Of a stretch of 60,399 nt of DNA, positions 1 to 60,399 are shown in pieces. Within the stretch, counting starts at the first letter, position 1. Every line of letters starts with the position of its first letter. Below the pieces are notes generated by a model, which did not search any database, was not told the DNA's origin, and was given only the letters and a program-made list of their open reading frames with translations. Source of the DNA: Devosia sp. 66-14 (lineage in GTDB: Bacteria; Pseudomonadota; Alphaproteobacteria; Rhizobiales; Devosiaceae); NCBI GenBank assembly GCA_001899085.1, contig MKVB01000003.1, positions 425,545 to 485,943 on the forward strand, written 5' to 3'. Both the position numbers and the translations under genes were made by a program.

Positions 1-2
1 GC

Positions 3-1127
3 GGCGCCGACCTCAGGGCGCTGCATGCGCAGATGGCCGCGGTGGCCGGAGTGGTGGAAGAAGGGCCGGCCTGGGCGCGGCAACTGGCCTTCGGCCGCGA
101 CGGACGGCAGGTGACATGGGAACTGCACAACGAGTTCGCCACCATGACCTGGAGCGGGCCGGCGGACGATTGGGACGCGCGGCCGGCGGGGATCGGGCTC
201 GAGCTGCACGACAAGCTGCTGCTGGTGTTCGCCACCCGCATCGACGTGATGCCGACCGAAACGATCGCCGAGGCGGCGCTCGCCGGCTTCAATCCGCTCA
301 GCCTCTGCTACTCGTCGATCTTCGATGACGGGGCCCAGGCGGCGACCGATTTCCACCTCGACGAAGATGGCTTCACCCGCTTCGAGGTCGCGGCGGGACG
401 GAGCGGCGCGTTGCGGATCGGGGTGATCGTCCGGCGGCTGCTGGAGATCGAGACCTACCGGACAATGGCGTTGATCGGGCTGCCGCTGGCGCGTGAGACC
501 GGCGGGCGGGTATCGAACTACGAGCAGCAGCTGGCCGGAATCATGCAGCGGGTGGGCGAGGGCGGCGACACCGCCGAGGACCACCAGCTGTCGCTCGAGG
601 CGCTGCACAAGCTCAGCGTCGACATCAGCCGCACAGTCGAGGAGACCAGCTTCCGCTTCGCGGCGACCCAGGCTTATGGCGACGTGCTGGCGGAGCGGTT
701 GACCCGGTTGCGCGAACACGCGATCGGCGAATTCACCACCATCGAGCGCTTCCTCAACAATCGGGTGCAGCCGGCGCTCGCCACCTGCAAGGCGATGGAA
801 AAGCGGCTCAGCGCCCTGACCGACAAGGTGCGCCGTTCGATCGAGCTGCTCGACGCGCGGATCACCCTGTCGATCCAGACGCAGAACCGCTCGGTGCTCG
901 ATGCGATCAGCCAGACCGGCCGCAGCCAGTACCGGCTGCAGCTGACGGTCGAGGGGCTGTCGATCATCGCCATCTCGTATTATGCGCTCGGGATCCTGGG
1001 CTACATCTTCGAGGGGCTGCACGAGGTGCTGCCGTTCACCAAGGGCGAGATGCTGGCGGTATCGGCGCCGGTGGTGGTGTTGCTGGTGTTTGTGGGAATC
1101 CGCCGGCTGCGGAGCCGGCACTCGTGA
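3..1127 (+). CDS. DUF3422 family membrane protein (5' end outside window)
   Basis: The reading frame is already open at base 3 and runs to a stop at 1127, so only the C-terminal part of about 375 residues is present. The sequence resembles DUF3422 proteins, which are usually somewhat over 400 residues and have no assigned biochemical role. The middle is charged and helical. Two hydrophobic segments lie close together near the C-terminus (about 960-1010 and 1050-1105 in base coordinates), as expected for a protein anchored in the inner membrane with a large soluble domain. The gene stands alone: 250 bases without a clear gene separate it from the next cytochrome gene. The family call is from recall. 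Confidence 0.8.
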   Translation, partial: GADLRALHAQMAAVAGVVEEGPAWARQLAFGRDGRQVTWELHNEFATMTWSGPADDWDARPAGIGLELHDKLLLVFATRIDVMPTETIAEAALAGFNPLSLCYSSIFDDGAQAATDFHLDEDGFTRFEVAAGRSGALRIGVIVRRLLEIETYRTMALIGLPLARETGGRVSNYEQQLAGIMQRVGEGGDTAEDHQLSLEALHKLSVDISRTVEETSFRFAATQAYGDVLAERLTRLREHAIGEFTTIERFLNNRVQPALATCKAMEKRLSALTDKVRRSIELLDARITLSIQTQNRSVLDAISQTGRSQYRLQLTVEGLSIIAISYYALGILGYIFEGLHEVLPFTKGEMLAVSAPVVVLLVFVGIRRLRSRHS

Positions 1128-1377
1128 CCGCCTTCACCGGTTCCCGCTGCGGTGGGAAGCTGGTAGGATAGGCCAGCGGCGCGGCGAGCGCGCGTCCTGG
1201 CCAATCTCGGACGTCAAGCAAGCTGCATGCCAGCGGCCCGGAAGCCGTGGCTGCAGGTGGCTGGCGCGCTCTACCCTGCGACGTGCCGTCGCTTGACTTG
1301 CAACCTTGTGCGCCGCCAGAGATTGCCCATGTGACTGAGCCCGCCCGGCCTTGCGGCGGCTGTTTGGAGGAATACGA

Positions 1378-1809
1378 ATGAAAGTTCTGGCTCTTGGTTT
1401 GGTGATGTCGGCCCTGTTGGCAGGATCGGCCTTTGCCCAAGGTGATGCGGCGGCCGGCGCCAATGTGTTCAAGAAGTGCGCGTCCTGCCACGCCGTCGGC
1501 GAAGGCGCCAAGAACAAGGTCGGCCCCGAGTTGAACGAGCTGTTCGGCCGGGTGGCCGGCACGGCGCCGGACTTCAACTATTCCAAGGCGATGACCGAGG
1601 CGGGTACCGGTGGCCTGGTCTGGTCGTCCGAGACGCTGCACCAGTTCCTCACCAAGCCCAAGGACTTCGTGAAGGGCACCAAGATGAGCTTCCCGGGGCT
1701 CAAGGAGCAGGCCGACCTCGACAACCTGGTGGCTTACCTGCAGACTTTCTCGACCGCCCCGGCAGCGCCGGCCGATGGCGCCGCTCCGGCGGCACCCGCG
1801 GCGCAGTAA
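1378..1809 (+). CDS. Periplasmic class I cytochrome c
   Basis: This is a 143-residue secreted cytochrome. A signal peptide (residues 1-20, ending AFA) precedes one haem site CASCH (Cys34, Cys37, His38), and Met103 in TKMSFPG is the likely sixth ligand. That layout is of the c2/c550 type. The tail is rich in Ala and Pro. GGAGG at 1366-1370 decides the ATG at 1378. It sits just before the LysR regulator and quinoprotein dehydrogenase, so it may accept electrons from the dehydrogenase or pass them to an oxidase. A hairpin terminator follows directly, so it is probably transcribed alone. The role as the dehydrogenase partner is inferred from position only. Confidence 0.9.
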   Translation: MKVLALGLVMSALLAGSAFAQGDAAAGANVFKKCASCHAVGEGAKNKVGPELNELFGRVAGTAPDFNYSKAMTEAGTGGLVWSSETLHQFLTKPKDFVKGTKMSFPGLKEQADLDNLVAYLQTFSTAPAAPADGAAPAAPAAQ

Positions 1810-1830
1810 GCCGAATTTGACAGCGTTATC

Positions 1831-1863
1831 AACGCCCTCTCCGGAAACGGGGAGGGCGTTTTC
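1831..1863 (+). terminator. Rho-independent terminator after cytochrome c
   Basis: AACGCCCTC pairs with GAGGGCGTT around a short loop, and the right arm runs into TTTTCG. It lies 22 bases past the cytochrome stop codon. Confidence 0.75.
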
Positions 1864-1924
1864 GTTTACCCCGCAAATGGGGGGTATGCGACCTTATATT
1901 GCCTTATCGAATGTGTCGTATTGT

Positions 1925-1935
1925 GATGACATAAG
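1925..1935 (+). promoter_or_regulatory. Candidate regulator box upstream of lysR gene
   Basis: GATGACATAAG lies 23 bases before the LysR start. The nine-base core GATGACATA recurs at 3007-3015 in front of the quinoprotein dehydrogenase. Both copies have an inverted CTTAT-type half nearby (1912-1916 here, CTTATGT at 3039-3045 there). A LysR regulator that controls its own gene and the dehydrogenase would explain the sharing. This is inference from sequence alone. Confidence 0.4.
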
Positions 1936-1957
1936 CGCCCACCATTTCAGGGCCACA

Positions 1958-3007
1958 ATGGATATCACCCTCAAGCAGATGCAGATCTTCCGCGCCGTGG
2001 TGATCGCAGGATCGATCACCAAGGCGTCGCGGCGCGTCGGACTGAGCCAGCCTTCGATCAGCCAGCAGCTGGCCAAGCTCGAGGAGCGGCTGGGCACGCA
2101 GCTGATCAACCGCAACCGCACCGGCACGGTCAGCCTGACCCCTTCCGGCGAATACTGGTTCAAGTTTTCCGACGAGGTGCTCAGGAAATTCGACCAGGCG
2201 ATCGATGAGCACGAGAAGCGCTATGTCGACAGCCGGGTGTTCCTGCGGATCGGGCTCAGCCCGACCCTGCGCGGACGGTTCCTCTCGGCGGCGGCGCGGA
2301 TCGCCAGCGAGGAGCAGGGGTTCGCCAAGTTCGAAGTGAGCTATTCGACCACCAGCAGCGAGCTGGTGGAGCAGCTCAGGCTGCATCAGCTCAACTGCGT
2401 GATCGTCAACGACGACGCGCTGGCCGAGGACCGCTCGAGCTTCGCCACGGCGCTGCTGTTCCGCGACCCGATGGTGCTGCTGGTGCCGGCGGAGCTACCG
2501 CTGGGGATGCTGGAGAAGGCCCTGACCAAGGGCGTCAAGACCAACCAGCTCGACCATTCGCTCACCCGCTATGTCGAGATCAGCGCCAATGTGCCGATGC
2601 GGCCGGTGTCGGATGCCTGGTATCGCTCGAACCTGCCCTATGCGACGCCGGCCTTCTCGGCAATGACCTACGTGGCAGCGACCGACATCGTGTCGGAGGG
2701 CCTCGCGACGACGCATGTGCCGCTGTCGCTGGTGCCCAGCCTGCCCAATTCGGTGCGCTCGCGGATCAGGATCTACACGCTTGGCGGCATGGATCGTTCG
2801 ATCGTCCTCGCCATGCCCAAGCACCTGATGACGCTGCCGGGCTATGCCAACATCTTCAAGCGGCTGACCGACTTCTGCCGGCACGAGTACGCCCAGAACG
2901 TGCCGGCCGACAGCGTCCTGGAACTGCCGACCCCGGAACGGGCGCGGCACGACAAGGAACCGGCAGGCGGACGCGTGGTCGCCGGGGTGCAGCAGAATTA
3001 CCAATAG
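1958..3007 (+). CDS. LysR-family transcriptional regulator
   Basis: This is a 349-residue protein with an N-terminal winged helix-turn-helix (about residues 5-65, including SQPSISQQLAKLEERLG) and a LysR substrate-binding domain from about 90 to 300. The C-terminal tail is about 30 residues longer than usual and polar. I placed the start at ATG 1958 because the helix-turn-helix begins at once from there; the open frame upstream runs back into the cytochrome gene and its terminator. It stands immediately before the PQQ-dehydrogenase gene on the same strand and shares a sequence box with that promoter, so it is the obvious candidate regulator of alcohol oxidation. The effector is unknown. Confidence 0.88.
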   Translation: MDITLKQMQIFRAVVIAGSITKASRRVGLSQPSISQQLAKLEERLGTQLINRNRTGTVSLTPSGEYWFKFSDEVLRKFDQAIDEHEKRYVDSRVFLRIGLSPTLRGRFLSAAARIASEEQGFAKFEVSYSTTSSELVEQLRLHQLNCVIVNDDALAEDRSSFATALLFRDPMVLLVPAELPLGMLEKALTKGVKTNQLDHSLTRYVEISANVPMRPVSDAWYRSNLPYATPAFSAMTYVAATDIVSEGLATTHVPLSLVPSLPNSVRSRIRIYTLGGMDRSIVLAMPKHLMTLPGYANIFKRLTDFCRHEYAQNVPADSVLELPTPERARHDKEPAGGRVVAGVQQNYQ

Positions 3008-3045
3008 ATGACATAGGCAAACTTCCCCGCGCATCGGTCTTATGT
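3007..3045 (+). promoter_or_regulatory. Candidate LysR operator before PQQ dehydrogenase
   Basis: GATGACATA at 3007-3015 and the inverted half CTTATGT at 3039-3045 flank a 23-base spacer, 44 to 82 bases before the dehydrogenase ATG. The same core is found upstream of the lysR gene at 1925. The inverted-repeat layout is typical of a LysR recognition region, but binding is inferred. Confidence 0.4.
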
Positions 3046-3088
3046 GGCGCCAGAGTGCCAACAAGAACGATCCTGAAGGGGGAGACGA

Positions 3089-4837
3089 ATGCACCTGAAA
3101 CACCTGATGTCCGCCATGTTGGCGGGCAGCATGCTGGTCCTGCCGGGGATTGCCCTCGGCGCCGATGTGACCGCCGAGCGGCTTTCCGCCGCAGGCAGCG
3201 AAGCGGAGGCCGGCAACTGGCTGATGGTGCACCGCACCTATGATGCGCACCGCTACTCGCCGCTCAGCGAAATCACCCCCGAGAACGTCTCGGGTCTGAA
3301 GCTCGCCTTTGCCGTGCCGATCGGCGGCTCGGAGCCGGCCGGGTTCGGCGCCGGCTCGATGGAGGCAACGCCGCTCGCCAAGGACGGCTTCCTCTACATC
3401 TCCGATCCGTGGGGCACGCCCTACAAGATCGACGCTTCGGACGGCAAGCAGGGCAAGACCGTCTGGATCGGCGACACCGGCATCGACAAGGATCCGAGCC
3501 GCGGCATCCTGCTCGCCTCGCGTGGCCTGGCGCTGATCGACAACCTGGTGATCACCGTCCTCAATGACGGTCGCGTCATGGCGTTCGACGACGAGACCGG
3601 CGACGTGGTGTGGGACCAGCAGGTCGGCAAGGAGCCGGGCGAAGGCTTCACCAACGCCCCGCTGGTGGTGAAGGACAAGATCCTCGTTGGCCAGTCCTAT
3701 GGCGACTGGGCGACCCGCGGCTGGGTTGCGGCGCTCGACGCCAAGACCGGCGAGGAAGTCTGGCGTTTCTACACGGTTCCCGAGCCCGGCCAGCCCGGCT
3801 CCGAAACCTGGCTGTGCGACCAGTCGGGCAATCCCGATTGCTGGAAGACCGGCGGCGCGGCGGCCTGGGTGACCGGCTCGTACGACGAAGCCAGCAACAT
3901 CACGTACTGGGGCACGGGCAACCCGGTGCCGATGTACGATCCCGAATATCGTCCGGGCGACAACCTCTACTCCAACTCGACCGTGGCGCTCGACGCCGAT
4001 ACCGGCGAGCTGAAGTGGCACTTCCAGTACACCCCGGGCGACTACATGGACTATGACGAAGTCGGCGCCCAGCTGCTCGTCGATGCCAAGGTCGACGGCG
4101 AAGACCGCAAGGTGCTGGCGCATTTCGGCCGCAACGGCATCTTCTACACGCTCGACCGCACCAATGGTTCGTTCATCGCGGCCAACCCCTATGTGTCGAA
4201 GCTGAACTGGACCAAGGGCATCGACCCCAAGACCGGCAAGCCGGTTGAGTACGATGCGTCCAAGCCGCTCCAGGTCTATGCCAACGGCACCATGCGTCGT
4301 GGCGGCGAGACGGTGAACACCTGCCCGAACATCCAGGGCGGCATGAACTTCTGGCCTCCGGCGGTCGATTCGGTCTCCAACATCGCCTACGGCGCCGGCA
4401 TTGAAGGCTGCTCCGACCTGACCGTCGAGCAGAAGTCGCCGGAAGACGTGGCGCCGGGCGCCACCACCTTCGCCGGCGGCGCGGCGGCAGCTTCGGGTGC
4501 CCAGACGGGCGCGATCTTCGCGTTCGACGTCACCACCGGCAAGCAGGTCGCCAAGATCGAGCGTCCGTATCCCAACTATGCCGGCGTGATGACCACTCCG
4601 GGCCTGGTGTGGACCGGCGAGATGGACGGCACCTTCGGCGCCTATGACGCCAAGACCCTGGAGCAGAAGTGGTCGATCAACGTGGGCGGCACGTTCAGCG
4701 CCCCGCCGATCGCCTTCAAGGTCGGAGACAAGGAGTATATCGCGATCGCGGCCGGCGGCAGCGCCGTCACCACCTTCGGATACCCTGAACTCGCCAACCG
4801 TCCGGCGGCCAACGTGCTCTACGTGTTCGCGCTCTGA
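3089..4837 (+). CDS. PQQ-dependent alcohol dehydrogenase, lanthanide-type signature
   Basis: This is a 582-residue soluble quinoprotein with a signal peptide (residues 1-24) and an eight-bladed propeller, and no C-terminal haem domain. It oxidises alcohols in the periplasm with PQQ and passes electrons to cytochrome c. Metal and catalytic residues can be placed by comparison with MxaF, XoxF and ExaA: Asn278 in GTGNP, catalytic Asp321 in MDYDE, Arg348 in GRNG. Asp323, two residues after Asp321, is the extra ligand of lanthanide-dependent enzymes; calcium enzymes have Ala, Ser or Thr there. Two oddities: the usual metal-binding Glu aligns with Asp206 (SYGDW), and the vicinal Cys-Cys pair is missing (RGILLASRG). 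GGGGG at 3079-3083 supports the start. Substrate is not predictable. Confidence 0.92.
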   Translation: MHLKHLMSAMLAGSMLVLPGIALGADVTAERLSAAGSEAEAGNWLMVHRTYDAHRYSPLSEITPENVSGLKLAFAVPIGGSEPAGFGAGSMEATPLAKDGFLYISDPWGTPYKIDASDGKQGKTVWIGDTGIDKDPSRGILLASRGLALIDNLVITVLNDGRVMAFDDETGDVVWDQQVGKEPGEGFTNAPLVVKDKILVGQSYGDWATRGWVAALDAKTGEEVWRFYTVPEPGQPGSETWLCDQSGNPDCWKTGGAAAWVTGSYDEASNITYWGTGNPVPMYDPEYRPGDNLYSNSTVALDADTGELKWHFQYTPGDYMDYDEVGAQLLVDAKVDGEDRKVLAHFGRNGIFYTLDRTNGSFIAANPYVSKLNWTKGIDPKTGKPVEYDASKPLQVYANGTMRRGGETVNTCPNIQGGMNFWPPAVDSVSNIAYGAGIEGCSDLTVEQKSPEDVAPGATTFAGGAAAASGAQTGAIFAFDVTTGKQVAKIERPYPNYAGVMTTPGLVWTGEMDGTFGAYDAKTLEQKWSINVGGTFSAPPIAFKVGDKEYIAIAAGGSAVTTFGYPELANRPAANVLYVFAL

Positions 4838-4864
4838 CGGCAGAACGATATCCAACCTAACGAT

Positions 4865-4888
4865 GCCGGGCGGTTCCTACCGCCCGGC
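4865..4888 (+). repeat. Strong intercistronic hairpin
   Basis: Ten perfectly paired bases (GCCGGGCGGT with ACCGCCCGGC) close a four-base loop between the dehydrogenase stop (4837) and the cytochrome start (4920). No T-run follows, so it is probably not a simple terminator. A stem here could protect the dehydrogenase message or lower read-through into the downstream genes. Confidence 0.6.
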
Positions 4889-4919
4889 ACAGCTCATTGA
4901 AGAAAGAAGAGTTCCCGAG

Positions 4920-5528
4920 ATGTCGCTCCTCAACCGCAAATCCCTGGCGCTGCTGATGGCCGCCAGCCTCATCGCGGTCACTCCGTTGGCGCTCAACGCG
5001 GCGCAGCCGCCGGCCAACGCTCCGGCCGCGGAGACCGCCGCTCCGGCGGAGGCGCCCGCCGCCGATGCCGCGACCGCCGAACTCGACCCGCTGCTTGCCG
5101 GCGCTGATATCAACCGCGGCGTGGTGGTCTATGGCAGCCGCGGCGGCAACTGCGTCTCCTGCCACGGCTGGGACGGCAACGGGTTGGGCAAGAACCCGCG
5201 TTCGGAAGGCAATGCGGCGCTGCTGCGCGAGTCGGGCCTCGATGCGCAGGGCTTCATCGAGATCATCAGCTGCGGCATTCCCGGCACGCCGATGCCGTAC
5301 CACGATCCGCAGGCCTACAAGGACGATCGCTGCTACGGCATGAAGGCGGCCGATTTCGAAGCCGGCCAGATGCCCCACAAGGGCAAGGCGCTGAAGAAGG
5401 AAGATATCATCAGCCTCGTGGCCTACATCCAGACCCACATCCAGGGGAAACCCAAGGCGACCTACGAGGATTGCGCGTTCTATTTCGGCGCCTCGGCCGA
5501 AAAGTCCTGCGCGTTCCTGAAGAAGTAA
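4920..5528 (+). CDS. c-type cytochrome of the alcohol dehydrogenase cluster
   Basis: This 202-residue secreted cytochrome has a signal peptide (residues 1-27), an Ala/Pro-rich linker to about residue 55, one haem site CVSCH (Cys78, Cys81, His82), and likely axial ligand Met125 in GTPMPYH, with Met151 as the alternative. Extra cysteines at 118, 138, 185 and 197 could form two disulfides and are unusual for a simple class I cytochrome. GAAGAAAGAAGAG precedes the ATG. Position right behind the quinoprotein gene makes it the best candidate for the dedicated electron acceptor, as XoxG, ExaB and PedF are in other clusters, although it is not clearly orthologous to any of them. Confidence 0.88.
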   Translation: MSLLNRKSLALLMAASLIAVTPLALNAAQPPANAPAAETAAPAEAPAADAATAELDPLLAGADINRGVVVYGSRGGNCVSCHGWDGNGLGKNPRSEGNAALLRESGLDAQGFIEIISCGIPGTPMPYHDPQAYKDDRCYGMKAADFEAGQMPHKGKALKKEDIISLVAYIQTHIQGKPKATYEDCAFYFGASAEKSCAFLKK

Positions 5529-5531
5529 GCC

Positions 5532-6284
5532 ATGCAGCTGCGCCTGCTGCCGTTCTGCCTGGGCCTCGTCGGCGCGTTGGCGGCCATGCCGCCGGCGCTT
5601 GCGCAGTTCGACGTCAACCTGGTGCCCAAATATACGATCTGGGACATCAAGTTCGGCGAGCCGATCAGCCAGATCCCGCCCGAGGAAGTGGCCGAGATCG
5701 CCTGCGGCACCAATGGCGGGCCGCCATCGACGCCGCTCAAGGATTTCGCGGAGTTCGCCAGGTGCCCGGCCGAGCCGACCGGGCTGCACGAGGTGTTTTT
5801 CACCAATGACGACGAGGCCGACTACATCGCCAAGGCGCTGGAGGCGGAATATCGGGTCATGCAGGGCGGCACCTCGATCTATGCCCATCCGGTGGTGTTC
5901 TCGGTGCTGATCGATGCCGAGGGGATTGTCCGCGGCATCCGCATCGTGACCGACGAACGCGCCGCGGATCGGGAGCGGCGGGTGGCAATGACGCTGTCGC
6001 GCAACCTAAAGTCGCGCTACGGCCGCTGGGCGCAAGCTTGCGAAAACCTGCCGCCGACCGACGGGCAGCTGCCGGTCGGCAAGATTTTCGTGCACGAGAT
6101 CTGCACGGCGGACAGCCCGGAGGGCGATGCGCGGATGCGGCTCGAAGCCACCTATTTCCGCAAGAAGGGCCAGACCTCGATCAACCTCGAGACCCAGACG
6201 ATCAACAAGAACTACTTCCAGTCGGCGACGCGGCTCGAAGTGGTGCAGAAGCCGTACGAACCGGACACCAGGCCGGTCCGCTAG
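5532..6284 (+). CDS. Secreted protein of unknown function
   Basis: I do not recognise this 250-residue protein. A signal peptide (residues 1-25, ending ALA) predicts export. The mature part starts with aromatic and acidic residues, has an even mix of alpha and beta propensity, four cysteines (residues about 57, 77, 171 and 188) that could pair, and no transmembrane segment. The ATG is three bases after the cytochrome stop, so the two are almost certainly translated together. The next gene follows after 20 bases. It therefore belongs to the dehydrogenase-cytochrome transcription unit and might help assemble or anchor the redox proteins; this is only inferred from position. Confidence 0.8.
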   Translation: MQLRLLPFCLGLVGALAAMPPALAQFDVNLVPKYTIWDIKFGEPISQIPPEEVAEIACGTNGGPPSTPLKDFAEFARCPAEPTGLHEVFFTNDDEADYIAKALEAEYRVMQGGTSIYAHPVVFSVLIDAEGIVRGIRIVTDERAADRERRVAMTLSRNLKSRYGRWAQACENLPPTDGQLPVGKIFVHEICTADSPEGDARMRLEATYFRKKGQTSINLETQTINKNYFQSATRLEVVQKPYEPDTRPVR

Positions 6285-6304
6285 GGCGGGAGAGGAAGAC
6301 GTAA

Positions 6305-7060
6305 ATGAGGATGGCGTTGTTGGCGCTGCTGGTGCTGCTGCCGGGCTCGGCGTTTGCCGGGCCGGCAGAGGACCTCAAGAGCGGGGCGCGCACCGAGTGC
6401 CGCGGCTGCGATCTTTCGAACCAGAGCTTCAAGAAGGCAAACCTCGCGGGCGTCGATCTTTCGGGAGCGAACCTCAGCGGGACGACCTTCCACCGCGCCA
6501 ACCTCAAGGGTGCCAACCTGTCCAATGTCCTGGCGGAGGGCGCGAACTTCAACCTCGCGGACCTGGGCAGTGCCGATCTGAGCGGCGGGCATTTCAAGGA
6601 CGCGATGTTCTACGAGGCGCAGTTGTCGGGGGCCAAGTTGGCCAAGGCCGACCTGTCGGCGACCCGCATGCAGCATGCCCGGCTGACCGGCGCCGACCTC
6701 AGTGGCGCGGATCTCGATTGGGCGGTGATGAAAGAGGTGCGGCTCAACAACGCCAATCTCACCGACGCCTCGATGGAGCGCACCAACCTCGAAAAGGCCA
6801 GCGTGGGCCGCAGCAAGTTCGACGGCACCACCATCACCAGCGCCGGGTTCCTCGAGGTGAGCGCGCCGGGGGCAAGCTTCAAGGACGCCACGATCTCGTT
6901 GACCGACTTCTATGGCGCCGAACTCAACAATGCGAATTTCGCCGGCGCGACGCTGAGCGACAATCGCTTCACCCGTGCCAAGCTGAAGCTCGAGCAGTTT
7001 GCCGACACCACGTTCACACGCAACATCCTGCCGGACGGGCGGGTGCAGGGGACCCAATGA
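6305..7060 (+). CDS. Secreted pentapeptide-repeat protein
   Basis: The protein has 251 residues, with a signal peptide (residues 1-19) followed by a short Cys-containing segment (ECRGCDL) and about 30 tandem five-residue repeats of the A(D/N)Lxx type, for example ANLSG, ADLSG, ANLTD. Such repeats fold as a four-sided beta helix. The CRGC pair near residues 33-36 is often seen just before the repeats in exported members. The family does not indicate a specific function. It lies in the same run as the cytochrome and overlaps the start of the next gene by four bases (ATGA), which indicates translational coupling. Confidence 0.9.
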   Translation: MRMALLALLVLLPGSAFAGPAEDLKSGARTECRGCDLSNQSFKKANLAGVDLSGANLSGTTFHRANLKGANLSNVLAEGANFNLADLGSADLSGGHFKDAMFYEAQLSGAKLAKADLSATRMQHARLTGADLSGADLDWAVMKEVRLNNANLTDASMERTNLEKASVGRSKFDGTTITSAGFLEVSAPGASFKDATISLTDFYGAELNNANFAGATLSDNRFTRAKLKLEQFADTTFTRNILPDGRVQGTQ

Positions 7061-7560
7061 TGCGCATGAAACTAGGCCTCGCCGCGCTGGCGCTGACACT
7101 GGCGGTGTCCGGCGCCGTGGCGCAAGACGTGGTGAGCGGGGCGGCCAAGGTCGTCGATGCCGACATCATCATGGTGGACAAGCAGCGGGTGATCCTGTGG
7201 GCCGTCGATGCGCCGGAACGGCCGCAGAAATGCTATGTCGGCGAGCTGTTGTGGGATTGCTACGGCGCGGCGCGCCAGGCGCTCGGCGAGCTGATCGGTT
7301 CGGGCGAGGCGAGCTGCACGCTCACGCCCGGCGAGCCGGACAAGTTCAACCGGCGCTACGGGGTGTGCACCTCGGCGGGCAAGGATATCGGGGCCGAGCT
7401 GGTGCGACTCGGCATGGCGCGCGCCTTCCTCGAGCAGGGTGACGATTACGTGGCCCAGGAAGAGGAAGCCAAGGCCGCCCAGATCGGGGTGTTCCAGCCG
7501 GGCGCCAAGATCGATGCGCCGTGGGAATTCCGGAAGACCGATCCGCGGAACTATCGCTAG
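7057..7560 (+). CDS. Thermonuclease-fold (SNase-like) secreted protein
   Basis: This is a 167-residue protein with a signal peptide (about 1-22) and a staphylococcal-nuclease-like domain. The conserved strand RVILWAVDAPE matches the family pattern around the catalytic Arg and Glu, and NRRYGVC corresponds to the second Arg region. The usual DGDT calcium motif reads DADI, so the metal site is altered and nuclease activity may be weak or lost. Four cysteines (KCYVGELLWDC, SCT, VC) could form disulfides. ATG 7057 overlaps the stop of the pentapeptide gene. It is the last gene of this rightward run; a palindromic element follows. Confidence 0.85.
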   Translation: MMRMKLGLAALALTLAVSGAVAQDVVSGAAKVVDADIIMVDKQRVILWAVDAPERPQKCYVGELLWDCYGAARQALGELIGSGEASCTLTPGEPDKFNRRYGVCTSAGKDIGAELVRLGMARAFLEQGDDYVAQEEEAKAAQIGVFQPGAKIDAPWEFRKTDPRNYR

Positions 7561-7603
7561 GGTTCTGGTGGCCTGCGATCTGACGGGCCGGTGGTGGAAG
7601 TGC

Positions 7604-7701
7604 ACCCCCCACCCTGTCCCTCCCCCGCAAAGGGGGGAGGAGACCCTGCGGCGATTGCCTTCGCCCCACCAACACCGATGCAAGGGGACAGGGGTGGGGG
7701 T
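7604..7701. repeat. Palindromic intergenic element (variant class)
   Basis: Arms of CCCCCCACCCTGTCCC and GGGGACAGGGGTGGGGG face each other at the ends of a 98-base unit, with an inner CTCCCCC/GGGGGGAG stem. The inner stem resembles those of the elements at 27419 and 35472, though the outer arms differ. It lies between two converging genes and could double as a bidirectional terminator. Confidence 0.6.
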
Positions 7702-7723
7702 ATCTCTTGCACTCGGTCTTTGT

Positions 7724-8475
<752 letters not shown>

Positions 8476-8479
<4 letters not shown>

Positions 8480-9228
8480 GGCTGGGCGGGCTCCCGTGCG
8501 CCGACCGAAGCGGCGATCCGGTTGGCGATGGCTTCCCGCTCGGTGCGGCTGCGTTCGCCGCGCGGGGTTTCGAAGCGGTAATCGGCAGCGATGCGGGCAG
8601 GGCGACCGCTCAGCACGATGGCGCGGTCGGCCAGCATGGCGGCATCCTCGGGCAGGTGGGTGACGAGCAGCACGGTGGGGCGGCTGGCGGCGATCAGCGC
8701 GAACAGCACCTGCTCCATCTCCTGCACCAGGGTGCGATCGAGCGAAACGAAGGGCTCGTCGAGCAGCAGCAGGCGCGGGTTGACCGAGAAGGCGCGGGCC
8801 AGCGCGACGCGGCGCTGCATGCCGCCCGACAGCTCATGCGGGAAATAGTGCTCGAAGCCGGCAAGCCCGACGCGGCGCAGCATCTCGGCGGCGTCCTGTT
8901 CGGTGGTCTGGGGGCGCACGGCGCGGATATTGTCCAGCGCCGTCAGCCAGGGCAGCAGCCGCGCGTCCTGAAAGACGAAGCCGGCGGGTGGCGCGGCAGC
9001 GGCGGCAACGCCGTCGACGCTGACAGTGCCGGAGAACAGCGTGTCGATGCCGCCCACCATGCGCAAAAGCGTGGATTTGCCGACGCCGGAGGGACCGACA
9101 AGCGCCACCACCGAGGAAGGTTCGACCACCAGATCGAAGCGCTCGAGCAGCGGTTCGGGCAGGAAATCGAAGCGCTTGCCGTCGATGGCGATATCGAGAC
9201 GGGGACCGGTCATCGCGGTTGCCGCCAT
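8476..9228 (-). CDS. NitT/TauT-type ABC transporter ATPase
   Basis: This 250-residue importer ATPase of the nitrate/sulfonate/taurine family has Walker [10 protein letters not shown] near residue 46, signature LSGGMQRR near 136, and Walker B LLLLDEPF near 155. It would power uptake with the permease (9210-9908) and the binding protein (10022-11017), which lie upstream on the same strand. Its start overlaps the permease 3' end by 19 bases, which implies coupled translation. Substrate cannot be read from the ATPase. Confidence 0.9.
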
Positions 9229-9908
9229 CTGAGCACCCGGCGTTCGAGCGGACGCAGGATCAGGTACTCGAACACGAAGACCACCAGGATGAAGGCCGTG
9301 GTGTAGGCAAAGATGCCCTTGATGTCGAAGAACTGGAAGAACACCGAAATGCGGAAGCCGACGCCGCCGTCGGAGCCCAGCACCTCGAAGACCAGGACAA
9401 TCTTCCAGATCAGGCTCAGCCCGGTGCGGGCGGCGGCGAGCACGAACGGCATCAGCTGCGGCACCGAGATCAGCCGCAGCTGGCGCAGGAACGGCATGCG
9501 GAAGGCGCGGCCGAGATCGTCATAGGCGGGATCGAAGCTGCGGACGCCCTCGCGGATGGTGGCGATGACCAGCGGCAGCTTGTTGAGCACCACGGCGAGG
9601 ATCAGCGCGAACTCGGTGAGGCCCAGCCAGATATAGAGCACGATGGCGATGACGATGGCGGGAACGTTGAGCCCCACCACCACCCAGGCCGAGAACAGCC
9701 GGTCGGCGACCCGCGAGCGGCCCAGCGCGATGCCGATGGCGGTGCCGAGCGCCATGGCGACGACGAAGGCGATGCTGGCGCGGGTGAGGGTCTTGCCCAG
9801 ATCGGGCAGCAACTTGCCCGAGCTGGCCAGGGTCCAGACATGCACGCCGACATCGACGGGGGTGGGGAACAGACGCGACGGGAACAGCATGGCAAGGACC
9901 TGCCACAC
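9210..9908 (-). CDS. NitT/TauT-type ABC transporter permease (true start uncertain)
   Basis: This is a membrane permease of the SsuC/TauC type, with the cytoplasmic coupling-loop region around EGVRSFDPAYDDLGRAF. GTG 9908 gives 232 residues, but that start falls inside the first membrane helix. The frame stays open upstream, with a hydrophobic run LELVSLLLLLAVWQVL preceded by Arg-rich residues exactly as family members have. No ATG, GTG or TTG occurs in frame between 9909 and the end of the binding-protein gene at 10022. The real start may be a rare codon (GTA 9989, CTG 10013 or GTT 10019), or there is a sequence error. Confidence 0.82.
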   Translation of the reverse strand: MWQVLAMLFPSRLFPTPVDVGVHVWTLASSGKLLPDLGKTLTRASIAFVVAMALGTAIGIALGRSRVADRLFSAWVVVGLNVPAIVIAIVLYIWLGLTEFALILAVVLNKLPLVIATIREGVRSFDPAYDDLGRAFRMPFLRQLRLISVPQLMPFVLAAARTGLSLIWKIVLVFEVLGSDGGVGFRISVFFQFFDIKGIFAYTTAFILVVFVFEYLILRPLERRVLRWRQPR

Positions 9909-10021
9909 AGCCAGAAGCAGCAGCAGGCTGACCAGCTCGAGGGGAAACCCTCGCCTCGCCGGGCGCTGCTGCTGCCTGTCCGAAGTTACGGCTGCGGTCC
10001 TGCCGTCGCGCAGTTCAACGG

Positions 10022-11017
10022 CTATTTGCGATAGCCTTTCCAGAAGGTGCCGTCGGCCAGCTCGGTCGAGTCGCCGACCACGTCCGGACCACCGAACTTG
10101 GCCATGACGGCGAAGGATTCTTCGGCCGGCTTCATGTTGGACGCAGAGTACTTCGTGATGATGCCGGCACGGTAGTCGTCGCGCAGCTGGGTGAACAGCG
10201 CGTCGTCATCGCCGACATTCATCACGTCGCGGATCTTGTCCCAGAGCGCATCGTCGGTGAGCAGGGCGTTCTTGGTCTCGAAGCTGGCGTCGAGGAACCC
10301 CTTGATCGCGGCTTTCTTGGTGCGACCGGTCTCGTCGAAAAAGGCCCAGCCGAGCAGCGGCGGGGTTTCGGAGACGCCGAGATCGGCGAGCATGGCGGCG
10401 CCCGAGATCAGTTCGGTCTTTCCCGCCAGCTTGGCGCGGGAGTTCCAGTTCCACAGGTTGAGCGCGGCCTGGGCCTGGCCGCCGGTGAGCAGCTCGTTGA
10501 CCAGCGGCGGCGCGCCGAACTTGGCCTCGGCATCTTCGGTCAGGTTGCCGCCGGTCAGCTTGTTGTACTCGGCGGCGAGGATGACGTAGCTCTTGTCCAC
10601 CGGGCTGCCGGAGACGGCGAGGGTCTTGCCCTTGAGATCGGCGACGCTGGCAATGCCGGCGGCCGGATCGACCATCAGCCCGCCGACGGTCAGCGAGTGC
10701 GGCACCATGGTGACCATGTTGCCCTGGTGGCGCTGGATCGAGACCCAGACGAAATCGGACAGGATGACGTCGACCTGCTTGGCCTGCAGGGCGATCTGCC
10801 CGGCCTTGCTGTCGGCGACGTCACGGATGTCGAGCTTCAGGTGATGCTTCTTGTCGAGCTCGAGCGCCTGCATGGCGGCGAGCTCCCATTTCACGGTGCC
10901 GGTCGCCTGCACGCCGAGCGACAGTTTCTCCGGCTCGCCGTGCTGGGCGAAGGCGCCGGAGACGGCGCCGAACACCAGGGCTGCACCCAGCAGCACGGCC
11001 TGAATTATCTTGGGCAT
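10022..11017 (-). CDS. NitT/TauT-family ABC substrate-binding protein
   Basis: This is a 331-residue periplasmic binding protein. A signal peptide (residues 1-25, ending AFA) precedes two lobes of the NMT1/THI5-like fold, the family behind aliphatic sulfonate, nitrate, taurine and pyrimidine-precursor uptake. GGGAGGAACC directly before the ATG at 11017 decides the start against an upstream in-frame ATG at 11068. It begins the leftward operon that ends with the PQQ-associated ATPase, and lies head-to-head with the cupredoxin-like gene. Position inside an alcohol-oxidation island suggests import of a related small molecule or cofactor precursor; the ligand is not predictable from sequence. Confidence 0.88.
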   Translation of the reverse strand: MPKIIQAVLLGAALVFGAVSGAFAQHGEPEKLSLGVQATGTVKWELAAMQALELDKKHHLKLDIRDVADSKAGQIALQAKQVDVILSDFVWVSIQRHQGNMVTMVPHSLTVGGLMVDPAAGIASVADLKGKTLAVSGSPVDKSYVILAAEYNKLTGGNLTEDAEAKFGAPPLVNELLTGGQAQAALNLWNWNSRAKLAGKTELISGAAMLADLGVSETPPLLGWAFFDETGRTKKAAIKGFLDASFETKNALLTDDALWDKIRDVMNVGDDDALFTQLRDDYRAGIITKYSASNMKPAEESFAVMAKFGGPDVVGDSTELADGTFWKGYRK

Positions 11018-11188
11018 GGTTCCTCCCGCGGAACGCGTCGATATCGTTGGTGAGTGCAGCGCTAGCACCCGGGATCATTGGGCTTGGCTATATCATGTAT
11101 TGAGGCTGGCGGGTTGCTGGCGCGCGGCGGGACAGCAGATTGTAAATTGCGATAATGCTGATCGAAACTGCCTATGGGGGCCACTATT
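11018..11188. promoter_or_regulatory. Divergent promoter region of the two transporter operons
   Basis: These 171 non-coding bases separate the two oppositely oriented operons. GATAAT at 11151-11156 is a possible -10 for the rightward operon. GATATA on the minus strand near 11090 is a possible -10 for the leftward one. The -35 elements are weak, so an activator may be needed. One regulator bound here could control both transporters. Confidence 0.45.
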
Positions 11189-11602
11189 ATGAAGACCATT
11201 TTTGCTGCCGCGACCGCTGTGCTGATGCTGGCCGGAGTGGCGCATGCCGAAGGCAATCTCGCGGCGAACGGCACCGACCTGAAACTCGAGATCAACACCG
11301 TCGACCTCAAGTTCAGCCAGGAGGTGTGGGAGCTCGAGACCGGCAAGTACTACAAGCTCGACATCACCTCGGACGGCAACGAGGAGATCGCCGTGGTGGC
11401 GCCCGAGCTGTTCCGCAATTCGTGGATCAACCAGATTGTCGTCAACGACCTCGAAGTGAAGAGCTATGGTCTCTACTCGGTGGAGTTCGACGATGCGGGC
11501 ACCTTCAACATCACCTTCGTGCCGATCCGTCCGGGCGAGTATGACATCTATGTGCCGGGCTACGAGAACCGCGGGCTGAAGGGGAAGTTCATCGTCAAAT
11601 GA
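11189..11602 (+). CDS. Secreted cupredoxin-like protein lacking copper ligands
   Basis: This 137-residue protein has a signal peptide (residues 1-21, ending AHA). The mature domain is beta-rich and resembles cupredoxin-fold proteins (LKFSQEVWELETGKYYKLDITSDG, closing with the PGEYDIYVPGY segment). The mature part contains no Cys, His or Met, so it cannot form a type 1 copper site. It is rich in Asp and Glu, so binding of another hard metal ion is conceivable. ATG 11189 is preceded by GGGGG; an alternative ATG lies at 11174. It starts the rightward operon and overlaps the beta-propeller start by four bases. Confidence 0.82.
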   Translation: MKTIFAAATAVLMLAGVAHAEGNLAANGTDLKLEINTVDLKFSQEVWELETGKYYKLDITSDGNEEIAVVAPELFRNSWINQIVVNDLEVKSYGLYSVEFDDAGTFNITFVPIRPGEYDIYVPGYENRGLKGKFIVK

Positions 11603-12588
11603 GGTTCACCCGACGGACATTCGTCGCGACGGCGACGGCCCTGCTCGCAGCGAGCGTGGTGCCGCGTGCCGTCGCCAAGGGCACGGGGATGATTTTCGTG
11701 TCCACCGAGAAGGGCAACGAAGTGGTGGTGCTCGACCAGTCGCTGGCCGTGGTCAAGCGCATCGCCACATCGCGCCGGCCGCGCGACATGCACTTCAATG
11801 CCGCCAAGGAGCTGCTCTACGTCGCCTGCGGCGATGACGACGCGATCGACGTGATCGACGTGGCGACGCTGGAAGTGGTGGACTCGATCCCCACGGGACC
11901 ATCGCCCGAAGTGTTCGCCTTCTCGCCCGACGAGAAGGTGATCTACGTCTCGAACGAGGAGGACTCCCGGCTCGAGGCGATCGACATGGAGACGCGGGTT
12001 TCCATCCAGGATATTCCGACCGGCGCCGAGCCGGAGGGCGTTCTGGTCATGCCGGACGGCAAGACGGCGTATGTCACTTCGGAAGTCGCCGACATGGTGC
12101 ACGTGGTCGACACCACCACCGGGGCGGTGACCAAGAACATCCTCGTCGGCACGCGTCCGCGCCGCTTCATCCTGACCCCGGATGGGACGGAGCTGTGGGT
12201 CAGCTGCGAGCTGTCATCGGAGATCTACATCATCGATACGGCCACCAACGAGATCAAGGGCGACAGCCTGATCTTCGTGCCGCCCGGCTTCCGCGAGGAA
12301 GACGTGACGCCGGTGGGCATGGCGGTGACCAGGGACGGCTCGAAGATCCTGCTCAGCCTGGGGCGCGCCAACCACGTGGTGATCATCGACGGCAAGACGC
12401 ACGACGTGCTGCAATATGTGCTGGTCGGCAAGCGGGCCTGGTCGGTGGATCTCTCCAGCGATGAGAGCAAGGCCTATGTGGCCAACGGGCTGTCCGACGA
12501 CATCACGGTGATCGACATGGCGTCGATGAAGCCGATCCAGTCGGTGCCGGTGGGACGCGTACCGCATTCGGTGGTGATCGATGACTAA
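11599..12588 (+). CDS. YVTN beta-propeller protein of PQQ-dependent catabolism
   Basis: The protein has 329 residues. The N-terminus (TRRTFVATA) matches a twin-arginine signal, so it may be exported folded. It is followed by seven YVTN-type blades with repeated motifs such as LLYVACGDDDAIDVIDV, KVIYVSNEEDSRLEAID and KAYVANGLSDDITVIDM. It corresponds to model TIGR03866 (PQQ-dependent catabolism-associated beta-propeller). A similar propeller in the methylotroph lut cluster is reported to bind lanthanides (my recollection is LutD). Its start overlaps the preceding stop (ATGA), and its end overlaps the next gene by eight bases. Confidence 0.9.
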   Translation: MRFTRRTFVATATALLAASVVPRAVAKGTGMIFVSTEKGNEVVVLDQSLAVVKRIATSRRPRDMHFNAAKELLYVACGDDDAIDVIDVATLEVVDSIPTGPSPEVFAFSPDEKVIYVSNEEDSRLEAIDMETRVSIQDIPTGAEPEGVLVMPDGKTAYVTSEVADMVHVVDTTTGAVTKNILVGTRPRRFILTPDGTELWVSCELSSEIYIIDTATNEIKGDSLIFVPPGFREEDVTPVGMAVTRDGSKILLSLGRANHVVIIDGKTHDVLQYVLVGKRAWSVDLSSDESKAYVANGLSDDITVIDMASMKPIQSVPVGRVPHSVVIDD

Positions 12589-13774
12589 GCTGCATCGGGT
12601 CGGTTCGAACCTGCTCTACGGTCTCCTCCCCCTGGCGGCGGCGCTGTTTCTCGGCGGCGCCGCCTTTTCTGCCGAAGTCAAGATCGGCTATCTGGGGCTC
12701 AAGGACGACCCGCGCTATCACCCCGACCTCGTCTACACCCGCATCGAGATCGCGCCGGGCGGCAACCCGATCGACGGGGCGACGATGGGTGTGGAAGAAA
12801 TGAAGGTGGTGTCGGACGCGGTGGACCAGCAGGTGGTGCTGGATCGCCAGGAAGCGACCGATGCGGCGTCGCTGGTCGCCAAGCTCGACGAGATGGTCAA
12901 GGCGGGCGAACAGTTCGTCATCCTCGACCTGCCGGCCGAGCTGGTGGACCAGGTGGCCGGCCAGACCCGCGAGTGGCCGGTGACGCTGCTCAATGCCACG
13001 GCGCCGGAGGATTACCTGCGCCAGCGCTGCTACCCCAACCTGCTGCACACCGCCGCTTCTGACCGCATGCTGTCCGACGCCATGGTGCAGCTGCTGCGCA
13101 CCCGCAACTGGACCAAGGTGCTGATGCTGGTGGGGGCCGAACCGCGCGACAAGGCAATGGCAGCGGCGTTCCGCGCCTCGGCCGAGCGGCAACGCTTCAA
13201 CATCGTGGGCGAGCGCGAGTTCACCCTCGCCACCGATCCGGCGAACCGCGAGAGAAACAACTCGCTGCTGATCACCGGCAACGCCGATTACGACGTGGTG
13301 TTCGTCGCCGACCACCAGGGCGAGTTCTCTCGCTACCTGCCTTATGACACGCAGCTGCCGCGCCTCGTGGTGGGCTCGACCGGACTGGTCGCGGCGGAGT
13401 GGCAGTGGAGCTGGGACCGCGACGGTTCGACCCAGGTCACCTCGCGCTTCGAGACGCTGACCAACGGGCGCCGGATGACCGGGCAGGACTGGTCGACCTG
13501 GATCGCCGCCAAGGCGATCGTCACCGCCTATGCCAAGGCGCGCAGCGGCGAGTACCAGAAGACCGCCGACTATATTCGCGGCAACCGGTTGAAGATCGAT
13601 GGCGCCAAGGGCGTGCAGCTCAACTTCCGGCCGTGGGACGGGCAGATGCGGTTTCCGATCGTGCTGGCGACCCACAACGCGGTGATCGCAGAAGCACCGC
13701 TCGAGGGCTTCCTGCACCAGACCAACGTGCTCGATACGCTGGGCACCGATGAGCCGGAGCACAAGTGTCAGTAA
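12581..13774 (+). CDS. ABC substrate-binding protein, PQQ-alcohol-dehydrogenase system
   Basis: This 397-residue exported protein has a signal segment (about residues 8-30) and a type 1 periplasmic-binding (branched-chain amino acid-like) fold. It fits model TIGR03863 (PQQ-dependent alcohol dehydrogenase system binding protein). It overlaps the beta-propeller gene by eight bases and the permease gene by ten, a tight translational chain. Pairing an importer-style binding protein with an ABC-2-style permease is a known peculiarity of this system, whose cargo has been proposed to be an alcohol, a cofactor or, in lut clusters, lanthanide. No ligand can be assigned here. Confidence 0.88.
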   Translation: MTKLHRVGSNLLYGLLPLAAALFLGGAAFSAEVKIGYLGLKDDPRYHPDLVYTRIEIAPGGNPIDGATMGVEEMKVVSDAVDQQVVLDRQEATDAASLVAKLDEMVKAGEQFVILDLPAELVDQVAGQTREWPVTLLNATAPEDYLRQRCYPNLLHTAASDRMLSDAMVQLLRTRNWTKVLMLVGAEPRDKAMAAAFRASAERQRFNIVGEREFTLATDPANRERNNSLLITGNADYDVVFVADHQGEFSRYLPYDTQLPRLVVGSTGLVAAEWQWSWDRDGSTQVTSRFETLTNGRRMTGQDWSTWIAAKAIVTAYAKARSGEYQKTADYIRGNRLKIDGAKGVQLNFRPWDGQMRFPIVLATHNAVIAEAPLEGFLHQTNVLDTLGTDEPEHKCQ

Positions 13775-14577
13775 GCGCACAGCACCTGTGGCTCGGGGTC
13801 TATGCCATCACCTGGCGGGAGATCGCCAAGTTCCTCCGCCAGACCGAACGGCTGCTGTCGGCGCTGGTGCGGCCGGCGCTGTGGCTCATCGTGTTCGCCA
13901 CGGGTCTGCACGACCTGCTCGGCGTTTCGATCGTTCCGCCCTACCAGACCTATACGCCCTATCAGGAATATATCCTGCCCGGGCTGGTGGGGATCGTCAT
14001 CCTGTTCCAGTGCATGCAGTCGGCGCTGTCGATGGTCTATGACCGCGAAGCCGGGGTGATGCGGGTGATGCTGGTAACGCCGCTGCCGCGTGGCTTCCTG
14101 CTGTTTGCCAAGATCACCGGCGCGACCATCCTGGCGCTGCTGCAGGCCTATGCGTTCCTGATCGTGGCGCGGCTGGTCGGCTACGGGGTGCCGGATTTCG
14201 GCTACCTCACCGCCATTCCGGCGATCATCCTCGCCGGGCTGATGCTGGGCTCGATCGGACTCCTGGTTTCGGTCTACACGCCGCAGATCGAGAATTTTGC
14301 CGGGATGATGAACTTCGTGGTGTTCCCGATGTTCTTCCTCTCCTCAGCGCTCTACCCGCTGTGGAAGCTCAGGGAATCCGGGGCCGAGATCGTCTACTGG
14401 CTGAGCGTGGTGAACCCGTTCACCCACGCGGTGGAACTGATCCGCTTCGCCATGTACGGGCAGCTCAACCTCGTCTCGCTCGGCGTGGTGGCAGGCTGCG
14501 CGGCAGTGGCGTTCCTGCTCGCGGCACGCGGCTACGACCCGCAGGCCGGGGCGATCCGCAAAGTGAAGCGGGACTAA
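13765..14577 (+). CDS. ABC-2-type permease, PQQ-alcohol-dehydrogenase system
   Basis: This is a 270-residue membrane protein with six hydrophobic segments and the ABC-2 motif region YDREAGVMRVMLVTPLPR. It resembles PedC/LutF permeases (TIGR03861). Its cognate ATPase is probably the product of 7724-8479, transcribed from the other side of the shared promoter region. GTG 13765 overlaps the binding-protein stop by ten bases. It closes the rightward operon. About 900 bases with little coding content follow. Confidence 0.88.
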   Translation: MSVSAQHLWLGVYAITWREIAKFLRQTERLLSALVRPALWLIVFATGLHDLLGVSIVPPYQTYTPYQEYILPGLVGIVILFQCMQSALSMVYDREAGVMRVMLVTPLPRGFLLFAKITGATILALLQAYAFLIVARLVGYGVPDFGYLTAIPAIILAGLMLGSIGLLVSVYTPQIENFAGMMNFVVFPMFFLSSALYPLWKLRESGAEIVYWLSVVNPFTHAVELIRFAMYGQLNLVSLGVVAGCAAVAFLLAARGYDPQAGAIRKVKRD

Positions 14578-14753
14578 GCTAGGGCGTTGAGCAATGTGCC
14601 CTCGCGGGGGAAGACGGTCGTGAGCCGCAGACTGCAAAGGGCCGACGGGAAGGATCAAGCGTATCTCTGCCTGCCGGATTGGAGCGACCCTACGATCGCA
14701 TGGCAACCGGCCCTCCCGAGCCATCACGAGGGCGGTGCCTGGCGGCGGCTATT

Positions 14754-15068
14754 TTAGTGCGGGCTGACGCTCGCGAATACGTACGGCATGCCGACGTTGC
14801 GCACTTCGGGCGAAGGTGCGGGATCCACGGCACCCAGCGTGATCAGGACGCAAAGCAGGGCGCTAGGAAGGTTGTGTAGGACGCCGTCGACCAACTTGGT
14901 CACGGCACCGATCAGGCCATTGAGAGCGTTCGGCCGATCGGCCGGATGATCGGTGGGCTCGGTGTCGCGACGCTCGTCTTCATGGCCGTTATCATTGTTA
15001 TCGGCCGCGACTCTCGCGCTATCGACGCTTTGATCAAAGTCAGATGAAGTATTCCATTGAGCATACAT
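14754..15068 (-). CDS. Possible small hypothetical protein
   Basis: I do not recognise this 104-residue frame. The N-terminal half is very polar (Asp, Asn, Glu), followed by one moderately hydrophobic stretch around LHNLPSALLCVLITLGAV that could be a membrane segment. A good ribosome site (GGAGCGAGGAG, centred about 14 bases before the ATG at 15068) supports translation. Lower GC in the area and absence of neighbours leave doubt. It may be a lineage-specific protein, or chance. Confidence 0.4.
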   Translation of the reverse strand: MYAQWNTSSDFDQSVDSARVAADNNDNGHEDERRDTEPTDHPADRPNALNGLIGAVTKLVDGVLHNLPSALLCVLITLGAVDPAPSPEVRNVGMPYVFASVSPH

Positions 15069-15475
15069 GGCCGGTGCTCCTCGCTCCAGGGGGTCCTTGC
15101 TCGTGTGGTGGCTGGTATTTACTTAATATGTCTCCGATCGGTGTGATCGCGTGATCCAACGACTACCTCCGTGCGCTGTTTAACTGTGGACAACAAGAGT
15201 TTGTACGCTATTTCGAGATAGCGCAAGCGAGCGCAACTCGCTAACGACTCGGATGAGTCGCTGTGGCATTTTACCAAAGGGTCAAAAAGCGGAATCCTGT
15301 TTCTGTTAAGTCCTCGTTAATCAGTGAGCTGCGCGAATCGCATTGTCCCTTCCCGGCGTCCGCCGGAATCGCGTTCTTTTTTGCAGTTGCGTGACGGTCG
15401 TGGTGCTGATCGCAGGGCGGAGTTGAAGCCGGACGTTTCAGGTGATCAGCTGCACTCATTACTATTGAGGAGGAT
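15069..15475. other. Low-GC non-coding stretch with three stacked hairpins
   Basis: No credible gene is seen here and the GC content is below that of the surroundings. Three perfect short stems follow each other: 15206-15223 (CGCTAT/ATAGCG), 15227-15241 (GCGAG/CTCGC), 15245-15260 (CGACTC/GAGTCG). It lies 215 bases before the epimerase gene and 110 bases upstream of the small leftward frame. It might be a small RNA or a structured leader. Confidence 0.45.
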
Positions 15476-15478
15476 ATG

Positions 15479-16465
15479 ATGGGTCTCAACGTTCTGTTCG
15501 TTGGGGGCACCGGGCAGATTTCGCTGCCGTGCGTCGAGTATGCGGTCAAGCAGGGGCACAAGGTCAGCGTGTTCAACCGCGGGCAACGCGACGCGGCGCT
15601 GCCGGCCGGAGTGACGTCGATCGTCGGTGACATGAAGGACCCGGCGTCATACCGGAAGCTGGGCGCCATGCAGTTCGACGTGGTGGCGCAGTTCATGGTG
15701 TTCACGCCCGAGCAGATGGCCGAGGACATCGCCACCTTCGCCGGCAATACCCGGCAGTACATCTTCATCTCGTCGGCCTCGGTGTACGAGAAGCCGGCGC
15801 GGCACTACGTCATCACCGAGAAGACCCCGGCGGTGAACCCCTACTGGGGCTACAGCCAGGCCAAGATCTCCTGTGAGACGCTCCTGGCCGGGGCCGGGAA
15901 CCTGCCATGGACCATCGTCCGGCCGAGCCACACGGTGCGCACCGGGCTGCCGACGATGATGGGCGAGGGCGATATCGTCATCCGCCGCATGCAGCAGGGA
16001 AAACCCGTGATCGTCGCCGGCGACGGCACCTCGCCGTGGACGCTGACGCGCTCGAAGGATTTCGCCGTGCCGTTCGTCCACCTGTTCGGCAAGGACGGAG
16101 CGCTCAGCGAGATCTTTCACATCACCTCGGACCGCGGCTACAGCTGGGACGATATCTACAAGGCGATCGGGCGCGGCGTCGGGCTGACGCCGAAGATCGT
16201 GCACGTGCCCTCCGACACGCTGGTCGCCTACAACAAGGCCTGGGAAGGGCCGCTGATCGGCGACAAGACCTGGTCGGCCCTGTTCGACAACTCCAAGGTG
16301 AAGCGGGTGGCCGGCGACTTCACCTGCTCGGAGGATCTCGACGAGGTGCTGGCGGAGTCGATCGGCTTCCTCAAGCAGCGGCTCAGCTCGAACGCGCCGG
16401 TCAATATGGAACTCGATCCGCTGATGGATCGGATCACCGCGGAACAGGCGGCGCTCGGGCGCTAG
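15479..16465 (+). CDS. NAD-dependent epimerase/dehydratase family protein
   Basis: This is a 328-residue extended short-chain dehydrogenase-like protein. GGTGQI near residues 10-15 is the dinucleotide-binding loop, and SSASVYE plus YWGYSQAK hold the Ser-Tyr-Lys active-site set. Such enzymes act on nucleotide sugars or similar substrates. GAGGAGG at 15467-15473 lies just before two adjacent ATGs (15476 and 15479); the second gives better spacing. It is a single gene between a non-coding stretch and a tRNA on the other strand. Substrate not assigned. Confidence 0.85.
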   Translation: MGLNVLFVGGTGQISLPCVEYAVKQGHKVSVFNRGQRDAALPAGVTSIVGDMKDPASYRKLGAMQFDVVAQFMVFTPEQMAEDIATFAGNTRQYIFISSASVYEKPARHYVITEKTPAVNPYWGYSQAKISCETLLAGAGNLPWTIVRPSHTVRTGLPTMMGEGDIVIRRMQQGKPVIVAGDGTSPWTLTRSKDFAVPFVHLFGKDGALSEIFHITSDRGYSWDDIYKAIGRGVGLTPKIVHVPSDTLVAYNKAWEGPLIGDKTWSALFDNSKVKRVAGDFTCSEDLDEVLAESIGFLKQRLSSNAPVNMELDPLMDRITAEQAALGR

Positions 16466-16545
16466 GCACGGGTGGTAGGCAATGGGCGCGGCGGAGCATG
16501 GATGGCTTCGCCGCGGCGGGGCGGCGGGCGAACAGCCGTGGCCCC

Positions 16546-16577
16546 GAAAAACAAAAAGGCGCCCGAAGGCGCCTTTG
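16546..16577 (-). terminator. Terminator of tRNA-Gly
   Basis: On the minus strand AAAGGCGCC pairs with GGCGCCTTT around TTCG, and the right arm runs into TTTTTGTTTTT. It lies 29 bases past the tRNA 3' end. Confidence 0.8.
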
Positions 16578-16605
16578 TCATCTTCCCCTTGCGAAGGGAA
16601 GATAT

Positions 16606-16680
16606 TGGAGCGGGCGAAGGGATTCGAACCCTCGACCCTAACCTTGGCAAGGTTATGCTCTACCCCTGAGCTACACCCGC
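16606..16680 (-). tRNA. tRNA-Gly (GCC)
   Basis: On the minus strand the sequence starts GCGGGTGTAGCTCAGGGGTA and ends with an encoded CCA. The acceptor pairs GCGGGTG with CGCCCGC (one G-T pair). The anticodon stem CCTTG/CAAGG displays GCC. The T-loop GGTTCGAATCC is standard. A second hairpin (16580-16603) and a terminator follow. Confidence 0.97.
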
Positions 16681-16891
16681 ACTCCATCGGCTCTTTACGA
16701 TGCTTCGTTCCCGTGGGAAACTTGGCAGCGCCGAACCGCGCGCCTATATGCCCAATCGAAAGCGGGTTTGCAACCCATAATTCTGGTCTCATGAAAGCCG
16801 TGAAAAAGCTTGCGTCCATTACCCATCGGAGCGCAAGAAAACCAAGGAAAGACAGGCCTCTCGGCGGCCCGTCGCGGCAGGAAAGCACAGC

Positions 16892-17839
16892 ATGTCCTTC
16901 GACGATCTCACTCCGGCTTCACAAAATTCAGCGGTTCCCGCGGGCGCCCTGATCAAGGATTCGACCGATCGGGCCTTCAAGGCCGACGTGATCGATGCCT
17001 CGCTGGAAGCTCCGGTGCTGGTGGATTTCTGGGCGCCGTGGTGCGGCCCGTGCCGCCAGCTGACGCCCAACCTCGAAAAGGTGATCAACGAGAAGGCCGG
17101 CAAGATCCGGCTGGTGAAGATCAATATCGACGAGAATCCCGGCGTCGCCGGCCAGCTCGGCATCCAGTCGATTCCCGCCGTGTTCGCCTTTGCCGGCGGG
17201 CGGCCGGTCGATGCGTTCCTCGGGGCGATCCCCGAGAGCGAGGTGCGACGTTTTGCCGACAAGGTGATCTCGGCCGCTCCGGCGGGCCAGCCGCAGGCCG
17301 GTTCGATCGAGGAAGAAATCGCCAATGCGCTCACCGCCGCGGGTGAAGCGCTGACCGTCGGCGACCTCAACCAGGCGGCACAGATCTATGGCATGGTGCT
17401 GCAGCACCAGCCCGAGAATGCTCCGGCGATCGTCGGCATGGCCAAGGTGTTCCTCGCCGCCGGCGAGCCGGACCAGGCCCAGGCGGTGCTCGACACCATG
17501 CCCGAAGAGGGCCGCAAGGGTGACGACTACACTTCGACGCTGGCGGCGCTGAAGCTGCTCGGCGAGGCGGCCGAGCTGAGCGAGACCGACGAACTGGCCG
17601 CGCAGCTCGAGCGGAACCCGGACGACCATCAGGCGCGCTTCGACCTCGCGGTGAAGTACAATGCCGAGGGCAAGCGCCTCGAGGCCGCCGAAGCGCTGGT
17701 GGCGCTGATGCGGCGCGACCGCACCTGGAACGAGGACGGGGCGCGCAAGAAGCTGCTCGAACTGTTCGAAGCCTGGGGTCCCAAGGACCCTGCCACGCTG
17801 AAAGGCCGCCGGCTGCTGTCGGCGCTGCTGTTCAGCTAA
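16892..17839 (+). CDS. Thioredoxin-domain co-chaperone (YbbN/CnoX-like)
   Basis: The protein has 315 residues: an N-terminal thioredoxin domain with active site WCGPC at residues 50-54, then a TPR-like helical part (about 150-310). That order and length match YbbN/CnoX, a holdase that protects proteins during oxidative stress and cooperates with GroEL and DnaK. Unlike E. coli CnoX (SXXC), both active-site cysteines are present, so reductase activity is possible. The gene starts a rightward run with the Lon-N domain gene and Trm112, the usual order in Rhizobiales. Confidence 0.9.
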   Translation: MSFDDLTPASQNSAVPAGALIKDSTDRAFKADVIDASLEAPVLVDFWAPWCGPCRQLTPNLEKVINEKAGKIRLVKINIDENPGVAGQLGIQSIPAVFAFAGGRPVDAFLGAIPESEVRRFADKVISAAPAGQPQAGSIEEEIANALTAAGEALTVGDLNQAAQIYGMVLQHQPENAPAIVGMAKVFLAAGEPDQAQAVLDTMPEEGRKGDDYTSTLAALKLLGEAAELSETDELAAQLERNPDDHQARFDLAVKYNAEGKRLEAAEALVALMRRDRTWNEDGARKKLLELFEAWGPKDPATLKGRRLLSALLFS

Positions 17840-17897
17840 CGCCGTTTGTGCGCCGGAGCCCAAACCGGGCCCCGGCTTTTGCGCCCAGGAGGCGCCT

Positions 17898-18563
17898 GTG
17901 CTGAAACGACCGACTTCCCCCGCCGACCTGCCCGCCAGCGTGCCGCTGTTCCCGCTGACGGGCGCCCTGCTGCTGCCCTATGCCCGGCGGCCGCTCAACA
18001 TTTTCGAGCCGCGCTATGTCGAGATGATCGACCATGCCCTGAAGGGCGACCGGCTGATCGGGCTTATCCAGCCGCGAGACACCTCGGAGGAAAGCCCCAA
18101 GGGCCGGGCGCCGCTGCAGCGCATCGGCACTGTGGGGCGAATCAGCCATTTCGAGGAGGTCGAGGAGGCGCGTTACTTCGTCATCCTCGAGGGGCTGTGC
18201 CGGTTCGAGCTGATCAAGGAAATGCCGACCATGACGCCGTTCCGGCGCGGCATGATCGCCACCGATCCGTTCGCGTCGGATTTCGACCGCGAGTTCGGCG
18301 AAGCGGCAGTGGATCGCCCGCGCTTTCTCAAGATGATGCGCGACTATGCCGAGTTCGGCAATTTCGACCTCAACTGGGACGAGATCGAAAAGACCGGCAC
18401 GGCGGACCTGGTCAATTTCTGCGCCATGGTCTCGCCCTATGGCGCAGCCGAGAAGCAGGCGCTGCTCGAGGCCGATACGCTCGAAACCCGCGCCGAGACG
18501 CTGATCGCCATGGCCGAGTTCGAGATGGCCAAGGGCGGCGACCGGGCGTCACCGCTCAATTGA
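17898..18563 (+). CDS. Lon protease N-terminal (substrate-binding) domain protein
   Basis: This 221-residue stand-alone Lon N-terminal domain lacks ATPase and protease parts. Typical segments are VPLFPLTGALLLPYARRPLNIFEPRY at the start and a helical C-terminal half. Such proteins are common in alphaproteobacteria, and their function is unclear beyond likely peptide binding. GTG 17898 is chosen because AGGAGG at 17887-17892 precedes it. It lies between the thioredoxin co-chaperone and Trm112, with its stop overlapping the latter's possible start. Confidence 0.88.
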   Translation: MLKRPTSPADLPASVPLFPLTGALLLPYARRPLNIFEPRYVEMIDHALKGDRLIGLIQPRDTSEESPKGRAPLQRIGTVGRISHFEEVEEARYFVILEGLCRFELIKEMPTMTPFRRGMIATDPFASDFDREFGEAAVDRPRFLKMMRDYAEFGNFDLNWDEIEKTGTADLVNFCAMVSPYGAAEKQALLEADTLETRAETLIAMAEFEMAKGGDRASPLN

Positions 18564-18808
18564 GCGCCGATAGCCCGGCAGAGGCAGCCGCCAATCTCCG
18601 CCATGTGGTGGACGTGAAGACGCTCGAAATGCTGGTCTGTCCCCTGACCAAGACCCGGCTGACGCTCTCGGCCGACGGCACCGAGCTGATCTCGGTGGCG
18701 GCGCATCTGGCGTTCCCGATCCGCGAGGGCGTGCCGATGCTCAGCCTCGACGAGGCGCGGGAGATCGAGCAGGGCGACATGGGCCGCAACCTGCCGCGGC
18801 TGGGCTAG
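18560..18808 (+). CDS. Trm112 family protein
   Basis: This small zinc-ribbon-related protein has the Trm112 core [16 protein letters not shown] and [15 protein letters not shown]. In other organisms Trm112 activates methyltransferases; in bacteria the role is unsettled. Only one clear Cys remains in the core (CP), so zinc binding is doubtful. TTG 18560 overlaps the previous stop (TTGA) and gives 82 residues; GTG at 18605 or 18608 would give the more usual 65-68 residues. Confidence 0.85.
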
Positions 18809-18854
18809 CGCCACGATCTGACGATAAGACAGACACGGGACGCGATGCGATCGC

Positions 18855-18880
18855 TTCCCTCCCCCTTGAGGGGAGGGGAG
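18855..18880. repeat. Short CTCCCC/GGGGAG hairpin, possibly an element remnant
   Basis: CTCCCC and GGGGAG flank a five-base loop, with further C and G runs outside. It resembles the inner stem of the palindromic elements at 7604, 27419 and 35472, without their outer arms. It could act as the transcription end of trm112. Confidence 0.35.
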
Positions 18881-18954
18881 CCGCCGCCAGCTGCGAACGA
18901 CTTGATTCCCTCCTGCCATTGCTTCATTACAGCCGCACCGAAAGGGGTATTGCC

Positions 18955-19560
18955 ATGGAAAAGTTCACCAGCCTGACGGGCGTCGCCGCGCCGCTGCCGA
19001 TCATCAACATCGACACGGACATGATCATTCCCAAGCAGTACCTCAAGACCATCAAGCGCACCGGGCTTGGCACCGCCCTGTTCTCCGAGATGCGCTACAA
19101 TGAAGATGGTTCGGAGAACCCCGACTTCGTGCTCAACAAGCCGGCCTATCGGCAGGCCAAGATCATCGTCGCCGGCGACAATTTCGGCTGCGGCTCGTCG
19201 CGCGAACACGCCCCCTGGGCGCTCCTGGATTTCGGCGTGCGCTGCGTGATCTCCACCAGCTTCGCCGACATCTTCTACAATAACTGCTTCAAGAACGGCA
19301 TCCTGCCGATCGTGGTGACGCCCGAACAGCTGGCGCTGCTGATGGACGATGCCGAGCGCGGCTCGAACGCGACGATCAGCGTCGACCTCGAAAGCCAGAC
19401 GATCAAGGGGCCGGATGGCGGTTCGCTCCACTTCGATATCGATCCCTCGCGCAAGCAGACGCTGCTCGAAGGGCTCGACGACATCGCGACGACGCTGAAG
19501 GCAGATCCGGCGATTTCAGGGTTCGAGAAAAAGATGGGCCAGGACCGGCCCTGGCTCTGA
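18955..19560 (+). CDS. leuD: 3-isopropylmalate dehydratase small subunit
   Basis: This 201-residue swivel subunit of isopropylmalate isomerase forms leucine biosynthesis step 2 with LeuC (encoded at 41631-43034). Typical motifs are [13 protein letters not shown] near residue 20 and the swivel loop [24 protein letters not shown] precedes the ATG at 18955. leuD, leuB and leuC are split across 24 kb here, as is common in Rhizobiales. A RidA gene follows after 10 bases, presumably cotranscribed. Confidence 0.96.
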
Positions 19561-19570
19561 GGCGGCGGCG

Positions 19571-19960
19571 ATGGTCCTCCACATCTCCTCAGGCTCGCCG
19601 TTCGAAAAGAAGATCGGCTATTCGCGCGCCGTGATCGACGGCAACATGGCCTATGTCTCGGGCACCACCGGGTATGACTACAAGACCATGGTGATGCCCG
19701 AAGATGCCGGCCAGCAGGCGCGCAACGCCTTCGCCACCATCCAGCAGGCGCTCGAGGAAGCCGGCGGCACCATCAAGGATACGGTGCGGGTGCGCTACTA
19801 CATCACCGACATGGCGCATTACGACGCGCTGGTCGAGGTGGCCGGCGAAGTGTTCGCCGACATCCGGCCGGCTGCCACCATGGTGGTATGCGGGCTGACA
19901 CGGCCCGAGATGAAGCTCGAGATCGAAGTCACCGCCCGCTTCGGTGCCCACGGACGCTGA
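19571..19960 (+). CDS. RidA family protein
   Basis: This 129-residue trimeric RidA/YjgF-type protein hydrolyses reactive enamine and imine products of PLP enzymes in characterised members. MAYVSGTTGYDY, VRVRYYITDM and FADIRPAATMVVCGL cover the strand and active-site regions, and the conserved Arg before the P-A-x-T segment is present (DIRPAAT). It lies ten bases after leuD, fitting a role in protecting amino-acid metabolism. The exact subfamily is not resolved. Confidence 0.9.
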   Translation: MVLHISSGSPFEKKIGYSRAVIDGNMAYVSGTTGYDYKTMVMPEDAGQQARNAFATIQQALEEAGGTIKDTVRVRYYITDMAHYDALVEVAGEVFADIRPAATMVVCGLTRPEMKLEIEVTARFGAHGR

Positions 19961-20108
19961 AGACGTGGACGTGCTGCTTCGGCCAGACTCGAGCCTTGCC
20001 GAACTGTGCATCGGCTTTGCCATGTTCGCCCGGCTGCAGCGCCGCGGCGGCGGATATCGGCGCGTGGTGCAGCAGCACCTGACCTCCCCGGCGTCTCCCC
20101 CGCCCTGA
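19944..20108 (+). CDS. Possible 54-residue small ORF overlapping ridA end
   Basis: GTG 19944 opens a frame overlapping the last 17 bases of the RidA gene and reading VPTDAEDVDVLLRPDSSLAE to the end SPASPPP. The composition is protein-like at first (acidic, then Leu and Ala), but no family is recognised and no ribosome site is clear. It occupies most of the 260-base gap before the dehydrogenase gene. It may be a degenerate gene fragment. Confidence 0.22.
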   Translation: MPTDAEDVDVLLRPDSSLAELCIGFAMFARLQRRGGGYRRVVQQHLTSPASPPP

Positions 20109-20220
20109 TCCGCATGCAGCGGCCGGCACGGCCGCTTCATCCCATCGACCGCGCGTCTCCGGCTCTTGCAGGGCGGAGCGGCTGCGCATCCACACACCCC
20201 AGACTTCAGCAGGAAACTCC

Positions 20221-21486
20221 ATGTCCGACGACACGTTGCTCGACCGCGCCCTCACTCGCCTCGACGAGGCTGCCAGCCATCTGAAGATCGACGCGGACGT
20301 CATCGAGAAGCTGAAATATCCGCGCGAAACCACCAAGATGCGGCTGATGATCCGCATGGACGATGGCTCGCGCAAATCGTTCCTCGCCTGGCGCTGCCGT
20401 TATGACGACACGCGCGGACCGACCAAGGGCGGCATCCGCTTCCACCCGGACTCGAGCATCGAGGAAGTGGAGACGCTGGCGTTCTGGATGACCTTCAAGT
20501 GCGCGGTGATGAACCTGCCTTACGGTGGCGGCAAGGGGGCGGTGCGGGTCGATCCGCGCACGCTCTCGAAGTCGGAACTGGAGCGGCTGTCGCGCGCCTA
20601 TATGCAGGCTTTCGCCCGGGTGGTCGGGCCGGACCGCGATATCCCGGCGCCCGACGTCTACACCAATGCCATGATCATGGGCTGGATGGCCGACGAGTAC
20701 AGCCAGATCGTGGGGCAGCTGAGCCCGGCGGTGATCACCGGCAAGCCGATCGCTCTGGGTGGCTCGCTCGGGCGCAACGACGCGACGGCGCGCGGCGGCT
20801 ACTACCTGGTGCGGCACCTTGCGACCGAACTCGGCCTTGGCGCCGGGATGCGCGTCGCCATCCAGGGGTTCGGCAATGCCGGGCAGTATTATGCCCAGCT
20901 CGCCGGGGCCGACGGACACAAGGTCGTCGCGGTGTCGGATTCAGCCGGAGCGATCCATCGTGCCGACGGGCTGGACGTGACCAGGCTGATTGCCGGCAAG
21001 GCGGCCGGACGACAGGTCAGCGAGCTCGCGGCCGAGCTCGGAGCCGAAGTGATCGGCGCCGAGGCGCTGATCGAGGTGGAGTGCGACCTGCTGGTGCCGG
21101 CGGCGCTCGAGGACATGATCACCGTCGACAATGCCCCCTCGATCAAGGCCAAGGTGCTGCTGGAGCTCGCCAACGGTCCGGTGACGCCGGATGCCGACAA
21201 GCTGCTCGAGGCGCGCGGGGTTACCGTGCTGCCCGACATTCTGGCCAATGCCGGCGGGGTGACGGTGTCCTATTTCGAGTGGGTGCAGAACCGGCAGGGG
21301 TTTTACTGGGACGTCGAGGAAATCCACGCCCGGCTGCTGCGCATCATGGAGCGTGAGGGACGCGCGGTGTGGGACATCGCAAAGGATCGCAACACCACCA
21401 TGCGCACCGCTGCCTATGTGCATGCGCTGTCGCGGCTCGCCACCGCCATCGAGGCGCATGGCACGCAGCCATTCTTCACCAGCTGA
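20221..21486 (+). CDS. Glu/Leu/Phe/Val dehydrogenase family enzyme (likely glutamate dehydrogenase)
   Basis: This 421-residue enzyme has the dimerisation/catalytic part (residues 1-190) with PTKGGIRFHP and MNLPYGGGKGAVRVDP (the catalytic Lys region), then a Rossmann domain with GFGNAGQYYAQL near 220. Length and motifs fit hexameric NAD-specific glutamate dehydrogenases of about 420 residues, which interconvert glutamate and 2-oxoglutarate. The window also encodes the unrelated 1,589-residue NAD-GDH, so the cell would have two routes. AGGAAA precedes the ATG. Leucine dehydrogenase is less likely because of its shorter family length. Confidence 0.9.
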   Translation: MSDDTLLDRALTRLDEAASHLKIDADVIEKLKYPRETTKMRLMIRMDDGSRKSFLAWRCRYDDTRGPTKGGIRFHPDSSIEEVETLAFWMTFKCAVMNLPYGGGKGAVRVDPRTLSKSELERLSRAYMQAFARVVGPDRDIPAPDVYTNAMIMGWMADEYSQIVGQLSPAVITGKPIALGGSLGRNDATARGGYYLVRHLATELGLGAGMRVAIQGFGNAGQYYAQLAGADGHKVVAVSDSAGAIHRADGLDVTRLIAGKAAGRQVSELAAELGAEVIGAEALIEVECDLLVPAALEDMITVDNAPSIKAKVLLELANGPVTPDADKLLEARGVTVLPDILANAGGVTVSYFEWVQNRQGFYWDVEEIHARLLRIMEREGRAVWDIAKDRNTTMRTAAYVHALSRLATAIEAHGTQPFFTS

Positions 21487-21603
21487 CCTCCAGGCGCTGA
21501 CCGCGGGGGCCGACTGGACGCCTAGGCGTTCGTCGGCCTTGCAGGCGTGGGGCAAGTAGCGATAAGTCCCGCGCCAGCACTATCCTGCAAGCGAGGATCA
21601 CCC

Positions 21604-22701
21604 ATGGCCCAGAAACTCTTCCTTCTCCCCGGCGACGGCATCGGCACCGAGATCATGAAGGAGGTCGAGAAGGTGATCGCCTGGCTCAACAGCCAGGGCG
21701 AGACGGACTTCACCTTCGATTCGGGCCTGGTCGGCGGGTGCGCCTATGACGCGCATGGCGAGGCGATCTCGGAAGAGGACATGCAGAAGGCGCTCGCCGC
21801 CGACGCGGTGATCTTCGGCGCGGTGGGCGGACCGAAATGGGACAAGGTGCCCTACGAGAAGCGTCCGGAAGCGGGCCTGCTCCGTCTGCGCAAGGATCTG
21901 AAGCTGTTCGCCAACCTGCGCCCGGCGATCTGCTATCCGGCACTGGCCGACGCCTCGTCGCTGAAGCGCGAGCTGGTCGAGGGCCTCGACATTCTGATCG
22001 TGCGCGAACTGACCGGCGGCGTGTATTTCGGCGAGCCCAAGACCATTACCGACCTCGGCAACGGGCAGAAGCGCGCCATCGATACGCAGGTCTACGAAAC
22101 CTATGAGATCGACCGCATCGTCCGGGTCGCCATGGATCTCGCCCGCACCCGCAAGAACAAGGTGCACTCGGCCGACAAGAAGAACGTGATGAAGTCGGGT
22201 GTGCTGTGGGACGAAGTCGCCCAGGCGGTGGCCAAGGACTATCCGGACGTCGAGTTCCACCACATCCTCGCCGACAACGCGGCGATGCAGCTGGTGCGCA
22301 ATCCCAAGCAGTTCGACGTGATGGTCACCGACAACCTGTTCGGCGATATCCTGTCGGATGCGGCGGCGATGCTGACCGGTTCGCTCGGCATGCTGCCTTC
22401 GGCCTCGCTCGGGGCGCCCGACGCAGTGACCGGCAAGCGCAAGGCGCTGTACGAGCCGGTGCATGGCTCGGCACCGGACATTGCCGGCAAGGGCGTCGCC
22501 AACCCGATCGCCATGCTGGCCTCGTTCGCCATGGCGCTGCGCTACTCGTTCAACCTGGTGGCACTGGCCGACCGGCTGGAAGCCGCAATATCGAGCGTGC
22601 TGGCGGATGGCCTGCGCACCGGCGATATCGCGCAGGACAACAGGAAGACCGTCGGGACTGAAGAGATGGGCGCCGCGATCCTCAAGAAGCTCGCCGCGTA
22701 G
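21604..22701 (+). CDS. leuB: 3-isopropylmalate dehydrogenase
   Basis: This 365-residue enzyme catalyses the third step of leucine synthesis, the oxidative decarboxylation of 3-isopropylmalate with NAD. Motifs: [13 protein letters not shown] at the N-terminus, [16 protein letters not shown] (substrate-binding arginines), [27 protein letters not shown] (metal-binding Asp) and [17 protein letters not shown] 21604 was chosen since the family begins right before the dinucleotide loop; AGCGAGGA lies upstream. A strong terminator follows. Confidence 0.97.
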
Positions 22702-22721
22702 CAGCCGAAGGACTAATCTGA

Positions 22722-22762
22722 GAAGGCCCGGTGCCCCCGAGGGGGCGCCGGGCCTTCGTTCA
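22722..22762 (+). terminator. Terminator after leuB
   Basis: GAAGGCCCGGTGCCCCC pairs with GGGGGCGCCGGGCCTTC around a three-base loop, followed by GTTCATC. The stem is very strong and the T-run is short. Confidence 0.7.
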
Positions 22763-22814
22763 TCTGCGCTTCAGGTGCGCTGTGATTTCTCCGGCGCACC
22801 GGGGAGGTCATATT

Positions 22815-24218
22815 ATGACTTACGACATACGCACGCTTCTCAATCGTGCCGTCGAGCACGCCGTCGACTACCGCGCTTCGCTCAACGAACATGCCGGTCG
22901 TCCGGAGCACAGCTATGCCGAAATGCGCGACCGGCTCAGCGAGCAGCTGCCCGAACGGGGCGCCGCGCCGCTGGCGGTGCTCGAGGAACTGGTCGGGCGC
23001 AGCCAGGGTGGGTTGATGCCGATCACCGGGCCGCGGTTCTTCGGCTGGGTGATGGGCGCATCGCATCCGGCGGGCGTCGCGGCCGATTGGCTGGTCAGCG
23101 CCTGGGGGCAGAATGCCGGCTACCATACCCCGACCCCGGCGGCGGCAGCGATGGAAGAGGTGGCGGAGCGCTGGTTGCTCGAGATCCTCGACCTGCCGCG
23201 CCAGAGCTCGATCGGCTTCACCACCGGCGCCACGGTGGCGGGCGCGGTTGGGCTCGCCGCGGCGCGAACCCGGGTGCTGCTCGATGCCGGCTGGGACCCC
23301 GATGCCGACGGGCTGTTCGGGGCGCCGCCGGTGCACGTGCTGATCGGCGACGACGCGCATTCCTCGATGTTCTCGGCGCTGCAACTGATCGGCTTCGGCT
23401 ATCGCCGGCTGATCCGCATCGCGACCGACGACCAGGGTCGGATGAGCGTGTCGGCGCTCGAGGCGGCGCTGAGGGGGCTGAGCGGTCCGAAAATCGTCAT
23501 CGCCCAGGCCGGGCAGATCAATACCGGCGCCTATGACCGGTTCGACGAGCTCATCCCGCTGGCACACGCGTCCGGCGCCTGGGTGCATGTCGACGGCGCG
23601 TTCGGGCTCTGGGCCCGCGCCACACCGTCGCTTCGCCACCTGACGGCAGGGATCGAAGCGGCCGATTCCTGGGTGACCGACGGACATAAGTGGCTGCAGG
23701 TGCCCTACGATTCCGGCTTTGCCATCGTGCGCGACCGCGAGGCGCATCAGCGCGCCATGACGCAATGGGCGAGCTATCTGCCGACCATCGCGCCGACCGA
23801 CCGGGTGCCTTCGGCGTTCGTGCCGGAACTGTCGCGCCGGGCGCGTGGCACGCCTGTCTGGGCGATGCTGAAGACCCTGGGCCGGCAGGGCGTGGCGGAA
23901 CTGGTGGAGCGGCATTGCGGGCTGGCGCGACGGATGGCGGCGCGGCTTGGCGCCGAGCCGGGTATCAACCTCCGGAACGAGGTCACCATCAATCAGCTGA
24001 TCGTCGATTTCGGCAGCGGTGACGCGGCGACGCGCAAGGCGTTGACCGAGGCGGTGATCGCGGGGGTACAGGCCGGCGGGGTGTGCTTTGCCGGTGGGGC
24101 GGCGTGGCACGGCGATTGGGTGATGCGGATCTCGGTCACCTCCGGCGCCACCACGGAAGCCGACATCGACCTGTCGGCCGATGCCATCATTGCCGCCTGG
24201 CGAGCCGTCAGGGGCTAA
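22815..24218 (+). CDS. PLP-dependent group II decarboxylase family protein
   Basis: This 467-residue fold-type I PLP enzyme has the cofactor Lys in DGHKWLQVPYD (near residue 295), the Asp that contacts the pyridine nitrogen in VHVDGAFGLWA, and the His stacking region GDDAHSSMF. Members decarboxylate aromatic amino acids, glutamate or diaminobutyrate; the substrate is not clear here. GGGGAGG at 22801-22807 sets the ATG. It lies after the leuB terminator, so it has its own promoter, and converges with the DUF1127 gene with a four-base overlap of the ends. Confidence 0.88.
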   Translation: MTYDIRTLLNRAVEHAVDYRASLNEHAGRPEHSYAEMRDRLSEQLPERGAAPLAVLEELVGRSQGGLMPITGPRFFGWVMGASHPAGVAADWLVSAWGQNAGYHTPTPAAAAMEEVAERWLLEILDLPRQSSIGFTTGATVAGAVGLAAARTRVLLDAGWDPDADGLFGAPPVHVLIGDDAHSSMFSALQLIGFGYRRLIRIATDDQGRMSVSALEAALRGLSGPKIVIAQAGQINTGAYDRFDELIPLAHASGAWVHVDGAFGLWARATPSLRHLTAGIEAADSWVTDGHKWLQVPYDSGFAIVRDREAHQRAMTQWASYLPTIAPTDRVPSAFVPELSRRARGTPVWAMLKTLGRQGVAELVERHCGLARRMAARLGAEPGINLRNEVTINQLIVDFGSGDAATRKALTEAVIAGVQAGGVCFAGGAAWHGDWVMRISVTSGATTEADIDLSADAIIAAWRAVRG

Positions 24219-24466
24219 CGATGCTCGGGTATGCGCAGCGGATCGAACAGCACCGAACTGCGCTTGCCGTCGAGCGCGTCGAAAATGTCGCCAGGCTCGA
24301 TCCCCATGTCGCGCAGCAGATAGGGCTGCATGCGGCTGAGCCCGGTCAGCGTGGCGCGTTCGGCGCGGCGCGCGCGCCAGCGGCGAAACAGCCGCCGGAT
24401 GAAACCGGCATCGACATTGGACCGCTGCACGTCGTGCAGGGGGGCGTTCAGTTCAACCGCCGTCAT
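24215..24466 (-). CDS. DUF1127 family small protein
   Basis: This is an 83-residue basic protein. The arginine-rich helix (RRLFRRWRARRAERATLTGL) is followed by the DUF1127 signature around LLRDMGIEPGDI. Short DUF1127 proteins in alphaproteobacteria have been linked to phosphate and carbon metabolism through RNA turnover; this one is in the longer class. It is the downstream neighbour of the homocysteine S-methyltransferase gene on the same strand, with a 36-base gap. Confidence 0.88.
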   Translation of the reverse strand: MTAVELNAPLHDVQRSNVDAGFIRRLFRRWRARRAERATLTGLSRMQPYLLRDMGIEPGDIFDALDGKRSSVLFDPLRIPEHR

Positions 24467-24502
24467 GGTCGTCGTCCTTGCTGCGCCCCCGCAGGTTCGA
24501 GT

Positions 24503-25462
24503 TCAGTGGGGGTGGTGTTCGCCGGGCAGGCAGGCGTCGCAGATGGCGCTGATATGCCGATGGTCCGTGCCGCAGCAGCCGCCGATCACCCGGATGTTGG
24601 GGAGCATCGGCAGAATGCGGGCATAGCGCTGGGCCAGGTCGGTCCAATCGCCGATGTCGAGCGTTGGCGAGTTGTCGAGCTCGGCATGGCTCAGCATCGA
24701 GGCATTGACCCGCAGCCCGCCGATCCGGCTCACCCAGTCGCCACCGGTGCTGATGGTCGACGCGAAATGGATCGGGTGCACGCAGTTGATCATGTAGTAG
24801 GCGGGGTAGGCACCGGTGGTGCCATCGACCTCGGCGATCGCGACGCCGAGCGGCTTGCCGCCTGGCAGGTTGCCGTCGGTTTCGAGAGTGAAGCTCAGCA
24901 CCACGGGCAGTTCCGACCGGCGGGCGGCCCGGGCGATGCCCACCGCCTCCGGCACATTGGTCAGGGTGTAGGCCGTCACGTAGTCGGCATTGGCGGCGGC
25001 GAATGCCTCCACCTGCGGCGTATGATAGGTCTCGGCCTCCTCGACGGTCATCTGCCGGTCGTACTGCCAGGCGTCGCGCCGCGGGCCCAGCACGCCGGAG
25101 ATGATCGAGGGCACGCCCGCCGCGGCGAACTCGGCCTGCATCTCCCGGCAGAAGGCAACCGCCGCCATGTTTGCGGCGCGCAACCCCGCCGCGTCATAAC
25201 CGACCTTGAGCCCCCAGTCGGGATTGGCACGCCAGGTATTGGTGTCGAACAGGAAGCCCTGGCCGGCCTGCCGGGCGATCGGGATGTAGGCGCGGTAGTA
25301 TTCGCGCATGGTGTCGCGGCCGCGTTCGCTCATGTTGAGCAAGTAGGCCGACATTTCGGGCAGGTCTTCCCCCTGATTGAAGATCAGATGGGTTTCGATG
25401 CCGCCATCGGTGACGAACATCTGGCCGCCGAGTTGGGGAAGCGAGCGGTGCCGCAAGTGCAT
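24503..25462 (-). CDS. Homocysteine S-methyltransferase family protein
   Basis: This 319-residue TIM-barrel protein has the three zinc-ligand cysteines of the Pfam S-methyl_trans family: Cys in INCVHP and the pair in IGGCCGTDHRHI near the C-terminus. Start region VTDGGIETHLIF is typical. Such enzymes transfer a methyl group to homocysteine from donors like S-methylmethionine or betaine; the donor is unknown here. ATG 25462 is favoured over the internal ATG 25420 because GGAGAG lies properly spaced before it. A short GCCGCC/GGCGGC hairpin sits in the leader (25498-25513). Confidence 0.88.
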   Translation of the reverse strand: MHLRHRSLPQLGGQMFVTDGGIETHLIFNQGEDLPEMSAYLLNMSERGRDTMREYYRAYIPIARQAGQGFLFDTNTWRANPDWGLKVGYDAAGLRAANMAAVAFCREMQAEFAAAGVPSIISGVLGPRRDAWQYDRQMTVEEAETYHTPQVEAFAAANADYVTAYTLTNVPEAVGIARAARRSELPVVLSFTLETDGNLPGGKPLGVAIAEVDGTTGAYPAYYMINCVHPIHFASTISTGGDWVSRIGGLRVNASMLSHAELDNSPTLDIGDWTDLAQRYARILPMLPNIRVIGGCCGTDHRHISAICDACLPGEHHPH

Positions 25463-25672
25463 CAGAACTCTCCGTGGAGCGTGATTGCAGAACAACTGCC
25501 GCCGGATGGCGGCGCTACGTCCAGAATGACTTGTGCCAGTTTGGCGAGGCCGGCGATAGCCGCTGCACGGTGCAGTTTCCGCGCCGAAGGAAATGCGCAG
25601 CAGCCAGAACGGCGTAGACCGGCTCCGGCGCCCGGGGCGGGCGCTGCCGAGGGGCAGGGCGACCTGAAAACC

Positions 25673-25685
25673 GTACCGCAGGTAC
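25673..25685. promoter_or_regulatory. Possible TetR operator
   Basis: GTACC and GGTAC flank a GCA centre, 22 bases before the TetR-family start codon. Position and symmetry suit autoregulation. The arms are only five bases, so this could be chance. Confidence 0.3.
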
Positions 25686-25706
25686 AGCATTGGAAGAGGG
25701 ACCATC

Positions 25707-26354
25707 ATGCGCAAAGGCAATGAAACGCGCGAACGCATCCTCGACATCGCCGAAGCGGGGGTGCTCGCCAAGGGTTTTGGCGCCACTTCGATCGACGAGA
25801 TCATCGCCGAAGCCGGGATCACCAAATCGGGCTTCTTCTACCATTTCCGCGACAAGAACGAGCTCGCCCGCGGGCTGCTGTCACGCTACCGCGGTCGCCT
25901 CGAGCAACTGCTCGACGAGATTTTCGGACGGGCGGCCGAGCTCAGTGACGACCCGCTGCAACGGCTGCTGATCGGGCTGACGCTGTTCGCCGAGCACATG
26001 GCGGCGATGCCGGGCGGGCATCCGGGCTGTCTCGTCGCGACGATGAGCTACCAGGACCAGCTGTTCAACCGCGAGGTTCGCGGCATGGTCACCTCGATCG
26101 TCGAGGGCTGGAACAGCTTCTTTCGCGCCATGATCGAGGCGATCATCGTGGTCTATCCGCTGCGCGAGCCGATCGATGCCGGGCGCCTGGCGCGCCACAT
26201 CGCCTGCGCCATCGATGGCGGCATCATCATGGGCAAGTCACTGGGCGACCCGACAGTGCTGCCCGAGCAGATGCTGATGGCGCGCAACTACGTGAAGCTG
26301 ATGTTCCAGCCGGCGGCGCTCCATGCCCTGCAGCGCGAGGCCGTCGCGGCGTGA
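25707..26354 (+). CDS. TetR-family transcriptional regulator
   Basis: This 215-residue regulator has the TetR helix-turn-helix at residues 7-52 (ERILDIAEAGVLAKGFGATS then IAEAGITKSGFFYHF) and a helical ligand-binding part. It lies between the divergent S-methyltransferase gene and the convergent luciferase-like gene; either could be a target. The C-terminal region (GHPGCLVATMSYQDQ) resembles the TetR_C_16-like or AcrR-type groups that control efflux or redox enzymes, but no ligand can be named. Confidence 0.88.
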   Translation: MRKGNETRERILDIAEAGVLAKGFGATSIDEIIAEAGITKSGFFYHFRDKNELARGLLSRYRGRLEQLLDEIFGRAAELSDDPLQRLLIGLTLFAEHMAAMPGGHPGCLVATMSYQDQLFNREVRGMVTSIVEGWNSFFRAMIEAIIVVYPLREPIDAGRLARHIACAIDGGIIMGKSLGDPTVLPEQMLMARNYVKLMFQPAALHALQREAVAA

Positions 26355-26369
26355 TGCAGTTCCCTTGAC

Positions 26370-27365
26370 CTAGAGCCCGAACGCCTCCGCCAGGAGGCGG
26401 AACGAGCGCAGGCGCAGCTCATAGTCGTACATGGTGGTGGTGACCATCACCTCGTCGGCCCCGGACTCTTCGACCTTGTTCTCGATCGCGGCCTTCACCG
26501 TGGACGGCGAGCCGACGATCCAGAGCGGGCGCTGGCCCTCGATGATGCGGGTTTCGTGCGGGGTGTATTGATGCGCCGCCGCCGCCTCGGGGGAGACGAG
26601 CTTGCGTACCTGGCCCGAGTGGAACAGCGCCCACATCAGTTCCTGCGAGCGGGCGAGGAACTGCGCTTCCTCGTCGGTGGGCGCCACCAGCGCCGAGACG
26701 GCAATGATGGCGTGCGGCCGGGGGAAGGCCTCGGTCGGGGTGAAGGCGGCGCGATAGGCGGCGAAGGCCGGGCCGGCCGGAGTGGCGCTGAAATGGGCCG
26801 CAAAGGAATAGCCGACGCCCAGCTGACCGGCCGCCTGGGCGCTCGCGCCGCTCGAGCCCAGCAGATAGATCGGCGGCAGCTCCACCCGCTCGGGCACCAC
26901 CATCACCGGATGGAAGGGGTGATCGGGGGCGAAGTTGCCTTCCTCGAAGGCCAGCATCTCGGCCAGCTCCTGGGCGAAATACTCGCCGCCGACCGAACGC
27001 AGCGCCTGCAGGGTGCGGCCATCGCTGCCGCCGGCCCGGCCGATGCCGAGGTCGATACGGCCGGGGTTGAGGCCGTTGAGAGTGCGGTAGGTCTCGACGA
27101 CGCGCAGCGGCACATGGTTGGGCAGCATGACGCCGCCCGAGCCGACGCGGATGCGTGAAGTGTTGGCCGCCGCGGTAGCGATCAGCACCTCCGGCGAGGA
27201 TGAAGCGATCGAGGGCATGCCGTGGTGCTCGGCATACCAGAGCCGAGTGAAGCCGAGCTCGTCGCCGAGTTTGGCGAGGGCGATGATGTGCCTGAGCGCG
27301 TCTGGCGTGGAGGTGCCTTCGGAGACCGGCGCGAGGTCGAGGATGGAGAGGGGGAGGGAAGCCAT
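26370..27365 (-). CDS. Luciferase-like (LLM class) flavin-dependent oxidoreductase
   Basis: This 331-residue TIM-barrel FMN enzyme belongs to the bacterial luciferase superfamily. Characteristic parts: LSILDLAPVSEGTS at the start, RLWYAEHHGMPSIASSSPEV near residue 42, RVGSGGVMLPNHVPLRVVE and GRIDLGIGRAGGSD. It matches the widespread MsnO8/YwcH-like group of unknown substrate. It converges with the TetR gene (15-base gap) and is followed upstream by a palindromic element. FMN and a small aldehyde or alkane-type substrate are family expectations only. Confidence 0.9.
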   Translation of the reverse strand: MASLPLSILDLAPVSEGTSTPDALRHIIALAKLGDELGFTRLWYAEHHGMPSIASSSPEVLIATAAANTSRIRVGSGGVMLPNHVPLRVVETYRTLNGLNPGRIDLGIGRAGGSDGRTLQALRSVGGEYFAQELAEMLAFEEGNFAPDHPFHPVMVVPERVELPPIYLLGSSGASAQAAGQLGVGYSFAAHFSATPAGPAFAAYRAAFTPTEAFPRPHAIIAVSALVAPTDEEAQFLARSQELMWALFHSGQVRKLVSPEAAAAHQYTPHETRIIEGQRPLWIVGSPSTVKAAIENKVEESGADEVMVTTTMYDYELRLRSFRLLAEAFGL

Positions 27366-27418
27366 GAGGGCTTATATCGTCATTTGACGATGGATTGGAA
27401 GGGCTTGCTGACTGAGAG

Positions 27419-27544
27419 AGACGGCCCCCTCCCGGCCTCCCCCATAACGGGGGAGGTGAAGAGTCGAGGCTCTGTCTTCGATGGTGCCAAAACGCACCGG
27501 CGGGGCACCTCCGCCCTTAAGGGGAGGATGGGAGGGGGCCGTCT
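27419..27544. mobile_element. MITE-like palindromic element, copy 1
   Basis: This is a 126-base unit with terminal inverted repeats AGACGGCCCCCTCCC and GGGAGGGGGCCGTCT and two internal CCTCC/GGGGAGG stems. Copy 2 at 35472-35596 matches almost base for base outside a variable centre, including the flank ACTGAGAG. No coding capacity. It lies between two divergently oriented genes. Confidence 0.75.
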
Positions 27545-27608
27545 CTGTCGGCGACCATTTGACAGCCAACACCGACGCGCTAGCTTCCCCGCCGAAGGGG
27601 AACAGCTC

Positions 27609-28124
27609 ATGGCCAGCAATAGCCGCATCGGACCGATCACCGGCTCGGTGATCTTCCTGTTCGTAGCGCCGGGTGTCGTCGCCGGCCTGATCCCGTACTG
27701 GATTTCCGGCTGGCAGGTGGGGCCGGCGCTCGGCGGCTTCGAGCCGGTGCGCTGGCTTGGCATGCTGCTGCTGCTGCTCGGCGGGGTGCTGCTGGCGGAA
27801 ACCTTCAGCCGCTTCGCGTTGCAGGGCCGCGGCACTCCCGCGCCGGTCTATCCGACCGAAACGCTGGTGGTCACCGGCTCCTATCGGTTCGTGCGCAACC
27901 CGATGTATGTGGCGGTGGTGTCGCTGATCCTCGGGCAGGCCCTGCTGTTCGGCAGCCTCCCGGTGCTGGCCTATGGCGCGCTGATCTGGCTTACCGTGCA
28001 CCTGTTCGTCATCAGCTACGAGGAGCCGACGCTCGAGCGCAGCTTCGGCGGGCAATACGAGCGCTACAGGGCCAATGTCCGGCGCTGGATCCCGCGGCTG
28101 ACGCCGTGGACACCCGAGCATTGA
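27609..28124 (+). CDS. Isoprenylcysteine carboxyl methyltransferase-like membrane protein
   Basis: This 171-residue protein has four membrane segments and the SAM-binding C-terminal motif GSYRFVRNPMYVAVV, followed by EEPTLERSFGGQYERYRANVRRWIPR, as in ICMT/PEMT-type small methyltransferases. Bacterial members methylate lipids or unknown small molecules; a protein prenylcysteine substrate is unlikely. The start at 27609 gives the expected N-terminal helix, with GAAGGGGAA upstream. It converges with the ABC exporter gene. Confidence 0.85.
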   Translation: MASNSRIGPITGSVIFLFVAPGVVAGLIPYWISGWQVGPALGGFEPVRWLGMLLLLLGGVLLAETFSRFALQGRGTPAPVYPTETLVVTGSYRFVRNPMYVAVVSLILGQALLFGSLPVLAYGALIWLTVHLFVISYEEPTLERSFGGQYERYRANVRRWIPRLTPWTPEH

Positions 28125-28157
28125 CCCGGCCCGGCGAACCGGACCGGGCTGGGTTTG

Positions 28158-29969
28158 TCACTCGGCTGCCTCGAGCCCCTTGATCAGTTCGAGCGCCTGG
28201 CGCTCGAACAGCCGGCGGTAAATACCGCCGTCGCGCTTGACCAGCTGCTCGTGCGTGCCTTCCTCGACCACCTTGCCGCCATCGAACACCAGGAGGCGAT
28301 CGAGGGCCCGCACCGTCGACAGCCGATGCGCGATGACGATGGTGGTGCGGCCGACCATCAGCCGCTCCATCGCCTGCTGGATCAACAGTTCGCTCTCGCT
28401 GTCGAGGCTCGAGGTCGCCTCGTCGAGGATCAGGACGCGTGCATCCGACAGGAAGGCGCGGGCGATGGCGACGCGCTGGCGTTCGCCACCACTGAGCTTG
28501 ATGCCGCGTTCGCCCACCAGCGTCTCATAGCCCTTGGGGAGCTTTGAGATGAACTCGTGCGCATTGGCGAGTTTTGCCGCCTCCTCGATTTCGGCACGGG
28601 TGGCGCCGGGACGTCCGTAGGCGATGTTCTCGGCCAGCGAGCGGTGGAACAGCACCGGCTCCTGCTGCACGATGGCGATCTGCTGGCGGAGCGAGGCCTG
28701 CTGCACATCGCGGATATCGATGCCGTCGATGACGATGCGGCCACCGGACACGTCGTGCAGGCGCTGGATCAGCTTGACGAAGGTGGTCTTGCCCGAGCCG
28801 GAATGACCGACAAGGCCGACCTTCTCGCCGGGCGCGATATGCACGTCGAGCTGACGATAGAGCGGTTTCAGGTGGACGCCATAGTGGAAGTCGACCTGCT
28901 CGAAATCGATGGCGCCCTGCTTGACCTGCATGGGCCGGGCGCCGGGCTTGTCCTCGATGCCGAGCTTCTGGTCGTCGAGCGCCACCAGTTCTTCCATATC
29001 GTTGACGGCACGCTGCAGGTTGCGCACGTGCTGGCCGATATCGCGCAGGTAACCCTGCAGCACCAGGAAGGTGGTGATGACGAAGGTGACGTCACCCGCC
29101 GTCGCGGCGCCGCTCTGCCAGAGCAGCAGGCCCGAGCCGATAATGGCGCAGCGCAGCACCCACAGCATGGTGTTCTGGATGGTGCCGTTGAGCGTGCCGC
29201 GGTTCCAGGTGCGCGAGGTGCGGCGGCGCCACTTGTCGACGACGTGGCCCAGGCGGGCCTCCTCGCGGTCTTCGGCGCCGAAGCCCTTGACCACGATGTT
29301 GCAGCTCACCGCGTCGGCCAGCGCGCCGCCCATGCGGGTATCCCAGGCATTGGCGAGGCTCGCCGCCGGCGCCACCCACAGGGTCGAGAGGCTGACGGTG
29401 ACCGCGATGTAGATCAAGGAGCCGACGCCGACGACGAGGCCCATGATCGGCCAGAACAGGCTGAGCATCACGGTGGTGCCGATCAGCATCACCAGCGAGG
29501 GGAGCAGCGCCATCAGGATGACGTCGTTGAGGCTGTCGAGCGCCCACATGCCACGGGTGATCTTGCGGACGGTCGAGCCGGCAAAGGAATTGGCGTGCCA
29601 ATCGGACGAGAAGCGCTGCACGCGATGGAAGGCGTTCTGGGCGATGTCGCTCATCATGCGCAGGGTGAGGGCGATGATGGTCTGGAAAGCGAGCTGGCGC
29701 ACCAGCACCGAAGCGGCGCCGAGCGCGACGATGACGAAGAAGGCCGTCATCGCGCCGTTCCAGGCGATCTCGTTGGTGGCGGCGCCGCTCGCCACCGCCT
29801 CGACCAGCCGGCCGGCAAAGAACGGGGTCAGGATGTCGGCGACGGTCTCGATGAAGAACAGCCCCATGATGAGGGCGACGCGCCGGGGCTGCCGGCGCCA
29901 ATGTCCGGCGGCGAAGCCGAGCACCTTGCCATAGGCCTGGCCACGCTGAGTTTTCTTGGAAGAAGCCAT
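28158..29969 (-). CDS. ABC exporter, fused permease-ATPase
   Basis: This 603-residue half-transporter has a six-helix membrane domain (residues about 30-320) and an ATPase domain with Walker A GHSGSGKTTF, signature LSGGERQRV, Walker B VLILDEATSSLD and the switch His in IVIAHRLSTV. It would act as a homodimer exporting lipids, peptides or drugs. ATG 29969 starts before a Lys-rich segment; a further in-frame start at 30002 exists. A leader of more than 200 bases with a 17-codon open frame and hairpins precedes it, suggesting control by attenuation. Confidence 0.9.
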   Translation of the reverse strand: MASSKKTQRGQAYGKVLGFAAGHWRRQPRRVALIMGLFFIETVADILTPFFAGRLVEAVASGAATNEIAWNGAMTAFFVIVALGAASVLVRQLAFQTIIALTLRMMSDIAQNAFHRVQRFSSDWHANSFAGSTVRKITRGMWALDSLNDVILMALLPSLVMLIGTTVMLSLFWPIMGLVVGVGSLIYIAVTVSLSTLWVAPAASLANAWDTRMGGALADAVSCNIVVKGFGAEDREEARLGHVVDKWRRRTSRTWNRGTLNGTIQNTMLWVLRCAIIGSGLLLWQSGAATAGDVTFVITTFLVLQGYLRDIGQHVRNLQRAVNDMEELVALDDQKLGIEDKPGARPMQVKQGAIDFEQVDFHYGVHLKPLYRQLDVHIAPGEKVGLVGHSGSGKTTFVKLIQRLHDVSGGRIVIDGIDIRDVQQASLRQQIAIVQQEPVLFHRSLAENIAYGRPGATRAEIEEAAKLANAHEFISKLPKGYETLVGERGIKLSGGERQRVAIARAFLSDARVLILDEATSSLDSESELLIQQAMERLMVGRTTIVIAHRLSTVRALDRLLVFDGGKVVEEGTHEQLVKRDGGIYRRLFERQALELIKGLEAAE

Positions 29970-30072
29970 GTCGTTCGTCCGGACGCCGCGCGAGGCAGCC
30001 ATCCGGTCCCGGAAAAGAGCAAAACTGGAAACGAGCCTGAAAACCCGGCGGGTTCGAAGGCCGCTACCTGAA

Positions 30073-30092
30073 GGAAAAGTCCGCGACTTTCC
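30073..30092 (-). promoter_or_regulatory. Leader hairpin of the ABC exporter gene
   Basis: On the minus strand GGAAAGTC pairs with GACTTTTCC (one bulged base) around GCG, followed by TTCAGG. It stands between the leader ORF stop and the exporter start, where an attenuator stem would be. Confidence 0.4.
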
Positions 30093-30139
30093 CTGATAGC
30101 GCTGTGCAGGAAGTGGTCCTCAGGCGGACCGCGGGCAAC

Positions 30140-30193
30140 CTAACGGTGAAATCCCGAGGTGAGCCCTGCGAGGCGAGGTCGAAATGCCGTCAT
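30140..30193 (-). CDS. Leader peptide ORF upstream of the ABC exporter
   Basis: A 17-codon frame begins with ATG at 30193, preceded by GGGAGG with seven-base spacing, and reads MTAFRPRLAGLTSGFHR. The stop lies 170 bases before the exporter start. A strong ribosome site, tiny size, Arg content and following hairpins (GGTCC/GGACC in the minus strand near 30115-30130, and 30073-30092) fit a regulatory leader peptide sensing translation or an amine. I cannot match it to a named RNA family. Confidence 0.45.
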   Translation of the reverse strand: MTAFRPRLAGLTSGFHR

Positions 30194-30315
30194 GTCGCGC
30201 CTCCCTGTGGCTGGCCGAAGAAGGTCAGTCATAAAGAGGTTTTTCGATTGCGGCAAGCGGGTCGGGAATCCCGAGTGTGCGCGGGGCGAACGCAAAGATC
30301 CGGATGGTGGTGCGC

Positions 30316-30360
30316 CCAGCTGGTGGGTGGGGCCGGATCTGGGCCCCACCACCATGCTGG
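30316..30360 (-). terminator. Long GC-rich hairpin after the small membrane ORF
   Basis: CCAGC/GCTGG forms the base, GGTGG- and TGGGGCC-type arms pair inside, and the loop is about six bases. It lies 21 bases beyond the small ORF stop. There is no T-run, so it may stabilise the message or assist Rho-dependent ending. Confidence 0.45.
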
Positions 30361-30380
30361 CCTGCTGTTCTGCGGAGCCG

Positions 30381-30479
30381 CTAGATCGCCAGCGCCACCG
30401 CGACGGGCACGAAGATGATGGCGACGATCAGGGCGATCGCCGGAAAATCGATGAACTTGGCCTTGTCCTTGAGAGACAT
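30381..30479 (-). CDS. 32-residue single-span membrane protein downstream of amtB
   Basis: ATG 30479 is preceded by GGAAGGAGATTTCC, an almost ideal ribosome site. The product starts MSLKDKAKFIDFPAIALIVA and goes on with one hydrophobic helix ending in ALAI. The N-terminus is basic, so it should lie in the cytoplasm. The gene is 53 bases behind the amtB stop on the same strand, before a hairpin, so it is probably cotranscribed. Small proteins of this shape often bind and adjust a transporter, as AcrZ does with AcrB; a link with this AmtB is a hypothesis. Confidence 0.6.
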   Translation of the reverse strand: MSLKDKAKFIDFPAIALIVAIIFVPVAVALAI

Positions 30480-30532
30480 GGGAAATCTCCTTCCAGCGGA
30501 CATAACGCCCGGCGGAAGGAGCTGTTCCCGGC

Positions 30533-31732
30533 TCAGAACTCGGGTTCGGCCCCGATCGAGTGGATCGAGAGGTCGGCGCCGCGGCGCTGCTGTTCATCGC
30601 TGAGGCGGACCGGAGCGACGCGGTTGGACAGCCAATAGAGCAGGTAACCGGCGGCGAAGGCGTAGGCCGAGACAGCGAACGAGCCCACCAGCTGGGTGAC
30701 GAAGGAGACGCCGCCCATGCCGCCCAGCGCCTCGAGCCCGAAGATGCCGGCGGCAATGCCGCCCCACAGGCCGCAGAGGCCATGCAGCGGCCAGACGCCG
30801 AGCACGTCGTCGACCTTGAGCCTTTCCTGGGTCCAGCTGAAACCCTTGACGAAGATGACGCCGGCCACCGCGCCGACGGCGAGCGCCGCCAGCGGGTGGT
30901 AGAGGTCGGAGCCGGCGCAGACGGCGACGAGGCCGGCCAGCGCGCCGTTATGGGTGAAGCCCGGGTCGTTGCGGCCGATCACCACGGCGGCGATGATGCC
31001 TCCGACCATCGCCATCAGCGAGTTGATGGCGACGAGCCCGGAAACGCCAGCGACCGACTGGGCCGACATGACGTTGAAGCCGAACCAGCCGATGCAGAGC
31101 AGCCAGGTGCCGAGCGCCAGCCATGGGATCGAGGAGGGGGCGAAGGGGCGGCCGTTCGGACCGTAGCGGCCGACGCGAGCGCCCATGCGCAGCACCGCGG
31201 CCAGCGCCAGCCAGCCGCCGAGCGCATGCACCTGGATCGAGCCGGCAAAATCGTGGAAGCGGGCGCCGAAGCTGGCTTCGAGCCAGGCCTGGATGCCGTA
31301 ATTGGCGTTCCAGACGATGCCCTCGGAGAACGGGTAGATCAGCCCGACGATGACGGCAGCGGCGATCACCTGCGGCCAGAACTTCGCCCGCTCGGCGATG
31401 CCGCCCGAAATGATCGCCGGCACTGCCGCGGCAAAGGTGGCGAGGAAGAAGAACTTCACCAGGCTGAAGCCCTGCGGGGCGAAGCCGGCGCCGCCGCCCG
31501 AAAGCGTTGCGGCATTGTGGAAGAAGGTGACGCCATAGGCGATGGAATAGCCGATGACGAAATAGGCCAGGGTCGAGAAGGCGAAGTCGACCAGGATCTT
31601 GACCAGCGCATTGACCTGGTTCTTGCCGCGCACCGTCCCCAGTTCGAGAAAGGCGAAACCGCCATGCATGGCGAACACCAGGATCGCGCCGACCAGCACA
31701 AAGAATACGTCGAGCCCAGCGGACTCAGCCAT
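30533..31732 (-). CDS. Ammonium transporter, divergent AmtB homologue
   Basis: This 399-residue channel has about eleven membrane helices. Conserved parts: AMHGGFAFLELGTVRGKNQ at the start, one pore His in IQVHALGGW and the other in PLHGLCGLWGGIAAGIFG. It conducts ammonium/ammonia across the inner membrane. It lacks the signal peptide of the second AmtB and is diverged from it (for example FAGSIQVHALGG in place of FAGGTVVHINSG), so it belongs to another Amt clade. GGGAGG supports ATG 31732. A sigma-54-like box (31788-31803) lies upstream, and a small membrane ORF follows. Confidence 0.93.
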   Translation of the reverse strand: MAESAGLDVFFVLVGAILVFAMHGGFAFLELGTVRGKNQVNALVKILVDFAFSTLAYFVIGYSIAYGVTFFHNAATLSGGGAGFAPQGFSLVKFFFLATFAAAVPAIISGGIAERAKFWPQVIAAAVIVGLIYPFSEGIVWNANYGIQAWLEASFGARFHDFAGSIQVHALGGWLALAAVLRMGARVGRYGPNGRPFAPSSIPWLALGTWLLCIGWFGFNVMSAQSVAGVSGLVAINSLMAMVGGIIAAVVIGRNDPGFTHNGALAGLVAVCAGSDLYHPLAALAVGAVAGVIFVKGFSWTQERLKVDDVLGVWPLHGLCGLWGGIAAGIFGLEALGGMGGVSFVTQLVGSFAVSAYAFAAGYLLYWLSNRVAPVRLSDEQQRRGADLSIHSIGAEPEF

Positions 31733-32215
31733 TGAAGCCTCCCAAGCAAACCCGGCTCGCATCCGGGTCAATTCGGGGGCATGGCAATCAAGCCGCGTGC
31801 CAGTCGGCCGGGCAGAAAGAGTGAAGCGGTTTCAGTGGCTTATGCGGAGGGGCAAAACCCGATGGCTTCGCGCGTGGCGAAGTGCTCAAGATTTGGGCGG
31901 CCAGCGGTCCGGCTCTGCCCACAAAGTGAGCAGGGGCGATGTCGCCTGGCGGGGCGAGAATCGGCCCGTCGCCGGGCCCGGAGCCGTTGACCGGGGTGTG
32001 CAGCCCACGCGGTTTGCGAGTGGGAAGCCTCTGTGGCGGGCCAAGAGGTACGTGAGCTGCACGCCGCGATCAGCGGGTGGAAATCCGGGCGGCAGCCCGG
32101 TTTCCGGGGTCGGAGAGCCGAGCCGCAACCCGGCTCTCCGGAGGTGGACGCGGGCGAAGGGGAGGAGGTCTCCGCTCGCGTCGGCTAGGCGGTCGCGTCC
32201 TGACGACGCTCCGGC
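31733..32215. other. 483-base gap between the two amtB genes
   Basis: No gene could be supported here. It contains the sigma-54-like box of the first amtB gene (31788-31803) and two strong stems near the end of the glnK-amtB unit: 32111-32140 (ten-base arms CGGAGAGCCG/CGGCTCTCCG) and 32079-32105 (GGAAA-CCGGGC/GCCCGGTTTCC with one bulge). The stems probably mark the 3' end of glnK-amtB transcripts. Confidence 0.5.
31788..31803 (-). promoter_or_regulatory. Sigma-54-type promoter of divergent amtB
   Basis: On the minus strand CTGGCACGCGGCTTGA matches the sigma-54 pattern TGGCACG-N4-TTGC except for A in place of the final C. The predicted start point lies about 45 bases before the amtB ATG. It differs at only two of 16 positions from the box in front of glnK. 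Confidence 0.6.
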
Positions 32216-33583
32216 CTAGTTATAGGCGCGCTCGCCATGGCTGGAGAGGTCGAGGCCATCGCTTTCGGCCGACTCGGTGACGCGGGCGCCGCCGAACACT
32301 GCCTTGACGATGAACATCGCGATGAGGGCCACCACGGCCGACCAGACGATGGCGATCCCGACGCCGGTCAGCTGCTTGATGAACTGGCCCCACATATCGT
32401 AGTCGGCCAGCGGGTAGCCGCCGAACGAGGGGTTGGCGACGAAGGCGGTGCCCAGGGCGCCGACGATGCCGCCAACGCCATGGATGCCGAACACGTCGAG
32501 CGAGTCGTCGTATTTGAACATCGGCTTCAGCGTCACGACGGCCCACAGGCAGACCACGCCGGCAATGGCGCCGAGAACGATCGCCCCGATGGTGCCGGCG
32601 AAACCGGCGGCCGGGGTGATGGCGACGAGACCGGCAACGGCACCCGAAGCAAAGCCGAGCAGCGAGGCATGGCCGCGGGTGAACTTCTCAGCCAGGCCCC
32701 AGGCGAGGGCCGCTGCGGCCGGCGCCGTGATGGTGTTGAGGAAAGCCTGGGCGGTGAGGCCGTTGGCTTCGAGGTTCGAGCCGGCATTGAAGCCGAACCA
32801 GCCGAACCAGAGCAGGCCCGCGCCGATGAAGACGAAGGTCAGGTTGTGCGGCGGGATCGGTTCCTTGAGGAAGCCGGTGCGCGGGCCGAGGACGATGGCG
32901 GCGATGAGGGCGGCCACACCGGAGTTGATGTGCACCACGGTGCCGCCGGCGAAGTCATAAGCGCCCAGGTTGAACAGGTAGCCGGTGCCGGCCCAGACCA
33001 TGTGGGCGATCGGCAGGTAGGAGAAGGTGAACCAGATGGCGAGGAACAGCATCACGGCGCCGAACTTCATGCGCTCGGCGATGCCGCCGACGATGAGGGT
33101 GGAGGTGATGCAGGCAAAGGTGAGCTGGAACACCACGAACACCAGTTCGGGCAGCTGGAAGCCGGCCGAGAAGGTGGCGGCGGTCGATTCGATCGTCACA
33201 CCGGAAAGGAACAGCTTGGAGAAATCGCCGATGACGGCAGACAGGCCGCCTTCGGAACCGCCGAAGGCGAGCGAGTAGCCATAGGCCACCCAGAGCAGGG
33301 CGATCATGGCGACGCCACCCAGCACCTGGCTGAGGATCGAGAGCACGTTCTTGGCGCGCACCAGGCCGCCATAGAACAGGGCGAGGCCCGGCACGATCAT
33401 CACGAAGACGACCATGGTCGAGACCAGCATCCAGGCGGTGTCGCCCTTGTCGATGATGGGGGTGACTTCGGCGGCGGCTTCAGCCACCGGCGCCGCGGCA
33501 TCCTGGGCGAAGGCGGGCAGGGCGAGAGCCAGCGAGGCCAGCGCCGCAGCTCCCAGGACTTTTGACATCTTCAAGTCTGTCAT
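32216..33583 (-). CDS. amtB: Ammonium transporter AmtB (glnK-linked)
   Basis: This 455-residue protein has an N-terminal signal peptide (about residues 1-25), then eleven membrane helices. Signature parts: MVPGLALFYGGLVRAKNVLSI, the pore His residues in GGTVVHINSG and FGIHGVGGIVGAL, and the Trp/Phe gate region YDFAGG. It takes up ammonium under nitrogen limitation and is blocked by GlnK. It is 26 bases downstream of glnK on the same strand, the classic pair. The start at 33583 fits the signal peptide; the open frame continues upstream through glnK but is only a shadow there. Confidence 0.96.
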   Translation of the reverse strand: MTDLKMSKVLGAAALASLALALPAFAQDAAAPVAEAAAEVTPIIDKGDTAWMLVSTMVVFVMIVPGLALFYGGLVRAKNVLSILSQVLGGVAMIALLWVAYGYSLAFGGSEGGLSAVIGDFSKLFLSGVTIESTAATFSAGFQLPELVFVVFQLTFACITSTLIVGGIAERMKFGAVMLFLAIWFTFSYLPIAHMVWAGTGYLFNLGAYDFAGGTVVHINSGVAALIAAIVLGPRTGFLKEPIPPHNLTFVFIGAGLLWFGWFGFNAGSNLEANGLTAQAFLNTITAPAAAALAWGLAEKFTRGHASLLGFASGAVAGLVAITPAAGFAGTIGAIVLGAIAGVVCLWAVVTLKPMFKYDDSLDVFGIHGVGGIVGALGTAFVANPSFGGYPLADYDMWGQFIKQLTGVGIAIVWSAVVALIAMFIVKAVFGGARVTESAESDGLDLSSHGERAYN

Positions 33584-33609
33584 TGGTGTTTCTCCAGAGG
33601 GTAGCGGCA

Positions 33610-33948
33610 TCAGAGCGCGGCCGCGCCGGTTTCGCCGGTGCGGATACGGGTGACGGCCAGCAGGTCGAGCACGAAGATCTTGCCGTCGCCGATGCGGCCC
33701 GTCTGGGCACTCTCGCGGATGGCCGAGACGATGGCGTCGGACTGGGCGTCGTCGACAGCGATCTCGATCTTGAGCTTTGGCAGGAAGTGCACCGCATACT
33801 CGGTGCCGCGGTAGATTTCGGAATGGCCCTTCTGCCGGCCATAGCCTTTCACTTCGGTCACGGTCATGCCGTGCACGTCGAGCGAGTTGAGGGCCTGGCG
33901 GACCTCTTCCAGGCGCGACGGTTTGATGATTGCGATCACCAGCTTCAT
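33610..33948 (-). CDS. glnK: PII nitrogen regulatory protein GlnK
   Basis: This is a 112-residue PII protein. MKLVIAIIKP begins the family fold, the T-loop carries Tyr51 (RGTEYAVHF), the site of uridylylation by GlnD, and the C-terminus has TGRIGDGKIFV (nucleotide binding). It senses ATP/ADP and 2-oxoglutarate and plugs AmtB when nitrogen is plentiful. AAGGGG lies before ATG 33948. A sigma-54-type box sits about 55 bases upstream, indicating NtrC control. Linkage to amtB favours GlnK over GlnB. Confidence 0.96.
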   Translation of the reverse strand: MKLVIAIIKPSRLEEVRQALNSLDVHGMTVTEVKGYGRQKGHSEIYRGTEYAVHFLPKLKIEIAVDDAQSDAIVSAIRESAQTGRIGDGKIFVLDLLAVTRIRTGETGAAAL

Positions 33949-34002
33949 GGATGCCCCTTTCGATACGTGGGTTTGGACTGTCTCCAATCGGCTCAAACAG
34001 AC

Positions 34003-34018
34003 TCAAGTCGCGTGCCAA
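34003..34018 (-). promoter_or_regulatory. Sigma-54-type promoter of glnK-amtB
   Basis: On the minus strand TTGGCACGCGACTTGA fits the -24 element fully and the -12 element except the last base. The start point would be near 33992, leaving a 44-base leader before glnK. NtrC sites may lie further upstream (34100-34200), but I could not define one. Confidence 0.65.
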
Positions 34019-34237
34019 ACTGTGGCCGCAATCGCCAACCTTATGATTCTATTAAGGAAAGACGGTCGCGCTCTGCTCAGCAGCGAGGCAGAGCGCCGAT
34101 GAAGGCAGGTCTTATGCGCAGAATTTGAGCAGAATCGATTTGTGTGGTGATGTTTTGTGCAGCAGTGCTGGGTGCCGCGGCGAGTCTTGCACCGCGCGGC
34201 GAGAAGGCCGACATAGCGGCAGCGCGGAGTGCTCCTG

Positions 34238-35452
34238 ATGGCCAACAGCTTTGACATCGTGATCGTGGGCGGTGGGCCGGTGGGCCTCACCATGGCGGTG
34301 GCGCTGACCCGCTCGATGAAGGGCCTGCGCGTGGCGCTGCTCGACCGCCGGCCGTTCTCGGTGCCCAAGGACCAGCGCGCCTCGGCCATTGCCGCCGGGG
34401 TGCGCCGCATCTTCGTCGAACTGGGCGTGTGGACGGCGATGGCGATCGGGGCCGAGCCGGTCCGGCAGATGAAGATCACCGATTCGGGCAGCGGCGACAT
34501 CTCGCGGCCGCTGTTCCTCAGCTTCATGGGCGACGTGGCGCCGGGCGAGCCGTTCGCGCATCTGGTGCCCAACCAGTTGGTGGCCGAAACCCTGCTCGGG
34601 GCGCTGGGCGAAAGCGTCGAGATCATTGCGCCGGTGGAGATCACCGGCTTTGCCGCCGATCCCGGCATGGCCCGGTTGAGCCTCGCCGACGGGCGCACCA
34701 TCACGGCGCCGCTGGTCATTGCTTCGGACGGCGCGCAGTCGGCGCTCCGGCGGATGGCCGGGATCGAGGTGGTTTCGCACGACTACCGACAGTCGGGGCT
34801 GGTCACCACCATCACGCACGAACTCGACCACGAGGGCACGGCATACGAGCATTTCCGGCCGGCAGGCCCGTTTGCCAGCCTGCCGCTGCCGGGCCGGCGC
34901 TCATCGCTAGTCTGGACCGAGAGCAGTGCGCGGGCGGCCGAACTCAAGGGCTGGCCGCAGGAGGCGATTGCCGCCGAGATCGAGGCGGTGATGGGCTCGA
35001 GCCTGGGGGCCGTGACGCTGGAGGAGGGGCTGCAGGCGTTTCCGTTGCGTCTGCAGATCGCCAAGAGCTTCGTGGCGCCGCGCCTGGCGCTGATCGGCGA
35101 TGCGGCGCATGTGGTGCATCCGGTGGCCGGGCAGGGACTGAACCTCGGTCTCAAGGACGTCGCGGCGCTGGCCGAGGTGGTGATCGACGCGATCCGGCTC
35201 GGCCAGGATCACGGCGCCGCCGACGTGCTCGAGCGTTACCAGCACTGGCGCCGCTTCGACACCGCGCTGATGGCGATGGTAACCGACGGCATGGTGCGGC
35301 TGTTCTCGAACGATGTCGCGCCGGTGCGGGCGCTGCGCGATTTCGGCATGGGCGTGGTCGACCGGCTGCCGCCGGTCAAGGACCTGTTGATCGCCCGTGC
35401 TGCCGGGCTCGACCGCAACGGGCCCAAGCTGCTGCGCGGGTTGCAGATTTAG
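34238..35452 (+). CDS. FAD-dependent ubiquinone-biosynthesis-type hydroxylase (UbiH/UbiF/UbiL family)
   Basis: This 404-residue flavin monooxygenase has the dinucleotide loop VGGGPVG near residue 10, the middle ASDGAQSALR motif, and GDAAHVVHPVAGQGLNLGLKD near residue 290, which together define the UbiH/COQ6 group. It likely hydroxylates the quinone ring during ubiquinone synthesis; the ring position (C1, C5 or C6) cannot be fixed. ATG 34238 was preferred to GTG 34229 for spacing to GCGGAG. It is transcribed away from glnK, with the sigma-54 region between. A palindromic element follows its stop. Confidence 0.9.
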   Translation: MANSFDIVIVGGGPVGLTMAVALTRSMKGLRVALLDRRPFSVPKDQRASAIAAGVRRIFVELGVWTAMAIGAEPVRQMKITDSGSGDISRPLFLSFMGDVAPGEPFAHLVPNQLVAETLLGALGESVEIIAPVEITGFAADPGMARLSLADGRTITAPLVIASDGAQSALRRMAGIEVVSHDYRQSGLVTTITHELDHEGTAYEHFRPAGPFASLPLPGRRSSLVWTESSARAAELKGWPQEAIAAEIEAVMGSSLGAVTLEEGLQAFPLRLQIAKSFVAPRLALIGDAAHVVHPVAGQGLNLGLKDVAALAEVVIDAIRLGQDHGAADVLERYQHWRRFDTALMAMVTDGMVRLFSNDVAPVRALRDFGMGVVDRLPPVKDLLIARAAGLDRNGPKLLRGLQI

Positions 35453-35471
35453 GGGTTTGCCCAACTGAGAG

Positions 35472-35596
35472 AGACGGCCCCCTCCCGGCCTCCCCCATGA
35501 AGGGGGAGGTGAAGAGTTGAGCTTGTGGCTGGATCGTGCCCAACGCACCGGCGGAGCACCTCCCCCTTCATGGGGGAGGATGGGAGGGGGCCGTCT
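35472..35596. mobile_element. MITE-like palindromic element, copy 2
   Basis: This 125-base unit matches the element at 27419-27544: terminal AGACGGCCCCCTCCC/GGGAGGGGGCCGTCT, inner stems with CTCCCCCATGAAGGGGGAG and CTCCCCCTTCATGGGGGAG. The variable centre keeps AACGCACCGGCGG in both copies. It lies between converging genes (ubiH-like and argC). Confidence 0.75.
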
Positions 35597-35614
35597 GCTG
35601 CAGTCGGGACGGCG

Positions 35615-36565
35615 TCAAGCCGCGAGGCTGGTGTCCGCCGCGACGCCGAGCATCAGGTTGAGGTTCTGCACTGCGGCGCCCGATGCGCCCTTGCCCAGAT
35701 TGTCGTAGACCGCAACCAGCAGCGCCTGGGCCTTCGCATCATTGGCAAAGACATGCAGTCGCATGCGGTTGGTGTCGTTGTAGATTTCCGGGTTGAGCTC
35801 GGGGCTACGCTCGAGGTCGGACAGCGGCGCGACATCGACGAAGCTTTGCGGGATCGCCGCAAAATGGTCGGCGATGGCGGCATGGAGCTCGGCGCCGGTC
35901 GGCACCTTGGCAAGCGTCCACAGCTGCAGCGGCACGGCCGTGATCATCCCCTGCCGGAAGTTGCCGACGGCGGGCTGGAACAGCGGGGTGTGCTGGAGCC
36001 TGGCGTATTTCTGCAGCTCGGGCAGGTGCTTGTGCTTGAAGGTGAGGCCATAGAGCGCGAACTCATTGGCATCTTCGCCCTTTGCCTCATAGTCTTCAAT
36101 CATGGTGCGGCCGCCGCCGGAATAACCGGAGATGCCGTTGACGGTGACCGGGAAGTCGGCCGGCACGAGGCCCGCCTCGACCAGGGGCCGGAGCGTGGCG
36201 ATGGCACCCTGCGGCCAGCAGCCGGGATTGCCGACCCGTTTGGCGTCGGCGATGGCAGCGGACTGCGCCTTGTCCATCTCGGCAAAGCCATAGGCCCAGC
36301 CCTCGGCGATGCGATGTGCGGTCGAAGCGTCGATCACCTTGGTGGTGTCGTTCTCGATCAGCGACACGCTTTCCTTGGCCGCGTCGTCGGGCAGGCAGAG
36401 GATGGCGACGTCGGCGAGATTCAAGAGGCGCTTGCGCTCGTCGAGATCCTTGCGCTTGTCGTGCGCGATGGAGATCACCTCGAGGTCGCGGCGACCGGCG
36501 AGGCGCTCGCGGATCTGCAGACCCGTGGTACCGGCTTCGCCGTCGATGAAGATTTTCGCGACCAT
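35615..36565 (-). CDS. argC: N-acetyl-gamma-glutamyl-phosphate reductase, type 2
   Basis: This 316-residue enzyme of arginine synthesis reduces N-acetylglutamyl phosphate to the semialdehyde with NADPH. The dinucleotide loop FIDGEAGTTGLQI starts the protein, as in the shorter type 2 class. The catalytic Cys lies in VGNPGCWPQGA near residue 117. The His-containing GLTFKHKHLPE segment is conserved. ATG 36565 has GGAG upstream; an earlier in-frame ATG (36577) adds only four residues. No other arg genes are nearby. Confidence 0.94.
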   Translation of the reverse strand: MVAKIFIDGEAGTTGLQIRERLAGRRDLEVISIAHDKRKDLDERKRLLNLADVAILCLPDDAAKESVSLIENDTTKVIDASTAHRIAEGWAYGFAEMDKAQSAAIADAKRVGNPGCWPQGAIATLRPLVEAGLVPADFPVTVNGISGYSGGGRTMIEDYEAKGEDANEFALYGLTFKHKHLPELQKYARLQHTPLFQPAVGNFRQGMITAVPLQLWTLAKVPTGAELHAAIADHFAAIPQSFVDVAPLSDLERSPELNPEIYNDTNRMRLHVFANDAKAQALLVAVYDNLGKGASGAAVQNLNLMLGVAADTSLAA

Positions 36566-36619
36566 GTGAGGCTCCATTATCGCAGGGTAAATGGACCTGC
36601 GTGATGACATGGTCAAGAC

Positions 36620-37084
36620 TTAGCGTTCAGCAATCAGTACCGCATCGATCCCGAGCAGCATCGAGATCCAGCCTTTCTCGGTCTGGGCGATCCAGTCCGC
36701 CCATTGCGCGTCCATTTCGTTGTAGAGCGTGACGATGGCTCCCGTGCCGCCCGGCTCGGGGGCGATGATTATGGTCACCAACGAGGGATCAGCCTCTTCG
36801 CTGGGATCGGTGATCCAAGTGAAAGCAATCCTGGTCGGCCGGTCCAGCGTCTTGTAGGTGCCCCAGTGTCGGGCCTCGCCGGTATCCCGCATATCGGCAA
36901 ACAGGAACTTGCCGCCGACGACCGGGTCGATCTCGCAGGCGGTCAGTTCGCCTTCCAGGCCGGCCTGTTGCAGCCAGGCCAGTTGCCAGAGCCTTACCTT
37001 GGCGGGATCGATAAAGGCGTCGTAAACCTGCTCCGGGCTCGCTTTGAACCGGTGGGTGACCTTGGCTTGGATCTTATCGGCCAT
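36620..37084 (-). CDS. SRPBCC (AHSA1-like) protein paired with ArsR regulator
   Basis: This is a 154-residue START/Bet v 1-type helix-grip protein. The opening THRFKASPEQVYDAFIDPAKVRLW and the closing helix WADWIAQTEKGWISMLLGI are standard for the AHSA1 family, which binds hydrophobic ligands. The gene begins five bases after the ArsR-family regulator ends, a very common pairing in alphaproteobacteria whose physiological role is poorly known. Together they form a two-gene unit controlled by the dyad at 37433-37454. Confidence 0.9.
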   Translation of the reverse strand: MADKIQAKVTHRFKASPEQVYDAFIDPAKVRLWQLAWLQQAGLEGELTACEIDPVVGGKFLFADMRDTGEARHWGTYKTLDRPTRIAFTWITDPSEEADPSLVTIIIAPEPGGTGAIVTLYNEMDAQWADWIAQTEKGWISMLLGIDAVLIAER

Positions 37085-37089
37085 TGTTT

Positions 37090-37428
37090 TCAATCTTCCT
37101 TGTCCTGCTCGGCGGTGAGCACAGCGTCCAATGCTTCGAGTCCCGCTGCCCAGAATCGTTCCTGCCGCTCGATCCACTGACGGGCGGCACGCAGCGGTTC
37201 AGGGCGGAAGCTGAGGATATGTTCCCGTCCGACCCTGCGGCGGCTGATGAGCTCGGCCCGTTCCAGCAGCCTGATGTGCTTGCTGACCGAATTGAGCGAG
37301 ATGGCAAAGGGCGCGGCCAGCTCGGTTACCCGCGCCTCCCCCTGTGCCAGCCGCCTCAGGATGGCGCGTCGCGTCGGGTCGGCGAGCGCGATCAGCGTGT
37401 GATCGAGCAGGGTTTCGGTCGCTGGCAT
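37090..37428 (-). CDS. ArsR-family winged helix regulator
   Basis: This 112-residue regulator has the helix-turn-helix region LADPTRRAILRRLAQGEARVTELAAPFAISLNSVSKHIRLLERAELI. It lacks the metal-binding ELCVCDL motif, so it likely responds to something other than metal. AAGGATG precedes ATG 37428, and a long dyad overlaps this ribosome site. The frame is open further upstream to 37560, but that part crosses the dyad and the deoD leader and is unlikely to be coding. Confidence 0.9.
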   Translation of the reverse strand: MPATETLLDHTLIALADPTRRAILRRLAQGEARVTELAAPFAISLNSVSKHIRLLERAELISRRRVGREHILSFRPEPLRAARQWIERQERFWAAGLEALDAVLTAEQDKED

Positions 37429-37432
37429 CTTA

Positions 37433-37454
37433 TATTCATCCTTATGGGTGAATA
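37433..37454. promoter_or_regulatory. Operator dyad of the ArsR-SRPBCC unit
   Basis: TATTCATCC and GGGTGAATA face each other around TTAT (eight of nine arm positions pair). It overlaps the ribosome site of the ArsR gene and lies in the divergent region toward deoD. The regulator most likely represses its own unit here. Confidence 0.55.
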
Positions 37455-37537
37455 TTGTCGAGCCGGATGCGGTTGTCAACCCGGCACCGCAATGGCATTG
37501 CTCTGAACGAGTGGACAATACCTCGAGGACAAGCGAA

Positions 37538-38251
37538 ATGACCCCGCACAACCACGCCAAGCCCGGTGACTATGCCGAAGCCGTGCTGCTGCCCGGCGAC
37601 CCGTTGCGCGCCAAATGGATCGCCGAAAATTTCTTCGAGGATGCCAAGCTGGTGAACTCGGTGCGCAACTGCCTCGGTTACACCGGCAGCTGGAAGGGCA
37701 AGCCCGTCTCGGTGCAGGCGACCGGCATGGGGCAGGCATCGCTGTCGATCTATGTGCATGAGCTGATCAACGTCTACGGCCTCAAGAAGCTGATCCGGGT
37801 CGGCACCTGCGGCGGGCTCAATGCCAAGGTGAAGGTGCGTGACCTGATCATCGCGCAGGGGGCGACGACGGATTCGGCGATCGTCCGCGACGCCTTCACC
37901 CCGTTCAACTTCGCGCCGATCGCCGATTTCGCGCTGCTGCGCGACAGCGTCGAGCGGGCCGAGAAGGCGGGCATGCGCTACCACGTGGGCAACATGCTCT
38001 CGTCCGATATCTTCTACCACATCGAGCCCGGCCTCGCCGGCTATGGCCGGCTGCCGGCGCACGGCATCCTCGGGGTCGAAATGGAAGCAGCGGCGCTCTA
38101 CACGCTGGCGGCGCGGTTCGATCGCCAGGCACTGGCCATCTGCACGATGACCGATTGCCTGATCACCCACGCCGAACTCAGCGCCGAGGACCGGCAATCG
38201 TCGCTCAGGGAGATGATCACCCTGGCGCTCGACACCGCGATCGGCGCATGA
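37538..38251 (+). CDS. deoD: Purine-nucleoside phosphorylase, DeoD type
   Basis: This 237-residue hexameric phosphorylase splits purine nucleosides with phosphate. Motifs: LLPGDPLRAKWIAENF at the start, ATGMGQASLSIYVHELI (phosphate site), IRVGTCGGL, and EMEAAALYTLAA with the catalytic TMTDCL region (Asp near residue 207). CGAGGAC lies ahead of ATG 37538. The stop overlaps the start of the HEAT-like gene by four bases. Confidence 0.94.
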   Translation: MTPHNHAKPGDYAEAVLLPGDPLRAKWIAENFFEDAKLVNSVRNCLGYTGSWKGKPVSVQATGMGQASLSIYVHELINVYGLKKLIRVGTCGGLNAKVKVRDLIIAQGATTDSAIVRDAFTPFNFAPIADFALLRDSVERAEKAGMRYHVGNMLSSDIFYHIEPGLAGYGRLPAHGILGVEMEAAALYTLAARFDRQALAICTMTDCLITHAELSAEDRQSSLREMITLALDTAIGA

Positions 38252-38871
38252 GCGTTCTGGGCAAGCTCGCTTCGGCGCTCGGGCGCAACGACGAGCAGCC
38301 CAATGTCGAACTGGCCGAGGCGCTGGCAAGCAAGCCCGACGCCGCGGCCATCGCCGAACTGGCCGGCGCGCTGTCGGCCGGTCCGACCGCCGTCTCCAAC
38401 GATGCCATCAAGGTGCTGTACGAGCTGGGGGCGCGAAAGCCGGAGCTGGTGGCGCCGCATGCGGCGGCGTTCCTGACCCTGCTCGGCGGCAAGAACAACC
38501 GCAATGTGTGGGGTGCGCTGCAGGCGATCGAGACGATCACGTCGCTGCAGCCCGAGGCGGTGCTGGCCGAGTTGCCGGCGATCCTCGCGGCGGCCGACAA
38601 GGGCTCGGTGATCGCCAAGGACAAGGCCGTGGCGATCCTCGTCAAGCTGGCGGCGGCCGGTCACGGCGCCGAGGCATTGCCGGTGCTGCTGGAGCGGCTG
38701 GGCGCTGCGGCGCCCAACCAGTTCCCGATGTATGCCGAGCAGGCGCTGCCGGTGATCGACGCCGCACACCGCGCAGGGTTCACCAGTCTGCTCGAGGGCC
38801 GGGTGGCTGCGATCGAAGCGCCGGCCAAGCGGGCCCGGGTAGAAAAACTGCTGCGCAAGCTGCGCAAATAG
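38248..38871 (+). CDS. HEAT-like alpha-helical protein of unknown function
   Basis: This 207-residue protein is entirely helical by composition and has a repeated pattern of about 40 residues (KVLYELGARKPELVAPHAAAF, ALQAIETITSLQPEAVLAELPA, VAILVKLAAAGHGAEALPVLL), as in HEAT or Armadillo-type solenoids. No signal peptide. It begins inside the deoD stop codon (ATGA) and so is translationally coupled to it. A hairpin with AACATCGCC/GGCGATGTT arms follows at 38882. Function unknown; solenoids usually bind other proteins. Confidence 0.75.
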   Translation: MSVLGKLASALGRNDEQPNVELAEALASKPDAAAIAELAGALSAGPTAVSNDAIKVLYELGARKPELVAPHAAAFLTLLGGKNNRNVWGALQAIETITSLQPEAVLAELPAILAAADKGSVIAKDKAVAILVKLAAAGHGAEALPVLLERLGAAAPNQFPMYAEQALPVIDAAHRAGFTSLLEGRVAAIEAPAKRARVEKLLRKLRK

Positions 38872-38881
38872 GCGCCGCCGA

Positions 38882-38903
38882 AACATCGCCCCCTGGCGAT
38901 GTT
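38882..38903. terminator. Hairpin after the deoD unit
   Basis: Nine perfect pairs (AACATCGCC/GGCGATGTT) close a CCCT loop, ten bases past the HEAT-like gene stop. No T-run follows. Confidence 0.5.
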
Positions 38904-39028
38904 CACTGAACAATCCGTGAGCCTCGCACCTGCGTCACAATGCGCGCCGATGCTGCCCTCCGTAATGGGAACTCTGCGTTCGGAGGGACGTTTGAAACCC
39001 ATGCAACGGCATCTGAGGGGAGGCCAAG

Positions 39029-39316
39029 ATGAACACCCATACGCTCGTAGAACATCGTGACATCCAGGACTGGGTGACGGCGCGAAACGGCCGGCCGGCA
39101 TTGCGCCGCGTCCCCGATCCGACCGGCTCGATGCGCTCGCGGCTGGAGCTCAACTTTTCGAGGCGCATGAGCCCCACCGAGACGCCGAGCCAGGACGACG
39201 GGATGAGCCCGTGCTCGTGGACGGCGTGGCTGGCGGAACTCGATCGGCAGCAGCTGGCGCTACGGGTCGGCGACCAGACGGCGTTCGAGTTCATCGAGCG
39301 GCGTGAGCTGAACTAG
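39029..39316 (+). CDS. Small conserved protein, paralogue of 40851-41165
   Basis: This 95-residue protein opens with the pattern HRDIQDWVTARNGRPAL and later has W-x-x-W-LAELDRQQLALRV and a Phe-Glu-Arg end. The gene at 40851-41165 shows the same layout (HEDIRLWAAARSGNPAM, WDEWFEEFDRLKYGLLV, YEFVPRD). Many alphaproteobacteria carry such small soluble proteins, with no known role, sometimes mislabelled as glucan branching enzyme. AGGGGAGG lies before the ATG. It converges with the diguanylate cyclase gene. Confidence 0.75.
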   Translation: MNTHTLVEHRDIQDWVTARNGRPALRRVPDPTGSMRSRLELNFSRRMSPTETPSQDDGMSPCSWTAWLAELDRQQLALRVGDQTAFEFIERRELN

Positions 39317-39366
39317 CACCGCCTGGCGGTTCGCATTGAGTTTCGGGCCACCGCGGGCTCCGATCG

Positions 39367-40575
39367 CTAAGCCGATCGGGCGAGTGTCGTGCCGGCCAGC
39401 GGATGTGCCGGCATGGCATCGGCCAACGGATCGCCCGCCGAGGCAACCCGATCGCGACCATCGCGCTTGGCCGTATAAAGCGCCGCATCAGCGCGGCGCC
39501 GAAGTCCGGACAGGCCCTCGGCATCGAGGCGTTCGGCAACTCCGAAGCTGGCAGTGCAGCGTATGAAGGGCGGCAGGCCCGGCACGCTGAGGCTCGAGAA
39601 GCTGGCGCGCAGCGTTTCGGCCAGCAGGCGGGCGACAGCGAGGTTGGCGCCGGGGATGAACACGGCAAACTCCTCGCCGCCCATACGCCCGACCACGGCG
39701 CGCGGCGGCGCCGTGTCCCGCAGCAGCGTGGCGAAGGCGATGATCACCTGATCGCCGATGTCGTGGCCGTAATTGTCGTTGACCGCCTTGAAGGCATCGA
39801 GATCCGCCAGCACCAAAGCGGCGGGTACAGCGGGGTTCTGCAAGCCCGGAGCGGCGCGCTCCTCGAAACCGCGACGATTGTAGACCAGCGACAGCGGATC
39901 GGTTTCCGAGCGGGCGGTGATCTCCACCAGCATGTCCCGCACCAGCAGCATCAGCATGAGCAGGCCGGTAGCGACCTGCAGGATGGCGCCGAGCGATTGC
40001 GAATAGAGCGCGTAGGTGGTGGCGAGATAGGTCGCCGAACTGTCGCCCGACCCGCCCAGCAGCACTGCGGCGAAGGGCTTGGAGAGAAACTGGACGGCGC
40101 TCAACACGAACAGCGCCACCAGCCCGATATCGATCGGCTGGCGGCGGCGCGATGCGATGATGATCGCCGCGGCGCAGGCCTGCATCAACGCATAGGGCGC
40201 CTGGTACACCAGGTTGCGCTCGACCGTGTCGTGCGGCAGGGCGTAACCGAACCAGTTGGCCAGCACCGAGATGGCGATGATGGCGCCGACGCCGAGCCAG
40301 GGCAGGGGACGAGCGTAGCGGCGGGCGACGCCGAGGGTGACCGAGGTCACGGCGCCGAGGAAGGCGGTGAAGCCGGCGGTGTAGGCAAATTGCGGGTAAT
40401 CGTGCCGCGGCAGGATGAATTCGGACGCGATGTAGACGATGCCGAACACGTAAGCGAGCGCGAAGTAGGGTGCGACCTTGTCGGCCCGGTTGGACACGCC
40501 AACCAGGAAGAACGCCAGCGCAAACAGCGCGGCAATGAAAAGGTTGATGGCGAGGATGAAGCCCGCTCCGGCCAT
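39367..40575 (-). CDS. Membrane-bound diguanylate cyclase (GGDEF)
   Basis: This 402-residue protein has about six to seven N-terminal membrane helices (residues 5-215) and a GGDEF domain with active site GGEEF at residues 299-303. It would make cyclic di-GMP. The usual inhibitory RxxD site is not present at the matching position (PPRAVV before GRMGGEEF), so feedback inhibition is not expected. ATG 40575 was chosen; TTG 40584 is possible. It lies between two paralogous small genes that both point rightward. The sensed signal is unknown. Confidence 0.9.
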   Translation of the reverse strand: MAGAGFILAINLFIAALFALAFFLVGVSNRADKVAPYFALAYVFGIVYIASEFILPRHDYPQFAYTAGFTAFLGAVTSVTLGVARRYARPLPWLGVGAIIAISVLANWFGYALPHDTVERNLVYQAPYALMQACAAAIIIASRRRQPIDIGLVALFVLSAVQFLSKPFAAVLLGGSGDSSATYLATTYALYSQSLGAILQVATGLLMLMLLVRDMLVEITARSETDPLSLVYNRRGFEERAAPGLQNPAVPAALVLADLDAFKAVNDNYGHDIGDQVIIAFATLLRDTAPPRAVVGRMGGEEFAVFIPGANLAVARLLAETLRASFSSLSVPGLPPFIRCTASFGVAERLDAEGLSGLRRRADAALYTAKRDGRDRVASAGDPLADAMPAHPLAGTTLARSA

Positions 40576-40850
40576 GCCCTGCAAATCGCGTCCCTGATGA
40601 TGGAACGACAGTAAGGGCGGCGCCGAAAGAACTGGTTAACGGGAAAGGCACAGCGCGGAAGCGCGCTGTCACAATCCCGGCGAGGGCGCGCCGCACTGCA
40701 CTTGGAACCAGGTGCGGCCACAACCACTTAAGCTAGGACAGTTCTCCCCGCTGGAGCCTGTGCCGCGGCGCCCTGGCAGTGAAAAGTCTGCACCTTCGGC
40801 TCAAAGCGCTCTAAGCTCATGGCCTCCGACACGACCAGAAAGGCATCGAA

Positions 40851-41165
40851 ATGACGCAGGTCCTCACCAAGCACGAGGATATCCGGCTCTGGGCGGCGGC
40901 GCGCTCGGGCAACCCGGCGATGGAAGATCGCGCCACGAGCCTCAATGCTCCGCTGGTGCTGAGGATCCTCTTCGACCAACAGGCGCTCAACTCGGGCGAG
41001 GCGCAGTACAATGATCGTCCGGGCGGGCTCGACCTGGTCGGTTGGGACGAATGGTTCGAGGAGTTCGACCGGCTCAAATACGGGTTACTGGTCGAGGACG
41101 AGCGACCGGGCGTGCTCGACGATTATTACGAGTTCGTGCCGCGGGACGGCAACCAGCGGGACTGA
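40851..41165 (+). CDS. Small conserved protein, paralogue of 39029-39316
   Basis: This 104-residue acidic protein starts with a helix HEDIRLWAAARSGNPAM, followed by a variable segment and a second conserved block GWDEWFEEFDRLKYGLLVEDE, ending DYYEFVPRD. It matches the family described for 39029-39316 and is the better conserved copy. It diverges from the diguanylate cyclase gene (275 bases between starts). A palindrome (41167-41182) follows at once. Cytosolic; function unknown. Confidence 0.8.
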   Translation: MTQVLTKHEDIRLWAAARSGNPAMEDRATSLNAPLVLRILFDQQALNSGEAQYNDRPGGLDLVGWDEWFEEFDRLKYGLLVEDERPGVLDDYYEFVPRDGNQRD

Positions 41166-41183
41166 GGCGGAACATGTTCCGCT
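41166..41183. terminator. Palindrome between convergent genes
   Basis: GCGGAACATGTTCCGC is a perfect 16-base palindrome directly after the stop at 41165, 23 bases from the convergent stop at 41206. It can act as a stem in both directions, or bind a dimeric protein. Confidence 0.4.
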
Positions 41184-41205
41184 CAGCGCGCACTGCCTGA
41201 GCGCT

Positions 41206-41640
41206 TCAGCCCTCTTGTTCCGCTGCCGCCTCGATGGCTTCCATGTCATCGTCGGAAAAGCCGAAATGGTGGCCGATCTCGTGCACCAGCACGTGGGTGA
41301 TGATCTCCCCCAGGGTTTCGCCGGTTTCGCTTTCGGCCCAGTAGTCGAGGATGGGACGGCGGTAGAGCCAGACCTGGTTGGGCAGTTGTCCGGTTTGCGG
41401 CGTGGCGCCGCCCTGTGGCAGGCCGATGCCGCGGAACAGCCCGAGGATGTCGAACTCGCTGTCGAGTTCCATCTCGCGGATCGTCTCCGCATCGGGGAAT
41501 TCAGCCACGACACAGGGGATGTTGCCGGCCAGCGCCTTGAACTCGGGCGGCAGCGCCTCGAAAGCCGCTGCCGCGATCTGTTCGAAATCGTCGAGGGACG
41601 GAGCTGCGCGCTCCGTCCAGGCGTTGGGGCCTACTGCCAC
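41206..41640 (-). CDS. Zincin-like metallopeptidase family protein
   Basis: This 144-residue protein has the zinc-protease motif [13 protein letters not shown] near residue 124, as in the minimal zincins of Pfam PF06262. The N-terminal half is helical, and [17 protein letters not shown] is conserved. The peptidase activity of this family is not firmly shown. GTG 41640 overlaps the end of leuC by ten bases, implying coupling; no ATG fits. Confidence 0.88.
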
Positions 41641-43034
41641 TCGCGGATATCGACGAAGTGGCCGGTGACCGCCGCGGCTGCCGCCATGGCGGGCGAGACC
41701 AGGTGGGTGCGGCCCTTGAAGCCCTGACGGCCCTCGAAGTTGCGGTTCGAGGTCGAAGCGCAGCGCTCGTGCGGCTTCAGCTTGTCGGGGTTCATGGCGA
41801 GGCACATCGAGCAGCCCGGCTCGCGCCACTCGAAACCGGCATCCTTGAAGATCTTGTCGAGACCTTCGGCTTCCGCCTGTTCCTTGACGAGGCCCGAGCC
41901 CGGAACCACCATGGCGTTGACGCCAGCGGCAACTTTCCGGCCAGCCACCACCTTGGCGGCAGCGCGCAGATCCTCGATGCGGCCATTGGTGCACGAGCCG
42001 AGGAAAACGCGCTCGACGGTGATGTCGGTGATCCGGGTGCCCGGCTCGAGGCCCATATATTCCAGCGCCCGCCACTTGCTGGCGCGCTTGTTGGCATCCT
42101 GGATGTCGTCGGGGTTGGGGACGACGCCGTTGACCGAAATCACGTCCTCGGGGCTCGAGCCCCAGGAAACGATCGGCGGCAACTTGGCGGCGTCGAGGAT
42201 CACCACCTTGTCGTAGTGGGCATCGGCGTCGGAATAGAGGGTCTTCCAGTACTCGACGGCATGGTCGTAGGCGGCGCCTTTCGGCGCGCGCGGGCGGTCC
42301 TTGACGTATTCGAAGGTCTTTTCATCGGGCGCAATCAGGCCGGCGCGGGCGCCGCCCTCGATGGTCATGTTGCAGACCGTCATGCGGCCTTCCATCGACA
42401 GCGCGCGGATGGCTTCGCCGGCGAACTCGATGACGTGGCCGGTGCCGCCGGCCGTGCCGATCTCGCCGATGATGGCGAGGATGATGTCCTTGGCGGTGAC
42501 GCCTTCAGGCAGCTGGCCATCGACACGCACCAGCATGTTCTTGGCCTTCTGCTGGATCAGCGTCTGGGTGGCGAGCACGTGCTCGACTTCCGACGTGCCG
42601 ATGCCGTGTGCCAGGGCGCCGAACGCGCCATGCGTCGAGGTGTGGCTGTCGCCGCAGACGATGGTCATGCCGGGCAGGGTAAAGCCCTGCTCGGGGCCGA
42701 CGATGTGCACGATGCCCTGACGCTTGTCGAAGGGATCGTAATACTCGATGCCGAAATCCCTGGTGTTCTCGGCCAGCGCGGCGATCTGGATGGCGCTTTC
42801 CGGGTCGGGATTGGGCAGCGAACGGTCGGTGGTGGGGACGTTGTGGTCGACCACGGCCAGGGTGCGCTCGGGCGCCCGAACCTTGCGGCCGTTCATGCGC
42901 AAGCCCTCGAAGGCCTGCGGGCTCGTCACCTCGTGGACCAGGTGGCGATCAATGTAAATAAGGCTGGTCCCATCCTCGTTGTTGGAAACAAGGTGATCGT
43001 CCCAGATCTTATCGTACAGAGTTCTGCCGGCCAT
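41631..43034 (-). CDS. leuC: 3-isopropylmalate dehydratase large subunit
   Basis: This 467-residue aconitase-family subunit carries the [4Fe-4S] ligands: Cys in [13 protein letters not shown] and the pair in [45 protein letters not shown] is the substrate region. It acts with LeuD (18955-19560). ATG 43034 matches the family start [14 protein letters not shown], although a strong ribosome site is absent. The zincin gene follows with an overlap. Confidence 0.96.
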
Positions 43035-43127
43035 TTTTGCTGGAGGTTCCACTCGGGGGTTAAGGAGTAACGGGGGGTTCTAAGCCCCGCTCGCGTGTCA
43101 GGTCAAGGTTGGCGGAGGGCGTGGAGA

Positions 43128-44483
43128 TTACAAGGGGGCCATGCGGGCGGGCGCATCGGCGAGGCCGCGGACCCGGAAAGCACCGAGCAGCGTGGTGTCG
43201 ATACCGATATGGCGGCGATTCCAGCGGGCGATGGCGAGCTGCGCCACGGCACGCGACAGGGCGTTGACGGCGGCGGCGCCGACGAGCCCGAAAACCGGGA
43301 TCACCATCAGTTCGACGAGCAGCCCCGCCAGCATGATGGCGCCCCAGATGCGCACGTAATCGCGCTCGTGGCCGGTCATCATCATGACGATGCGCGAGGG
43401 ACCGGTGGCGGCGTCGAACAACAGCCCGACGCTGAGCAGGATCAGCACCCAGTAGCCGGCGGTGGAGTGATCGCCGAACAGCGCCAGAATCTGATTGCCG
43501 AAGATCAGGTAGCCGAGGAACACCGCGAGCGAGAAAGCGAAACCGGCCCAGGCGCACAAAGCCGTGATCGCCTGCGCCTGTTTCATTTCGCCCGCGTGGT
43601 AGTGGCGCGACACCATCGGCGCGACGACGAGGGTAATGGCGAACATGAACAGGGTCAGCAGTCCGGCGGTGCGGAAGGCGTTGAAGTAGATGCCGGCCGC
43701 CTCGGCGGTCACCAGCAGGCCGATGAAGATGGTGTCCATGTTGAGCGCGGCGGAATCGATCACCGTGCCGATGAGGAACCAGCGGCTCGCCGTGCCGTGC
43801 TCGCGCCAATAGGGGCGGAGCGTCGTGAAGCCCGGCGCGATCTCGTAGCGCCGCAGGCGGGCGAGGGCATATTGCAGCAGCAGCGCCACCGCCAGCAGCA
43901 GGGCGGTCAGCAGCAGCGCCTGCCAGCCGGTCAGTGGCGCGCCGAGCGCGAACAGGGCGACGATGGCGAGCGGGGTGAGGACGCGCCACAGGATGTCGCG
44001 CGGCGCCAGCGCCGTCCACACCGAGCCCTGCGCCCGGAGCGCCGAGGACCAGTACTCTGCGAAGGCCATGGGCAGGATCAGCGCCGCGCCGGCATAGAGA
44101 TGCCAGCTTGCGCCACCGAGCAGACCGGTCGCCGCCGCGCCGCCGATGCCGAGCGCAGTGAGAACGAGACCGGCAATCAGCGTCAGCGCACCGCCCGAGC
44201 GGATCGCCGATACCGCCTTGTCATGACGTCCGGCGACGTCCGCTTCGGGCCAGTAGCGCAGGATTGCCGTCTGCTGGCCCATCGAGGCGCCGATGGCGAG
44301 CACGGTCGCGAGGCTGAGCCCGAAGGCGAAGTAGCCGTACTCGGCGGCGCCCATGGTGCGCGAAAGCACCACGTACATCAGGTAGGTCAGCCCGGCCGTC
44401 GCGACCTTGATCAGCAGCGATGCCAGCGACCGGCTGAGGCCGGTGCGCAGCAGGGCGCGAAGGTCGGAGGGAGCGTTGGACAT
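43128..44483 (-). CDS. Polysaccharide flippase-like membrane protein (MATE/MOP superfamily)
   Basis: This 451-residue protein with about twelve to fourteen membrane helices begins LLRTGLSRSLASLLIKVATAGLTYLMYVVLSRTMG, typical of lipopolysaccharide or exopolysaccharide flippases (Wzx-like). The conserved region GAAEYGYFAFGLSLATVLA follows the first helix. It probably moves a lipid-linked sugar across the inner membrane. No glycosyltransferases are adjacent, so the polymer is unknown. It diverges from the NAD-GDH gene with 142 bases between starts. Confidence 0.88.
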   Translation of the reverse strand: MSNAPSDLRALLRTGLSRSLASLLIKVATAGLTYLMYVVLSRTMGAAEYGYFAFGLSLATVLAIGASMGQQTAILRYWPEADVAGRHDKAVSAIRSGGALTLIAGLVLTALGIGGAAATGLLGGASWHLYAGAALILPMAFAEYWSSALRAQGSVWTALAPRDILWRVLTPLAIVALFALGAPLTGWQALLLTALLLAVALLLQYALARLRRYEIAPGFTTLRPYWREHGTASRWFLIGTVIDSAALNMDTIFIGLLVTAEAAGIYFNAFRTAGLLTLFMFAITLVVAPMVSRHYHAGEMKQAQAITALCAWAGFAFSLAVFLGYLIFGNQILALFGDHSTAGYWVLILLSVGLLFDAATGPSRIVMMMTGHERDYVRIWGAIMLAGLLVELMVIPVFGLVGAAAVNALSRAVAQLAIARWNRRHIGIDTTLLGAFRVRGLADAPARMAPL

Positions 44484-44625
44484 GGCGGGCCGTCGAGGAG
44501 CAGGTGGCCGACTATGGCAGCGGGATGCTCACAAGGTCTTACCGTCATCCTCCTGTGTTGTGGCCACTCGACAACAGATGCGGCCGGACGCAGAGTTCCG
44601 CCGCTGGGGGACGGGGAGTCAGGCG

Positions 44626-47600
44626 ATGAATGAGGCGGCGGCTGTCGACACGCGTGCGGTACTGATCGCGCGGGCAGAGGGCTACCAGTCGTCGGAACCG
44701 AGCTTCGCGCGGTTCCTCAGGGCGGTGGCTGAGGCGACCGATCCCGAAGATCTCGCCACGCAACCCGCCGACGCGCTGGAGGCGACGTTCCGCAAATCCT
44801 ACGGCCGGTTGGGCAAGCGCGAGCTGGCGAGCCACAATGTCTATGTGGTGCCGCCCGAGCAGCCGGGTTCGCTCGAGATCGTCGAAGTGTTCTCCGCCGA
44901 CATGCCGTTCATCGTCGACAGCGTCCTGGCGGCGATCCGGGCGCGCGGCGGGGTGATCCGCTTCATCAGCCACCCGGTGCTGCAGTTCGATCCGGCGACC
45001 TATCGGGTGCTCGACGTGCCGACACCGGGGAGCCGGCTCGAGAGCTTCCTTCACATCGAGATCGATCCGCTTGCCGATATCGTGCTGCGCGAGGCGCTGA
45101 AGGGCGAGATCGACGATACGCTGACCGATGTCGGCCGAGCCGTCGCCGGCTGGCGGCCGATGCTGGCGCGGATCAAGAAAGCCATGGCCGACTGGCACGC
45201 CCATGCCCCCAAGGCGCCGCCGGCGCAGGTGGCCGAGGCGATGCATTTCCTCGGCTGGCTGGCCGAGCACAATTTCACCTTTCTGGGCATGCGCGAATAT
45301 CGGCTCGAGCCGGCCAATGCGACCGAAGGCACGACGGCGCGGCTGGTGCCGGTCAGCGACAGCGGACTGGGCATCCTCGAGGACCCCAACGTGCTGTTCC
45401 TGCGCTCGGGCCCCAGCTATGTCGAGATGACGGAGCAGCACGCCGCCTTCCTCGTCGAGGCGGCGCCGATCATGGTCACCAAGGCCAATATCCGCTCGCG
45501 CGTGCACTGGCGCGCCTACATGGATTATGTCGGGGTCAAGCTCTACGACCGCGAGGGCGCGACCTCGGGCGAGCTGCGTATCCTGGGCCTGTTCACCTCG
45601 ATGTCGCTGGCGGCGCCCAATACCGATGTGCCGCTGATCCGCAAGAAGATCACCGAGGTGCTGCGCCAGGCCGGGCAGGACCCGCAAAGCCATGCCGGCA
45701 AGGCGCTGATGAACGCGCTCGACACCTTTCCGCGCGACGAACTGTTCCAGATTTCCGAGCCGCAGCTGAGCGAGTTCGCCAGCATCATCGCGAGCCTGGT
45801 CGATCGGCCACGGGTGCGGGTGCTGAGCCGCATCGACCGCTTCGACAATTTCGTCTCGGTGCTCGTGTTCGTGCCGCGCGACCGCTACGATTCGGACACC
45901 CGGGCGGTGATCGGCAGCTATCTCGCCGAAGTCTATGAGGGGCGCGTTTCGGCGTTCTACCCGAGCTTTCCGGAAGGCGAGCTGGTCCGGGTGCATTTCA
46001 TCATCGGCCGCAATGGCGGCGTGACGCCGACGCCGGATCGCGATGAGCTCGAGCAGGGGGTGGCGGAGCGGATCCGCACCTTCGGCGACCGGCTGGTGGC
46101 GGCGGCGCCGGATGCGGCCGCCATCGCCGACTACCTCGAAGCTTTCCCCGGAGACTACCAGGCGGTGCATTCGGCCGAGGCGGCGCTCGGCGATATCGCG
46201 GTGATCCGGCTGCTGCCGGACGAGCGGGCGATCGCCCTCAGGCTCGGGGCCCGCGAGGGCCGCAGCGCCATGGGGCTGAAAGTCTACCACCAGGGCAGCC
46301 CGATCGCGCTGAGCGACCGGGTGCCGATGCTGGAGAATTTCGGTTTCCGGGTGATCGACGAGGACACGTTCACGGTCAAGCCGCGGCACGGCGCCGAAAC
46401 CTATGTGCATGACATGCTGCTCGAGGCCGATGACGGGCTCGACCTCGACGATCGGGCGCTGGGCGAGAAGATCGAGACCGCTATCCTTGCGGTGTGGCGC
46501 CGCGAGGCCGAGAGCGACGGGCTCAACCAGCTGACGCTGAAGGCAGGGCTCGGCTGGGACGACGTCGAGGTGCTGCGGGCGCTGACGCGCTACCTCAAGC
46601 AGGTCGGGATCCCGTATTCGCGCGACTATCTCAATTCGGTGATGGCGCGGCATGCCGATGTGTCGGCGGCGCTGGTGACCCTGTTCCACGCCGAGAACGA
46701 CCCGCATTTCGTCGGTGACCGCAAGCGGGTCACCGCCGAGGCGCGGGAGGTCATCGCCGCGGCGGTGGAGGCGACCACCTCGCTCGACGAGGATCGGATC
46801 CTTCGGCGCTATCTCAACCTGACCGAAGCGGTGGTGCGCACCAATGCCTACCAGCGCGACCAGTCGGGAGCGCGGCGGCCGGCGCTGGCGTTGAAGTTCG
46901 ACTGCGCCAAGGTCGAAGCGCTGCCGGAGCCCAAGCCCTATCGCGAAATCTTCGTCTATTCCCCTCGCGTCGAGGGCCTGCACCTGCGCTTCGGGCCGAT
47001 CGCCCGCGGCGGCTTGCGCTGGTCGGACCGACCGGAAGATTTCCGCACCGAGGTGCTGGGGCTGGTGAAGGCGCAGCAGGTGAAGAATGCGATCATCGTT
47101 CCGGTGGGTGCCAAGGGTGCGTTCGTCCCCAAGCAGACGCCGATCGGGGCCGACCGCGAGACCCAACAGCGCGAGGGGACGGTCTGCTACAAGATTTTCG
47201 TTTCGACGCTGCTCGACGTCACCGACAACCTCGAGGTCGATACCGTGGTGCCGCCGCCCGACGTGCTGCGGCGCGATGGCGACGACCCGTATCTGGTGGT
47301 CGCCGCCGACAAGGGCACGGCGAGCTTTTCCGACACCGCCAACGCCATTGCGGTGGATCGGGACTTCTGGCTCGGCGACGCCTTCGCCTCGGGCGGCTCG
47401 GCCGGCTACGACCACAAGAAGATGGGGATCACGGCACGCGGCGGCTGGGAGGCGGTGAAGCGGCATTTCCGCGAGCTCGACCGCGACATCCAGACGACGC
47501 CGTTCACCGTCGCCGGGGTCGGCGACATGAGCGGTGACGTGTTCGGCAATGCCATGCTGCTGTCGGCTGAGACGCGGCTGATCGCGGCGTTCGACCATCG

Positions 47601-49395
47601 CGACATCTTCATCGATCCCGACCCGGATGCTGCCGTGAGCCTCGCCGAACGGCAGCGGCTGTTCGAGCTGCCGCGCTCGAGCTGGCAGGACTACAATCCG
47701 GAGCTGCTGAGCAAGGGCGGCGGGGTCTACTCGCGCAGCCTCAAGACGGTGCCGCTGTTCGCCGAGGCGCGGAAGGCGCTGGGGCTCAACTCCGAGGCGG
47801 TGAGCCCCAATGATGTGATCCGCGCCATCCTCAAGGCGCAGGTCGACCTGCTCTGGTTCGGCGGCATCGGCACCTATGTGCGGTCGAGCAGCGAGACCGA
47901 GGCGCAGGCCGGCGACAAGGCGAACGATGCGGTGCGCGTCGCCGGTGCCGAGATCCGGGCGCTGGTGGTGGGCGAGGGCGCCAATCTGGGCGTGACGCAG
48001 CTCGGCCGGGTCGAGTACGCGCTGCAGGGCGGGCGGATCAACACCGATGCCATCGACAACTCGGCCGGGGTGAACTCGTCCGACCTCGAGGTGAACATCA
48101 AGATCGCCCTCGGCGCGCTGACCCGCACCGGGCAACTGACCACGCAGGTGCGCAACGAGTTCCTCGCCTCGATGACCGACGAGGTGGCGGCGCTGTGTTT
48201 GAAGAACAACTACCTGCAGACCCTGGCGCTGAGCGTCGAGGAGGCGCGGGGGCTCGCGGCGTTCCCCGAGCATGTGGCGCTGATCGAGGCGCTGGAGGCC
48301 TCGGGAGAACTGCATCGGGCGGTGGAGTTCCTGCCTGACAACGCGGCCCTGCGGCATCGGGCCCAGGGCGGCAAGGGGCTGACCCGGCCGGAACTGGCGG
48401 TGCTGCTCGCCTATGCTAAGAATGTCGCCAATGCCGAGCTGCTCGAGACCGGCGTGCCGGATGACCCCTATCTGGGGCGCGAACTCTACCGCTATTTCCC
48501 CGACCGACTGATCGAGACCTTCGAGGACACGGTCACCAACCATCGGCTGCGCCGCGAGGTGATCGCCACCGTGCTCAGTAACGCCATGATCAACCGTGGC
48601 GGACCGGGTTTCGTCAACGAGATGATGGCGGCCTCCAGCGCCGATGCCGGACAGGTGGCGGCGGCGTATGCGGCGGCGCGCGACGTTTACGGCACACCCG
48701 AGCTCAATCGCGATATCGACGGGCTCGACGGCGGCGCGCCGGGCAAGACCCAACTGATGCTCTATGCCGAAGTACAGGCGCTGCTGAAGCGCGAGACGCT
48801 GTGGTTCCTGCGGAACGGGCGGTTCGACCATGGACTGCGGCCGTTGGTCGATCGCTACCAGGATGGCATCGCCCAGGTGCGGGCGATGATCGGCGGGCTG
48901 CTCGGGCCTTATCTCGAGGCGAGCATCGGCGAGCGCACGGCTCGGCTCGAAGCGGCGGGGGTCGGCCGCGACATGGCGCGGCGCTTTGCCGAACTGCCGG
49001 TGCTGTCGCTGGGTACCGATATCGTGCTGGTAGCCGAGCGGACGCGCACACCGGTGGCGGATAGTGCCATCGCCTTCTTCGATGTGCTCGACACGTTCAA
49101 GCTCGGGCGGGTGATCGAACAGGGCAACGCCATCGTGCTCGCCGACAAGTTCGACCGCATGGCGCTCGACCGGGCGCTCGCCAACCTGTTGCGAGCCCAG
49201 CGCGACCTCACGGCGGACGCGCTGGCAAGCGGCGGCGGCGCGGTCGATACCCGGCTCAAGGCCTGGCGCGCGAGCCATCCCGAGGCGATCGCCCGGGTGG
49301 CCGACGCGGTGCAGGGTTTAACCGAGGGCGAGATGACGGTGTCACGGCTATCGGTCGCAGCCGGCCTGCTCGGGGATCTGGCAAGGAGCGCTTAA
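44626..49395 (+). CDS. NAD-specific glutamate dehydrogenase, large type
   Basis: This 1,589-residue enzyme of the 180-kDa GDH class converts glutamate to 2-oxoglutarate and ammonium with NAD. N-terminal ACT-like regulatory segments (for example MPFIVDSVLAAIRARGG near residue 92) precede the catalytic core: GPIARGGLRWSDRPEDFRTE, KAQQVKNAIIVPVGAKGAFV and VGDMSGDVFGNAMLLS near residues 790-980. Length is normal for Rhizobiales. ATG 44626 was chosen because the family begins shortly before; an upstream in-frame ATG (44407) would overlap the flippase gene. It usually serves glutamate catabolism. Confidence 0.96.
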   Translation: MNEAAAVDTRAVLIARAEGYQSSEPSFARFLRAVAEATDPEDLATQPADALEATFRKSYGRLGKRELASHNVYVVPPEQPGSLEIVEVFSADMPFIVDSVLAAIRARGGVIRFISHPVLQFDPATYRVLDVPTPGSRLESFLHIEIDPLADIVLREALKGEIDDTLTDVGRAVAGWRPMLARIKKAMADWHAHAPKAPPAQVAEAMHFLGWLAEHNFTFLGMREYRLEPANATEGTTARLVPVSDSGLGILEDPNVLFLRSGPSYVEMTEQHAAFLVEAAPIMVTKANIRSRVHWRAYMDYVGVKLYDREGATSGELRILGLFTSMSLAAPNTDVPLIRKKITEVLRQAGQDPQSHAGKALMNALDTFPRDELFQISEPQLSEFASIIASLVDRPRVRVLSRIDRFDNFVSVLVFVPRDRYDSDTRAVIGSYLAEVYEGRVSAFYPSFPEGELVRVHFIIGRNGGVTPTPDRDELEQGVAERIRTFGDRLVAAAPDAAAIADYLEAFPGDYQAVHSAEAALGDIAVIRLLPDERAIALRLGAREGRSAMGLKVYHQGSPIALSDRVPMLENFGFRVIDEDTFTVKPRHGAETYVHDMLLEADDGLDLDDRALGEKIETAILAVWRREAESDGLNQLTLKAGLGWDDVEVLRALTRYLKQVGIPYSRDYLNSVMARHADVSAALVTLFHAENDPHFVGDRKRVTAEAREVIAAAVEATTSLDEDRILRRYLNLTEAVVRTNAYQRDQSGARRPALALKFDCAKVEALPEPKPYREIFVYSPRVEGLHLRFGPIARGGLRWSDRPEDFRTEVLGLVKAQQVKNAIIVPVGAKGAFVPKQTPIGADRETQQREGTVCYKIFVSTLLDVTDNLEVDTVVPPPDVLRRDGDDPYLVVAADKGTASFSDTANAIAVDRDFWLGDAFASGGSAGYDHKKMGITARGGWEAVKRHFRELDRDIQTTPFTVAGVGDMSGDVFGNAMLLSAETRLIAAFDHRDIFIDPDPDAAVSLAERQRLFELPRSSWQDYNPELLSKGGGVYSRSLKTVPLFAEARKALGLNSEAVSPNDVIRAILKAQVDLLWFGGIGTYVRSSSETEAQAGDKANDAVRVAGAEIRALVVGEGANLGVTQLGRVEYALQGGRINTDAIDNSAGVNSSDLEVNIKIALGALTRTGQLTTQVRNEFLASMTDEVAALCLKNNYLQTLALSVEEARGLAAFPEHVALIEALEASGELHRAVEFLPDNAALRHRAQGGKGLTRPELAVLLAYAKNVANAELLETGVPDDPYLGRELYRYFPDRLIETFEDTVTNHRLRREVIATVLSNAMINRGGPGFVNEMMAASSADAGQVAAAYAAARDVYGTPELNRDIDGLDGGAPGKTQLMLYAEVQALLKRETLWFLRNGRFDHGLRPLVDRYQDGIAQVRAMIGGLLGPYLEASIGERTARLEAAGVGRDMARRFAELPVLSLGTDIVLVAERTRTPVADSAIAFFDVLDTFKLGRVIEQGNAIVLADKFDRMALDRALANLLRAQRDLTADALASGGGAVDTRLKAWRASHPEAIARVADAVQGLTEGEMTVSRLSVAAGLLGDLARSA

Positions 49396-49397
49396 GC

Positions 49398-50291
49398 TCA
49401 ACCGTTGGCTGCTTGTGACGGCGGAGCGAGGACCGACCAGTCGAAATCGCGCGCCCAGGCGTCGAAGGCGTGCCAGCGGACCTCGGGAAAGGCCCGGTGC
49501 AGCGACGCAATGTCGACGTCGTAGCCGACACGGTCGAACCATTCGAACATGATGGCGCTCTCGGGGTCCTGCTGCCGCGCCGCAGCGAGAGGAATCTCCT
49601 GGTAGTGGACCGGGCGGCCGGTGGCGCGCGCGAGGATCGCGGCCTGGTCGGTGCCGGAGAGCTGGTCGCCGGCGATGTCGAAGCGTTGGCCGAACACCGA
49701 GGCCCCGCGTTCGATCACCGCAGCAACGAAGGCGCCGATATCGGCGACGGCGATCAGCTGGTTGCTACGCTGGGCCGGCAGTCCGAAGGCATAGACGCCG
49801 TTGCGCAGGGCTTCGATACCCCATGGCGCCACCACGTTTTCCATGAAGGCCACGGGCGCGACGATGGTGTGGGGGATGCCGAGATCAGCGATCGCCTGCT
49901 CGACGCGATACTTGCTCTCGAAATGCGGGATGCCGGTTGCCTTGTTGGCGTCGGCGACCGAGGAGAACACCAGGTGCCCGACACCAGCCGCCTTGGCTGC
50001 TTGTACCGCGGCGATACCCTGCGCCGTTTCCACCTCAAGGCCGTTGCCCCAGAAGCTGGTGACGACGAACATCGCATCGGCGCCCCGTGCGGCACGCTCG
50101 ACCGAGGCCGGGTCGCTGAAATCGCCGGCAACGATCTCGGCTCCGGCCGCGGCGAGGTGGCTCGCGGCCTCGGTGCCTGGGTTGCGGGTCAGGGCGCGCA
50201 CCACGTGACCCTTGCCGAGCAAAGCGCGGGCGACAGAGCCGCCTTGCTGGCCGGTGGCGCCGGTGACGAGGATAGTCTTGCTGGCTGTCAT
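49398..50291 (-). CDS. NmrA-like NAD(P)-binding protein
   Basis: This 297-residue atypical short-chain dehydrogenase fold has the dinucleotide loop VTGATGQQGGSVARALL at residues 9-25 and VFSSVADANKATGIPHFESKYRVEQ, lacking a full Tyr-Lys pair in standard context. Members sense NADP/NADPH or reduce quinones (QOR2-like). GGAGAT before ATG 50291 supports the start and is part of a 24-base dyad. It is divergent from the LysR gene, which is its likely regulator, and converges with NAD-GDH. Confidence 0.88.
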   Translation of the reverse strand: MTASKTILVTGATGQQGGSVARALLGKGHVVRALTRNPGTEAASHLAAAGAEIVAGDFSDPASVERAARGADAMFVVTSFWGNGLEVETAQGIAAVQAAKAAGVGHLVFSSVADANKATGIPHFESKYRVEQAIADLGIPHTIVAPVAFMENVVAPWGIEALRNGVYAFGLPAQRSNQLIAVADIGAFVAAVIERGASVFGQRFDIAGDQLSGTDQAAILARATGRPVHYQEIPLAAARQQDPESAIMFEWFDRVGYDVDIASLHRAFPEVRWHAFDAWARDFDWSVLAPPSQAANG

Positions 50292-50295
50292 TTCG

Positions 50296-50319
50296 ATCTC
50301 CGAGTTTGGTCTCGGAGAT
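50296..50319. promoter_or_regulatory. Perfect dyad between nmrA-like and lysR genes
   Basis: ATCTCCGAG and CTCGGAGAT flank TTTGGT. The left arm overlaps the ribosome site of the NmrA-like gene, so binding would block its expression; an RNA stem hiding that site is the alternative. Confidence 0.55.
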
Positions 50320-50326
50320 TTCGGTA

Positions 50327-50356
50327 CTGACCTATTGAGCGACAACGAGCTATAAT
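50327..50356 (+). promoter_or_regulatory. Promoter of lysR-type gene
   Basis: TATAAT at 50351-50356 is a perfect -10, with CTGACC 18 bases upstream as a weak -35. A small dyad TACCG-T-CGGTA (50369-50379) sits downstream, close to the predicted start point, suiting autoregulation. Confidence 0.45.
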
Positions 50357-50385
50357 CAGGAAACATCGTACCGTCGGTAGCTACA

Positions 50386-51315
50386 ATGATCGACCTGAAC
50401 GACGTCGCAATCTTTGCTCGGGTGGTCGAGGCCGGCAGTTTCACCGGTGCGGCCCGGCTGCTCGGGCTGCCCAAGACCAGCGTCAGCCGCCGGGTCGCCG
50501 AACTCGAGCGGCAGGTCGGGGTACGGTTGCTGCATCGGACGACCCGCAGCCTGAGGCCCACCGATGTCGGGCGGGTCTACTACGAGCAGAGCAGTGCGGC
50601 GTTGCGCAGCATAGAGGCGGCCAACGAGCAACTGGCCGAGGCGCGGGCAGAACCCTCAGGCACTATTCGCGTTTCGGCTCCGGTTGGCTTCGCCGGATTC
50701 TTCCTGACGCAGACAGTGTTCGAATTTCTCACAACCTACCCCAAGGCCAGCGTCGAGCTGCTGCTCACCGACGATCGCCTCAACCTCGTCGAAGCCGGCA
50801 TCGATATCGCCTTCCGCACCGGGGCACTCAGCGATTCGACGCTGGTGGCGCGCAAGCTCGGGGCGTCGCACAAGGTATTGTGCGCCAACCCGGAATATCT
50901 CGCGAGGCGGGGAGAGCCAAAACTGCCCGCCGATCTCAGGGCACATGAATGCATCATTGCCGGGTCGGCAATCGCCGGGGCGCTGTGGGTGCTGGAAGGA
51001 CCCGATGGGACCGAGACGGTTGCGGTCAGCGGGCGCATCGCCGCAAACACCATGGAGATCGCTACGGCAGCGGTGCTCAAGGGTTTTGGCATCGCGCAGT
51101 TGCCGGCCTCGGCGGCGGCGCCGGCCATTGCCGACGGCCGGCTGCAACGCGTTCTGCCCGACTATGCGTCGGCGGTGGGCGGGGTCTATGCGCTCTACCC
51201 CTCGAGTCGGCACCTGTCGCCGGCGGTCAAGGCCTTCGTCGAACTTGCCGCCGAGCGGCTGAGCCGGGCTGCGGCGCGCGAGGACTGCGCGCCGGAGGTT
51301 TTGGGGCTCGACTAG
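50386..51315 (+). CDS. LysR-family regulator divergent from nmrA-like gene
   Basis: This 309-residue regulator has the helix-turn-helix [29 protein letters not shown] at residues 17-45 and the effector domain from about 90. The group ([15 protein letters not shown] start, [10 protein letters not shown]) is the common YafC/DsdC-like subfamily that often regulates a divergent oxidoreductase gene. The target here is most likely 49398-50291. The stop overlaps that of purH on the other strand. Confidence 0.9.
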
Positions 51316-52898
51316 TGCCGGAAATGGCGCATGCCGGTCATGATCATGGCGATGCCGGCGGCGTCCGCTGCGTCGATCACCGCCTGGTCGTTCATCGAGC
51401 CGCCGGGCTGGATCACCGCGGTGGCGCCCGCTTCGACCGCTGCCAGCATGCCGTCGGGGAAGGGGAAGAAGGCGTCCGAGGCGACCACCGAGTTGGCGGT
51501 CAGGGCGCCCTCGATACCGGCCGCTTCGGCGGCGTCGATGGCCTTGCGGTGGGCGACGCGGCTTGAGTCGAGGCGGCTCATCTGGCCGGCGCCGATGCCG
51601 ACGGTGGCGCCGTCCTTGACGTAGATGATGGCGTTCGACTTGACGTGCTTGGCGACCTTCATGGCGATCTTCAGGTCGCGCAGCTCGGCTTCGGTCGGCT
51701 GCTTTCTGGTCACCACCTTGAACTCGGTGTCGTCGACATTGCGGTCGTCGCGGCCCTGGACCAAGAGGCCACCGGCCAGCGATTTCACCGTCAGGCCCGG
51801 GGCCTTGGGGTCGGCGAGGGCGCCGGTGAGCAAGAGGCGCAAGTTCTTCTTGGCCGCGATGATCCTGATCGCTTCCTCGGTGGCGTCGGGGGCGACGATC
51901 ACCTCGGTGAACACCTTGACGATCTCGGTGGCGGTCGGCCCGTCAATGGTCTGGTTCAGCGCCACGATGCCGCCAAAGGCCGAAACCGGGTCGGTGCGGT
52001 GGGCCAGCTGGTAGGCTTCGATCAGCGTCTTGCCGATGGCAAAGCCGCAGGGGTTGGCGTGCTTGATGATGGCGACGGCCGGCACCGCCGGATCGAACTC
52101 CGACACCAGCTCGAAGGCGGCATCGGTGTCGTTGAGGTTGTTGTAGCTCAGCGCCTTGCCCTGCACCTGGCGGGCAGTGGCGACGCCGGGGCGCTGTTCG
52201 CCGGTGGTGTAGAAGGCGGCCCACTGGTGCGGGTTTTCGCCGTAGCGCATCACTTCCTTCAGCCGGCCGGCAAACGAGCGGTACGGCATTTCGGCGTAGT
52301 CGAGGGTTTTGGCAAACCAGCCGGAGATCACCGAGTCATAGGCCGCGGTGCGCGCATAGGCCCTGGCGGCGAGGCGCTGGCGCAGATCGTAGGGCACGCC
52401 GCCGGAAGTGCGGATGTGCTCGAGCACGGTGTCATAGTCGGCGGGGTCGACGATGACGGTGACATAGGCGTGGTTCTTGGCGGCGGAGCGGATCATTGCC
52501 GGACCGCCGATATCGATGTTCTCGATGGTCTCGTCGTAGGAGGCGCCTTTGGCGATGGTTTCCTCGAACGGGTAGAGGTTGACCACCACCAGGTCGATGG
52601 CGCCGATCTGGTGCTCGTCCATCGAGGCCTGGTGGGTGGGGTTGTCACGCACCGACAAGAGGCCGCCATGCACCTTGGGGTGCAGCGTCTTCACCCGGCC
52701 ATCCATCATCTCGGGAAAGCCCGTCAGATCCGAGATGTCCCGCACCGCGGCGCCCGTCGAAGCGATGAGCTTGGAGGTGCCGCCGGTCGAGACCAGCTCG
52801 ACCCCGAGCCCCGCCAATCCCTTGGCAAAATCGGCCATCCCGGTCTTGTCGAAGACACTGAGCAGGGCGCGCTTGATGGGAACGATGGCGTTGGACAT
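51312..52898 (-). CDS. purH: Bifunctional AICAR transformylase/IMP cyclohydrolase
   Basis: This 528-residue enzyme carries out the last two steps of purine synthesis. The N-terminal IMP cyclohydrolase part (residues 1-200) has [15 protein letters not shown] and [16 protein letters not shown]. The transformylase part has LRYGENPHQ-like [14 protein letters not shown] and the catalytic [11 protein letters not shown] Lys-His. The start at 52898 is 21 bases behind a ZTP riboswitch, which senses the AICAR-derived ZMP/ZTP and turns on folate and purine genes. That matches the enzyme's substrate. Confidence 0.97.
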
Positions 52899-52918
52899 GG
52901 GGGCTCCGTCACGGGTTA

Positions 52919-52998
52919 AGGGGGCCCAGGCGAGCGGCAGCTGTCGTTCGCGTTCCCCGATGGTGGCCCATCTCTTCTCGCCAGTCGCGCGAACGCGG
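52919..52998 (-). promoter_or_regulatory. ZTP riboswitch (pfl motif) before purH
   Basis: Reading the minus strand, CGCGTTCGCGCGACTGGCG is followed by GGGCCACCATCGGGGAACGCGAACG and then GCCGCTCGCCTGGGCCCC. These are the conserved parts of the pfl/ZTP aptamer: the ACUGGC internal loop, the GGGGAACGCGAACG closing strand that pairs back with CGCGTTCGCG, and the 3' pseudoknot domain CGCCTGGGC. It lies 21 bases upstream of the purH ATG, so control is probably on translation. Confidence 0.85.
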
Positions 52999-53038
52999 GC
53001 CTTATTGCAGAAACGACTGACCTTGGGAAGGTATTGGG

Positions 53039-54673
53039 TCAGTTCTCTTCGAGGGTAAAGATCCAGCTGACTTCGCTGGCATCGGAAACCAGCGTGTCGA
53101 GCACCAGTTGCTTGGTGCGGTGGAAGCCGAAATAGGCGGATTGGCGCACGCTGTCCTCGACCCGCATCTCGGCGCCTTCCCACAGGAAGGTCCATACCGC
53201 GCCCGAGTTGAGGCGGAGCCGCACCATGTCGTCGGTGAGCTGCACCTCGGTCTGGTGGGCGAGGTGGAAGCGGATGGCAGCGGCGCCGGAAACGCGGCTG
53301 CGGTGGCGCACGAAGCGGTCCTGCCCCACCAGGGTCTTGCCCTCGGCGAGCAGCGTCAGGTGGCGTTCGAGCGTCACCCCGAACCGTTCGGCATAGCCAT
53401 GCGAGGTGATGACCAGGGTATCGTCGGCGCTGCGCGCCTCGATCTCGCTGGGCCGGCCAAGCGGCAGCAGGCGCCCGGCCAGCGGGCCGGACGGCGCGAT
53501 CGCCGCTGCCGACAAGGCGTTGATGGTGGGCGCGGAATGGGCAATGCCCTGGCGGAACAGCAAGGCGTCGTCATAGTCGGACGGCGCCGGCCCGCAATTG
53601 CAGACCACCAGGTCGCGGCCGTGGCTGAACTCGAAGGCCATGGCGCTGGCATGGGCGTGGGCGGTGAATTCCGGGTCGGCGACGAGGCCCGAATCGGCGA
53701 CGACGATGGAGCGGCCGGCGATCAGCCGGCCGTAGCCGCCGGCGGTGCCGGTCTGGCGGGCGCGGGCGGCGCTCTGCGCCTGGATGGCGACGATCAGGTC
53801 GTGCGGCATCTGGCCGGTGCCGTTGAAATAGGCCGGCTCGCCCGTGCCGAGCGAAATGGCGTCGAGCGCCCGATGCATGCTCTCGGTCAGTTCCTCGAGA
53901 TCGCGCGAGGCCTGCTCGTGATCGCGGCGCAGCGCCAGCTTGATGGTGATCAGCTCGATCAGCAGCTGGATCTGGATCTTGGCCGAGCGGGTGCGGTGCA
54001 GCCCGTCTTCGTCGATCTGGTTGTCGACCAGGTTCAGCACATGGCGGACCCGCGCCTCGACCTCGGCATTGGGCCGGTCGGAGCAGAGCGCCACGCCGAC
54101 CAGGGCAATGGCGACCAGCAGCGCATCCACCGGGTCGGTGGCGAGCATGGCGCGCAGTTTCAGCGACGAGATCTGGGTGGCGAGCGAGCGGGCGATCTGC
54201 TGCACCTGTTCCGGCGCTGCCCCTTCGACCAGGATATTGTAATGACGCAGCCAGTTGAGGACCCGGCGGGCGGTCAGCGCCGGGTTCCAGCTGTCGCGGC
54301 TGAACTGGCCCTCGCGGCCGATCCAGTCGAGCGTCAGGGTGCGCGCGAAGCGCCGCTCCTCGTCGGTGCGGGCATCGCGGAAATGCCTGAGCCAGGCAAA
54401 GGCCTGCAGGTCGTCCTGCCAGTCGTCATGATCGACCTCGAGCGAGAACGGCGACACACCGTGGGTGTCGACGAGCTTGGACGCCAGCAAATAGCGTCCC
54501 TGCATCATCTCGAGGATGGTTTCGCGATCGGTGGGGCGGAACTCGGCGAGCGCGCCCATCAGGTCGTCATTGCTCGGGCCGGTCCAGGTCCAGCGGATCA
54601 GCGGATTGGTGACGACATGATCAGCCGCGGACAGCAATGTGCGGCGTGCGAGGAAACGCAGCGAATGTGCCAA
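53039..54673 (-). CDS. Heparinase II/III family protein
   Basis: This 544-residue protein has a helical N-terminal toroid domain (about 60-280) and a beta-sandwich C-terminal domain with [42 protein letters not shown], as in heparinase II/III-like polysaccharide lyases. In Rhizobiales a copy commonly lies between rsmB and purH; its substrate is unknown. No signal peptide is evident. TTG 54673 was chosen because GAGGA stands before it and the family start ([11 protein letters not shown]) follows; TTG 54736 would add 21 residues. Confidence 0.88.
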
Positions 54674-54753
54674 GTCTACGTCCTCACATACGTTTGGCCG
54701 GCGGGCTCTGATAGGCCCGCGCGGACGACTTGCCAAGGGCCGGTGACACTATC

Positions 54754-56052
54754 CTAGCGGCGCCGGAAGCGCGCAACGAAGAACCCATCGAGCGTGCCGC
54801 CCTTATCCCCAGGAACCAACATACCGGGGTGGGTGCGGACGAACCCTTCCGGGGTGATGGCCTCGGGGAGACCGGGCAGTTCGTCGGCGCCGACCGGATC
54901 GGCCACGACGTCGTCGCGGGCGGCGAGCCAACGGGCCTGCTCCTCGCCTTCGCCGGGTTCCAGCGAGCAGACGCAATAGACCAGTACGCCGCCGGGATTG
55001 AGCCACCCTAGCGCGCGCTCGATGAACCGGCGCTGAAGGGCGACGCGGCCGGCAATGTCGGCAGCGCCGCGATGCCAGATCACCTCGGGGTGGCGGCGAA
55101 ACGTGCCGGTCGCCGAGCAGGGGGCGTCGAGCAGGATGCCGCCGAACGTCCGGGCAGGCTCCCAGTTCAGCGCATCGGCGGTGACGATCTCGGGCGCCAT
55201 GGCGAGACGGGCGAAATTCTGCGTCATGCGGGCGACGCGGTCGGGCTCGTTGTCGATGGCGGTGACGGCATAGCCGGCATTGACCAGCTGCGCAGTCTTG
55301 CCGCCGGGGGCGGCGCAGAGATCGAGGACGGGGGCGCCGGGCGAGAGCTTGAGCAGTCGCGCCGGAATGGCGGCGGCGGCGTCCTGCACCCACCAGCGAC
55401 CGGCCTCGAAGCCGGGCAGCGCTTCAACCGGGCGGTCGCGCTCGTCGATGCGGACGGTGTCGGCGAATACGGGTGCAGCGCCTAGGGCTTCCGTCAGTTC
55501 GGGCTCGGCAGACCTGAGGGTCAGATCGAGCGGCGCGCCGTCGAGCAGGGCGTCGGCAAAGTCCTCGAGCGCCGCCTCGCCATAGCTGTCGCGCCAGAGC
55601 GGGCCGAGGGTTTCGGGGAACAGCGCCTGATATGGCAGGTGGCGCAGCGCGTGCGCCTCGCCCTGGGCGCGGCGCAGCACAGCGTTCATCAGCTTGCTGA
55701 GGTGCTGGCTGCGGGTGTCGCGCTTGCAGGCTTCCACCGCGAGGAAGATGGCGCTGTGGTCGCCCAGTTCGGGCAGGAACACCAGGTGGGCGAGGCTCAG
55801 CCGCAGGATCGCCTCGAATGGCCCGGATTTCTTCGGGATGCCACGGTCGAGAAATCGGGCGATCATCAGATTGAGCTGGCCATGGCGGCGCAGCGCCACC
55901 GTCACCAGCTTGTTGGCGAGCGCGCGGTCGCGGCCATCCTCGATCTCGGCGTGCGAAAAGGGGGCGAAGTTCGCCCCCTTGAGTACCTGATCGAGCCGGT
56001 CGGCTGCGAGCAGCCTCAGCTTCAGTCCAGGCGGGTGTTTCTGTTTCTTCAA
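54754..56052 (-). CDS. RsmB-family rRNA (cytosine-C5) methyltransferase
   Basis: This 432-residue enzyme has an N-terminal NusB-like helical domain (residues 10-140) and a SAM methyltransferase domain with VLDLCAAPGGKTAQL, the active-site DAPCSATGTFRRHPEV and VYCVCSLEPGEGE with the second Cys. The target is probably C967 of 16S rRNA. TTG 56052 is the only suitable start, five bases after the htpX stop, so the two genes are translated together. Confidence 0.92.
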   Translation of the reverse strand: MKKQKHPPGLKLRLLAADRLDQVLKGANFAPFSHAEIEDGRDRALANKLVTVALRRHGQLNLMIARFLDRGIPKKSGPFEAILRLSLAHLVFLPELGDHSAIFLAVEACKRDTRSQHLSKLMNAVLRRAQGEAHALRHLPYQALFPETLGPLWRDSYGEAALEDFADALLDGAPLDLTLRSAEPELTEALGAAPVFADTVRIDERDRPVEALPGFEAGRWWVQDAAAAIPARLLKLSPGAPVLDLCAAPGGKTAQLVNAGYAVTAIDNEPDRVARMTQNFARLAMAPEIVTADALNWEPARTFGGILLDAPCSATGTFRRHPEVIWHRGAADIAGRVALQRRFIERALGWLNPGGVLVYCVCSLEPGEGEEQARWLAARDDVVADPVGADELPGLPEAITPEGFVRTHPGMLVPGDKGGTLDGFFVARFRRR

Positions 56053-56057
56053 CTGGC

Positions 56058-57044
56058 TCAGCCCCAGGGTCCGCGCGAGCTATTGCCATTCTCGCTCGAG
56101 CCTGTCGAGGGGACGCGCCATCCGCCGCCGGTATTGCGGGGGACAGTGTCGCCGGCCGCGGGCTGCGGCGCCGGCCGACGGCCGGTGCGATCGACCTGCA
56201 TTTCGCCGGCGATCCGCTGCAGCTGGGCGATGCGGTTCTCGACGTTGGGGTGGGTCGAGAACAGGTTGTCCATGCGCTGCCCGTTGAGCGGGTTGAAGAT
56301 GTACATGTGGGCCTGCGCCGGGTTGCGCTCTGCGGGCACGTTCACCGTGCGCTGCGCCAGCTGGCTGATCTTGCTGAGGGCCGACGCGAGCGCCAGCGGG
56401 TCGCCGGAAATGTCGGCGCCGTCCTTGTCGGCTTCGTATTCGCGGGTGCGGCTCACCGCCATCTGCACCAGGGCCGCAGCGATGGGGGCGACGATCACCG
56501 CGATCAGCACGCCGATCGGGCCGAGCGGGTTGTCGCGCGAATTGCCGCCGCCGAAAAACAGGCCGAACTGCGCCAGCATCGAGATGGCGCCGGCGATGGT
56601 GGCGGTCATCGTCATGGTCAGGGTGTCGCGGCTGCGGATATGGGCCAGCTCGTGCGCCACGACCGCCGCGACTTCGCGCGGCTCGAGATAGCGCAGCAGG
56701 CCCGCCGACACGGCAACTGCGGCATTCTGCGGGTTGCGGCCGGTGGCGAAGGCGTTGGGCTGCTCGGTGTTGATGACGTAGAGCTTCGGCATCGGGATGC
56801 CGGCACGCTGCGCCAGCGCCTCGACGGTATGGTACAGGTCGGGCTGGGTGCGGGGGTCGACTTCGACGGCGTTCTGCATGCGCAGCACCATCTTGTCGGA
56901 GTTCCAGTAGGCGAAGAGGTTAGTCAACGCGGCGATGATGAAGGCGATCCACATGCCGCCGGTGCCGCCGACGAAGTAGCCGACCGCCATGAAGATGGCA
57001 GTGAGGACAGCGAGCAGGACTGAAGTGCGGATGAAGTTGAGCAT
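56058..57044 (-). CDS. htpX: Membrane-bound zinc protease HtpX
   Basis: This 328-residue M48B protease of the inner membrane removes damaged membrane proteins. Two N-terminal helices precede the zinc motif [14 protein letters not shown] near residue 130; two more helices follow; the third ligand lies in [12 protein letters not shown]. The C-terminus has a disordered Gly/Ser/Asn tail. ATG 57044 fits the family start [19 protein letters not shown] heat-shock type promoter is suggested upstream. Confidence 0.95.
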
Positions 57045-57087
57045 TGCCGTTAAGTCTTGTACCTCGTGAGCGTCTGAACTGGAAAGT

Positions 57088-57116
57088 ACATGGGTTGGCG
57101 TGGGGTTCCCCACAAG
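57088..57116 (-). promoter_or_regulatory. Possible sigma-32 (RpoH) promoter of htpX
   Basis: On the minus strand CTTG (57113-57116) and CCCATGT (57088-57094) are 18 bases apart, near the alphaproteobacterial RpoH layout. The start point would be about 37 bases before htpX. A GTGGGG/CCCCAC stem lies within the spacer. Confidence 0.4.
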
Positions 57117-57139
57117 GACCCTGTCGAAACGGTAATCCG

Positions 57140-57331
57140 ATGGACCAAACCCCACAAGCCAGGCCCCCGCTCAGCCCCGCCGCGCAGCGGGCGCTCGACG
57201 AAGCCGCCGCGCGTCGCGCTGAAATCGACGAGAAGGCCGCCGCGGGCAAACGCGAGAAAGGCGGCCGCGGCGGGCTCGATCCGGCCCGCTACGGCGACTG
57301 GGAAATCAAGGGCCTGACGGCGGACTTTTGA
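57140..57331 (+). CDS. SDHAF4-like (DUF1674) protein
   Basis: This 63-residue protein carries the C-terminal signature [20 protein letters not shown] of the DUF1674/SDHAF4 family. In mitochondria SDHAF4 helps assemble succinate dehydrogenase by holding the flavinylated SdhA; bacterial members are assumed to do likewise. It diverges from htpX (95-base gap), a conserved arrangement in alphaproteobacteria. Charged, no membrane segment. Confidence 0.9.
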
Positions 57332-57346
57332 TCTCGCCGCTTCGAT

Positions 57347-57404
57347 ATGATATACGTGACGTCGATGTATATCATGGAGCGGGTCGATGTATATCATGGA
57401 GCGG
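57347..57404. promoter_or_regulatory. Operator of the toxin-antitoxin unit with 22-base tandem duplication
   Basis: ATGATATAC at 57347-57355 faces GTATATCAT at 57367-57375, a perfect nine-base inverted repeat. A 22-base unit (57361-57382) is exactly repeated at 57383-57404, giving a third half-site at 57389-57397. The antitoxin start follows six bases later. The design suits cooperative autorepression by a VapB-VapC complex. Confidence 0.65.
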
Positions 57405-57409
57405 ATCGT

Positions 57410-57646
57410 ATGAAGGTCTCGAAATGGGGAAACAGCCTCGCGATCCGCATCCCTACGGACGTGGCCAGCAGACTCGGCCTCAAGGAGGGTGATGAGGTTG
57501 ACCTTCAGCCTTCCGACACCAACGGGATCGAACTGCTCCGCCTTGCCTCGCGGCGCGAACGCATCGACCGGCTGAGGGAGCTGCTCAAGGGACGGCTGCC
57601 GGCGGACTACCGGTTTGATCGCGAAGCAGCGAATGCCAGGCGCTAG
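57410..57646 (+). CDS. AbrB/MazE-type antitoxin (VapB-like)
   Basis: This 78-residue protein has a swapped-hairpin DNA-binding domain MKVSKWGNSLAIRIP at the N-terminus, then LGLKEGDEVDL, and a C-terminal tail rich in Arg and Glu that would wrap the toxin. It binds its own promoter and neutralises the partner nuclease. ATG 57410 was chosen because the domain begins there; in-frame ATGs upstream lie in the repeated operator. It overlaps the toxin gene by 14 bases. Confidence 0.9.
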   Translation: MKVSKWGNSLAIRIPTDVASRLGLKEGDEVDLQPSDTNGIELLRLASRRERIDRLRELLKGRLPADYRFDREAANARR

Positions 57647-58037
57647 CTTCCTCGACACCAACATCCTCGTCTATTTCGCCGTTCAGGACTCGGCGCATTT
57701 TGGCCGGGCTGCCGAGATCGTGGAGGCAGGCGGAACGATCAGCGTTCAGGTGCTCAACGAGTTTGCAAACGTCGCGCGCTCGAAGATGCACATGGAGTGG
57801 GGCGAAATTTCCGAGGTGGAGGATTTGCTCTGCAGCCTGCTGCAGGTTCATCCGCTAACCGTGGAGACGCACCGACTGGCACTGGGCCTCGCAGAGCATC
57901 ATGCTTTCCACGTTTACGACGCGACGATCCTCGCATCGGCCCTCGAGGCTGACTGCACCACCCTCTATTCCGAAGACATGCAGCACGGCCAGCTGATCGC
58001 CGGCCGGCTGCGGATCGTCAATCCGTTCGCAAGCTAG
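57633..58037 (+). CDS. PIN-domain toxin (VapC-like)
   Basis: This is a 134-residue PIN nuclease. Acidic residues of the active site are visible: Asp in SFLDTNILVY (residue 8), Glu in VLNEFANVARSK, Asp in VYDATILASALEADC and Asp in LYSEDMQHG. VapC toxins cut tRNA or rRNA when the antitoxin is degraded. The gene overlaps the antitoxin by 14 bases. Its stop directly abuts the stop of the convergent DUF1761 gene. Confidence 0.92.
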   Translation: MPGASFLDTNILVYFAVQDSAHFGRAAEIVEAGGTISVQVLNEFANVARSKMHMEWGEISEVEDLLCSLLQVHPLTVETHRLALGLAEHHAFHVYDATILASALEADCTTLYSEDMQHGQLIAGRLRIVNPFAS

Positions 58038-58457
58038 CTAGGCCGCCGGCACCGCGCCGCCACCGAACAGGCCGATGACGATGCCCTGGACCACCAGCAC
58101 GAGCAGCAGGTGCCCGCCGTCGATCAGCGTCAGCTTCCACGGTGCGCCCTGGTAGCGGTGGTTCAGGATCATCGTGGTGATGACGAAGCCCACCCACATG
58201 TGGGCGCCGGCGAGAATGCCGTTCCAGACCGTGACGCTGCCGAACAGCGCCTGGATGACCACGGCCATGAAATAGGCCATCACCAGCTCGGTGATGAAGC
58301 CGATGACGAAGGGCGCCGGCCCGGTGCCGAGTTGTTCGCGGGTCTTGCCGAGCGCGGCCATCCACTGCTTGCCCAGGGCGGTGTACCAGCCGGCGCCGAC
58401 CGCGAAGCCGGCGATGGTGGCGACGATGATGGCCAGCCAGTTGACGTCGAAATGCAT
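58038..58457 (-). CDS. DUF1761 family membrane protein
   Basis: This is a 139-residue protein with four membrane helices. The start MHFDVNWLAIIVATIAGFAVGAGWYTALGKQWMAALG is characteristic of DUF1761, a family of unknown function. Conserved WNGILAGAHMWVGFVITTMILNHRYQG follows in the middle. It is a single gene that converges with the PIN toxin. A 100-base gap separates it from the EVE gene upstream. Confidence 0.88.
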   Translation of the reverse strand: MHFDVNWLAIIVATIAGFAVGAGWYTALGKQWMAALGKTREQLGTGPAPFVIGFITELVMAYFMAVVIQALFGSVTVWNGILAGAHMWVGFVITTMILNHRYQGAPWKLTLIDGGHLLLVLVVQGIVIGLFGGGAVPAA

Positions 58458-58560
58458 GATCTCTCCCCCAAAAAGCCGCGGCTGCGGCGATGGGAGAGTA
58501 AAGTCATTTGCCGGCGTTGAGGAGGTGGGGCGAGGCGTCCCACCAGCTGTTTTCAGCGGC

Positions 58561-58986
58561 TCAGAGCCCGCCCATCTTGCAGATCAGCTTCCATTCGGCG
58601 TCGGTCACCGGGCCGACCGATAGCCGCGACAGCTTCACCAGCGCCATGTTGGCGAGCTCGGGGGTCTTCTTGATGGTCTCGAGCGTCACCGGCTTTGGCA
58701 GTTTTTTTACCGGCAGTACGTCGACGCACTCCCAGACGATCTTGCCCTTGTCGTTCGGCTCGGCGGTGGAATCGGGGTGCGCCAGCGCCACCACCTTGAT
58801 GATGCCGACGATCTCCTTGCCGATGTTGGAGTGGTAGAAGAACGCCTCGTCGCCGAGCTGCATCGCCTTCATGTTGTTGCGCGCAGTGTAGTTGCGCACG
58901 CTGTGCCACTCTTCGGGAACGCCGCGGTTCACTACGTCGTCGTAGGAATTGACGTCCGGCTCGGATTTCATCAGCCAGTAGGCCAT
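58561..58986 (-). CDS. EVE domain protein
   Basis: This 141-residue EVE-fold protein begins MAYWLMKSEPDVNSYDD, with AFFYHSNIGKEIVGIIKVV in the middle. The fold is related to YTH and PUA and is thought to recognise modified bases; stand-alone copies occur in many proteobacteria as housekeeping genes. It starts three bases after the YciI gene ends, part of a run tsaD-gpsA-yciI-EVE that is conserved in Rhizobiales. Confidence 0.93.
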   Translation of the reverse strand: MAYWLMKSEPDVNSYDDVVNRGVPEEWHSVRNYTARNNMKAMQLGDEAFFYHSNIGKEIVGIIKVVALAHPDSTAEPNDKGKIVWECVDVLPVKKLPKPVTLETIKKTPELANMALVKLSRLSVGPVTDAEWKLICKMGGL

Positions 58987-58989
58987 GGG

Positions 58990-59283
58990 TCAGCGTCCCG
59001 CACTCTTGTTGATGGTCAGCGACCAGCGGCTGATCTTGTAGCTCTCGAACACGCCCTGCTTGATGAACGGGTCCTGTTCGTAAAGGCTGGTCGCAGCGGC
59101 GAGGTCCGGGGCCTCGATGACCATGAAGCTGCCGGTGGCCTTGCCTTCCTCGGTCTGGAACGGGCCCGCGATCACCAGCTTGTCGCCCAGATTGTCGAGG
59201 TGCTTGAGGTGCTCGGGGCGGACCGCCATGCGGTGCTCGAGGCCGTTGGGCTTGTCGGTGGCGATGATCGAGTAGAACGGCAT
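58990..59283 (-). CDS. YciI-like protein
   Basis: This 97-residue ferredoxin-like fold protein of the YCII family has RPEHLKHLDNL and the His-Asp pair region typical of the family (RMAVRPEHLKH, APDLAAATSLYEQDPF). Function unknown; catalytic activity has been shown only for a distant member. It overlaps the end of gpsA by one base, thus coupled, and sits in the tsaD-gpsA run. Confidence 0.92.
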   Translation of the reverse strand: MPFYSIIATDKPNGLEHRMAVRPEHLKHLDNLGDKLVIAGPFQTEEGKATGSFMVIEAPDLAAATSLYEQDPFIKQGVFESYKISRWSLTINKSAGR

Positions 59284-60251
59284 CAGTCTTCTTCCCTCTT
59301 GAGCGGCCGCGACATGAGGCCGGCGACGATATCGGTGATCGAGGTGTTGCCCTCGATCAGCAGGTTTACCGCATCGATCAGCGGGGCGTCGATGCGCACT
59401 TGGTCGGCGAGGGCCTTTGCCACCGGTGCGGTCAGCACGCCCTCGGCGAGCTCGCCGCCGGCCGCTTCGCCCCGGCCGAGGCTGACACCGTAGCGATAGT
59501 TGCGGGACTGCGTCGAGGTGCAGCTCAGCGTCAGGTCGCCGAGCCCGGCGAGCCCGGTAAGGGTCGAGGCGCTGCCGCCCATCCGCACCACCAGCCGGGT
59601 CAGCTCGGCGAAGGCGCGGGCGAGAAGCGCCGCGCGAGCCGAGGCGCCGAGGCCGGCGCCGTCCACAGCGCCGCAGCCGACGGCGTAGACATTCTTCAGC
59701 GCGCCGGCCAGTTCGACGCCGAGCCGATCGTCGGCCGCATAGAGCCGGAAGGTCGGTCCGGCCAGGGCAGCGGCCACGGCCGAGGTCTGTTCCGGATCGT
59801 CGCCGGCGAGCGTGACGGCGGTGGGCCGGCCGGCCGCCACGTCGGCGGCGAAGCTCGGGCCGCTCAGCACGTAGGGGATGGCGGTGGGCGAGACCTCGGC
59901 CAGGATTTCACTCTGCCGCTGGAGCGTCAGGTGCTCGAGGCCTTTGGCGGTGAGGACCACCGGCAGGTGGGCGAGCGCCGCGGCGATCGGCGTGAGCGCG
60001 GCACGGCTCGCCTGTGCCGGCACGGCGAGGATGACGAGCTCGACATCGGGCAGGGTCAGAGCCCCGGTGACGCGATCCGACAGCAGCTGGTTGCCCAGAT
60101 GCGCGCTGTTGCGGTGGTTGCGGTTGATGTCGTCGATCGCCCTGGGGTCACGGCCGACCAGGGTGACGGCGTGGCCGGCGATGGCCGCGACCTGCGCCAG
60201 CGCGGTGCCCCAGGCGCCGGCGCCGACGACGGCGACGCGGTCAAACGCCAT
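59283..60251 (-). CDS. gpsA: NAD(P)H-dependent glycerol-3-phosphate dehydrogenase
   Basis: This 322-residue cytosolic enzyme makes sn-glycerol 3-phosphate for phospholipids. The dinucleotide loop [16 protein letters not shown] stands at residues 8-23, [17 protein letters not shown] in the middle, and the catalytic Lys in [19 protein letters not shown] near residue 190. It overlaps the 3' end of tsaD by eleven bases, the usual order in alphaproteobacteria. Confidence 0.96.
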
Positions 60252-60399
60252 GGCTCAGCCCCATATCGGCGCTGTCGAGCGGCCAGCGGGCCTTCGCGGC
60301 GACGTCGAGCGGGTCGGTGGCGCCGAGCGCCAGCCGTTCGGCCCCCGCCCAGGCGACCATCGCGCCATTGTCGGTGCAGAGCGGAATCGGCGGGATGAT
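60241..60399 (-). CDS. tsaD: tRNA threonylcarbamoyladenosine synthase subunit TsaD, C-terminal end
   Basis: Only the last 52 codons are in the window; the gene continues past the right edge. [21 protein letters not shown] and the end [10 protein letters not shown] match the C-terminus of TsaD, including the Asp-Asn pair of the ASKHA-fold metal site. TsaD transfers threonylcarbamoyl to A37 of tRNAs. It is the upstream member of the tsaD-gpsA-yciI run. Confidence 0.93.

Follow-up and report, generated by a model that had tools for sequence, protein, structure and literature searches.

A PQQ dehydrogenase of a separate clade adjoins Lut/Ped-type and PqqT-type transporter genes in a Devosia gene island

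Within a window of 60,399 nucleotides (the whole stretch of DNA analyzed) from Devosia sp. 66-14, a gene island encodes a PQQ dehydrogenase of 582 amino acids adjoining a Lut/Ped-type transporter set (LutA, B, C, E, and F-like). This raises the question of whether the island supports lanthanide-dependent alcohol oxidation, as suggested by an initial annotation that viewed it as a possible uncharacterized lanthanide uptake and alcohol oxidation module in a non-methylotroph lineage. The genes named in that annotation correspond to open reading frames within positions 3089–14577, including the minus-strand LutE-like ATPase at 7724–8479 (Table 1). The island was found again in Devosia and in Rhodobacterales.

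Table 1. Features of the island, with positions in the window.
Feature	Position	Strand	Remarks
LysR-type regulator	1958..3007	+	Upstream of dehydrogenase; start inferred, ORF from 1775
PQQ dehydrogenase, 582 aa	3089..4837	+	Predicted metal site D206, N278, D321, D323; no vicinal cysteines
Secreted cytochrome c (CVSCH)	4920..5528	+	Pfam Cytochrome_CBB3 and Cytochrom_C above cut-off
Secreted 250-aa protein, no known family	5532..6284	+	Also adjoins C5 and C7 dehydrogenase paralogues
Secreted pentapeptide-repeat protein	6305..7060	+	Pfam
Secreted SNase-like protein	7060..7560	+	Pfam SNase 23.2 bits, cut-off 21
LutE/PedB-like ABC-2 ATPase	7724..8479	-	Last gene of PqqT-type operon; TIGR03864 best match, below cut-off
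PqqT-type importer ATPase	8476..9228	-	Taurine/sulfonate ATPase models; 4-base overlap with next gene (LutE-like)
PqqT-type importer permease	9210..9908	-	Pfam BPD_transp_1
PqqT-like binding protein	10022..11068	-	Sequence and fold closest to PqqT
LutC-like acidic cupredoxin-like protein	11174..11602	+	Order and homology to lut locus L135
LutB/PedA2-like propeller	11599..12588	+	TIGR03866 above cut-off
LutA/PedA1-like binding protein	12581..13774	+	TIGR03863, below cut-off
LutF/PedC-like permease	13765..14577	+	TIGR03861 above cut-off

The initial annotation took Asp323, two residues past the catalytic Asp321, as a mark of lanthanide use, and the checked numbering of the motif is D321-Y322-D323. 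Orthologues of the dehydrogenase were compiled from 42 loci, five of which (L047 and L049–L052) were omitted as split or partial. D321, Y322, and D323 are retained in all 37 full-length orthologues, so the mark reflects more than chance. The residues D206, N278, W252, R145, and R348 are likewise identical in all 37, and dN/dS ranged from 0.04 to 0.25 in five comparisons within Devosia. The D-x-D, Asn, Trp, and Arg positions are common to the island dehydrogenase, XoxF1 (6oc5), and PedH (6zcv). However, the island enzyme differs from both in having Asp for Glu, in lacking vicinal cysteines, and in having Tyr for the Trp of the GVLTT/GALAT segment. Asp206 occupies, in 37 of 37 orthologues, the position where PedH and XoxF chains show a metal-ligand Glu, and the vicinal Cys-Cys of lanthanide PQQ dehydrogenases, which forms a disulfide, is present in none. 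With Asp in place of the customary Glu ligand and without the paired cysteines, this dehydrogenase cannot simply be assigned the known chemistry of lanthanide enzymes. Neither the swap nor the missing cysteines had been noticed in the initial annotation.

Phylogenetic reconstruction placed the dehydrogenase apart from XoxF and PedH in a midpoint-rooted tree of 29 rows, with a split of 100/99 from both. It thus falls in a separate clade, and its membership of a known lanthanide clade is not supported; it also lacks two features that XoxF and PedH share. The proposed comparison with calcium clades was made only in part, since ExaA and MxaF are not among the rows of this tree. The enzyme scored 422 bits against TIGR03075, below the cut-off of 480. 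The dehydrogenase is probably rare-earth-dependent.

Alternatively, the dehydrogenase might use calcium or another metal, or either, with the Lut genes serving another enzyme such as the C5 paralogue; we regard this as unlikely. The replacement of Glu by Asp and the loss of the disulfide in 37 of 37 orthologues would fit such a reading, as would the canonical Cys-Cys, Glu, and D-x-D kept by the C5 paralogue on another contig, and a LutA-F set is not bound to serve its neighbor. However, the D-x-D is invariant across the same 37 orthologues, and Lut or PqqT-type genes stay downstream of the dehydrogenase at 28 of the 42 loci. Two loci (L015 and L046) have neither type within 10 kb downstream, and at a third (L019) Lut genes are present in an island that lacks the PqqT-type importer.

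The four PQQ-associated parts that had been likened to lut uptake genes were recovered by family models, with the permease (341 bits against TIGR03861, cut-off 241) and the propeller (318 bits against TIGR03866, cut-off 287) passing their cut-offs. The ABC-2 ATPase and the LutA-like binding protein have TIGR03864 (267 bits, cut-off 302) and TIGR03863 (374 bits, cut-off 413.6) as best matches, both below cut-off. The protein described as acidic and cupredoxin-like has a pI of about 4.4, assuming a cut at residue 25, and matches Pfam Cupredoxin_1 below cut-off only. In the Methylobacterium-like genome carrying locus L135, the order is LutA, B, C, an 80-aa protein, E, F, and then a TonB receptor. 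The lut cluster of Methylorubrum extorquens AM1, judged by this locus and by excerpts of PMC7391723, has the LutA, B, C, E, and F families in common with the island, whereas no LutD-like, TonB receptor, or lanmodulin-like gene was recognized in the island. Collectively, we propose that the LutA-B-C-E-F set is a putative lanthanide transporter of the Lut/PedA1A2BC type.

According to excerpts of two reports (PMC6839425, PMC12997753), the ped cluster of the non-methylotroph Pseudomonas putida KT2440 comprises the same four transporter families (PedA1A2BC), a pentapeptide protein, and a PQQ dehydrogenase. The island differs from ped in the clade and active site of its dehydrogenase, in the addition of a LutC-like protein and the PqqT-type operon, and in its upstream LysR regulator; no PedS2/PedR2-like pair was recognized among the island open reading frames in their general annotation. 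The D-x-D and the Lut/Ped-type transporter are therefore in line with the suggested lanthanide module, but this kind of transporter is not uncharacterized, since excerpts of PMC6839425 already show it in P. putida.

The gene fae marks the formaldehyde pathway common among methylotrophs, and no match to it was found in the genome, consistent with a non-methylotroph. As the initial annotation stated, the window holds no TonB receptor or PQQ synthesis gene. The only pqqC of the genome, which is over cut-off and has pqqB, D, and E-like neighbors, and the single TonB-barrel match, of the heme/hemoglobin type, both lie on other contigs. A genome-wide search did not find a LutH-like receptor.

The ATPase, permease, and binding protein of the NitT/TauT-type importer noted earlier are all present. 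Among solved proteins, PqqT is closest to the binding protein both by sequence (E = 9e-42, 31% identity) and by fold. PqqT is a PQQ-binding protein of M. extorquens, credited to Ho and Cotruvo (2019) in excerpts of PMC12124388, and one of its structure entries bears the title ‘with PQQ and Gd3+ bound’. The island protein differs from it in that Tyr161, the residue altered in entry 9ooz, is Leu (Tyr or Phe in many relatives), and the island operon ends in a LutE-like ATPase. The most fitting interpretation of the importer is a PQQ system of the PqqT type, with putative PQQ binding. That its cargo is instead a sulfonate, a thiamine precursor, or an oxidized product appears distinctly doubtful, even though generic models label the ATPase a sulfonate/taurine system and Tyr161 is not retained.

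The distribution of PqqT-type proteins bears on this reading. Among 289 alphaproteobacterial genomes, 30 encode a PqqT-type binding protein, and 28 of these, from 19 families, also encode a Lut/Ped permease (relatedness is ignored in the Fisher values). The protein was detected in five of six genomes with the permease but without pqqC, as opposed to one of 14 with pqqC but without the permease. It thus follows the Lut/Ped permease more closely than PQQ synthesis, although pqqC correlates with it too (24 of 30) and it is absent from 12 of 40 permease-positive genomes. Of 29 importer loci, 17 have PQQ or Lut genes close by; the 29 include two on short contigs (3.1 and 5.1 kb), where linkage could hardly show, and one (L138) that was scored as unlinked with only a LutE-like ATPase nearby. 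The corresponding count is 0 of 36 control loci, these being hand-picked regions of 4.7–19.9 kb from 21 genomes, best-scoring places first. We met no description of a PqqT-Lut association in literature on NitT/TauT and sulfonate importers, xoxF, lanthanides, and Devosia, a survey in which PqqT was not a term and from which subscription papers were mostly absent; we do not claim that the association is unpublished. In excerpts of PMC6754898, sulfonate transport and methanol dehydrogenase are handled in separate sections. Among the papers listed, those on NitT and lanthanides have titles on other subjects, the one on NitT and xoxF is a sediment survey judging by its title, and the one on Devosia, lanthanides, and PQQ concerns deoxynivalenol.

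The observed gene content, clade, residues and their conservation, kinship of the Lut and PqqT proteins, and co-occurrence are together best explained, and in our view with good probability, by a secreted PQQ-dependent dehydrogenase for alcohols (or aldehydes), from a separate clade, acting with a cytochrome c, three accessory secreted proteins, and two importers, one per cofactor (Lut-type for lanthanide and PqqT-type for PQQ). The likely function of the island is to oxidize alcohols in the periplasm, with lanthanide and PQQ handled by dedicated systems. PQQ would come from the genome’s own pqq genes or from scavenging and, in the periplasm, would meet lanthanide that has passed the outer membrane; there the dehydrogenase would bind both. 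The metal, whose identity we infer, would be held by Asp321/Asp323, Asn278, and Asp206. The presumed substrate, an alcohol, would be oxidized at PQQ, with the adjacent cytochrome c as the proposed electron acceptor. As to the likely direction of transport, the Lut part may carry lanthanide into the cytoplasm, as a supply or a signal, and the PqqT part may recover PQQ or a PQQ-metal complex. That the dehydrogenase is a former enzyme, now a periplasmic PQQ- or metal-binding sensor or sink, is improbable: two active-site features are gone, the acidic residue is lost also in the sister proteins C7, G275d, and G275e, and the NCBIfam ‘acido-empty-quinoprotein’ model gives a match (341 bits, far short of the 650 set as its cut-off), but every other catalytic-site position checked is invariant and the next gene of the operon encodes a secreted cytochrome c, retained in most loci extending that far.

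A further and more tentative possibility is that the island forms a dedicated holo-cofactor system. Its lanthanide dehydrogenase would have a novel metal site (Asp-Asn-Asp-Asp), would lack a redox disulfide, and would be supplied by an importer of the PqqT type, which would carry PQQ complexed with lanthanide and be tied to the Lut transporter via the operon shared with LutE. PqqT-type systems would then be general to alphaproteobacterial lanthanide metabolism rather than to PQQ synthesis. If so, the lanthanide-defining metal site would tolerate Asp for Glu and function without the vicinal disulfide, and surveys that score D-x-D alone would miss both changes. A link between PQQ capture and the uptake of lanthanides would also extend over 19 families of Alphaproteobacteria, and an importer labeled a sulfonate/taurine system by generic models would gain a testable role.

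The secreted 250-aa protein that follows the cytochrome gene has no sequence match in Pfam, NCBIfam, or PDB. The LysR gene is found upstream of the dehydrogenase in most loci that extend that far.

The island most likely serves to oxidise alcohols in the periplasm, using a variant PQQ dehydrogenase that has dedicated systems for handling lanthanide and PQQ. The Devosia sp. 66-14 genome (G000) comprises 5.72 Mb in 13 contigs, with the window at C3:425545-485943. Within the minus-strand block, the genes for the permease, ATPase, and LutE-like ATPase overlap. The closest dehydrogenase orthologues were from Devosia (Devosia insulae, 98%; Devosia sp. Root413D1, 97%), and an orthologue (E <= 1e-180) was identified in 11 of 19 same-genus genomes.

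Island genes in order, followed by other features of the window and of other loci
Feature	Position	Strand
LysR		+
PQQ dehydrogenase	3089-4837	+
Secreted cytochrome c		+
Secreted 250-aa protein, family not recognised	5532-6284	+
Pentapeptide protein		+
SNase-like protein		+
PqqT-like binding protein	10022-11068	-
Permease		-
ATPase		-
LutE-like ATPase		-
LutC-like		+
LutB-like		+
LutA-like		+
LutF-like		+
Two adjacent ammonium-transporter-family genes	30533-34018	-
TonB-receptor barrel (L088), beside SbmA/BacA-like ABC protein	C6:1215556-1216893	
MotA/ExbB-family protein and two Pfam-less proteins, between SNase-like gene and LutE	L048 14419-16509	
TauB- and TauC-like genes adjoining LutC-like and propeller genes	L075 430-3398	
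ExbB/ExbD/TonB-type genes after PqqT-type importer	L145 9319-13996	

Asp321 and Asp323, reported as a lanthanide mark in the initial annotation, were confirmed in the sequence. Alignment against PedH, XoxF1, and a quinohaemoprotein alcohol dehydrogenase shows that the window enzyme lacks the Cys-Cys pair and has GDW in place of GGE or GAE. Asn, Trp, and Arg are conserved at their positions; in the GVLTT/GALAT segment, the Trp of PedH and XoxF is Tyr. All 37 full-length orthologues have Asp at 206, Asn at 278, and D-Y-D at 321-323, and none has a Cys pair in the vicinal-cysteine region. The roles assigned to these positions are those of the corresponding residues in known enzymes. TIGR03075 was the top model (422 bits versus a cut-off of 480, and thus below it), and dN/dS was 0.04-0.25 in five within-Devosia comparisons.

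In a midpoint-rooted dehydrogenase tree of 29 rows, 17 rows split off (100/99) from those of XoxF, PedH, and quinohaemoproteins. Cys-Cys and Glu are both present in two of these, the paralogue on contig C5 and G275f. The remaining 15 (96/94) are without Cys-Cys; 12 of them, weakly grouped (87/56), have Asp at the Glu position, and three have no acid there. The variant enzyme probably uses lanthanide: D-x-D and linkage to Lut genes favor lanthanide dependence, which is made uncertain by Asp206 and the absent disulfide. A survey of D-x-D alone (PMC11996626) would score such an enzyme as lanthanide-binding and miss the other changes. Sister PQQ dehydrogenases at L003 (the C7 paralogue), L166, and L168 are non-acidic at the Glu position and retain D-x-D, and may have an altered metal site or a different role.

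The LutF-like permease and LutB-like propeller score above their model cut-offs; the LutE-like ATPase and LutA-like binding protein match their models best, under cut-off. In genome G117, whose dehydrogenase clusters with XoxF1 6oc5, the genes run LutA, LutB (propeller), LutC (cupredoxin-like), an 80-aa protein, LutE, LutF, and lastly a TonB-dependent receptor, with names given from the gene order of PMC7391723. The LutC-like proteins of the window and G117 share 51% identity in the local match and 39% across the alignment. The cupredoxin-like gene extends beyond lut, with several of 30 loci having no Lut-like neighbor within 1.5 kb. According to published work, growth at low La requires PedA1A2BC in P. 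putida (PMC6839425) and likewise lut genes in M. extorquens (PMC7391723). At L075, in a genome from another family of the order to which Devosia belongs, the TauB- and TauC-like genes and their LutC-like and propeller neighbors are arranged differently.

Among 42 dehydrogenase loci on genome contigs, including Devosia, Maritimibacter, and other Rhodobacterales, 28 have Lut or PqqT-type genes 3' of the dehydrogenase. Neither was found within 10 kb downstream at L015 and L046; the rest of the other 14 end early or are inconclusive (e.g., L020). L019 has Lut genes and no PqqT-type importer. Many Rhodobacterales loci have an inverted pentapeptide gene and a longer gap ahead of LutE, occupied at L048 by genes that the window lacks there.

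Of 289 genomes of the class that were screened, 30 have a PqqT-type protein (E <= 1e-15), 40 have the TIGR03861 permease (E <= 1e-60, every match above cut-off), and 48 have pqqC. PqqT-type protein and permease co-occur in 28 genomes from 19 families (Fisher p 3e-27, ignoring relatedness), and 12 of the 40 permease genomes lack the importer. Two genomes have the PqqT-type protein and no permease: G206, at 93% completeness, and G227. In G227, the contig ends ~200 bases beyond the importer, which is flanked on its opposite side by a LutE-like gene. PqqT-type protein was present in 5/6 genomes with permease and no pqqC and in 1/14 with pqqC and no permease; pqqC itself also correlates with it (24/30). 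Under a strict rule, PQQ-dehydrogenase, pqq, or Lut genes were nearby at 17 of 29 importer loci outside G000, versus none of 36 control regions, which surround other binding proteins of the NMT1 family and come from 21 of the genomes screened. Of the unlinked loci, L145 has ExbB, ExbD, and TonB genes (Pfam) downstream of the importer, suggestive of coupled uptake across the outer membrane. L140, which stops after ExbD, and L161 resemble it by eye; all three are from small, AT-rich genomes.

Genome searches of G000 identified pqqC above cut-off with pqqB-, D-, and E-like neighbors (our labels), a single TonB-barrel match in 5.7 Mb, of the haem/haemoglobin family, and no match to fae. The C5 and C7 paralogues have the same 250-aa and pentapeptide partner genes alongside. 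Cysteines 58, 78, 170, and 191 of the 250-aa protein are invariant across 30 aligned sequences. It is present in 5 of 240 class genomes, with nine copies in one (G275, 2.5 Mb), where all six copies examined are near a PQQ dehydrogenase. Elsewhere in the window, the second ammonium-transporter-family gene perhaps has a long N-terminal extension, its start being unsure.
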